Assembly: GCA_029861625.1 (NCBI GenBank)
Contig: JAOTZB010000008.1
Location: 1-33,004, forward strand
From: Acidimicrobiia bacterium
GTDB lineage: Bacteria > Actinomycetota > Acidimicrobiia > Acidimicrobiales > JAHEJN01
Length of the DNA stretch: 33,004 nucleotides
Direction: 5' to 3'
Shown here: one piece after another, positions 1 to 33,004 of the stretch
Numbering within the stretch: position 1 is the stretch's first letter
How the letters are laid out: every line of letters begins with the position of its first letter
Program-made: the position numbers and the translations under genes
Notes under the pieces: generated by a model
What the model was told of the DNA's origin: nothing
The model's database searches: none
What the model saw: the letters and a program-made list of their open reading frames with translations, nothing else

Positions 1-405
1 TTCATGTCCGGCTTCAACTTGCGCGAGGGAGCACTGGCCACCTCGCTGTCCCCCGACGACGAGAACGTCGTGTGCATCGGCGCCGACACCCAAGCGATGG
101 CAACAGCCATCAACCGGGTCATTGAGCTCGACGGCGGTCAGGTCGTGACCCGTGGGGCCGAAGTTCTCGCTGAGCTGGCGCTGCCTCTCGCCGGGATCAT
201 GAGCGACCTCGAGCCGGACGAGATGGTCGCGGCCGAGGATCGGCTCACCGCCGCCGCTCACGACCTGGGCTGCAGCCTCGCGAACCCGTTCATGTGGTTG
301 ATCTTCACCCCGATCACCGCCATTCCCGAGTACGCGATCATCGATCGCGGCTTCGTCGAGCAGGCCACTCTGTCGTTCTGCAGCCCTGTGACCCGCCGAC
401 TGTGA
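1..405 (+). CDS. ade: Adenine deaminase, C-terminal part (5' end outside window)
   Basis: The reading frame is open from the first base, so this is the last 134 residues of a longer protein. The visible part matches the C-terminal domain of bacterial adenine deaminase, the amidohydrolase-family enzyme that converts adenine to hypoxanthine and ammonia in purine salvage. Diagnostic stretches are REGALATSLSPDDENVV near the start, the 'AINRVIELDGGQVV' strand-helix-strand, 'LPLAGIMSD', and 'LGCSLANPFMWLIF' followed by 'IPEYAIIDRGFV' close to the end. The metal-binding catalytic barrel lies upstream and cannot be inspected. The next gene is 360 bases away and unrelated, so no operon partner is visible on this side. 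The family call is firm; activity cannot be judged from this fragment. Confidence 0.9.
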   Translation, partial: FMSGFNLREGALATSLSPDDENVVCIGADTQAMATAINRVIELDGGQVVTRGAEVLAELALPLAGIMSDLEPDEMVAAEDRLTAAAHDLGCSLANPFMWLIFTPITAIPEYAIIDRGFVEQATLSFCSPVTRRL

Positions 406-765
406 GGAACTCCAGCGGCACGAGCGCCGCGACGCACGTGGCGCGGTGTTGTCCTGTGAATGACGCGCCGGCGGGTCTCGGGGACGGCACCCACCGGTTC
501 CCTACACCAAGCTGTTCGCCTGGAAGGGCGCCTTCGCCCGTGTCGAGCCCGAGCTCGACGGCTGTTCTGCATCTTCGTCCACAAAGCTGACGCTGTAGGT
601 GATGTCGAAGCCGGGAGCTCGCTTTCGGGTATCGCTGGAATCTGGTTCCGACACGCCGCGCTGGTCGCGGGGTGCAGATACCACCGTCAGTACACCTCCA
701 GGCACCATGGAGCCCAGATCCCCCCTGGCGCATCGTGGTCTCAACCCGCGAGACAGGAACCTCCA
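406..765. other. Intergenic stretch, no recognisable gene
   Basis: These 360 bases lie between the adenine deaminase stop and the GH114 lipoprotein start. I see no convincing coding region, RNA gene or strong terminator. A 5-bp inverted repeat (GAAGG-GCG-CCTTC, 523-535) is too short to call. The frame 500-598 reads as a protein-like peptide containing 'YTKLFAWKGAFARVEPELDG' and then a stop, but it has no start codon or ribosome site, so at most it is a decayed gene fragment. The promoter of the next gene presumably lies in the last 100 bases, but no clear -35/-10 pair is evident. Confidence 0.5.
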
Positions 766-1647
766 ATGCCCAACCTGAGCCCCAAACCGACAATCCACCG
801 CACTGCAGCCTTGATCGTCACCGCGGCCCTGGTCATCGCGGCATGCGGGGACGCCGACGACGAGTCGACCAGCGAAGTGCCACCAGAGGCCGCCTCCGTC
901 GTCAACCGATCGGCCGAGCCAGTCGGGGCGAATCGAGCGGTCCTCGAGGTCGATTCGACGTGGCAGTGGCAGCTCGACGGCCCGATCAACACCTCCTACG
1001 ACGTCGACGTGTACGACATCGACCTCTTCGAATCGCCGACCGCCACCATCGCCGAGCTGAGCGATGACGGCCGGATCGTCATCTGCTACTTCTCCGCCGG
1101 TTCCTACGAAGAATGGCGCGAGGACGCCCAAGGGCTCCCCGTCGCGGCCCTGGGCACGCCGCTCGATGGTTGGGAGGACGAGCGATGGGTCGACGTGCGC
1201 AGCGAGGCCGTCCGCGACCTCATGGAGACGCGGCTCGACCTGGCCGTGAGCAAGGGATGCGACGGTGTCGAGCCCGACAACGTGGCTGCGTACGACGACG
1301 AGACCGGATTCGACTTCACACTCGAAGACCAGCTCGCCTACAACCGCTTCCTCGCCGACGCCGCCCACGACCGGGGCTTGCTGATTGGCCTGAAGAACGC
1401 GCTCGACCAGATCCCGGACCTCGTCGACCAATTCGACTTCGCCGTCAACGAGCAGTGCCACGAGTACGACGAGTGCGAGATGAACCGGCCGTTCGTCAAT
1501 GCGGGCAAACCGGTGTTCAACGCGGAGTACGCCGCCGATCTTGTCGGTGACCCCGAGACCGTCTGCGCCAACGCCGCCGCCGCAGGGATCCGCACGCTCC
1601 TGCTCTCGATCGACCTCGACGATTCGCTGCGCATCAGTTGCGACTGA
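766..1647 (+). CDS. Exported lipoprotein, GH114-type endo-alpha-1,4-polygalactosaminidase family
   Basis: A 293-residue protein with a lipoprotein signal: a basic N-terminus, a hydrophobic run at about 13-26 and a lipobox ending VIAAC with Cys27. A short acidic spacer follows, then a single TIM-barrel-like domain from about residue 64 to the end. Family marks are 'WQWQLDGPINTSYDVDVYDI' (66-85), 'ICYFSAGSYEEWR' (106-118), 'GCDGVEPDNVAAYDDETGFD' (164-183) and 'LKNALDQIPDLV' (209-220). Known GH114 enzymes cleave alpha-1,4-linked galactosamine polymers of microbial exopolysaccharide, and the conserved Asp/Glu of the DGVEPDN motif are the likely catalytic acids. I chose the ATG at 766 because AGGAAC lies just upstream and the signal peptide starts there; an upstream in-frame extension lacks both. 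It converges on the response regulator gene. The substrate is inferred from the family only. Confidence 0.85.
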   Translation: MPNLSPKPTIHRTAALIVTAALVIAACGDADDESTSEVPPEAASVVNRSAEPVGANRAVLEVDSTWQWQLDGPINTSYDVDVYDIDLFESPTATIAELSDDGRIVICYFSAGSYEEWREDAQGLPVAALGTPLDGWEDERWVDVRSEAVRDLMETRLDLAVSKGCDGVEPDNVAAYDDETGFDFTLEDQLAYNRFLADAAHDRGLLIGLKNALDQIPDLVDQFDFAVNEQCHEYDECEMNRPFVNAGKPVFNAEYAADLVGDPETVCANAAAAGIRTLLLSIDLDDSLRISCD

Positions 1648-1672
1648 GCGCAACCATCGAATGCATCGTGCG

Positions 1673-2329
1673 CTACTGGGCGAGCCACATGAGGACGGCC
1701 TTCACCCGGCGATGCGCGGTCTCCTCTTCGCTCAGGCCGAGCTTCGAGAAAATCGAGTTGATGTGCTTCGCGACGGCCTTCGGGCTGAGCACGAGCGCCT
1801 CTGCGACCGAGGCGTTGTTCAAGCCCTCGGCGATCAAGGCCAGAACTTCCCGCTCGCGAGGTGTCAGCTGGTCGACTGCGGACGAGCGTCGGGTTCGCCC
1901 CTCTACCAAGACCTCGACGATCTTCGGATCGACAACGGAGCCACCTCCGGCCACGGCCTGCACGGCTCGTTCCAGCTCTTCGGGCGACACCCGCTCCTTC
2001 AACAGATAGGCGAGGCCCTCGGATCCATGCTCGAACAGCGCGAGGACGAACGAGGGCTCGCTGAACTGCGACAGCACGACGACGCCCGTCGACGGGTGGG
2101 ATTCGCGGATCGAGAGTGCGGCCTGGATGCCCTCGTCGGTGTGGGTCGGTGGCATCCGGATGTCGGTGATCACCACGTCGGGTTGTCGCTCGTCCACCGC
2201 GTTCAGCAGGGCGTCGACGTCGTCGCACTCGGCCACCAGCTCGACACTGTCGAGGCTCTGCAGCAGGGCCGCGACGCCCTGCCGGATGAGCAGATTGTCA
2301 TCGGCCAGCACCACTCGCAGCAACGTCAT
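1673..2329 (-). CDS. NarL/FixJ-type response regulator
   Basis: 218 residues with a receiver domain at about 5-125 and a LuxR-type helix-turn-helix at about 153-215. The acidic pocket is Asp10/Asp11, the phospho-acceptor is Asp56 in 'VVITDIRMPP', and the switch positions are Ser87 and Lys111. The DNA-binding part carries the usual 'LTPREREVLALIAEGLNNAS' segment and a recognition helix around 'SPKAVAKHINSIFSKLGL'. The ATG at 2329 places the first beta-strand (LLRVVLADD) at the N-terminus as expected; an upstream in-frame ATG at 2413 would overlap the divergent kinase gene and add an unrelated 28 residues. The kinase gene starts 65 bases away on the opposite strand, which strongly suggests they are partners. 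Targets are unknown, but neighbouring surface-protein genes are candidates. Confidence 0.93.
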   Translation of the reverse strand: MTLLRVVLADDNLLIRQGVAALLQSLDSVELVAECDDVDALLNAVDERQPDVVITDIRMPPTHTDEGIQAALSIRESHPSTGVVVLSQFSEPSFVLALFEHGSEGLAYLLKERVSPEELERAVQAVAGGGSVVDPKIVEVLVEGRTRRSSAVDQLTPREREVLALIAEGLNNASVAEALVLSPKAVAKHINSIFSKLGLSEEETAHRRVKAVLMWLAQ

Positions 2330-2394
2330 CGCGGCCACGGTACAGATCTCCGGGCACGGCATCGCCAACAACTGTCGTGCCGTAGAGTCTGACG

Positions 2395-3651
2395 ATGCGC
2401 TTTCCGCCGCCAACTGCGGCCACCGACGGCGAGGTGACGAGCGCTGACACGATCTCCACGTTCATCCGGCTCGACCGCATGGGTGCGGTCATCGGACTCG
2501 TTGTCGCGATCGTCGCGGCCAGCGTCGATGGCGATCTGCTGCTCTGGTGGGTTGTCGGGGCCCTCGCGGTGCTCGCGGCGGTCCTGACCGGGGCCGGCCA
2601 CCGGCTCGGCGACGGGAAGGTCGTCGACGCTCTCTCGCTGGTGATGCTCGGCAACTGCATCACGGCGGTCACCGTGTCGATCGCGCTGCCGTTCCTGTGG
2701 CCGATGATGGCGCTCGTCGTCGTGATGACGGTCGTGCTGGCAGCCCCGCATCTCGGAGTGCAAACGCTCATGGCAACTCTCGTCGTGGGAGCGGGTGCGA
2801 TCGCCGCGGTCACGATTCTCGGGCTGCGCAGCGACGACGCCGGAGCCATCCCCGACATCGACGATGACATCGAGATCATCGTCGTCGTGGCTGCGTTGTC
2901 GACGCTGACGATCCCCATCGGCCTCGTCGTTTGGCAGACCAACCGACTACAGCGCCGTGCGCTGGCCCGCGCAACGCAGCTCAATCGCGAACTGCAGGCG
3001 TCCGAGCGGGACCTCGCGGCCTCTCGTCGTCGTGTCGTGCAGGCAGCCGACGCCGAACGCAGCCGCATCGAGCGGGACCTGCACGACGGCGCTCAGCAGC
3101 GTCTCGTCGCCCTCGCGATGCGTCTACGGCTGCTCGAGTCCCGAACGCGCCATGGCGAGGAGAACGACGGCACCCCGGTGTCGGAGCTTGTCGACGAGCT
3201 CGACCGATCGATCGAGGAGCTGCGCGAACTGGCCCACGGCATCTATCCACCGACGCTCGAGGCCCATGGGCTCGCAGAGGCGTTTCGTGCCGTCGCCCGC
3301 CGCTCGCCCTACGGAGTGGCAGTCGAGGCAGACGGGATCGGTCGGTTCGCGCCGACCGTCGAATCGGCGCTCTACTTCACAGGCCTCGAAGCGCTCGCCA
3401 ACGCGTCGAAACACGCTCCGAACGCCTCGGTGGATATCCGGATGGGCCGCGATGCCGCCGGCCTGCTGACGCTCACCGTTGCCGATGACGGCCCTGGGTT
3501 CGATGTCGAGTCCGCGGCCACCTCGAGAGGGCTGCTGAACATGGCCGACCGCATCGGCGCGTTGGACGGCGAGCTCACCGTCGCGTCGACGCCCGGGGAC
3601 GGCACGACCGTCATCGCCACGGTGCCCGTCGACAACACTGTCCTGGCCTGA
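2395..3651 (+). CDS. Membrane sensor histidine kinase, NarL-partner type (HisKA_3)
   Basis: 418 residues. The first ~180 form about six hydrophobic membrane segments (near 31-45, 48-66, 80-98, 99-117, 122-143 and 160-180) with almost no extracellular domain, as in 'intramembrane-sensing' or DesK-like kinases. A coiled linker follows, then the dimerisation/phosphotransfer helix with 'ERDLHDGAQQRLVALAMRLR'; the phosphorylated residue would be His230. The ATP-binding domain is complete: N-box 'LEALANASKHA' (331-341), 'VADDGPGFD' (362-370), and the final 'GDGTTVIATVPV'. The start at ATG 2395 gives an arginine-containing N-terminus before the first helix; the ribosome site is weak. It is divergent from the response regulator at 1673-2329 and most likely phosphorylates it. 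The stimulus cannot be read from the sequence. Confidence 0.92.
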   Translation: MRFPPPTAATDGEVTSADTISTFIRLDRMGAVIGLVVAIVAASVDGDLLLWWVVGALAVLAAVLTGAGHRLGDGKVVDALSLVMLGNCITAVTVSIALPFLWPMMALVVVMTVVLAAPHLGVQTLMATLVVGAGAIAAVTILGLRSDDAGAIPDIDDDIEIIVVVAALSTLTIPIGLVVWQTNRLQRRALARATQLNRELQASERDLAASRRRVVQAADAERSRIERDLHDGAQQRLVALAMRLRLLESRTRHGEENDGTPVSELVDELDRSIEELRELAHGIYPPTLEAHGLAEAFRAVARRSPYGVAVEADGIGRFAPTVESALYFTGLEALANASKHAPNASVDIRMGRDAAGLLTLTVADDGPGFDVESAATSRGLLNMADRIGALDGELTVASTPGDGTTVIATVPVDNTVLA

Positions 3652-3723
3652 CCGGAAGGGTGCCTGCACCACCCCCAAGACACGCCCTTGCGCCATCGAG
3701 ATCATCGGCGTGATCCCGCACGC

Positions 3724-3758
3724 TGGTTCCCAACAGAACCTCCTCGACAAAGGAACCA
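3724..3758 (+). promoter_or_regulatory. Inverted repeat pairing with the ribosome-binding site
   Basis: TGGTTCC (3724-3730) is a perfect inverted match to GGAACCA (3752-3758), separated by 21 bases. The second arm contains the AGGAACC ribosome-binding sequence of the lipoprotein gene starting at 3762. In RNA the two arms could form a 7-bp stem that hides the site. The stem is short and could be chance. Confidence 0.3.
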
Positions 3759-3761
3759 GCC

Positions 3762-4934
3762 ATGCTCACCAAGCTCACTCAGCACCTCCGCTCCACTCGC
3801 CGGTCGGCCATTCGCTTCGGCACTGCGGCAGGAGCACTCGCCATCCTCGGGTCGGCATGCGGAACCCCGACCGAGATCGCGGCCACGACCGCTGTCGAGC
3901 CCCCCACAGCGTCAGCCGATCCCGTCGTGAACAGCCTGGACCTCGTCGTTTCCGGCGAGACGGCCACGATGATCGCCAATGTCACCGATCCCGACGACGA
4001 CATTGCGTCGGTCTCGGTCGAATGGGGCGACGGCGAGACCGACACAGTGACCGCCGGCTTCCCCGGCCTGCGGGCCGACCACGAGTACGAAGAGGCGGGG
4101 CCATACACGGTCGTTGTGCAGGTCACCGACGAGACCGGCTGGTCGAACCTTGCAACCGCACTGGTCGAAATCGCCGAGACGGAAAGCGGATCAGCAGGTG
4201 AAGGGGAGGGCGAGATCGCACCGCCTGCGCCTGCCCCTGCGCCCGAGCCGGCCCCTCAACCAGCGCCCGAGCCTGCCCCCCAGCCAGCGCCAGCGCCGAC
4301 ACCCGAGCCCACCCCGATGCCGCTCCCCGATCCGATAGCGCTGGACCTGCTGGACGAGCAGGTGACCTACAGCCAGGTCGTCGATGCCGAAGACGGCGCC
4401 GGCGGCTCCGGAGAAGCACGCAGCGTCGGCAGCCGCGGGCTGGCAGTCCGGTCTTACGCCTGGCACGGCTACAACGGGCGGGGCTATGCGGAGGCGACGC
4501 TGACCCGGGTCATCGACGCCAGTTCGGCGTTCGAGCAATTCGGTGAACACGTCACGGCCATCGAAGTCGAGCTCGACTACGCCGCTAGCGGCACAGGCAA
4601 GCTCAGGGGTCCGTGGGACCGCAGTTCGACGGTGTCGGTCTGGGCCTCCATCGACGCCGAGGGTGCCCAGGATTCCGAGCTCTTCACCGCCACCAAGTCA
4701 GAGGACGACTTCGACCCGGTCCTGCCGCTCAGCTTCGACGACGAGGGCCGAACAACCAGCTTCGTCCTGACGCCCGAGAACCCGACAGCGACCTTCCAAC
4801 TCAGCGCCTCGTGCACCTCGACCGGCGGTCCGATGGCGTTCGCGCTGCTCAACGAGGGCTGGTGCGACTTCTACGACGACAACGGCAAAGTCGAGCTGAT
4901 CCGGCTCCAAGCCACGCTGTTCCCGGTCGTCTGA
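3762..4934 (+). CDS. PKD-domain lipoprotein with Pro/Ala/Glu-rich linker
   Basis: 390 residues. The signal peptide has paired arginines (STRRSAIRFG, 11-20), a hydrophobic stretch and a lipobox-like LGSAC with Cys33, so lipidation, possibly after Tat export, is plausible. Residues ~52-137 resemble a PKD/Ig-like beta-sandwich: 'VTDPDDDIASVSVEWGDGET' is a classic PKD strand pair, followed by 'DHEYEEAGPYTVVVQVTDE'. A low-complexity linker of Pro, Ala, Glu and Gln follows at about 150-187. The C-terminal ~200 residues (DEQVTYSQVVDAEDG onward) are a beta-rich domain I do not recognise; it contains two cysteines that could form a disulfide near the end. AGGAACC just upstream of ATG 3762 supports the start. 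It follows the histidine kinase gene by 110 bases, and a strong hairpin follows its stop. It is likely a surface-anchored binding or adhesion protein; no enzymatic motif is visible. Confidence 0.8.
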   Translation: MLTKLTQHLRSTRRSAIRFGTAAGALAILGSACGTPTEIAATTAVEPPTASADPVVNSLDLVVSGETATMIANVTDPDDDIASVSVEWGDGETDTVTAGFPGLRADHEYEEAGPYTVVVQVTDETGWSNLATALVEIAETESGSAGEGEGEIAPPAPAPAPEPAPQPAPEPAPQPAPAPTPEPTPMPLPDPIALDLLDEQVTYSQVVDAEDGAGGSGEARSVGSRGLAVRSYAWHGYNGRGYAEATLTRVIDASSAFEQFGEHVTAIEVELDYAASGTGKLRGPWDRSSTVSVWASIDAEGAQDSELFTATKSEDDFDPVLPLSFDDEGRTTSFVLTPENPTATFQLSASCTSTGGPMAFALLNEGWCDFYDDNGKVELIRLQATLFPVV

Positions 4935-4971
4935 ACTGCGCCGCCAACGGTTTGCCAGCCGCCAGCGGAGG

Positions 4972-5005
4972 CGAGAGATGGGAGTCCAGTGGCTCCCATC
5001 TCTCG
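4972..5005. terminator. Strong 13-bp hairpin, probable terminator
   Basis: CGAGAGATGGGAG (4972-4984) and CTCCCATCTCTCG (4993-5005) are perfect inverted repeats with an 8-base loop. The hairpin lies 37 bases after the PKD lipoprotein stop. No T-run follows on either strand, which is common for actinobacterial terminators. Because it is symmetric it could act in both directions. Confidence 0.6.
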
Positions 5006-5162
5006 TCGCGCGTCGTGACACCCAAACAGCGCGGGCGTAACCGGTCGGGCGGGCGGGATGTAGTCGCCCGAAGACGCATCGGGACCCGCTATTTCGTCGC
5101 CGTCGGCCCCGAACTGTCTGCCCGCTCCAAGGCGGGGGCCACCTCCCCCCTCGCCTGGTGGC

Positions 5163-5279
5163 TCAGCATGCGGTCGACCGCGCAGCCTCATCGTTCAGCA
5201 CGTAGACGTCCCAGATGATCACCTCGACACCGCCGGAATCGAGCAGCGCAGCGAGCCGTGCGAACTCCTCGCGGTTCAC
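5163..5279 (-). pseudogene. Possible C-terminal gene remnant
   Basis: On the reverse strand, a GTG-initiated frame of 38 codons reads as protein-like sequence, with 'NREEFARLAALLDSGGVEVI' followed by an aromatic/acidic tail around 'IWDVYVLNDEAA'. The amphipathic helix and beta-strand pattern look like genuine protein rather than shadow translation. The frame is closed upstream by a TGA at about 5301, and no ribosome-binding site is evident before the GTG. It may be the tail of a gene lost by deletion, or a very small gene. I do not recognise a family. It sits in a 0.9-kb gene-free stretch that also holds a tRNA remnant, which favours decayed DNA. Confidence 0.3.
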
Positions 5280-5645
5280 CACACAGACTGGGGGCCTTCC
5301 TCACCCGCCCGGTCCTGCGTTTCATCTGGAGACGCAATCTCGCACGACTCACTGCCCGAATCGAGCAGTCCTGAAGCCGGTGCCCGAGCCCATCGGTCCC
5401 GGCCAGGAGTCCGTCTGGGGCTACCCGCGTCCCCGCCAGGGCGGATGATTGCCCCCGTACCCGGCTCTGTAGAGCCCTGGTCCATGTCGACCGTCGACCC
5501 GACCACTTCCCGGCGCTGTCTTCGTGCGCGCCGCGTGCGCGTAGCAACGGTCAAAGCGGGCCCACCAACGCGAGCAGCGGTCAGCCAGAAACTGGCCCTG
5601 AGCAGCCATTCCCCGCGAACCGCCAGGTCAGCGACTTGGCCCCGG
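5280..5645. other. Gene-free stretch, nothing recognised
   Basis: Open frames exist on both strands here, but their translations are arginine- and serine-rich, lack domains and have no credible start regions. The same holds for 5006-5162, which contains only short GC-rich hairpins (for example CCCGC/GCGGG around 5123-5137). I see no complete RNA gene and no insertion-sequence ends. Confidence 0.5.
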
Positions 5646-5695
5646 CGCCCTTTGCAAGCAGGGCGTCGTCGGTTCGAGTCCCATCAGGACCACCG
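5646..5695 (+). pseudogene. tRNA 3'-half remnant (anticodon loop to acceptor end)
   Basis: TTTGCAAGCAGG (5651-5662) followed by GGTTCGAGTCC (5671-5681) and AGGACCACC (5686-5694) is the layout of an anticodon loop, T-loop and acceptor end with a near-complete CCA. In standard numbering the anticodon would be TGC (Ala). The T-stem has one C-C mismatch (5670/5682), and the 5' anticodon strand does not pair in that register, although CGCCCT/AGGGCG (5646-5651/5660-5665) can pair around an 8-base loop. No D-arm and no properly placed matching 5' acceptor strand exist upstream. A functional alanine tRNA would also need G3-U70, but position 70 is A. It therefore looks like a fragment left by recombination or integration at a tRNA gene, not a working tRNA. 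Confidence 0.45.
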
Positions 5696-5807
5696 ATGTT
5701 GTGGAGAGCACGACGTCTACGAGGGCATCTGGATTGGGGGAGCGGAGACTCGCTCGGCTGCCACGAGACGAGGTCATCGGGCATGATCGAGTCACAGCAG
5801 TTCGGGA

Positions 5808-5819
5808 TTCCGATCGGAA
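5808..5819. promoter_or_regulatory. 12-bp perfect palindrome overlapping the ribosome-binding site
   Basis: TTCCGATCGGAA is a perfect 12-base palindrome. Its right half merges with the GGAAAGG ribosome-binding sequence (5816-5822) of the first gene of the catabolic operon, whose ATG is at 5830. This is a plausible operator for a dimeric repressor blocking early elongation or translation initiation. No regulator is assigned, and the next upstream gene ends nearly 900 bases away. Confidence 0.4.
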
Positions 5820-5829
5820 AGGCACGTCC

Positions 5830-6681
5830 ATGAACGCTCGAGCGATCCACCGCGTCCGGCTCGCCGACGGCAGCAAGCGTGTCGCCATAGGCCCACCTGG
5901 CGCCCCGACCGACCTGCTCGGACCTGAAGCATCCATCGACGGTCTTCTCGGGGCTGGCGCCGCAGCCGTGCGCGGTGTCGGCGACCTCGCCGCCGAGCCG
6001 CTCGTCGGGGCCTTCGACCTCCTCGTGCCCATCGGGAGCCAACCGGTCTGGGCCTCGGGTGTGACCTACCTGCGGAGCCGCGAGGCCCGCGAGGAGGAGT
6101 CGGACACGCCCGACCACTACGAGCGCGTCTACGACGCCGAACGCCCGGAGCTGTTCCTCAAGGCGCTGCCGGGCAACGCGGTCGGGCCCGGCGAAGCCGT
6201 CGGGGTGCGTGCGGACTCGGGGTGGGACGTTCCCGAGCCCGAGCTCTGCATCGTCGTCGACCCCACCGGCACGATCTGCGCGCTCACCATCGGCAACGAT
6301 GTGTCGTCCCGCTCGATCGAGGGCGAGAATCCCCTCTACCTGCCCCAGGCCAAGTCCTATCGGCGTAGCTGCGCCATCGGCCCCGCCCTCGTGCCGGTTG
6401 ACGACGACTGGGCGTACGAGCATCTGCGGATCGAGCTCGACGTGGTCCGCGACTCCAGGTCGATCTTCCGTGACGCCATATCAATGAGCGAGATGAAGCG
6501 ATCGCCCCACGAGCTGGCTCCGTGGCTGGTGCGCTGTCAGGACATGCCGATGGGAGCGGTGCTGCTCACCGGTACCGGCATCGTTCCGCCACCTTCGTTC
6601 ACCCTCACGGCTGGCGACGAGGTCGACATCGCGATCACCGGTCTCGGTCACCTGTGGAATCCGGTCGTCGAGGTTGCCTGA
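5830..6681 (+). CDS. FAH-family enzyme, 2-keto-3-deoxy-pentonate dehydratase-like
   Basis: 283 residues of the fumarylacetoacetate hydrolase superfamily. The metal site is visible as Glu136 and Glu138 in '[12 protein letters not shown]' and Asp157 in '[20 protein letters not shown]'; Lys111 in '[10 protein letters not shown]' is also conserved. The combination [19 protein letters not shown] is typical of the branch that includes archaeal 2-dehydro-3-deoxy-D-arabinonate dehydratase. That enzyme turns 2-keto-3-deoxypentonate into 2,5-dioxopentanoate (2-oxoglutarate semialdehyde). This fits well because an aldehyde dehydrogenase of the kind that oxidises that product lies two genes downstream. 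The ATG at 5830 is preceded by GGAAAGG at a good distance; a longer upstream frame overlaps the tRNA remnant and is rejected. It is the first gene of a five-gene operon with a palindrome at its translation start. The dehydratase activity is inferred. Confidence 0.85.
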
Positions 6682-6723
6682 CCGGCGGGTCGCCTAGAGT
6701 ACGCCGCGAGGAGGTATCCGCCG

Positions 6724-7830
6724 ATGAGGACACGTGCTGCGGTCGTTCGAGAACCCGGTCGGCTGACCATCGAGGAGATCGAGCTCGACCCGCCCGGCGA
6801 CGGTGAGGTCCTGGTGGCAATGAAGGCCGCCGGAGTGTGTCACAGCGACCTCCACACCCTTCGCGGCGAGCTGCGGATGCAGCCCCCGCTCGTGCTCGGG
6901 CATGAGGGGGCAGGTGTCGTGGAAGCGGTCGGAACTGGCATCACGCGGGTGGCGCCCGGCGATCACGTCATGGTCAATTGGCTGCCGGCCGACGAGACCT
7001 GTCCGAGCTGCCTGCGCGGTCAGCCGAACCTCTGCCAGCGGTTCGCGTCGACGACCTTCGCCGGCAAGCTCCTCGACGGCACCTCACGGATGCGCACCGA
7101 CGACGACGTCGAGCTCAAGCACTACCTGACTGCATCGACCATGTCCGAGCGTATGGTCTTGATGGAGGACTCCATGATCCCCATCAGCGATGACACGCCG
7201 TTCGACGTAGCGGCCATCACGGCCTGTGCAGTCGTGACCGGCGTGGGTGCGGTCATCAACACGGCCAAGGTCCCCGCCGGTAGCTCGGCCGCGGTCATCG
7301 GCTGTGGAGGGATCGGCCTGAGCATGGTGCAGGGCTGCCAACTGGCTGGTTGCAACCCGATCATCGCGGTCGACGTGTTGCCCGAGAAGCTCGCATGGGC
7401 GACCGAGCTCGGTGCTACCCATACCGTCGACGCGAGCCAAGCCGACCCGGTCGCCGCGCTGCAGGAGCTCACCGGTGGCGGTCCCGACTACGTCTTCGAC
7501 AGCGTCGGCTCGGCCGGCACGATCAGCCAGGCACTGAGCGCGACCCGGCCGGGCGGCGAGGCCGTGATCGCTGGGCTCCACTCCGTCATGAGCGAAGTCT
7601 CCGTCTTCGCTGCGAGCCTCATCCTCCAGAACAAGACCCTGCGCGGCTCGTTCGCCGGCTCGCTGCGTCCCCGAGTCGATCTGCCCATGCTGATCGACAT
7701 GTGGAAGGCGGGAAGGCTCCAGACCGACAAGCTCATCACCAAGACCTACGCACTCGACGAGCTTGCCCAGGCGTTCGAGGACATGGAAGCAGGCCGTGTC
7801 GCTCGTGGCGTCATCGCCTTCGACAGCTGA
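6724..7830 (+). CDS. Zinc-dependent alcohol dehydrogenase (MDR family)
   Basis: 368 residues, medium-chain dehydrogenase/reductase fold. Catalytic zinc ligands are Cys39 (GVCHSDLH), His60 and Glu61 (LGHEGAGVVE), and Cys168 in the 'ITACAVVTGVGAV' loop. The NAD(P) Rossmann motif is 'VIGCGGIGLS' (191-200), followed by an acidic 'AVDVLPEK' that favours NAD. The structural-zinc lobe is unusual: Cys93, Cys96 and Cys104 are present, but the expected first cysteine is Asp90. The C-terminal part ('PGGEAVIAGLHS', 'KTLRGSFAGSLRPRVDLP') resembles class III-like and cofactor-dependent actinobacterial ADHs. AGGAGGT lies 8 bases before ATG 6724. The stop overlaps the next start (TGATG). It probably oxidises an alcohol intermediate to the aldehyde used by the next enzyme; the substrate is unknown. 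Confidence 0.9.
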   Translation: MRTRAAVVREPGRLTIEEIELDPPGDGEVLVAMKAAGVCHSDLHTLRGELRMQPPLVLGHEGAGVVEAVGTGITRVAPGDHVMVNWLPADETCPSCLRGQPNLCQRFASTTFAGKLLDGTSRMRTDDDVELKHYLTASTMSERMVLMEDSMIPISDDTPFDVAAITACAVVTGVGAVINTAKVPAGSSAAVIGCGGIGLSMVQGCQLAGCNPIIAVDVLPEKLAWATELGATHTVDASQADPVAALQELTGGGPDYVFDSVGSAGTISQALSATRPGGEAVIAGLHSVMSEVSVFAASLILQNKTLRGSFAGSLRPRVDLPMLIDMWKAGRLQTDKLITKTYALDELAQAFEDMEAGRVARGVIAFDS

Positions 7831-9416
7831 TGGGAGCGATGACCGAGCCTGTCCTCATCGCCGGGAAGTGGCGAGCCGCGGGATCGTCGGCCGCGACCTT
7901 CCAGGCCGTAGCTCCCGCAACTGGTGAAACGCTGGCCCCGACGTATCCGTTCTCGACCTCGGCCGAGATCGAAACCGCCCTGGCGGCAGGCGTCGAGGCT
8001 GCCGCCGAGCTGCGTCGGATTCCCGTGGACGAGGTGGCGGACTTTCTCGACACCTTCGCCGACGCCATCGAAGCCAACCGGGTAGAGCTTGTCGACGCCG
8101 CCCATCGGGAGACAGCGCTGCCGCAAGAGACCCGGCTCGATGGAATCGAGCTGCCTCGTACCACCGGACAGCTCCGCCAGGCCGCGGCGGCAGCTCGCGA
8201 CCGCTCGTGGAGCAGGGCCACCATCGACACCGCTGCCGGCATCCGCTCGAAGCTCGGCCCGCTCGGCGGGCCGGTTGCCGTATTCGGGCCCAACAATTTC
8301 CCGTTCGCGTTCAACTCGGTCTCGGGTGGGGACTTCGCTGCCGCCATCGCAGCCGGCAACCCGGTGATCGCCAAGGCACACCCTTCTCATCCCACCACGA
8401 CCCGGCTGCTCGCCGAGGCTGCGTCCACATCCCTCTCCGCGGTCGGCCTCCCGCCCGCCACTGTCCAGCTGGTCTACGGCGTCGCCATCGAGGACGGGCT
8501 CTCCCTGGCCGCCCACCCCGATCTCGCAGCATTGGCATTCACGGGTCGCCGATCCAGCGGGCTGGCCCTGAAGGCGGCAGCCGACCGGGCCGGCACGCCC
8601 GTCTATCTCGAGCTCGGGTCGATCAACCCGGTCTTCGTGCTCCCCGGCGCGCTGGCCGAGCGCAGCGACGACATCGCAATGGAGCTCTTCGCTTCGTGCA
8701 CGCTCGGGGCAGGCCAGTTCTGCACCAACCCGGGCCTGGTCGTCCTCCGAGGAGGCGAAGACGCCGACCGCTTCGTGGCGGCGGCTCAGCGCCTCTTCGA
8801 GAACGGCGAGCCCGGTGTCTTGTTGTCCCCTTCCGACTCGATCTCGGCCGCAGTCGACGGCCTGGTTGCTGCCGGCGCCGAGGTCGTAACCGGCGGGTTC
8901 TCCGACAACAACGACACCTTCGGTTACGCCAACACCTTGCTCACCGTCTCGGGGGCCGACTTCCTTGCCGATCCGGCTGCCTTGCAGGCCGAGGCCTTCG
9001 GACCGGTCTCGCTCATCGTGCGAGCCGCCGATCTCGAGCAGATGGACGAGATCGCCTCTCATCTCGAGGGCAACCTGACCGGCACGCTCTACAGCGACTC
9101 CGAGGGTGCAGACGATGCAGCGTACGACGACCTCGAGCCCGCGCTCCGCGCCCGGGTCGGCCGCTTGTTGAACGACAAGATGCCCACCGGAGTCGCCGTC
9201 AGCCCGGCCATGAACCACGGCGGGCCCTACCCATCGACCAGCCACCCCGGCTTCACCGCCGTCGGCATCCCAGCCTCGATGAACCGATTCGCCGCGCTCC
9301 ACTGCTACGACAACGTTCGCCATCACCGGCTGCCTCCCGAGCTGCAGGATCCGAATCCGACAGGTGCGATGTGGCGGCTGATCGACGGCTCATGGTCTCA
9401 GGCTGACATCGCATGA
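7830..9416 (+). CDS. Aldehyde dehydrogenase, 2-oxoglutarate semialdehyde (2,5-dioxovalerate) type
   Basis: 528 residues, ALDH superfamily. Active-site residues are Asn156 ('FGPNNFPFAFNS'), Lys182 ('VIAKAHPSHP'), Glu261 ('PVYLELGSINPVFVLPG') and the nucleophile Cys298 ('GAGQFCTNPG'). The NFPFAF..SGGD, KAHPSHP and GQFCTNPG combination, plus a long C-terminus with 'YPSTSHPGFTAVG', is characteristic of the branch oxidising alpha-ketoglutaric semialdehyde to 2-oxoglutarate with NAD(P). Known members act at the end of oxidative pentose, glucarate and hydroxyproline routes. The ATG at 7830 overlaps the ADH stop and implies translational coupling; an ATG at 7839 is an alternative but would have almost no spacer to GGGAG. 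It ends in a 4-base overlap with the next gene. The semialdehyde specificity is a family inference supported by the KdaD-like gene upstream. Confidence 0.88.
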   Translation: MGAMTEPVLIAGKWRAAGSSAATFQAVAPATGETLAPTYPFSTSAEIETALAAGVEAAAELRRIPVDEVADFLDTFADAIEANRVELVDAAHRETALPQETRLDGIELPRTTGQLRQAAAAARDRSWSRATIDTAAGIRSKLGPLGGPVAVFGPNNFPFAFNSVSGGDFAAAIAAGNPVIAKAHPSHPTTTRLLAEAASTSLSAVGLPPATVQLVYGVAIEDGLSLAAHPDLAALAFTGRRSSGLALKAAADRAGTPVYLELGSINPVFVLPGALAERSDDIAMELFASCTLGAGQFCTNPGLVVLRGGEDADRFVAAAQRLFENGEPGVLLSPSDSISAAVDGLVAAGAEVVTGGFSDNNDTFGYANTLLTVSGADFLADPAALQAEAFGPVSLIVRAADLEQMDEIASHLEGNLTGTLYSDSEGADDAAYDDLEPALRARVGRLLNDKMPTGVAVSPAMNHGGPYPSTSHPGFTAVGIPASMNRFAALHCYDNVRHHRLPPELQDPNPTGAMWRLIDGSWSQADIA

Positions 9417-10246
9417 GAGTCGCCGCGCTGGAGGGTCGAGCCGTGCTGATCGCTGCCGACACTGCCGTCGACGTGGCCGAGGCGTCCGGCGGCCGATTCG
9501 GCTCCGATCCGATGGCGCTGTTCGAGGACTGGGCGGGCTTCACATCGTGGGCAGACACGATCGAGCCGGGGAGCGGCTCGACCTACGAGCGCTCGTCCCT
9601 GACCTGCCCGGTCCCGGCACCTGGCCAGATCTTCGCCATCGGGATCAACTATGGCGACCATGGCAGCGAGGTCGCCATGGAGGTACCGGACGACCCCATG
9701 GTGTTCACCAAGTTCCCGTCCGCGGTTGCGGGACCCTTCGACGACATACCGCTGGTTCCGGGCAACTGCGACTGGGAGGTCGAGCTCGTCGTCGTCATCG
9801 GTCGCACCGCCCGCGACATCGATCTCGACGACGCTGCGGCACACATCGCCGGCTTTGCCGTGGGCCAGGACCTCAGCGAACGTACCTGCCAGCTCGCCGG
9901 GGCCTACCCCCAGTTCAGCTTGGCCAAGTCACACGCCAACTTCGCGCCGATCGGGCCCGAGATCGTGACCCTCGACGAGCTCGATGACCCGTGGGATCTC
10001 GAGATCCGCTGCGACCGTAACGACACGACCGAGCAGCTTTCGCGCACGTCCATGCTCATCCACGACGTCCCCAGCATCATCACCTACCTGTCGTCGACGT
10101 GCGAGCTGCGTGCCGGCGACCTGATCTTCACCGGCACCCCCTCAGGGGTCGGGCTGGGCCGCGTGCCGCCCGATTACCTCGTTCCCGGCGACGTGTTGAC
10201 CTCGACCATCGAGGGTGTCGGCGCGATCGTGAACCGCTGCATATGA
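9413..10246 (+). CDS. FAH-family hydrolase, acylpyruvase-like
   Basis: 277 residues with the classical FAH fold. Metal ligands are Glu122 and Glu124 ('DWEVELVVVIG') and Asp153 ('GFAVGQDLSERTCQ'). His83 ('INYGDHGSEV') occupies the usual lid position, and the signature 'LIFTGTPSGVGLGR' near the C-terminus binds substrate. Known relatives hydrolyse C-C bonds of acylpyruvates, for example 2,4-diketo-3-deoxy-L-fuconate to pyruvate plus lactate, fumarylpyruvate, or oxaloacetate. It starts inside the stop of the aldehyde dehydrogenase gene (ATGA) and ends inside the start of the next gene (ATGA), so it is tightly co-translated. The two FAH genes in this operon are clearly different subfamilies: this one has FTGTPSGVG and the first does not. 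It may provide a pyruvate-releasing branch parallel to the 2-oxoglutarate branch. Exact substrate unknown. Confidence 0.88.
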   Translation: MRVAALEGRAVLIAADTAVDVAEASGGRFGSDPMALFEDWAGFTSWADTIEPGSGSTYERSSLTCPVPAPGQIFAIGINYGDHGSEVAMEVPDDPMVFTKFPSAVAGPFDDIPLVPGNCDWEVELVVVIGRTARDIDLDDAAAHIAGFAVGQDLSERTCQLAGAYPQFSLAKSHANFAPIGPEIVTLDELDDPWDLEIRCDRNDTTEQLSRTSMLIHDVPSIITYLSSTCELRAGDLIFTGTPSGVGLGRVPPDYLVPGDVLTSTIEGVGAIVNRCI

Positions 10247-11205
10247 GCGGTGAGCGGTTTCTGGTCACCGGGGGCCTCGGCTGTCTTGGTGCCTGGGTGT
10301 GCCGGCTGCTCGTCGCCGATGGTGCGGCGGTCACAATCTTCGACGCCGGTGCCGATGATCGGCGACTCCGTCTCGTGCTGGACCCCGGCCAGCTCTCGGA
10401 CGTCGAGCTGATCCGCGGCGATCTGACAGACGCCGCGCAGGTTTCTGCCGCCGTCGGAGCCGCGACCCATGTGATCCATCTCGCAGCCCTGCAGGTGCCG
10501 TTCTGTCGAGCCGACCCGGCCCGCGGGGCCGCGGTGAACGTCACCGGCACGATCCACGTGTTGGAGGCCGTGAAGGCACACGACGTCCGCCACCTCGTCT
10601 ATGCGAGCAGCGCAGCTGTGTACGGCCCGCCCGAGAGCTACGACACCGAGGTCCTCCCAGCCGACGCAGCCCGTCTGCCCAGCACGCTCTACGGGATCTA
10701 CAAGGTCGCCAACGAGGATGCGGCCCGGGTCTATTGGCTCGACCACGAGGTGTCGAGCATCGGGCTGCGGCCCCATACCGTGTACGGGCCCGGACGCGAT
10801 CAGGGTATGACCTCGCAGCCGACGACAGCCATCTTGTCCGCGGTCCGAGGCCGCTCCTATCACATCGACTACGGCGGCACCCTGCTGTTCCAGCACGCCG
10901 CCGACGTGGCCGCCACATTCGTGCGCGCAGCTCGTGCGGAGCTCCTCGGCGCGGCGGTCCACAACCTGGGCGGCGAAGTCGGCGAGATCTCCGAGCTCGT
11001 CGAGGCGATCGTCGCCGCGACCGACTTCGACGGTTTGACCCATGGCTCGGAGCCGTTGGCTCTGCCGAAGGACTTCGACGACACTGCACTGCGAACGGCG
11101 CTCGGCTCGCCGCCGGTCATGTCGCTAGCCGATGGCGTCGCGGCGACGGTCGAGTCATTCCGGCGGGCTGTGGCCGAGGGCCGACCGCTTCCGGACCTCG
11201 ACTGA
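10243..11205 (+). CDS. NAD-dependent epimerase/dehydratase (extended SDR)
   Basis: 320 residues. The nucleotide-binding motif is TGGLGCLG at 9-16, the acidic residue for NAD ribose is Asp34 ('VTIFDAG'), and the active site shows 'VYASSAAVYGPP' (119-130) with Tyr150 and Lys154 in 'LYGIYKVANEDA'. This is the fold of sugar-nucleotide epimerases and of uronate or aldose 1-dehydrogenases. In this operon a sugar 1-dehydrogenase making a lactone is an attractive possibility, because an SMP-30 lactonase is encoded nearby. It starts by ATGA overlap with the FAH gene and is the last gene of the forward operon. Its stop is only 13 bases from the stop of the converging cupin gene, with no terminator hairpin between them. 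The epimerase family is certain; the reaction is not. Confidence 0.85.
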   Translation: MSGERFLVTGGLGCLGAWVCRLLVADGAAVTIFDAGADDRRLRLVLDPGQLSDVELIRGDLTDAAQVSAAVGAATHVIHLAALQVPFCRADPARGAAVNVTGTIHVLEAVKAHDVRHLVYASSAAVYGPPESYDTEVLPADAARLPSTLYGIYKVANEDAARVYWLDHEVSSIGLRPHTVYGPGRDQGMTSQPTTAILSAVRGRSYHIDYGGTLLFQHAADVAATFVRAARAELLGAAVHNLGGEVGEISELVEAIVAATDFDGLTHGSEPLALPKDFDDTALRTALGSPPVMSLADGVAATVESFRRAVAEGRPLPDLD

Positions 11206-11218
11206 CGCCCACGAGGGG

Positions 11219-11764
11219 TCAGAGCTCGATCGGCGCCTCCAAGAACACCGTCGCCCGTTGCGTTTTCGGCTTCGCGGCGTCGGCGACATCCACGTAGCTG
11301 ATCGTGCGCCGGCCCTCCCACTCCCTCGGCAACAACATGGCCCGTACGAACGCGGTCTCGCTCGTCGCTGAGGCCTGGGCGAACACGGGCTCGGGGCCGT
11401 TCTCGAACCATGGCTCGAAGGGTCCGTAGTCATGGGTCAGGCCCGCGGACTCGATACGGATTCCGCCGTGCAAGAGTACCCGGATACCCGGACCGGGATG
11501 AGTGTGGCGATAGGCCACGCCGCCGGGCGGAAAGTCCACGCGGTCGCATCGGACCAGCCAGTCTCGGCTCGGGTCGAGGTCGATCGGCGCGGTCAACGTC
11601 GGACCGCCGTAGCTCTCGCCGACTCTCCACGCCACGCACGGGCCGGCGATCGTCACTGGGCCGAGATGGGCCAGGTTCTGATCGATGTCGTACACGACCA
11701 GCGAGGCGGTCTCGGCGTCGATGCCGTCCGGGAGGACGTGTACGGACAGGTTGACGAGACTCAA
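11219..11764 (-). CDS. Cupin-fold protein of unknown function
   Basis: 181 residues rich in beta-strand. 'YRHTHPGPGIRVLLHGGIRI' (85-104) gives a HxH pair (His87, His89) followed by a strand, as in the first cupin motif. A later 'ENGPEPVFAQASATSETAFV' resembles the second half of the barrel. The predicted start is TTG at 11764, which overlaps the TGA of the upstream SDR gene (TTGA); no in-frame ATG or GTG exists nearby that keeps the N-terminal strand, so a coupled rare start is the best reading. It is the last gene of the eight-gene reverse operon with the molybdenum hydroxylase. Proteins of this type commonly bind a metal and a small acid; I cannot assign a reaction. It converges on the epimerase gene. 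Confidence 0.7.
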   Translation of the reverse strand: MSLVNLSVHVLPDGIDAETASLVVYDIDQNLAHLGPVTIAGPCVAWRVGESYGGPTLTAPIDLDPSRDWLVRCDRVDFPPGGVAYRHTHPGPGIRVLLHGGIRIESAGLTHDYGPFEPWFENGPEPVFAQASATSETAFVRAMLLPREWEGRRTISYVDVADAAKPKTQRATVFLEAPIEL

Positions 11765-12519
11765 TGGAAGAACTGGCCGCCGTCGATGACCATTGTCTGG
11801 CCGGTGATGAACTCGGATCCTGGGCCGCAGAGGAACACAACGGCGCCGACCACGTCCTCCGGGAGCTGGTCGCGCTTCAGGGTGCGGGCTGAGACCGAGA
11901 CCTCGGCCAGCGCCTCGAGCACCTCAGGCTGGGCCTTGACCCCGTCGCTGATCGTGAAGCCGGGAGCGACGCAGTTCACGAATACGCCTGCTGCCCCCAG
12001 CTCTTTGGCCAGCGATCGCGTGAAGGCGACGATGGCGCCCTTGCTCGTGACGTAGTGCAAGAGGAAGGGAACGCCACGGAAGGGCGTGCCGGAGGAGATG
12101 TTCACGATGCGGCCGCCGCCGCGATCCTTCATGAGCGGGACGACTGCCCGGCAGCACAGGAACATGCTGAGCACGTTCACATCCATGACCTGGCGCCACT
12201 CATAGACCGGGATCTCCTCGAACGGTCGCATGGGCAGGGATGCGTACAACCCGGCGTTGTTGATGAGGATGTCGACGCCACCGCATTGCTCGACGGTCCC
12301 TTCGACCATGCGAGCCACGTCGGTCTCGGAGGAGACGTCGACGGTGAGACCGACGCCCCCGGGATAGACGGCGGCCGCCTCCTCGGCACCCTGCAGGTCA
12401 GCGACGACGATGCGGGCTCCCGCGGCGGCGAGGCCGCCGGCGATGGCACGGCCGATGCCCTGGGATCCGCCGGTCACGATGGCCACCTGTCCTTCCAGCA
12501 TGGAATCGGGCTGCATCAT
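11761..12519 (-). CDS. SDR-family NAD(P)-dependent oxidoreductase
   Basis: 252 residues, classical short-chain dehydrogenase. The cofactor motif is TGGSQGIG (16-23); Asp41 at the end of the second strand ('IVVADLQ') favours NAD. The structural motif NNAG is at 87-90, the catalytic serine is in 'IVNISSGTPF' (138-147), and Tyr156 and Lys160 are in 'LLHYVTSKGA'. The C-terminus 'FITGQTMVIDGGQFFH' is typical. The ATG at 12519 overlaps the stop of the NIPSNAP gene (ATGA); a later in-frame ATG at 12501 would also keep the whole fold. It shares an operon with the molybdenum hydroxylase and two cupins. Related enzymes oxidise hydroxy-acids such as 2-keto-3-deoxy sugar acids; this would supply the diketo substrate for the acylpyruvase-like FAH enzyme, but that is inference. 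Confidence 0.9.
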   Translation of the reverse strand: MMQPDSMLEGQVAIVTGGSQGIGRAIAGGLAAAGARIVVADLQGAEEAAAVYPGGVGLTVDVSSETDVARMVEGTVEQCGGVDILINNAGLYASLPMRPFEEIPVYEWRQVMDVNVLSMFLCCRAVVPLMKDRGGGRIVNISSGTPFRGVPFLLHYVTSKGAIVAFTRSLAKELGAAGVFVNCVAPGFTISDGVKAQPEVLEALAEVSVSARTLKRDQLPEDVVGAVVFLCGPGSEFITGQTMVIDGGQFFH

Positions 12520-12830
12520 CGCGCTGGTGAGAAGCTGGTCGGCACGAGGATCCGATTCTGCTGGGTGTGGATCAATGGGAGGAGCTTCGGCAGGAACTCG
12601 TGCCAGCGCGGGTCGGCGCCGAGGGCCACCCGTCGCGTCTCGCGGTCGGCGTAGTCGGCGTAGGCCCACATGCTGACGACGGTCGACAGGGCGCCCACGT
12701 CGGTGGTGTACCAGCCGAGCAACTCCCCGAGGTGCTCGCGCTGGATGGCGATCCCCTCGTGCTCGTAGAGCCCGACGACCTCTTTCAGCTTGCCGGTATG
12801 GATGTGGTAGTCGCGCTGCTCGACGATCAT
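12516..12830 (-). CDS. NIPSNAP-family protein
   Basis: 104 residues, a single ferredoxin-like alpha/beta domain. The pattern 'MIVEQRDYHIHTGKL' at the start, 'EHEGIAIQREHLGELLGWYT' (23-42), 'VVSMWAYADYADRETRR' and the end 'NRILVPTSFSP' match bacterial NIPSNAP domain proteins. These small dimeric proteins are frequent in operons for aromatic or unusual organic-acid breakdown; the biochemical role is generally unknown. It begins 5 bases after the cupin stop and ends in an ATGA overlap with the SDR gene, so it is part of the same translation unit. The length is normal for the bacterial single-domain form. Confidence 0.88.
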   Translation of the reverse strand: MIVEQRDYHIHTGKLKEVVGLYEHEGIAIQREHLGELLGWYTTDVGALSTVVSMWAYADYADRETRRVALGADPRWHEFLPKLLPLIHTQQNRILVPTSFSPAR

Positions 12831-12835
12831 CGCTG

Positions 12836-13228
12836 CTACCTGTCCACGTGTAGGGAGTCACCGAGGGCGTCGAGAACGAGATCCCGATCGGCATCGGGCA
12901 CGTGGTCGCGCGGCACCGGCGAGAGCGCCTCGATGAACTGACAGCCTTCCACCGAGTGCAGCTCATGGTCGATGCCGCGGTTGATCACCGACACGTCGCC
13001 GGCCTTCAGCTCGCGTGTCTCGTCCCCCACCGTGAGGGTGACGTCGCCATCGAGGATGTACATGACCTGCTCGGTCGCGTCGTGGCTGTGGCGCGCCACG
13101 GTCGTGCCCGGCTCGTAGTCGACCCGGCACATCAGCACCTGCTCCCCTCCCGCGGCGTGCAGGGTCACGCCAGGAAACATCGGATGGGGCTCGACGCCAT
13201 TCCAGGTGCCGAACGGCGACCCCGTCAC
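12836..13228 (-). CDS. Small cupin-domain protein
   Basis: 130 residues forming one cupin barrel. Motif 1 is 'ARHSHDATEQVMYILDGDVT' with His47, His49 and Glu53; motif 2 is 'LKAGDVSVINRGIDHELHSV' with His88. All four metal ligands are therefore present and a divalent metal site is likely. The start is GTG at 13228, overlapping the TGA of the molybdopterin subunit gene (GTGA); no ATG gives a complete first strand. Single-domain cupins in catabolic operons act as isomerases, dioxygenase-like enzymes or ligand sensors. Context (molybdenum hydroxylase upstream, NIPSNAP and SDR downstream) suggests an enzyme of the same route, but no specific function can be given. Confidence 0.85.
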   Translation of the reverse strand: MTGSPFGTWNGVEPHPMFPGVTLHAAGGEQVLMCRVDYEPGTTVARHSHDATEQVMYILDGDVTLTVGDETRELKAGDVSVINRGIDHELHSVEGCQFIEALSPVPRDHVPDADRDLVLDALGDSLHVDR

Positions 13229-14331
13229 GAGTCGGAGGTCCAGCTGATCCCGCTGGCCACACTGTTCACCGAGAGCTCCTCGTCGAACACGATGTGCTTG
13301 CCTTCACGGCGGGGCTGGCCGCCGCCTGCAGCTTTGGCATCAAGCGCCCGAAGCACCCGTTCAGGCGTGATCGGCAACTCGGTCACCCACACGCCGACGG
13401 CGTCATGCACCGCCGCCGCGATGGCCGGCGGCTGGCTGTTGTTGGCCATCTCGCCGATGCCCTTCGCGCCGTAGGGACCGGTGGCCGACGGGTTCTCGAT
13501 GATGATCGTCTCGATCTGGGGCAGATCCTCCATCCCGGGGACGAAGTAGGAGCCGAAGTGAGAACCGCGGTGATCGGGCGAGGGGTAGTACGGGTAGCTG
13601 TCCTCGAGCACGCCGAGGCCGAGCCCCATCACTGCTCCACCCTCGATCTGGCCCTCCACCAGCGTCGGGTTGATCGCCTTCCCGACGTCGTAGGCCTGGA
13701 CCATGCGGACAATGCGCACGATCCCGGTCTCGTCGTCGACCTCGACCTCGGCTGCACAGGCCGCATAGGAGATGGCGGCGTGGGGTGGACTGTCGACCTC
13801 GCCGGTCTCGGAGTTGGTGATTGCCGCGAACGCGTTGAGCTCGGCGCCAGTGCCGGTGATGAGCTGACCGTGGCCATAGGTGGCGGCTGCGGCGACGTCG
13901 GCGACATCCATCGTCAGGCTGGGCGCTCCCCGCGCCTGGACCTCACCATCGATGATGTCGAGGTCCTGCGGTCCGATCTCCATCTCGGCGCTGGCGATCT
14001 CGAGCAGCTTCGTCTTCACCTCCTCGGCCGCCTTCAGCACAGCGTTGCCGGCAATCACGGTCGCGCGCGATGCGAACGTGCCGGTGCACACGGGCGAGGA
14101 GTCGGTGTTCGAGTTGTCGAAAGTGACCCAGTCGTAGGGGACGCCGATCGACTCGGCGACGATCTGGGACTGGATGGTCTTGGCTCCGTTGCCGATGTCG
14201 GACGTGCCCGAGAACACGTCGATCCGCCCGTCGGGCTTGACCTTGATCCAGGCTTGGGAGGGGTCGCCGTTCTGGTTCATTCCCGACGGGTACTCGATGG
14301 CGGCGAGGCCGCGTCCGGTGTGTTTCGCCAT
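13225..14331 (-). CDS. Molybdenum hydroxylase, molybdopterin subunit, C-terminal half (medium subunit)
   Basis: 368 residues equal to the second half of a xanthine dehydrogenase-family large subunit. 'GRGLAAIEYPSGM' opens the domain, followed by 'GTSDIGNGAKTIQSQIVAES' (42-61), 'CTGTFASRATVIAGNAVLKA' (82-101) and 'QAYDVGKAINPTLVEGQIEG' (212-231). The catalytic base is Glu294 in 'GPYGAKGIGEMANNS'. In most family members this is fused to the N-terminal half; here a stop and restart (TGATG at 14329-14333) separates two complete genes at the natural domain boundary. The same split is known for nicotinate dehydrogenase (NdhL/NdhM) of Eubacterium barkeri. Start ATG 14331 was chosen for the overlap and domain start; a longer frame to 14379 is rejected. 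The enzyme would hydroxylate a heterocycle or aldehyde using water. Confidence 0.92.
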   Translation of the reverse strand: MAKHTGRGLAAIEYPSGMNQNGDPSQAWIKVKPDGRIDVFSGTSDIGNGAKTIQSQIVAESIGVPYDWVTFDNSNTDSSPVCTGTFASRATVIAGNAVLKAAEEVKTKLLEIASAEMEIGPQDLDIIDGEVQARGAPSLTMDVADVAAAATYGHGQLITGTGAELNAFAAITNSETGEVDSPPHAAISYAACAAEVEVDDETGIVRIVRMVQAYDVGKAINPTLVEGQIEGGAVMGLGLGVLEDSYPYYPSPDHRGSHFGSYFVPGMEDLPQIETIIIENPSATGPYGAKGIGEMANNSQPPAIAAAVHDAVGVWVTELPITPERVLRALDAKAAGGGQPRREGKHIVFDEELSVNSVASGISWTSDS

Positions 14332-15698
14332 CAGTGGCCCTCCGTACTGATCTGGTCGACGAGATGATCGGGCAACCACTCGCCTTCACGCGGCTCTCGA
14401 GTGGCCGCCGCGTAGGCCGGAGCAAGGTCGTGTCCGGTGGCACCGGCGATCGACTGGAGCACGTCGACCGTGCTCGGGTCGGTGTAGCTGATCCGGTTGG
14501 GTGAGGTGTCGTGAATGCGGTTGGCGTTCTTCAGACGGAACTCGTACGGGTCGAGGCCCAGTTCGTCGACGATGCGACTCATGTGGGTCTCGACTGCGAA
14601 CGACACCGACGTCACGCCGAACCCGCGCATGGCCGTGGTCGGTACACGGTTCGTGAACACCACGTAGCCGTCGAAATGCAGGTGCGGGATCGTGTACGCC
14701 CCGGTGTGGTGGAAGCTGTGCTTGGTCAGGCCATACGGCGAGAACCGGGCGTAGGCGCCCGAGTCGTGAAGCGTCAGCATCTTGCGGCCGAGGATCCAGC
14801 CGTCGGAGGTCACCGCGTCGATGATCTCCATGTGCCAAGGCGCACGGGTTGAACTGGCCAGGAACTCCTCCTCGCGGGTCCAGCGCCACTTCACCGGCCG
14901 GCCGGCCTTCATGGCGGCCAGCGCGGTGATCGTCTCGCTGGCAGTGTCGACCTTGCCACCGAAGCCACCACCGACGGTGCCACCGACGATCTTCAGCTTG
15001 TTCAACGGCACCTGGAGATGAGCCGAGATCACGCCCAGGGAGAAGTACATCGCCTGGGTGCACGAGTGGATCGTGAGCCGGCCGTCGGATTCGGGCACCA
15101 CCATGGATACCTGTGTCTCCATCGGTACGTGCTCGATGGCGGCGGGCCGGTAGACGCCCTGGATGATGTGGTCGGCGTCCTCGAACGCCTTCTGAATGTC
15201 GCCCTTGCGGATCTGGCGACGATCCATCTCGTCCTCGAAGTGTGGGTACCAGTTTCCCCACCGATGGACCACCGCTGCATCGGAGTCGAACGCTTCGCGG
15301 ACGTCCCAGAGCGTCGGGCGCTCCTCGTACTCGATCTCGATGGCGGCGACGCCGGCGGTGGCCGCCTCGAGATCCTCGGCCGCGACCAGCGCGATCGGCT
15401 GGCCCATGTAGCGGACCTCGTCCTTGGCGAGCAGGGGCTCGTCGGCGGGGATGCCGAGGCCGGAGAGGTGGCCGTACTCGAGTTGGGGTACGTCGGTGTG
15501 GGTGACAACGGCATGAACGCCCGGGACGGCCTCGGCGCGACTGGTATCGAGCTTGGTAATGGCCGCGTGATGCACTGGCGAGCGCAGGGCCTTGGCCCAG
15601 AGCATCCCGTGGACGCGGAAGTCGTCGACGTAGGTGGTCTGTCCGGTCACGTGCCCCACGCCGTCGTAGCGGGGGAGTCGGGCGCCGACGGCCTTCAT
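14331..15698 (-). CDS. Molybdenum hydroxylase, molybdopterin subunit, N-terminal half (large subunit)
   Basis: 455 residues. The N-terminal a/b hammerhead domain is seen as 'RLPRYDGVGHVTGQTTYVDD' (7-26), 'GMLWAKALRSPVHHAAI' and 'VRYMGQPIALVAAEDLEAA'. The first molybdopterin domain follows with 'KIVGGTVGGGFGGKVDTASE', 'RPVKWRWTREEEF' and 'PTTAMRGFGVTSVSFAVETH'. The protein ends shortly after the 'YEFRLKNAN' region, exactly where the partner gene resumes, so the two products together make one canonical large subunit of about 820 residues. Start ATG 15698 overlaps the stop of the 2Fe-2S gene (ATGA). Active enzyme needs molybdenum cofactor insertion factors, which are not encoded in this window. 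Substrate class (purine, nicotinate-like or aldehyde) cannot be fixed from sequence alone. Confidence 0.92.
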   Translation of the reverse strand: MKAVGARLPRYDGVGHVTGQTTYVDDFRVHGMLWAKALRSPVHHAAITKLDTSRAEAVPGVHAVVTHTDVPQLEYGHLSGLGIPADEPLLAKDEVRYMGQPIALVAAEDLEAATAGVAAIEIEYEERPTLWDVREAFDSDAAVVHRWGNWYPHFEDEMDRRQIRKGDIQKAFEDADHIIQGVYRPAAIEHVPMETQVSMVVPESDGRLTIHSCTQAMYFSLGVISAHLQVPLNKLKIVGGTVGGGFGGKVDTASETITALAAMKAGRPVKWRWTREEEFLASSTRAPWHMEIIDAVTSDGWILGRKMLTLHDSGAYARFSPYGLTKHSFHHTGAYTIPHLHFDGYVVFTNRVPTTAMRGFGVTSVSFAVETHMSRIVDELGLDPYEFRLKNANRIHDTSPNRISYTDPSTVDVLQSIAGATGHDLAPAYAAATREPREGEWLPDHLVDQISTEGH

Positions 15699-16207
15699 TT
15701 CGCGTCTCCGGTCATGACGGTGGTGTACCCGCCCTCGGCCGTTGTGGTCAGGTCGAAGTTCCCACCGCGGGCGGCGGCGACGGCCTCGATGATCTTCACG
15801 TAACCAGTGCAGCGGCAGACGTGCCCACGGAGTGCCTCTTGGATCTCCTTGCGATCGTCGCTGCCACCGCTGTCGAGATAGTGGGTCGCGGCGACCACCA
15901 TCCCCGGGGTGCAGAACCCACACTGGGCGGCGTAATAGTGGACGAACGCCTGCTGGACCGGTGAAAGGTCGTCGGCGGCACCGAGGCCCTCGACGGTCGT
16001 GACCTCGGCTCCGTCGATGGCGGCGACAGCTGTGAGACACGAACGACGTGGCGCGCCATCGACCAGGACGGTGCATGCGCCGCATCCGCCGGCCTCGCAC
16101 CCGGCCTTGGGTCCGACGACGTCGAGCTCGTCGCGCAGGACCCGCAGGAGCGACGTCAGACCCGGGCTGCGAACCTCCAGCTCGTCGCCGTTGACCGTGA
16201 TGTTCAT
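15695..16207 (-). CDS. Molybdenum hydroxylase, 2Fe-2S subunit
   Basis: 170 residues with both clusters of the family. The plant-type ferredoxin domain has Cys37, Cys42, Cys45 and Cys57 ('CEAGGCGACTVLVDG' and following RRSC). The all-helical domain has Cys96 and Cys99 ('AAQCGFCTPGMVV') plus Cys131 and Cys133 ('HVCRCTGYVKII'). It passes electrons from the molybdenum centre to FAD. The ATG at 16207 is preceded by GAGAGGAG on the reverse strand and begins with the usual 'MNITVNGDELEV' strand; a longer frame upstream runs through the FAD gene and is rejected. It lies 28 bases after the FAD gene and overlaps the large-subunit gene by 4. The length is normal for the family. Confidence 0.95.
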   Translation of the reverse strand: MNITVNGDELEVRSPGLTSLLRVLRDELDVVGPKAGCEAGGCGACTVLVDGAPRRSCLTAVAAIDGAEVTTVEGLGAADDLSPVQQAFVHYYAAQCGFCTPGMVVAATHYLDSGGSDDRKEIQEALRGHVCRCTGYVKIIEAVAAARGGNFDLTTTAEGGYTTVMTGDAK

Positions 16208-16235
16208 CGTTGACTCCTCTCTCTCGAGTCCCGGC

Positions 16236-17015
16236 TCAGCCGAGCTGCTCGAGCACCCGACGCACGAGGACGGGAAGAATTCGTTCGCGGTACCACGCCG
16301 ACGACACCGCGTCGTCGACGAGTCTGACATCACCGAGGGCGGCGGTTCCCGCCGCGTCAGGATCGGATGCTTCGGCCTCGGCCGAGGGCAGCCGGACGGC
16401 GGTGGGCGCGGCACCAGTGGCAGCCAGCTGGATACTTCCGTCGGCCAATCGCGCACCGGAGACCGCTAGTGGGGTGGGGTGGTGGGTGTGGGGCCGGTCG
16501 AGGCTCTCGAACGCACCGGCCTGGGGCTGCTCGTAGGTGACGTCGAGCACGAGGCGGTTGTCGCGGTCGGCAAGGAAGTCGGCGACGGGCTCGATCCGCT
16601 CGCCACCGGCGCCCGTGGATCGAACCGAGGCACCGAGGGCGACGAAGGCACCTTGGAGATCGCCGGTCGGGTGCTCGGGCGGGGCCACCGCGCACAGGTT
16701 GCCGCCCACCGTCGCCTGATCCCGGACCTCCGAATCGCCCAGGTTGGCCGCGCACGGCCCGAGTGGGGCGTCGAGCTCGCTCAACGCGGACACCGACGTC
16801 ATGGCGCCGATCGTCACGGTGGTCCCACTCTGGTCAACGCCTTCGAGGCCGGCGTCGGCCAGTATGAGCGCCTTGTTCGGTTGCACGACGCCGTGGGTGA
16901 CGAGCGGCACCATGATCGTGCCACCGCCGATGATCGTGACGTCGCCGCCCTCACCGAATGCCGCCGCCGCGGCCTCAGGTGAATCCGGCGTGAGCACCTC
17001 GGTCGCCTCTGCCAT
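16236..17015 (-). CDS. Molybdenum hydroxylase, FAD-binding subunit
   Basis: 259 residues of the CoxM/xanthine dehydrogenase FAD family. The FAD pyrophosphate site is 'VTIIGGGTIMVPLVTHGVVQ' (26-45) and the second FAD motif is 'DSEVRDQATVGGNLCAVAPP' (94-113). A C-terminal CO-dehydrogenase flavoprotein domain begins around 165. The protein is a little shorter than the usual 280-300 residues. The ATG at 17015 has AGGGGAG about nine bases upstream; an in-frame ATG at 17045 lacks such a site and would overlap the leader hairpin region. This is the first gene of the reverse operon (17015 to 11219). Its leader of about 185 bases contains a 10-bp inverted repeat and one copy of a 61-bp element also found before the SMP-30 gene, implying common control. 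Confidence 0.93.
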   Translation of the reverse strand: MAEATEVLTPDSPEAAAAAFGEGGDVTIIGGGTIMVPLVTHGVVQPNKALILADAGLEGVDQSGTTVTIGAMTSVSALSELDAPLGPCAANLGDSEVRDQATVGGNLCAVAPPEHPTGDLQGAFVALGASVRSTGAGGERIEPVADFLADRDNRLVLDVTYEQPQAGAFESLDRPHTHHPTPLAVSGARLADGSIQLAATGAAPTAVRLPSAEAEASDPDAAGTAALGDVRLVDDAVSSAWYRERILPVLVRRVLEQLG

Positions 17016-17050
17016 CCCGTAACTCCCCTTCGGTTCGACCGACAACGCGT

Positions 17051-17090
17051 CGCGGGTCGAATACCCCCGGCATGTTCATGTCGACCCGCG
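17051..17090 (-). promoter_or_regulatory. 10-bp inverted repeat in the leader of the molybdenum hydroxylase operon
   Basis: CGCGGGTCGA (17051-17060) and TCGACCCGCG (17081-17090) are perfect inverted repeats around a 20-base spacer, 35 bases upstream of the FAD-subunit ATG. Arm centres are 30 bases apart (about three helical turns), which suits a DNA-binding dimer or tetramer. As RNA it would form a stable 10-bp stem. It is absent from the leader of the SMP-30 gene, so it would be specific to this operon. Confidence 0.45.
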
Positions 17091-17130
17091 TTCCACGGAT
17101 CGACAAGATTCAAGCGCGCCAGCTCGTGCA

Positions 17131-17191
17131 TCGACAGGCACGAGCGGAGCAACTGACCCCCTCCGATGGAGGTGGCTCCAAAGAACTAGTC
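17131..17191 (-). promoter_or_regulatory. 61-bp shared cis-element, copy 1 (upstream of molybdenum hydroxylase operon)
   Basis: Read on the reverse strand, this block matches 19615-19675 (read forward) at 53 of 61 positions without gaps. Shared cores are GACTAGTTCTTT at the 5' end, AGTTGCTCCGCT in the middle and GTGCCTGTCGA at the 3' end. It begins 9 bases past the response-regulator stop and ends 115 bases before the FAD-subunit ATG. As RNA, positions 13-17 can pair with 42-46, enclosing a CCTCC/GGAGG hairpin; the outer pairing survives in copy 2 with an A-U to G-U change and the loss of one end pair. Copy 1 alone also has an 8-bp hairpin (GCTCGTGC/GCACGAGC, 17122-17145). Both copies point toward the operon they precede. 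Mechanism (operator or structured leader) is open. Confidence 0.6.
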
Positions 17192-17200
17192 GGAACCGGG

Positions 17201-17839
17201 TCAGGCGCTGGGTGGCGCTCCGGTCCCGCGGCTGTACCTGTCGTTGAGAATCAACGCCACCAGCTCGGTGCGTGAATTCACGCCGAACTTCATCAAGATA
17301 TTGCTCACGTGATTCTTGACCGTGTACACGCTGAGGTAGAGGCGCTCGGCGATCTCGGCATTCGCGAGTCCGGTGGCCAGCAGATCGGCGACTTCTCGCT
17401 CGCGGTCGGTGAGGCCGCGCAGGATGTCGCGGTCATTGGTGATGAGGCGCGTCACCGAGGGGTCGAGGGCGGACTGCCCGACTGCGGTCATCCGGATCGA
17501 GGCTGCCAGGTCATCTCCTGAGACGCTCTTGAGCTGAACGCTCGTTGCACCCGCCTCGAGCGCCGACCGCACAAGGGCAGCTTCGGTGAAGCTGGTGAGC
17601 GCCAGCACGCGGACATCGGGCGCGAGCCGCGAGAGCTCACCGATCGCCTCCACGCCGCCGCCTCCGGGCATGATGAGGTCCATCACGACGACGTCGGGCT
17701 GCAGCTCCAGCGCCTGTTCCACCGCGACCTCGCCGCTGTGTGCGGTACCCACCACCTCGATGTCCTCGTAGCCGTTGAGACAGGCGGTAACTCCCTCACG
17801 GAGAAGGTCGTGGTCGTCGACGACCATGACGCGGATCAT
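17201..17839 (-). CDS. NarL/FixJ-type response regulator
   Basis: 212 residues. The receiver domain (2-118) has Asp8/Asp9, phospho-acceptor Asp54 in 'VVVMDLIMPGGGG', Thr82 and Lys104. A LuxR-type helix-turn-helix occupies about 142-205: 'GLTDREREVADLLATGLANA' and recognition region 'YTVKNHVSNILMKFGVNSRT'. It starts inside the stop codon of the histidine kinase gene (ATGA), so the two are co-translated and are almost certainly partners. Its stop lies 9 bases from the first copy of the 61-bp repeated element, and the gene pair is enclosed by both copies. Control of the flanking molybdenum hydroxylase and SMP-30 operons is therefore the natural hypothesis. Start ATG 17839 fits the family N-terminus. 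Confidence 0.93.
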   Translation of the reverse strand: MIRVMVVDDHDLLREGVTACLNGYEDIEVVGTAHSGEVAVEQALELQPDVVVMDLIMPGGGGVEAIGELSRLAPDVRVLALTSFTEAALVRSALEAGATSVQLKSVSGDDLAASIRMTAVGQSALDPSVTRLITNDRDILRGLTDREREVADLLATGLANAEIAERLYLSVYTVKNHVSNILMKFGVNSRTELVALILNDRYSRGTGAPPSA

Positions 17840-19512
17840 ACGGGGAGCCCGAGAATCGCGGGGACGATGAGGGAGATCTCCGTGCCGGCGCCGGGCCGGC
17901 TCATGACCTCGAGCTCGGCGCCGATCGATTCGGCCCGCTCAGCCATGATTCGCAGGCCGAGGTGATCAGATGGCTGCTCTGGGTCATAGCCGACGCCGTT
18001 GTCGGACACGCACATCCGGAGGTCGTCATCTCTCATCGAGAGCCTGATCGCCACCTCGGTCGCCTGCGCATGGCGTGCGATGTTGTTGAGCGATTCCTGG
18101 ACGATCCGGTAGATGGCGACCTTCACGGTCGGGACCAGCTCGATCGGGTCGCCCAGCTCGATCAGGCACTCGGCATTCCTTCGGCTCGAGAACGCTGAAA
18201 CGAGCTGGCGAACGAGATCATGCAGCGGTGTCTCCTCGATCACCGACGGCCGGAGCTCGAGCAGCAGAGTCCGCATCTCGGAGAGCGCACCGTCGGCGAG
18301 CGTATGCAGGCGGTCGACCTGCACACGTTGCTGCTCATCCAGATCGGGGGAGCGGGCCAACGTCTCCGCGACCAGTGTCGCCGTCCACAGGGTCTGGCTG
18401 ACGGAGTCGTGGAGGTCGTTGGCGAGTCGTTGTCGCTCTTCGACGGCGGCGAGTGACCTGGTCGTGAGCAGGGAGCGGCTGTTCGAGATGGCCGAGGCGG
18501 CCTGGTCGGCGATAGTTGCCAGGCGGTCGACGTTCTCGATCGTGAAGTCGAGGGCCGGGAGCGGCTCGACAACGAGGCAACCCAGCCTCAGGTCGGCCGT
18601 TTCGAGCGGGAGCACGACGACCCCGTTGGCCGAGATCGGGTCGCGCTCGGATCCGTCGACCGATCCGCCGTCGAGGTCGCCGAGGAGGTCGGGAACTCGC
18701 GTGTGCGGTTCGGGCCATTCCTCGTGGGGGCGGCCGGGGTATCGCTGCCCGGCCAACTCCAGGACACCTTCGTTGTCATAGAGCGCGACGTAGCTGCGAT
18801 GGTGTGGGCACAGCCGCTCGACCCCTCGGAGCACCTGTTCGATGACGTCGTCGAGTTGCAGGGAGCGAGCAATGGCTGCGGCGCTGTCCCTCAGCGCTTC
18901 GGCCTGGGCGAGCTGGATCCGCTCCTGCTCCTCGAGGCGCACCCGTTCCTCGACTTCGCGTTGGAGGGTCTCGTTGGCCCGTGAGAGCTCCGACGTGCGG
19001 TCCCGTACCCTTTCGTCGAGCTCCTCGAGGGTTCGTTTGAGCTCGGATTCCGCCTCGATCCGCTCGGAGATGTCGACGAAGGTCCCCAACGTGCCGATGA
19101 CGTTGCCGTCGCGGTCCTTCAGTGGCACCTTGTTCGTCTCGACCCACATCACCCTGCCCTGGGCGGTGGTGACCTGCTCGCGGAGTCCGAGGATCGGTTC
19201 GCCGGTCTCGACGACCATGCGATCGTGGTCCACGTACCAGCCCGTACCGCCCCGTCCGACGTCGGCTGGTCCCCACGCGCAGTCGGCGTCGGTCTTGCCG
19301 ATCAAGTCGGCAGGGGTCGTCGCGCCTGCGTACTCGGCCAGCTTCTCGTTGCAGCCGAGGTACACCGAGTTGACGTCCTTCCACCAGATCGCGTGATGGA
19401 CGCTGTTCATCACCAGGTCGAAGATGTGCCGGCTGGCCTGGAGGGCTTCGTCGCCCTCCAGCTCGCCCTTCAGTAGCGCGGCATAGAGCGAGAGCGCCCC
19501 GGCCTCACCCAT
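17836..19512 (-). CDS. Soluble PAS-GAF sensor histidine kinase (HisKA_3)
   Basis: 558 residues with no membrane segment, so a cytoplasmic sensor. Domains in order: PAS at about 28-150 ('HHAIWWKDVNSVYLGCNEKL' and the PAC end 'DRDGNVIGTLGTFVDISERI'), coiled coil 150-205, GAF at about 208-345, HisKA_3 helix with 'EERQRLANDLHDSVSQTLWT' (phospho-acceptor His368), and a HATPase domain with N-box 'VQESLNNIARHA' (471-482) and 'VSDNGVGYD' (502-510). The PAS cavity has Trp and Cys residues and could bind a small molecule; the ligand is unknown but could be an intermediate of the surrounding pathway. It precedes and overlaps its regulator gene. The ATG at 19512 is the best start seen; upstream in-frame sequence does not look coding. 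Confidence 0.92.
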   Translation of the reverse strand: MGEAGALSLYAALLKGELEGDEALQASRHIFDLVMNSVHHAIWWKDVNSVYLGCNEKLAEYAGATTPADLIGKTDADCAWGPADVGRGGTGWYVDHDRMVVETGEPILGLREQVTTAQGRVMWVETNKVPLKDRDGNVIGTLGTFVDISERIEAESELKRTLEELDERVRDRTSELSRANETLQREVEERVRLEEQERIQLAQAEALRDSAAAIARSLQLDDVIEQVLRGVERLCPHHRSYVALYDNEGVLELAGQRYPGRPHEEWPEPHTRVPDLLGDLDGGSVDGSERDPISANGVVVLPLETADLRLGCLVVEPLPALDFTIENVDRLATIADQAASAISNSRSLLTTRSLAAVEERQRLANDLHDSVSQTLWTATLVAETLARSPDLDEQQRVQVDRLHTLADGALSEMRTLLLELRPSVIEETPLHDLVRQLVSAFSSRRNAECLIELGDPIELVPTVKVAIYRIVQESLNNIARHAQATEVAIRLSMRDDDLRMCVSDNGVGYDPEQPSDHLGLRIMAERAESIGAELEVMSRPGAGTEISLIVPAILGLPV

Positions 19513-19580
19513 TGGGGCCCATCTCGAAGCGCTGACGAGCGGGAAGCATGGGCCCGATCATAGTGAGCGGCCCGGCCGCG

Positions 19581-19606
19581 CCTGTGGCCGACCGCGATCG
19601 CACAGG
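19581..19606. promoter_or_regulatory. Hexamer inverted repeat in the divergent kinase/SMP-30 region
   Basis: CCTGTG (19581-19586) and CACAGG (19601-19606) are perfect inverted repeats with 14 bases between them, centre spacing 20 bases. They lie between the kinase start (19512, reverse) and the 61-bp element copy at 19615. The layout is operator-like, but a 6-base repeat may arise by chance. Confidence 0.3.
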
Positions 19607-19614
19607 TTGTTCGG

Positions 19615-19675
19615 GACTAGTTCTTTTGGGCCGCCTCCAACGGGGAGGGTGAGTTGCTCCGCTGGTGCCTGTCGA
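19615..19675 (+). promoter_or_regulatory. 61-bp shared cis-element, copy 2 (upstream of SMP-30 operon)
   Basis: This copy is in inverted orientation relative to the one at 17131-17191, with 8 substitutions and no gap. It lies in the 324-base region between the divergent kinase gene and the SMP-30 gene, 161 bases before the SMP-30 ATG. The substitutions are spread over all three codon positions in the one reading frame open in both copies, so conservation is not due to protein coding. Similarity stops abruptly at GTGCCTGTCGA; the downstream leader (19676-19836) shows no match to copy 1 and no other obvious structure. The 8-bp hairpin next to copy 1 is not formed here. Together with copy 1 it marks these two operons as a likely regulon of the enclosed two-component system. 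Confidence 0.6.
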
Positions 19676-19836
19676 CGGACTCGTGGCTGACCTACCTTCT
19701 GGATCGGTTCGTTGCTTCCGCTCGTTCGGTCGCACGCCACTACGGAGGGCCGGTAGAGGGGGCACGCGATGGTCATCACGCCATGCTCGCGCGACTGTCT
19801 GGCTCTCGCGTCTGGACCCACATCCAGGAGGATCCC

Positions 19837-20760
19837 ATGGGAGCAGTAGCAGCCACGTCCGACGCCATCTGGGGGCTCGTCGACGAGAGCGAAGAGCTCG
19901 AGAAGGTCGGCACCGGCTTCACCTTCACCGAAGGGCCGATCTGGCACCCGACCGAGCATCACCTGCTCTTCTCCGATATGCCCGGCGACGTGCGCCGCAA
20001 GTACACGCCTGGGCGCGGCGTGGAAGAGGTCATGAGTCCGAGCAACAAGGGCAACGGCATGACCTACGACGCCGATCTCAACCTCATCGTCTGCGAGCAT
20101 GTGACGTCGTCGCTCGTGATGGAGCGACCCGATGGCACCCGCGAGACGTTGGCCTCGCACTTCGAGGGCAAGGAGCTCAACAGCCCGAACGACGTCATCG
20201 TCGCGCCCGGCGGGGCCATCTACTTCTCCGATCCCTGGTACGGCCGCATGCCCGTCTTCGGGCTCGAGCGTGATCGTGACCTCGGTTGGCAGGGCGTCTT
20301 CCGGTTGCCGCCGGGAGGCGGCGAGATCGAGCTGGTCGTGGCGCGCGACGAGTTCGAGATGCCGAACGGACTGTGCTTCTCGCCCGACCACAGCCTGATG
20401 TACATCAACGACACGCCGAACGCCTTGATCCGTGTCTATGACTACGACGCCTCCGACGGTTCGATCAACAACGGCCGCCTCTTCGCCGACGGCATCGGGA
20501 GCGGTGTCATCGAGGAGGGCATCCCCGACGGGATGAAGTGTGACGAGCGGGGCAACATCTGGGTGACCGGGCCCGGAGGCGTGTGGGTGATCGACCCGGC
20601 CGGCGAACACATCGGCACCGTGCAGGTCCCGGAGAACGTCGGAAACCTCACGTGGGGTGGCGAGGACTGGCACACGCTGTTCATGCCGAGCAGCTCGTCG
20701 CTGTACACGCTCCGAACGACCGTCGGCCCGCACCGCGAGCCGTACATGGGCCAATTCTGA
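19837..20760 (+). CDS. SMP-30/gluconolactonase/LRE-family lactonase
   Basis: 307 residues, six-bladed beta-propeller family. Likely metal ligands are Glu32 ('FTFTEGPIWHP'), Asn177 ('FEMPNGLCFSPD') and Asp231 ('IPDGMKCDERGNIWVT'); Asn118 in 'LNSPNDVIVAPGGAIYFSDP' is the usual substrate contact. These enzymes hydrolyse sugar or other lactones to the open acid using a divalent metal. AGGAGG at 19826-19831 sits 5 bases before ATG 19837 and fixes the start; an upstream in-frame ATG at 19654 would translate the leader and is rejected. It is followed after 17 bases by the isochorismatase-fold gene. A lactonase next to dehydrogenases and FAH enzymes suits an oxidative sugar-acid type route; the lactone is unknown. 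Confidence 0.9.
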   Translation: MGAVAATSDAIWGLVDESEELEKVGTGFTFTEGPIWHPTEHHLLFSDMPGDVRRKYTPGRGVEEVMSPSNKGNGMTYDADLNLIVCEHVTSSLVMERPDGTRETLASHFEGKELNSPNDVIVAPGGAIYFSDPWYGRMPVFGLERDRDLGWQGVFRLPPGGGEIELVVARDEFEMPNGLCFSPDHSLMYINDTPNALIRVYDYDASDGSINNGRLFADGIGSGVIEEGIPDGMKCDERGNIWVTGPGGVWVIDPAGEHIGTVQVPENVGNLTWGGEDWHTLFMPSSSSLYTLRTTVGPHREPYMGQF

Positions 20761-20777
20761 GGACCGAGGAGGACCTG

Positions 20778-21404
20778 ATGGCAGATCTCGAGCTGAACAC
20801 CGACATCACGTTGGATGCGAGCCGTTGCGCGCTCATCATCCAGGATCTCCAGAACGACGTGATCACCGAGGGCGGGGCGTTCGCCGAGTCGGGTGCGCCC
20901 GCCCACGCCACGAAGCAGAACGTCGTGGCCAACGCTCGCCGACTGGCCGCAGCGTGCCGAGACAAGGGGGTGCCGGTCATCCATGTCTGGTACGTGGTTG
21001 CCGAGGGAGCGCCGGGTCTCAAGGTGAACGCCCCGCTGTTCGAAGGCGTCGCCGGCGGCGCGTTGGTGAAGGGCACGTGGGGAGCGGCGCCGGTCGACGG
21101 GCTCGAGCCGCAGCCCGGCGACTTCGTCGTCGAGAAGATGCGCATGAGTGCATGGGAGGGCACTGAGCTCGAGCACCTCCTGAAGGGCACCGGCCGCGAC
21201 ACCGTCATCGTGACGGGTGCGTGGACGAACATGTCGATCGAGCACACGGCTCGCACCGGCGCCGACAAGGGCTACTTCATGGTCGTGCCCGAGGATGCGT
21301 GTTCGACCGTCGACGACGACTGGCACGCGGCGTCGATCAACTTCGCACTGCAGAACGTGTGCACACCAACCTCGGTCGATGCCGCGATCGCGGCGCTCGG
21401 GTAG
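20778..21404 (+). CDS. Isochorismatase-fold (cysteine hydrolase family) protein lacking the nucleophilic cysteine
   Basis: 208 residues with the isochorismatase-like Rossmann-type fold. The catalytic Asp23 ('LIIQDLQNDVIT') and Lys120 ('FVVEKMRMSAWEGT') are present. The nucleophile motif GxxTxxC appears as 'VTGAWTNMSIEHTAR': Gly147 and Thr150 are conserved, but the cysteine position is Ser153. Amidase members of the family, such as nicotinamidase and N-carbamoylsarcosine amidase, need that cysteine, whereas true isochorismatases work without it. A vinyl-ether or other non-amidase hydrolysis, or a binding role, is therefore more likely than amide cleavage. GAGGAGG precedes ATG 20778 by 5 bases. 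It is co-transcribed with the SMP-30 gene and converges on the RraA-like gene 12 bases away. Confidence 0.85.
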   Translation: MADLELNTDITLDASRCALIIQDLQNDVITEGGAFAESGAPAHATKQNVVANARRLAAACRDKGVPVIHVWYVVAEGAPGLKVNAPLFEGVAGGALVKGTWGAAPVDGLEPQPGDFVVEKMRMSAWEGTELEHLLKGTGRDTVIVTGAWTNMSIEHTARTGADKGYFMVVPEDACSTVDDDWHAASINFALQNVCTPTSVDAAIAALG

Positions 21405-21416
21405 GCCCGTACCCGT

Positions 21417-22082
21417 TCAGAGAACCCGGTATTTCCGGTACGCCTCGGAGGGCAACATGCCGCTTTCGACAGCAAGACGAAACGACTGCTCGTCGCTGCT
21501 CTTGCGGTACGCGTGCGCCACGGCCGCGCCCGCCAGGTCGGCCGGCACGACAACCACTCCGTCCCCGTCGGCGATCACCATGTCTCCCGGCGAGATCGGG
21601 ACATCGTCGATGTGGGCGGCGACCCCGTGACCGACGATCTCCAGCCGCCCGTTGATGTCGGTCGGGACCGTGCCCCGGGCGAAGACCGGGAATTCCAGCC
21701 GATCGACCTGGCGTACGTCTCGCACCATCCCGTCGGTCACGATGCCTGCCGCACCTCGCGCCCTGCTCGCCGTCGAGAGCAGCTCACCCCAGACTGCGGT
21801 CGCGACGTCGCGGCCCGTGGGGATCACGACGATGTCCCCTGGCCCGACGGCGTCGAGCGCGGCCAGAAGACCCGTGTACGGCACCTCGGCAGGGGCGTCG
21901 ACGGTATCCACGGCCAGCGGCAGGGCCCGGCCGGCGACGGCGACGCCACTGCCGGCCGCACCCACCGGGCCGATGTCCCAGCCGAGACATTGATGACGGT
22001 GGCCCAAGGCGTCGAGCGCGTCGCTGAGGAGCGAGCTCCCGAGCTCAGCAGCCCGATCCAGCTGTTCTTGGTCGGTCTCCAT
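21417..22082 (-). CDS. RraA-like aldolase/decarboxylase family protein
   Basis: 221 residues of the RraA / HMG-aldolase family. The core signature is 'AVWGELLSTASRARGAAGIV' (96-115) followed by 'TDGMVRDVRQV', giving Asp117, Arg121 and Asp122, the residues that bind the metal and oxo-acid in class II pyruvate aldolases. The C-terminal 'VPISPGDMVIADGDGVVVVP' is also typical. Enzymatic members cleave 4-hydroxy-4-methyl-2-oxoglutarate or 4-carboxy-4-hydroxy-2-oxoadipate to pyruvate and can decarboxylate oxaloacetate; RNase E inhibitors of the family usually lack parts of this site. I chose ATG 22082; a longer frame overlaps the divergent permease gene. Only 32 bases separate its start from the permease start on the other strand, so the two may share control. 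Aldolase function is favoured by context. Confidence 0.88.
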   Translation of the reverse strand: METDQEQLDRAAELGSSLLSDALDALGHRHQCLGWDIGPVGAAGSGVAVAGRALPLAVDTVDAPAEVPYTGLLAALDAVGPGDIVVIPTGRDVATAVWGELLSTASRARGAAGIVTDGMVRDVRQVDRLEFPVFARGTVPTDINGRLEIVGHGVAAHIDDVPISPGDMVIADGDGVVVVPADLAGAAVAHAYRKSSDEQSFRLAVESGMLPSEAYRKYRVL

Positions 22083-22114
22083 GGTCCCGAATCTACGTTC
22101 CTGGGGCGGACTCG

Positions 22115-23203
22115 ATGACGATCGGCGACGCCGGCCCGGTCGAGCATCCCACGGAGCCGTTTCTGCAACAGCGCGCGTGGGTGCGCCACATCCCGGCGGT
22201 GGCCATCGGTGCGCCAGTGGCGTTCGCGGTCCTGTGGATCTTGTTCTTCGCCCGAGGTACATCGGCCGGTGCCGCTGTCTCCGAGCCCGGCGAGTTCTTC
22301 GTCGCATTCTTGAATGGCGTGACCCTCGCCGGGCTGCTCTTCGTCGTGGCGTCGGGCTTCACGCTGATCTTCGGTCTGATGCGCACGGTGAACATGGCCC
22401 ACGGATCGCTCTTCCTCCTGGCCGCTTACATCGGCATCGACCTGCAGAAGCAGATGGTCGGAAAGACCCGCAACATCAACGCCGACGACGTCTCGATACT
22501 GCAGTGGGTTGTTCCGATGCTCGTGGGCGCCGCAGTTGTCGCCGTCATCGGTGTCGTGATGCAGCAGGTCTTCCTGCGCTGGAACCAGGGTGAGGAGCTC
22601 CGCCAGGCGCTGATCACGCTGGCGATCTCGGTGATCCTCGCCGACCAGATGCTCCGAGAGTTCGGCGGTCTGGCGCAGACCATGGTGTGGCCCGGCAGGG
22701 TCACCCACTTCATCGACATCTTCGGCCAACGGTACGCGACCAGCCGTCTGTTCATGCTCGGCGTCGCGTTACTTGTCGGCGCGTTGCTCTGGCTCTGGCT
22801 CAACAAGACGCGCATGGGGATGGTGATCCGGGCCGGCGTCGACGACCAGGACATGGTCCGCGCCCTCGGCATCAACATCACCCTGGTCTTCGCGGCTACG
22901 TTCTTCGTCGGCGCCTTCCTCGCCGGGATGGGTGGCGCAATGGGCGCGTCGTTCGCCGGCGCGTCGACCGGTGCCGACGGTGCGTGGCTCCTCAACTCGC
23001 TCGTGGTCGTGATCATCGGGGGGCTCGGGTCCGTCAAGGGCGCTCTCGCAGGCTCGCTGCTCTACGGGATGGTGCTCGCCCTCTCGCCCGTCTACCTGCC
23101 CAGCGAGTACGCCTTCTACTCGATCATCTTCACCTTCGTGCTCCTCGCCCTGGTGCTGGCCGTCCGTCCGTACGGGCTCTTCGGCAAGGTGGAGTCAGCA
23201 TGA
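22115..23203 (+). CDS. livH: HAAT-family ABC transporter permease (LivH-type)
   Basis: 362 residues with about nine hydrophobic membrane segments. The early 'LMRTVNMAHGSLFLLAAYIG' region and the cytoplasmic coupling loop 'IRAGVDDQDMVRALGINITL' identify LivH-type permeases of the branched-chain amino acid/amide family. The C-terminal 'VVIIGGLGSVKGALAGSLLY' is also diagnostic. It has a longer than usual N-terminus (about 30 residues before the first helix) and an inserted segment around 'DLQKQMVGKTRNINADDVSI'. It pairs with the LivM-type gene, which starts inside its stop codon (ATGA). This is the first gene of a ten-gene forward operon. The operon lacks amino-acid metabolism genes, so the cargo is probably a catabolic substrate such as an organic acid or amide. 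Confidence 0.92.
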   Translation: MTIGDAGPVEHPTEPFLQQRAWVRHIPAVAIGAPVAFAVLWILFFARGTSAGAAVSEPGEFFVAFLNGVTLAGLLFVVASGFTLIFGLMRTVNMAHGSLFLLAAYIGIDLQKQMVGKTRNINADDVSILQWVVPMLVGAAVVAVIGVVMQQVFLRWNQGEELRQALITLAISVILADQMLREFGGLAQTMVWPGRVTHFIDIFGQRYATSRLFMLGVALLVGALLWLWLNKTRMGMVIRAGVDDQDMVRALGINITLVFAATFFVGAFLAGMGGAMGASFAGASTGADGAWLLNSLVVVIIGGLGSVKGALAGSLLYGMVLALSPVYLPSEYAFYSIIFTFVLLALVLAVRPYGLFGKVESA

Positions 23204-24246
23204 CCGGCCGGCCGTCGACGGGCACCATGGTCATCTCGGCGGTGGTCGCGCTGCTGGTGCTACTGCCGGCCTTTGGCTCCGACTTCTTCATCGACTTCGT
23301 CATGACCCGGACGATGATGCTCGGGCTGGCTGCGTCGACCATCGTGTTCCTCTCGGCCTACGGCGGTATGGTCTCGCTGGCGCAGTGGCTGATATTCGGC
23401 GTGTCGGGGTTCATGATCGGGAATGCCGTGGCTGAAGCGGGCCATGGCCTGAAGCTCGGGTGGAACCCGTGGGTCGCGGTCATCTTCGCTCTCGGAATCG
23501 CCACTGCGGTCGCCTTCGTTCTCGGAGCCCTCTCGGCGCGGACGATCGGCATCTACTACCTGATGTTGACCCTCACCTACGCGGTGATCGGCTTCCTCTT
23601 CTTCGGACAGGTAACGACGTTCTCCGGATTCGGCGGGGTCACCGGCCTCGATCCCCCCGGCTTCTTCCTCGATCACCCGAAGCGGCTGTACTACGCAGGC
23701 GTGGTCCTGTCGGTGATCGCGTACGTCACCTTCCGAGCCGTCGCGAGGACGTCGTTCGGCATAGCTCTCCAAGGGATCCGCGACGACCCCGTACGGATGT
23801 CGTCGCTGGGCTTCAACGTGCCGATGCACCGGATGTTGGCCTTCACGCTGGCCGGCTTCGTCGCGGCCATCGCGGGGGTGCTCAACGTATGGTGGAACGG
23901 GCAGATCGACCCCACGTCGATCTCCATCGGGCCCACTCTCGACCTGTTGATCATCGCGGTGATCGGCGGTATCGCCCACCTCGAGGGCGCATGGCTGGGC
24001 GCGTTCGTGTTCGTCGCGGCCAACAACTACCTCCGCGATCTCCCGCTGGTCGACAACATCGGCATCACCGAGGCCCGCTTCAACACCGTCATCGGCGCTC
24101 TCGTTCTCTTGATCATGGTGCTCTCGCCCGACGGGCTGATGGGGATCATCGAGAAGGTGCGCGCTGCGGGCCGACGCGTCCTCGGTGGCCCGACCGGCCC
24201 GACCACCGCCGCGCCCGAACCGCGGCTCCGCCGTACGAGCTCATGA
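23200..24246 (+). CDS. livM: HAAT-family ABC transporter permease (LivM-type)
   Basis: 348 residues, about nine to ten membrane segments. LivM-type marks are 'YGGMVSLAQWLIFGVSGFMI' near residue 49, 'TIGIYYLMLTLTYAVIGFLF', and the coupling loop 'TSFGIALQGIRDDPVRMSSL' before 'GFNVPMHRMLAF'. The C-terminal 'IAVIGGIAHLEGAWLGAFVF' segment matches the family. A cytoplasmic tail rich in Gly, Pro and Arg follows the last helix. ATG 23200 overlaps the LivH stop, so the two half-permeases are translationally coupled. The solute-binding protein gene starts 34 bases after its stop. Start and family are secure; the cargo is not. Confidence 0.92.
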   Translation: MTGRPSTGTMVISAVVALLVLLPAFGSDFFIDFVMTRTMMLGLAASTIVFLSAYGGMVSLAQWLIFGVSGFMIGNAVAEAGHGLKLGWNPWVAVIFALGIATAVAFVLGALSARTIGIYYLMLTLTYAVIGFLFFGQVTTFSGFGGVTGLDPPGFFLDHPKRLYYAGVVLSVIAYVTFRAVARTSFGIALQGIRDDPVRMSSLGFNVPMHRMLAFTLAGFVAAIAGVLNVWWNGQIDPTSISIGPTLDLLIIAVIGGIAHLEGAWLGAFVFVAANNYLRDLPLVDNIGITEARFNTVIGALVLLIMVLSPDGLMGIIEKVRAAGRRVLGGPTGPTTAAPEPRLRRTSS

Positions 24247-24280
24247 CAACGAAGACCATGACAATGGAGGGAACACCAAG

Positions 24281-25867
24281 ATGAGCAAGAGAACCGACAG
24301 GAAGAGGTGGCTGAGCATTCTCGGCATCCTCCTCGGCTTCGCGTTGATCGCGGCAGCCTGTGGGAGCGATGACGACGGCGACGACGAGGTCGTCGCTGAG
24401 GAGGAGGCTCCCGCCGAAGAGGAAGCTCCCGCCGAGGAAGAAGCTCCCGCCGAGGAAGAAGCTCCCGCCGAAGAGGAAGCTCCCGCCGAGGAAGAAGCTC
24501 CCGCCGAAGAGGAAGCTCCCCCCGAAGAGGAAACAGCCGGTGACAACGAAGTCCGGCTCGGAATCATGGCCGAGTGTGAAGGCGCCTTCGGTGGCTTCCA
24601 CGAAGACATCACCGCTGGAGCCGTTCTTGGCATGATCAACGGTGCCGGCGCAACGTCGAACTCGACCACCACGGCTCTCGACGGGTTCTCCGGCGCTTCG
24701 GTGGCCGGTACGCCGATCAACCTGGTGGGTATCGGCTGCGGTGATGACACCCCGGACCGGGCCATCCAGGAGATTCGCACGCTCGTCGAACAAGACGGTG
24801 CCAATGTCATCATCGGCCCACTCTCGGGTGACGAGGGCATCGCCATCGCCAACTACGCCAAGGACCATCCGGAGGTCACCTTCCTTGACGGCAGCTCGGG
24901 CGCCCAGGACACGACCCTCTCGGTCCAGGCACCGAACTACTTCCGTTGGCATGCCGACGGCGCTCAGTGGAATGCCGGTATCGGCGACATCCTCCACAAC
25001 ACCGCCGGTTGGGACACGGCCGCGGTGATCGCCGACGACTACGGCTTCGGCTGGACCTCGGCTGCAGGTTTCACCGCCGAATTCTGCGCCGTCGGTGGAG
25101 ACGTGGTGCAGCAGGTGTTCCCGCCCCTCGGAACCACCGACTACTCGTCATTCGTGGCCCAGTTGCCGAATCCCGACGAGGTCGACGGTTACTTCTGGGT
25201 CATCGGCGGAACCGGTACCAACGCCTCGCTCGAAGCGTTCCTGAACGCCAAGGGTGACCTCACCGGAGACCAGCACGCCGGCAATCTGTTCTTCAGCCCC
25301 GCGCTCGCGGCGGCACTGGGAACCGACATCGCCGGTGCCTATGTCGGTGGCTTCGCCAATCTCCCCGGTGACATCTCGACACCGGAGATCGACGCCTATC
25401 TCGCCTCCGCCGATGCGGCGTGGGAGACGCTGGCCGGAGGCCTGAGCGGCAACGAGCCGGCGGAGCCCTCGCTGGCTGCCGGGTTCGGCTTCATGTACGC
25501 CTACTACAGCGCCTCGGCCGCGTTCACCGAGGCTCTGGCGGCGGTCGACGGTGACCTGTCCGACAATCACGCCGCGTTGCGCGCTGAGATGTCGACCATG
25601 ACATGGGAAGGCCCGTTCGGCGACATCAGCCTCGACGAGAATCGTCAGGCGATCGCCGACACCTCCGTGCAGCAACTCGTGCTGGACGAGAACGAAGAGG
25701 TCATCTCCAAGACGGTCGTCATCGTCCCGGCGGTCGACCAGACCTTCGGTGGCACGTTCTCGGAGGAAACGGATCCGCCTGAGCGCGACAACGTGTCGTG
25801 CGAGGAGCGCGATCTGCCGTGGGTCGGCAACGCGATTCCCGTCGTCGACGGCGTTCCGCAGAACTGA
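24281..25867 (+). CDS. Solute-binding lipoprotein of the HAAT ABC transporter
   Basis: 528 residues. Lipoprotein signal: basic N-terminus (MSKRTDRKRW), hydrophobic core, lipobox IAAAC with Cys27. Residues 28-39 are Asp-rich, then 40-84 are a Glu-Glu-Glu-Ala-Pro-Ala tandem repeat forming a stiff acidic tether. The ligand-binding domain (about 90-528) is a type I periplasmic-binding fold: 'VRLGIMAECEGAFGGFHEDI' at its start, 'GANVIIGPLSGDEGIAIANY' and 'WDTAAVIADDYGFGWTSAAG' are family segments. Conserved cysteine pairs may form disulfides. GGAGGG upstream supports ATG 24281. It is longer than typical LivK-type proteins (about 370-400), largely because of the tether and a C-terminal extension. 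It delivers ligand to the LivH/LivM permease; the ligand class cannot be read with confidence. Confidence 0.92.
   Translation: MSKRTDRKRWLSILGILLGFALIAAACGSDDDGDDEVVAEEEAPAEEEAPAEEEAPAEEEAPAEEEAPAEEEAPAEEEAPPEEETAGDNEVRLGIMAECEGAFGGFHEDITAGAVLGMINGAGATSNSTTTALDGFSGASVAGTPINLVGIGCGDDTPDRAIQEIRTLVEQDGANVIIGPLSGDEGIAIANYAKDHPEVTFLDGSSGAQDTTLSVQAPNYFRWHADGAQWNAGIGDILHNTAGWDTAAVIADDYGFGWTSAAGFTAEFCAVGGDVVQQVFPPLGTTDYSSFVAQLPNPDEVDGYFWVIGGTGTNASLEAFLNAKGDLTGDQHAGNLFFSPALAAALGTDIAGAYVGGFANLPGDISTPEIDAYLASADAAWETLAGGLSGNEPAEPSLAAGFGFMYAYYSASAAFTEALAAVDGDLSDNHAALRAEMSTMTWEGPFGDISLDENRQAIADTSVQQLVLDENEEVISKTVVIVPAVDQTFGGTFSEETDPPERDNVSCEERDLPWVGNAIPVVDGVPQN
24398..24532 (+). repeat. In-frame 18-bp tandem repeat encoding an acidic tether
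   Basis: Seven consecutive 18-base units encode EEEAPA (the seventh EEEAPP), followed by a final EEE. Units differ mainly by GAG/GAA wobble changes and alternate in pattern, which suggests unit duplication rather than selection of independent codons. It lies between the lipid anchor and the binding domain. Repeat number may vary between strains by slippage. Confidence 0.9.
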
Positions 25868-25902
25868 GACGGCCTCGGGAACCAAGAGGCATCGGAGCCA
25901 CC

Positions 25903-26664
25903 GTGACCATTGATCCGCCAAGCGACCCCCTCCTGCGATTGCGGTCGGTCACGGTGGCGTTCGGTGGCCTGGTCGCCCTGGCCGGCGTCGATCTCGACGT
26001 CGTCCAGGGCGAGCGGCTCGCGGTCCTGGGTCCGAATGGAGCGGGGAAGACGACGTTGTTCAATGCGGTCGCCGGGGATATTCGCCCGACCGGAGGGACC
26101 GTCGAGATCCGGGGGGTCGACTGCACATTGCTGCCGTCGCGGCGACGCCCGACACTCGGGCTGGCCCGGACGTACCAGAAGACCCGGCTCTTCGCGGGTC
26201 TCTCCGTCGAGGACAACCTGTACCTCGCGCAGTGTGGCAAGGAGGGGTCGCACTTCAAGCTCTGGCGTCACGGCCGCGAGGCGTTCTGGCGCGAGCGAGC
26301 TCGCGTGGCGGCGGGCCGGGTATGGCTGTCCGACCAGTTCGACGTTTTGGTCGGAGATCTCTCCCATGGACAGCAGCGCCAGCTCGAGGTTGGGATGGCG
26401 GTGGTGACCCAACCCGACGTAATGATGCTCGACGAGCCGGCCTCGGGGCTGTCGCGCGGGGAGCGAGAACGTCTCACCGAGCTCCTCACCGACCTGGCGG
26501 CCGAGGAGACCCTGTTGCTCATCGAGCACGACATGGATGTGGCGTTGAAAGTCGCCGAGCGCGTGGTCGTCATGGCCGATGGCGAGGTGGTCGCCTCTGG
26601 TACGCCCGACGAGATTCGTGGCGACCCGCTCGTCCAAGAGATCTACCTCGGACGCCAGCGATGA
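25903..26664 (+). CDS. livG: HAAT ABC transporter ATP-binding protein (LivG-type)
   Basis: 253 residues. Walker A is GPNGAGKT (43-50), the signature motif is 'DLSHGQQRQLEVGMA' (152-166; LSHGQ instead of LSGGQ, common in LivG proteins), Walker B is 'VMMLDEPASGLS' (173-184) and the switch histidine is His209. The C-terminus 'GTPDEIRGDPLVQEIYLG' is the LivG-type tail. It hydrolyses ATP together with the LivF-type subunit to drive import. The start is GTG 25903, chosen because the reading frame upstream is unrelated and GGAG lies just before it. The gene ends inside the LivF start (ATGA). A weak 5-bp inverted repeat (GCCTC/GAGGC, 25872-25890) precedes it and might reduce expression relative to the binding protein. 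Confidence 0.93.
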   Translation: MTIDPPSDPLLRLRSVTVAFGGLVALAGVDLDVVQGERLAVLGPNGAGKTTLFNAVAGDIRPTGGTVEIRGVDCTLLPSRRRPTLGLARTYQKTRLFAGLSVEDNLYLAQCGKEGSHFKLWRHGREAFWRERARVAAGRVWLSDQFDVLVGDLSHGQQRQLEVGMAVVTQPDVMMLDEPASGLSRGERERLTELLTDLAAEETLLLIEHDMDVALKVAERVVVMADGEVVASGTPDEIRGDPLVQEIYLGRQR

Positions 26665-27371
26665 TCGATCCGCTGCTCGAGGTCGTCGGACTGCGCGCCG
26701 GGTACGGCACCTCCCAGGTGCTCGACGGGGTCGACTTCTCCATGGGTCGCGAATCTGTCGCCATCATCGGGCGCAACGGTGTCGGGAAGACCACCCTGTG
26801 CAAGACGCTCATGGGTCTCATCCGCCCCTCTGGTGGCGACATCACTTTCAAGGGTGACCCCCTCGCCAAGAGCACTCCCGAGAGGATCGCCAGGAAGGGC
26901 ATGGCCTATGTGCCGCAAGGGCGTCGCCTGTTCCCCTCGCTGACCGTCGACGAGCACCTCGCCATGCTGGCCAAGGGAACGCGCGGAAGACGCTGGACGC
27001 CCGAGGCGGTCTATGACCTGTTTCCCCGCCTCGGCGAGCGCCGCAAGAACGGTGGGGCCGAGCTGTCGGGCGGCGAGCAGCAGATGCTGTCGGTGGGTCG
27101 AGCCCTCTTGCTCAACGCGGAGTTGCTCGTCATGGACGAACCGTCAGAGGGGCTTGCCCCGAAGATCGTCGACACCTTGATCGATGTCGTCCAGCAGTTG
27201 ATCGGCGAGGGCCACGCAGTACTGGTCGTCGAGCAGAACCTGCATGCGGCCACGCACATGGCCCACCGTCAGCTGGTGATGGTGTCTGGTCGGATCGAAG
27301 CCGAGTCCACTGCGGAAGAGCTCCGAGCGAGTCCCGAGCTGCAGCGCCAGTATCTCGGAGTCGAGGCGTGA
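26661..27371 (+). CDS. livF: HAAT ABC transporter ATP-binding protein (LivF-type)
   Basis: 236 residues. Walker A GRNGVGKT (37-44), Q-loop region 'MAYVPQGRRLFPSLTVDEHL' (81-100), signature LSGGEQ (135-140), Walker B 'LLVMDEPSEGLAP' (155-167) and the switch residue in 'VLVVEQNLHAA'. The VPQGR..FP..T and EPSEGLAP motifs are typical of LivF. It starts in the LivG stop and its own stop is overlapped by the GTG start of the oxidoreductase gene, so transport and metabolism genes form one translation chain. This linkage is the best evidence that the downstream enzymes act on the imported compound. Confidence 0.93.
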   Translation: MIDPLLEVVGLRAGYGTSQVLDGVDFSMGRESVAIIGRNGVGKTTLCKTLMGLIRPSGGDITFKGDPLAKSTPERIARKGMAYVPQGRRLFPSLTVDEHLAMLAKGTRGRRWTPEAVYDLFPRLGERRKNGGAELSGGEQQMLSVGRALLLNAELLVMDEPSEGLAPKIVDTLIDVVQQLIGEGHAVLVVEQNLHAATHMAHRQLVMVSGRIEAESTAEELRASPELQRQYLGVEA

Positions 27372-28555
27372 CCGACGAGATCAACGTCGCCCTCCTGGGC
27401 TCGAAGTTCATGGGTCGCGCCCACTCGAACGCGTGGCTGAACGTTGCGAAGTTCTTCGACGTAGACCCGGTACCCGTCATGCACACCGTCGTCGGTCGCA
27501 ACCAGGCCGAGCTCGAGGAGTTCGCGTCGAGGTGGGGCTGGCGCCAGTCGACAACCGAATGGCGCGCGGCCGTCACGTCGGGCGAGATCGACCTGGTCGA
27601 CATCGGTACGCCGAACAACGTCCACGCCGAGCAGGCCATGGCGGCGCTCGAGGCGGGCAAACACGTGGCGTGCGAGAAGCCACTCGCCGGCACCCTCGAC
27701 GACGCCAGGGCCATGGCGGCCGCCGCAGAGGCGGCGACGGGGCAGACGTTCGTATGGTTCAACTACCGGCGGGTCCCGGCCGTCGCGCTGGCACGACAGC
27801 TCGTCGCGAAGGGCGCGGTCGGCCGGATCTACCACGTCAGGGCCTGCTACCTGCAGAGCTGGGGAGGCCCCGACACGCCGCTGCTGTGGCGCTTCCAGGG
27901 CGACATCGCGGGCTCCGGCGCCCATGGCGACCTCAACGCCCACATCATCGACGCCGTCCGTTTCGTGACCGGCGAGGAGATCGTGACCGTCGAGGGCGCC
28001 ATCGAACACACGTTCATCGAGGAGCGTGCCGTGTTGTCCGAAGGTGCCGGTGGCGAGATCGCCGGTGCGGGAGCAGGGACCGTCGAGGCGATGGGGCAGA
28101 GCACAGTCGACGACGCGGTGTTGTTCCTCGCCCGGATGACTGGCGGAGCCGTGGCGAGCTTCGAGGCGACCCGGCTGGCCACCGGCTACCACAACGCCAA
28201 CCGATTCGAAATCCATGGCGACAGGGGCGCACTGCGGTTCGACTTCGAGCGGATGAACGAGCTCGGGTTCTACAGCCTCGAGCCCGATGCCGCCGTTCAG
28301 GGCTGGACGACCATCGACGTCACCCGCGGCGGCGACGGCCATCCCTACGCCGATGCCTGGTGGCCCGACAGCCACGGCCTCGGTTACGAACATGCTTTCG
28401 TCAACCAGGCGGCCGACATCCTCACCGCCATCGGCGGCGGGGAGCCGCTGGCACCACTGCCTGACTTCGCCGACGCACTGCAGACCCAGTTGGTGCTGCA
28501 CGCGGCCATCGAATCGGCCCGCAGCCGCAGTCCGATCGACATCGTTGACCTCTAG
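27368..28555 (+). CDS. Gfo/Idh/MocA-family oxidoreductase
   Basis: 395 residues. The N-terminal Rossmann domain begins 'INVALLGSKFMGRAHSNAWL' (5-24), a slightly altered GxGxxG. The family lysine is in 'VACEKPLAGTLDDARAMA' (EKP at 103-105), and the C-terminal domain carries 'GSGAHGDLNAHIIDAVRFVT' with Asp188 and His192 as likely catalytic residues. Members oxidise or reduce sugars, inositols and related polyols with NAD(P). The start is GTG 27368, overlapping the LivF stop (GTGA); there is no alternative start that keeps the first strand. The next gene follows after 9 bases with its own ribosome site. In combination with the TIM-barrel isomerase this resembles inositol- and sugar-type catabolic modules. 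Confidence 0.92.
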   Translation: MTDEINVALLGSKFMGRAHSNAWLNVAKFFDVDPVPVMHTVVGRNQAELEEFASRWGWRQSTTEWRAAVTSGEIDLVDIGTPNNVHAEQAMAALEAGKHVACEKPLAGTLDDARAMAAAAEAATGQTFVWFNYRRVPAVALARQLVAKGAVGRIYHVRACYLQSWGGPDTPLLWRFQGDIAGSGAHGDLNAHIIDAVRFVTGEEIVTVEGAIEHTFIEERAVLSEGAGGEIAGAGAGTVEAMGQSTVDDAVLFLARMTGGAVASFEATRLATGYHNANRFEIHGDRGALRFDFERMNELGFYSLEPDAAVQGWTTIDVTRGGDGHPYADAWWPDSHGLGYEHAFVNQAADILTAIGGGEPLAPLPDFADALQTQLVLHAAIESARSRSPIDIVDL

Positions 28556-28564
28556 GAGACCGAC

Positions 28565-29809
28565 ATGGGTGAGATCACCGCCTTCGAGCCGACGTTCATG
28601 CCCGTCGGCGTGCTGACCGCGGCACTGCAGGAGCTCACGCCGCGCGAGGCCCGAGACCCCGATCCGGACCTCGCTGTCGAGGAATGGCTGGACTACGCGG
28701 CGTCGCTCGAGGTCGACTGCATCGAGCTGTCGGCTGCACTGCACCCGTCGGTGGCCGATATTCCGGCGGAGGCCATGCTCGATCCCGTCGCGAACACACT
28801 CGACCTGCGCGAGCCGTTCACCGAAGCTCGAGCCAAGCGGGTTCTGGCGGCGGTCGAGTCCTCGGGGGTGTCGATCGCAGACGTGGCCTACTTCGACGAC
28901 CTGCTCCACGAAGACGCCGCCATTCGCCGCAAGAAGCACGACTTCATGATCCTGGCCATGGACGCCGCTGTGCTCCTCGGAGTGCCGGCGGTCTGCGGCT
29001 TCGTCGGCCGCAACCAGTCACGTTCGATGGACCAGAACCTCGTCGACTTCGAAGAGAGCTTCATCCCGCTACTGGAGGAAGCCAAGGCCCGTGGCCTCCA
29101 GTACAGGGTCGAACAGTGCCCGATGCCGGGGTGGACGCCCGGTGACAACTTCCACAACAACATCGGATACGCACCCGGCATGTGGATCGCCTTGCATCAG
29201 ATCTGCGAGAAGCACGACGTCGCCGACCAGTTCCGCATCCACTACGACCCGTCGCATGCCGTGCTCATGGGCCAGGACACGAGGTCGATCTTCCAGTATC
29301 TCGCCGACGCCGGTTACGCCTTCCTGCTCGGCGGCATGCACGTCAAGGGCCAGGTCGTCGACTCGCGGGGGATCGCGGGATGGGGTTATGGGGGTCAGAC
29401 CGTCCAGAGGGGCGACTGGGTCGACGGAGAGGTCTCGCCCAACCCCGCGGATCTGGCCAATGCGTGGCAGAAACAGACCGTGCTCTGCGAGCACGAGCTC
29501 CCCGGCACCGCCCGCCACGACCCGCTCGCCTATCTGCAGAACCGCACCGTCGACTGGCTCGATCATCAGCTGGCGGCCCGCGAACTTCTCGACTTCGACG
29601 TCGAGACGACACCGCTCATCGTCGAGCACGAGTACCCGCCGGCTCGCGTGCAGGACAAGGATCTCCTGCGTCCGATCCTCGCCGGGTCGATCGCGTTCAC
29701 CCGTCACATCGACCGCGCCGCCGCGTCGATGTACGCCCTTCAGAGCGGTGTGCTCGCCGCCCAGGGCATTCCCGTTCAGGGTGTCGGCCGCGAGGCGTAC
29801 CGGAGCTGA
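28565..29809 (+). CDS. Sugar phosphate isomerase/epimerase-like TIM-barrel protein
   Basis: 414 residues, well above the usual 270-300 for this AP-endonuclease-2-like family. Core segments include '[15 protein letters not shown]' near the N-terminus, '[20 protein letters not shown]', '[20 protein letters not shown]', '[16 protein letters not shown]' and '[17 protein letters not shown]'; the Glu, Asp and His in these strands are the expected divalent-metal ligands. The extra length comes from a C-terminal region of about 110 residues with '[20 protein letters not shown]', which supplies the last barrel strand and an added helical tail. AGGAGACC precedes ATG 28565. It lies between a Gfo/Idh oxidoreductase and the UPF0261 gene. 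It probably isomerises or dehydrates a keto-polyol intermediate. Confidence 0.88.
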
Positions 29810-29825
29810 CCGAGAGGAGATGGAG

Positions 29826-31022
29826 ATGGCTGCGATCCTGGTTATCGGAACACTCGACACGAAACAGACCGAGCTGGAGTACGTCCGCGATCTGATCGCG
29901 GCGCGCGGGCTCGACGTCAAGCTGGTCGACGTGGGAACGAGCGGCCATTCATCGCCGGGCGATGTCACGCCGGGCGACGTAGCGGCCCACCATCCCGGCG
30001 GCGCGGCGGCGGTCGAGTCGACCGATCGAGGTGAGGCGGTCGGGGCGATGGCCGTCGCGCTCGAGCACTATGTCGTCGCCCACGAAGACGAGGTCACCGG
30101 CGTTATCGGCGCCGGTGGGTCGGGAGCTACTGCGCTCGTCACACCGGCCATGCGAGCCCTGCGAGTCGGGGTCCCGAAGGTCATGGTGTCGACGGTCGCC
30201 TCCGCCAACGTGGCGCCATATGTCGGGCCGGCCGACATCGCGATGATGTACTCGGTCACCGACGTGGCCGGGCTCAACCGGATCTCGCGCCAGGTCCTCG
30301 GCAACGCCGCCAACGCCATCGCCGGCATGGCAGGCAACCGGGTCCCGGCCAGCGAGGACGACCTGCCGGCCATTGGGCTGACGATGTTCGGCGTCACTAC
30401 CCCGCTGGTCACGAGCCTGGTCGCGTCGCTGCAGGAACGCTACGACCCTCTTGTGTTCCACGCGACCGGAACCGGCGGCCAGTCGATGGAGAAGCTGGTC
30501 GACTCAGGCATGATCGAGGCCGTCCTCGACATGACCACGACCGAGATCGCCGACTTGTTGGTCGGCGGCGTGTTCTCGGCCGGACCCGACCGGATGGGGG
30601 CGATCGCGCGAACTGGGGTGCCGTACGTGGGATCGGTCGGAGCGCTCGACATGGTCAACTTCGGCGCAGTCGAGTCCGTGCCCGCCGAATTCTCGGGGCG
30701 TTTGTTGCATATCCACAATCCTCAGGTCACGTTGATGCGAACCACCGCCGCCGAGAATGCCGAGTTCGGCCGCTTCATCGCGGAGAAGCTCAACCAATGC
30801 GACGGGCCCGTGCGATTCCTCCTACCCGAGGGTGGCGTATCGCTCATCGATGCGCCCGATCAACCGTTCCACGACCCGGATGCCGACGAAGCACTGTTCG
30901 CGGCGATCGAGGCCGGCGTCGAGACCACGGAGCAGCGAAAGGTGGAGCGGGTGCCGCACAACATCAACGATCCGGAGTTCGCTGACGCCGCTCTCGCGGC
31001 GCTCGACGAGGTGGTCGGCTGA
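29826..31022 (+). CDS. Tm-1-like ATP-binding domain protein (UPF0261)
   Basis: 398 residues covering the whole UPF0261 family. Marks are '[20 protein letters not shown]' at the N-terminus, '[20 protein letters not shown]', '[20 protein letters not shown]', '[20 protein letters not shown]' (about 215-234) and '[20 protein letters not shown]'. The N-terminal part of tomato Tm-1, a plant virus resistance protein, is the best known homologue and binds ATP through the glycine-rich segments. The bacterial function is not established. GAGAGGAG sits 6 bases before ATG 29826, making it a better start than the ATG at 29820. The next gene starts in its stop codon (TGATG). That neighbour is the homologue of the C-terminal half of Tm-1, so the two proteins most likely form a complex. 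Confidence 0.92.
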
Positions 31023-31849
31023 TGGCCGCGACCCGCACCGAGCTGGTGGCTCACTTCCAGGACATGGTTGCCAGGCGAGAGCCGATCGTCGGCGGCGGAG
31101 CGGGCACCGGCCTGTCGGCGAAGTGGGAAGAGGCGGGCGGGATCGACCTGATCGTCATCTACAACTCCGGTCGCTATCGCATGGCCGGGCGGGGATCGCT
31201 CGCTGGGCTGCTGGCCTACGGGAACGCCAACGAGATCGTCGTCGACATGGCCCGCGAGGTGCTACCCGTGGTGAAGTCGACCCCGGTGTTGGCCGGCGTG
31301 AACGGCACCGATCCCTTCTACACGCCCGATGTATTCCTCGACGAGCTGAAGCGGCTCGGTTTCTCCGGCGTGCAGAACTTCCCCACGGTCGGTCTGATCG
31401 ACGGCGTGTTCCGTCAGAACCTCGAGGAGACGGGTATGGGGTACGGGCTCGAGGTCGAGATGATCGCGGAGGCTCGTCGAGCCGAGCTGCTCACGACGCC
31501 GTACGTGTTCAGTGAGGACGACGCCCGGGCCATGGCCGAGGCCGGGGCCGACATCGTCGTCTGTCACATGGGTCTCACGACCGGCGGCAGCATCGGGGCC
31601 GAAACGGCCAAGACCCTCGACGACTGCGTCGAACTGGTCGATGCATGGGCCGACGCCGCGCGTGAGGTCCGCTCCGATGTCATCGTGCTGTGTCACGGCG
31701 GTCCCATCGCCATGCCCGACGACGCCGCCCACGTCCTCCAGAATGCGCGGGGAGTGAACGGCTTCTACGGCGCGTCGAGCATGGAGCGGCTGCCGACCGA
31801 ACAGGCGCTCAAGTCCCAGACCGAGGCCTTCAAGGCCGTGACATTCTGA
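31022..31849 (+). CDS. PEP-hydrolase-like TIM-barrel protein (partner of UPF0261)
   Basis: 275 residues. Family segments are '[20 protein letters not shown]' (21-40), '[20 protein letters not shown]' (42-61), '[20 protein letters not shown]', '[20 protein letters not shown]' and '[20 protein letters not shown]'. This is the TIM-barrel family named after phosphoenolpyruvate hydrolase, related in fold to PEP mutase/isocitrate lyase-type barrels. The start overlaps the UPF0261 stop by one base, implying 1:1 synthesis. In plants both domains are fused in one protein. The chemistry of bacterial members is essentially unassigned; in this operon a C-C or C-O bond cleavage of a keto-acid would be plausible. 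No truncation seen. Confidence 0.9.
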
Positions 31850-31886
31850 TGCGGCATATTCTGATTCACGAGTAGATGGAGGAGAC

Positions 31887-32321
31887 ATGCCGAAGGCATA
31901 CGCAAGCTCGGTGATCGAGGCCCCCGCCTCGGAAGTGTGGGCGGTCGTCAGGGACTTCAATGCCCTGCCCGACTGGCACCCGGCGATTGCAGTCAGTGAG
32001 ATCGAAGACGGCCGGGCCAGTGATCAGGTCGGTTCAGTGCGGAGCTTCTCACTACACGACGGTGCCCACATCCGCGAGCGGTTGCTCGAGTTGTCCGACG
32101 CCGAGATGACCTGCGTCTACAACTTCGAAACGACGCCGTTCCCGGTGGAGAACTACCTCGCCACGCTTCGCTGCGTGCCGATCACCGACGGCGATCGTTG
32201 CTTCATCGAGTGGTCGGCGAGCTTCGACTGCGATCTGGCCGCGGCCGAGGAGCACTTGAACACGTTCTCCAACGGCGTCTTCCAGGGTGGCTTCGACGCG
32301 CTGAAGGAGCGGTTCGGGTAG
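31887..32321 (+). CDS. SRPBCC/polyketide-cyclase-like protein
   Basis: 144 residues forming one START-like helix-grip domain. 'ASSVIEAPASEVWAVVRDFN' (5-24) with 'LPDWHPAI', 'VRSFSLHDGAHIRERLLELS' and 'CFIEWSASFDCDLAAAEEHL' are typical of bacterial SRPBCC proteins similar to the Bet v 1 fold, which bind hydrophobic or aromatic ligands. GGAGGA precedes ATG 31887. It is the last gene of the operon, 37 bases after the PEP-hydrolase-like gene. It could be a cyclase, a ligand carrier or a regulator of pathway flux; no catalytic residues are evident. Confidence 0.88.
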   Translation: MPKAYASSVIEAPASEVWAVVRDFNALPDWHPAIAVSEIEDGRASDQVGSVRSFSLHDGAHIRERLLELSDAEMTCVYNFETTPFPVENYLATLRCVPITDGDRCFIEWSASFDCDLAAAEEHLNTFSNGVFQGGFDALKERFG

Positions 32322-32341
32322 GCCGGCCAATTCGACCTGGA

Positions 32342-32359
32342 GCTTCCGGCTCAGGAAGC
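32342..32359 (+). terminator. Short hairpin after the transporter operon, weak terminator candidate
   Basis: GCTTCC (32342-32347) and GGAAGC (32354-32359) pair around a 6-base loop, 20 bases after the SRPBCC stop. There is no T-run. The position at the end of a long operon supports a terminator, but the stem is only 6 bp. Confidence 0.3.
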
Positions 32360-32478
32360 ACCCCTACGACGATCGCCCATTCGATGCGATGATGAGCGAC
32401 TGGTCCAACGCCATACGCAACCGCGCATGAGCCAGGCCTCTGGTCGTAGGGATCGGCTGCGACCACGCTGAGGGAAGC

Positions 32479-33004
32479 TCAGGCGCTCTGGTTGGCGGTC
32501 TGAGCCGAGCGCATCAGGTTGGCCCGATTGCGGTTGACGGCATCGATCGCCTCGTGGACCAACGTCGGGTCGGCGGCCGGGTCGGCGCGTAGAGCGATCG
32601 CGGTGTCGAGCGACCTCGCCACGCCCGAGATCCGTGCGGCGAGCTGCTGCCACTCCGGGCCGCCACCCGCCGCGGCGGTCTGCTGACAGGCGATGGCCAT
32701 GGAGTCGACGCGTGGTCTCTCGGTGAGCCAACGCTGAGCCGCCGCCTCACCAGGGGCACTCAGCAACTCCAAGGAAAGCTGGTCGTGCAGCCACTGCACA
32801 TTCCCCAGGAGCTGACGCCGCGGCGAGATCGTCGAGACCGGCCTGGTGGCGGCGGTCGTCGGCTTGCTGCGCCTCCCAGCGAGTGAGAAAGCGACGATCA
32901 GCACGACGACGAAGGCCACGATCAACACGGCGACGAGGACCGTCGACGCGTTGTCGTCGGCATCGTCGGCCGGTACCACTCCGACCTCGACGTCACCGCC
33001 GCTG
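32479..33004 (-). CDS. Membrane-anchored protein of unknown function, probably 5'-truncated by the window
   Basis: The reading frame is open to the end of the window, so the gene probably begins outside it; a GTG at 32979 would give a complete 166-residue form instead. An acidic stretch (VPADDADDN) precedes one strong membrane helix ('STVLVAVLIVAFVVVLIVAF'), then a basic stop-transfer segment (GRRSKP). About 125 residues of helical cytoplasmic domain follow, with 'LGNVQWLHDQLSLELLSAPG' and a C-terminal 'AIDAVNRNRANLMRSAQ'. I do not recognise a family. The topology, with the outside part N-terminal, is like the C-terminal end of a larger surface protein. It converges on the SRPBCC gene and seems unrelated to the catabolic genes. 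Confidence 0.7.
   Translation of the reverse strand, partial: SGGDVEVGVVPADDADDNASTVLVAVLIVAFVVVLIVAFSLAGRRSKPTTAATRPVSTISPRRQLLGNVQWLHDQLSLELLSAPGEAAAQRWLTERPRVDSMAIACQQTAAAGGGPEWQQLAARISGVARSLDTAIALRADPAADPTLVHEAIDAVNRNRANLMRSAQTANQSA

Follow-up and report, generated by a model that had tools for sequence, protein, structure and literature searches.

A repeated 61-bp element as the probable promoter operator of a NarL-type two-component system and its neighboring catabolic operons in an Acidimicrobiia bacterium

In the window, the 33,004-nucleotide stretch of DNA analyzed here, a 61-bp element occurs twice, in inverted orientation around the genes of a two-component system. We consider it very likely (a probability of roughly 0.85) that this element is the dedicated operator of the enclosed system, supplying the promoter boxes through which its NarL-type regulator would activate the flanking catabolic operons. 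The original prediction had described the repeat and the direction of each copy, and both descriptions held. The reverse complement of 17131-17191 is identical to 19615-19675 at 53 of 61 positions with no gap; copy A points toward the molybdenum hydroxylase genes (ATG at about 17015, reverse strand) and copy B toward the SMP-30 gene (ATG at about 19838, forward strand). The best other ungapped match to the 61-mer in the whole window is below 33 of 61, and the 23-nt core, present twice in the window, did not turn up in any of 100 shuffles. The flanks of the two copies are dissimilar (11 of 30 positions identical upstream and 18 of 61 downstream). The following features, with gene functions assigned by Pfam, make up the locus.

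17131-17191, reverse strand: copy A of the 61-bp element, preceding the molybdenum hydroxylase operon
19615-19675, forward strand: copy B of the 61-bp element, preceding the SMP-30 gene, in the divergent region upstream of the kinase
17201-17839, reverse strand: NarL/LuxR-type response regulator (Response_reg and GerE), candidate binder of the element
17836-19512, reverse strand: sensor kinase (PAS, GAF, HisKA_3 and HATPase_c), with no transmembrane domain among its Pfam hits
13225-17015, reverse strand: molybdenum hydroxylase genes, conserved downstream of the element in the genus of G261 and in G446, G404 and G405
16236-17015, reverse strand: molybdenum hydroxylase FAD subunit
15695-16456, reverse strand: reading frame of the 2Fe-2S subunit
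14331-16100 and 13225-14379, reverse strand: two reading frames of the molybdenum subunit
19838-21404, forward strand: SMP-30/gluconolactonase gene (ATG with GGAGG), then an isochorismatase-type hydrolase gene
22115-31849, forward strand: urea/branched-chain-type ABC transporter operon, including a periplasmic binding protein (24539-25867), with Gfo/Idh/MocA, xylose-isomerase-like, UPF0261 and PEP_hydrolase genes

The regulator matches Response_reg (E 2e-22) and GerE (E 2e-18), the domain pair of the NarL/FixJ type. A second HisKA_3-type histidine kinase lies elsewhere in the window (2395-3651, forward strand), near a GH114 gene (460-1647) and a gene with a PKD domain (3762-4934). Within 13225-16100 (reverse strand), MoCoBD_1 and MoCoBD_2 are on separate reading frames, and the molybdenum subunit is split in the same way in relatives. 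At the end of the ABC operon (28565-31849, forward strand), the UPF0261 and PEP_hydrolase-like genes are 69-85% identical in G474 (69/85% in contig L119); these two proteins correspond to the two halves of a plant Tm-1-like protein (PMC5028733).

The element is kept in relatives. It was found in 14 genomes, including that of the window, from seven genera and four families of one order, and all 14 encode a close orthologue of the enclosed kinase and NarL-type regulator. Few genomes have the kinase: of 397 in the order, 9 pass the score used, several of them only distantly alike, and the orthologue set was widened by family-level searches beyond these nine. Behind the element in the 14 genomes stands either the molybdenum hydroxylase operon or the urea/branched-chain-type ABC operon. 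Conservation in front of orthologous operons, which the original prediction had named as a check on a regulatory role, was thus observed and favors regulation; the footprint persists across the four families, while the flanks do not. The element precedes the hydroxylase operon in G446, G404, G405, G400, G406, G398, G261 and G280 and the ABC operon in G018, G474, G503 and G487. G007 resembles the window in having the element on either side of the system, again inverted, with one copy before the ABC operon and the other before a reading frame with ThuA, GSDH, CBM6 and PKD domains. The ABC operons of relatives carry a copy, whereas that of the window has none directly upstream, since an RraA-like gene on the opposite strand (21417-22307, reverse) leaves little room, about 30 bp, ahead of the first permease gene. 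This RraA-like gene lies between the isochorismatase gene and the ABC operon.

Where the operon has moved, the element has moved with it. For example, the hydroxylase operon of G261 lies 6 kb from the system and its element (47 of 61 positions identical to copy A) moved along; in G398, the operon is about 2.7 kb from the regulator genes and still has the element; and in G280, the element is on another contig than the system, directly upstream of the FAD-subunit gene, at a site absent from those used to train our profile. Compared with the copies of relatives, copies A and B are identical at 41-48 of 61 positions to those of the hydroxylase class and at 28-39 of 61 to those of the ABC class, where mainly the core is kept. 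Upstream of the ABC operon, the genus of G261 has a second footprint, strongly diverged, from the TAGTTCT of the box onward and with the −10 in register. Separately, G261 has a short interspersed repeat-like sequence, inverted around GGAATTGGCAGCG...CGCTGCCAATTC, in several intergenic regions near the locus (L095:1-705; L089:5530-5590 and 13630-13690). A contig scan with the exact core gave six matches. One of these, JADWMG010000086.1, which seems to be identical to the G474 record, is a genuine orthologous locus. Of the other five, L083 (Aeromicrobium) lacks the system genes, and the remaining four were set aside on organism and sequence only.

More distant versions of the system were also found. 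In G444, G450 and G276, the regulator is 46-49% identical and the site is diverged and partly similar, at the intergenic positions L116:9383 (reverse strand; G450), L115:4092 (reverse strand; G444) and L091 about 8495-8515 (reverse strand; G276). The three sites share AACGCGTCAT, and that of G450 and G444 begins ACTAGTTCCAACGCGTCATG; they possibly represent a second operator subtype. It is suggestive that the site appears more diverged where the regulator is more diverged too. In G452, with a regulator 57% identical, neither the element nor the target operons were found nearby.

To describe the anatomy of the site, we aligned 14 copies on the core, without gaps. The information per column is 1.03 bits at register 1-27 and 0.62 bits at register 38-61, compared with about 0.18 bits in both flanks, and it rises to 0.46 bits at register 77-86. 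In all 14 copies, a −10-like hexamer T[A/T]NNNT begins at register 79 ± 1, against at most 2 of 14 at registers 95-220, and register 55-60 is CTGTYG or a looser relative, 18 nt upstream of the −10. The conserved non-coding site therefore keeps a fixed distance to a promoter, and the fixed −10 register together with the CTGTYG-like −35 indicates that the 61-mer consists of two successive boxes, here called upstream and second, and the −35 of a promoter of the sigma-70 type. In the two copies of the window, the parts are placed as follows.

17168-17190, reverse strand: upstream core box of copy A, ACTAGTTCTTTGGAGCCACCTCC, within the most informative columns (register 1-27)
17140-17154, reverse strand: second, promoter-proximal box of copy A (register 38-52), with weak same-strand resemblance to the core
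17132-17137, reverse strand: putative −35 of copy A, CTGTCG (register 55-60), 18 nt from the −10
17108-17113, reverse strand: putative −10 of copy A, TTGAAT (T[A/T]NNNT at register 79 ± 1)
19616-19638, forward strand: upstream core box of copy B, ACTAGTTCTTTTGGGCCGCCTCC, from informative columns and the comparison of the core with shuffles
19652-19666, forward strand: second, promoter-proximal box of copy B, from column information and weak core resemblance
19669-19674, forward strand: putative −35 of copy B, CTGTCG
19693-19698, forward strand: putative −10 of copy B, TACCTT

The two −10 hexamers are of the same type and differ in their letters, which is why a comparison of the two copies alone ends at the −35. 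The 61-bp extent given originally is thus that of a real repeat, but the promoter continues past it, with the −10 at 17108-17113 and 19693-19698 outside. From the −10 positions, we infer transcription starts at about 17101 (reverse strand) and 19705 (forward strand), which would give leaders of about 86 and 133 nt. As read from the aligned copies, the core box is mostly asymmetric apart from a AACTAGTT center in some of them. The second box resembles the core weakly on the same strand (combined z about 3.9, over rows that are non-independent) and not at all on the other strand.

These observations suggest how the system may work. The element would form the regulatory part of a sigma-70-type promoter whose −10 lies another 18 bp on, with the upstream box, ACTAGTTCTTTnGnGCCnCCTCC, at about −89 to −68 from the predicted start and the second box at about −53 to −39, just upstream of the −35. 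The PAS/GAF kinase would phosphorylate the NarL-type regulator encoded between the copies; as deduced from the sequence, the phosphorylated regulator would bind both boxes and would activate, rather than repress, the molybdenum hydroxylase genes on one side and the SMP-30 and isochorismatase genes on the other. The ABC-transporter operon would be a target of this activation in relatives. Autoregulation of the system through copy B, which is situated upstream of the divergently transcribed kinase gene, is a further possibility. Two boxes upstream of and abutting the −35, beside the gene of a NarL-type regulator, have the layout of an activator site. The phosphorylated regulator most likely acts as an activator, with repression as the less likely alternative.

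To assess co-occurrence with the system, a sequence-only profile was run over 44 genomes. It found 16 sites of at least 35.9 bits, one or two per genome, and every one of them is in the 14 genomes that have a close system. In the 30 relatives that lack such a system, 22 of them without the kinase, no site scored above 20.1 bits. Presence and absence of the element also contrast inside six genera. However, 13 of the 16 strong sites had built the profile, so only the absence elsewhere and the three sites kept out of the training (G280, G398 and G400, all of one genus) count as independent evidence. The pattern of sites in the 14 genomes with the system and none in the 22 without the kinase is also confounded by target loss. 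Every ABC operon of this type in the sampled order (binding protein at least 74% identical) occurs with the system; targets and system come and go together, and co-occurrence alone is consequently no proof that this regulator is the binder. The element could instead be the promoter and operator of these operons bound by a different transcription factor, for example one that responds to a pathway intermediate, with the two-component system merely linked. Binding by the enclosed regulator is a prediction, and the system and operons co-occur regardless, yet we regard such a factor as unlikely. A non-exhaustive look at the loci showed no other regulator gene at all of them, the site of a widespread regulator need not be missing from the 22 kinase-less relatives as the element is, and the diverged regulator of G444, G450 and G276 goes with a diverged site. 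The regulators of element-bearing genomes have most of the GerE recognition-helix region in common.

Three readings of the 61-mer had been offered originally, and only the operator/promoter module was strongly supported, by the phylogenetic footprint, the fixed distance to the −10 and the within-genus co-occurrence with the system. It is very improbable that both transcripts begin with a structured RNA leader, whether riboswitch-like or protein-binding. Hydroxylase-class copies do show a GGAGC/GCTCC pairing, and one relative copy (L119) folds better than shuffles, but over 13 copies the pairing is not above shuffles and compensatory changes are not in excess, folding energy is at the shuffled level in four of five copies, and there is no Rfam match. 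The predicted pairing of positions 13-17 with 42-46 is not conserved in relatives; neither that stem nor an alternative dyad pairs better than shuffled columns do. Moreover, the −10 lies downstream of the element, which places the element upstream of the putative start.

The remaining reading, terminal inverted repeats of a non-autonomous mobile element carrying the two-component genes, would account for the inverted arrangement in the window and again in G007, but it can be practically dismissed given one or two strong copies per genome, all promoter-bound, partnerless single copies flanking the system in G018, G474 and G487, distant copies that always precede the same operon, and a plasmid search that found no similar DNA. 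Nor is the element a scattered genomic repeat: in its own assembly (3.97 Mb, 489 contigs, about 90% complete), a blastn search with the 81-bp surround found these two copies only (copy A, E 7e-15), and the next-best matches, of 14-19 nt with E of at least 1.8, are at chance level.

The closest described parallel to the preferred reading, an operator of the enclosed regulator, is DevR/DosR of Mycobacterium tuberculosis, a NarL-subfamily response regulator. At least two close-packed boxes, bound cooperatively, are found in its target promoters, the proximal box being located at the −35; one intergenic region may serve divergent genes, and the regulator is autoregulated (PMC3029386). Both systems combine a NarL-type regulator with close-packed upstream boxes and a proximal box at the −35. 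However, the regulon here appears limited to one or two catabolic promoters, and the proximal box, to which binding is predicted, abuts the −35 with no clear overlap. The DevR box is presumably different in sequence from that of the element. For OsdR of Streptomyces coelicolor, a NarL-type regulator in Actinomycetota with a wide dormancy regulon, the operator, a 16-nt palindrome AGGGCCGATCGGCCCT, was likewise deduced from motif conservation upstream of regulator orthologues (PMC5069765). Compared by eye, that consensus is unlike ACTAGTTCTTTnGnGCCnCC. As to the target enzyme only, the four-gene nicotinate dehydrogenase NdhFSLM of Eubacterium barkeri (PMC10331938) has a similar subunit make-up, with FAD, 2Fe-2S and two separate molybdenum-binding subunits, although the hydroxylase of the window has a different gene neighborhood. 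In the open-access literature, we found no description of the locus or the box; an occurrence of ACTAGTTC in a response-regulator context (PMC6821963) is part of cloning primers (SpeI site). While this kind of switch is well known, the box, the content of the regulon and the lineage appear to be undescribed.

Tentatively, and with the odds somewhat against it, we propose that a hitherto undescribed lineage of NarL-family regulators recognizes two boxes, one extended, mostly asymmetric and 22 bp long and the other promoter-proximal, about 33 bp further downstream; that box and regulator co-diverged into subtypes (TTTnGnGCC vs. CAACGCGTCATG); and that a portable regulon combines an importer of the urea/branched-chain type with a split-subunit molybdenum hydroxylase and with sugar-lactone enzymes for one common substrate. 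With this finding, a previously anonymous catabolic island in a lineage without cultured members becomes a defined regulon for which operator, promoter and transcription start are predicted. The element can be used as a tag for genes that act on the same substrate. The genes connected in this way so far are those of the molybdenum hydroxylase and the ABC importer, together with G007 genes that have ThuA, glucose/sorbosone dehydrogenase and carbohydrate-binding domains.
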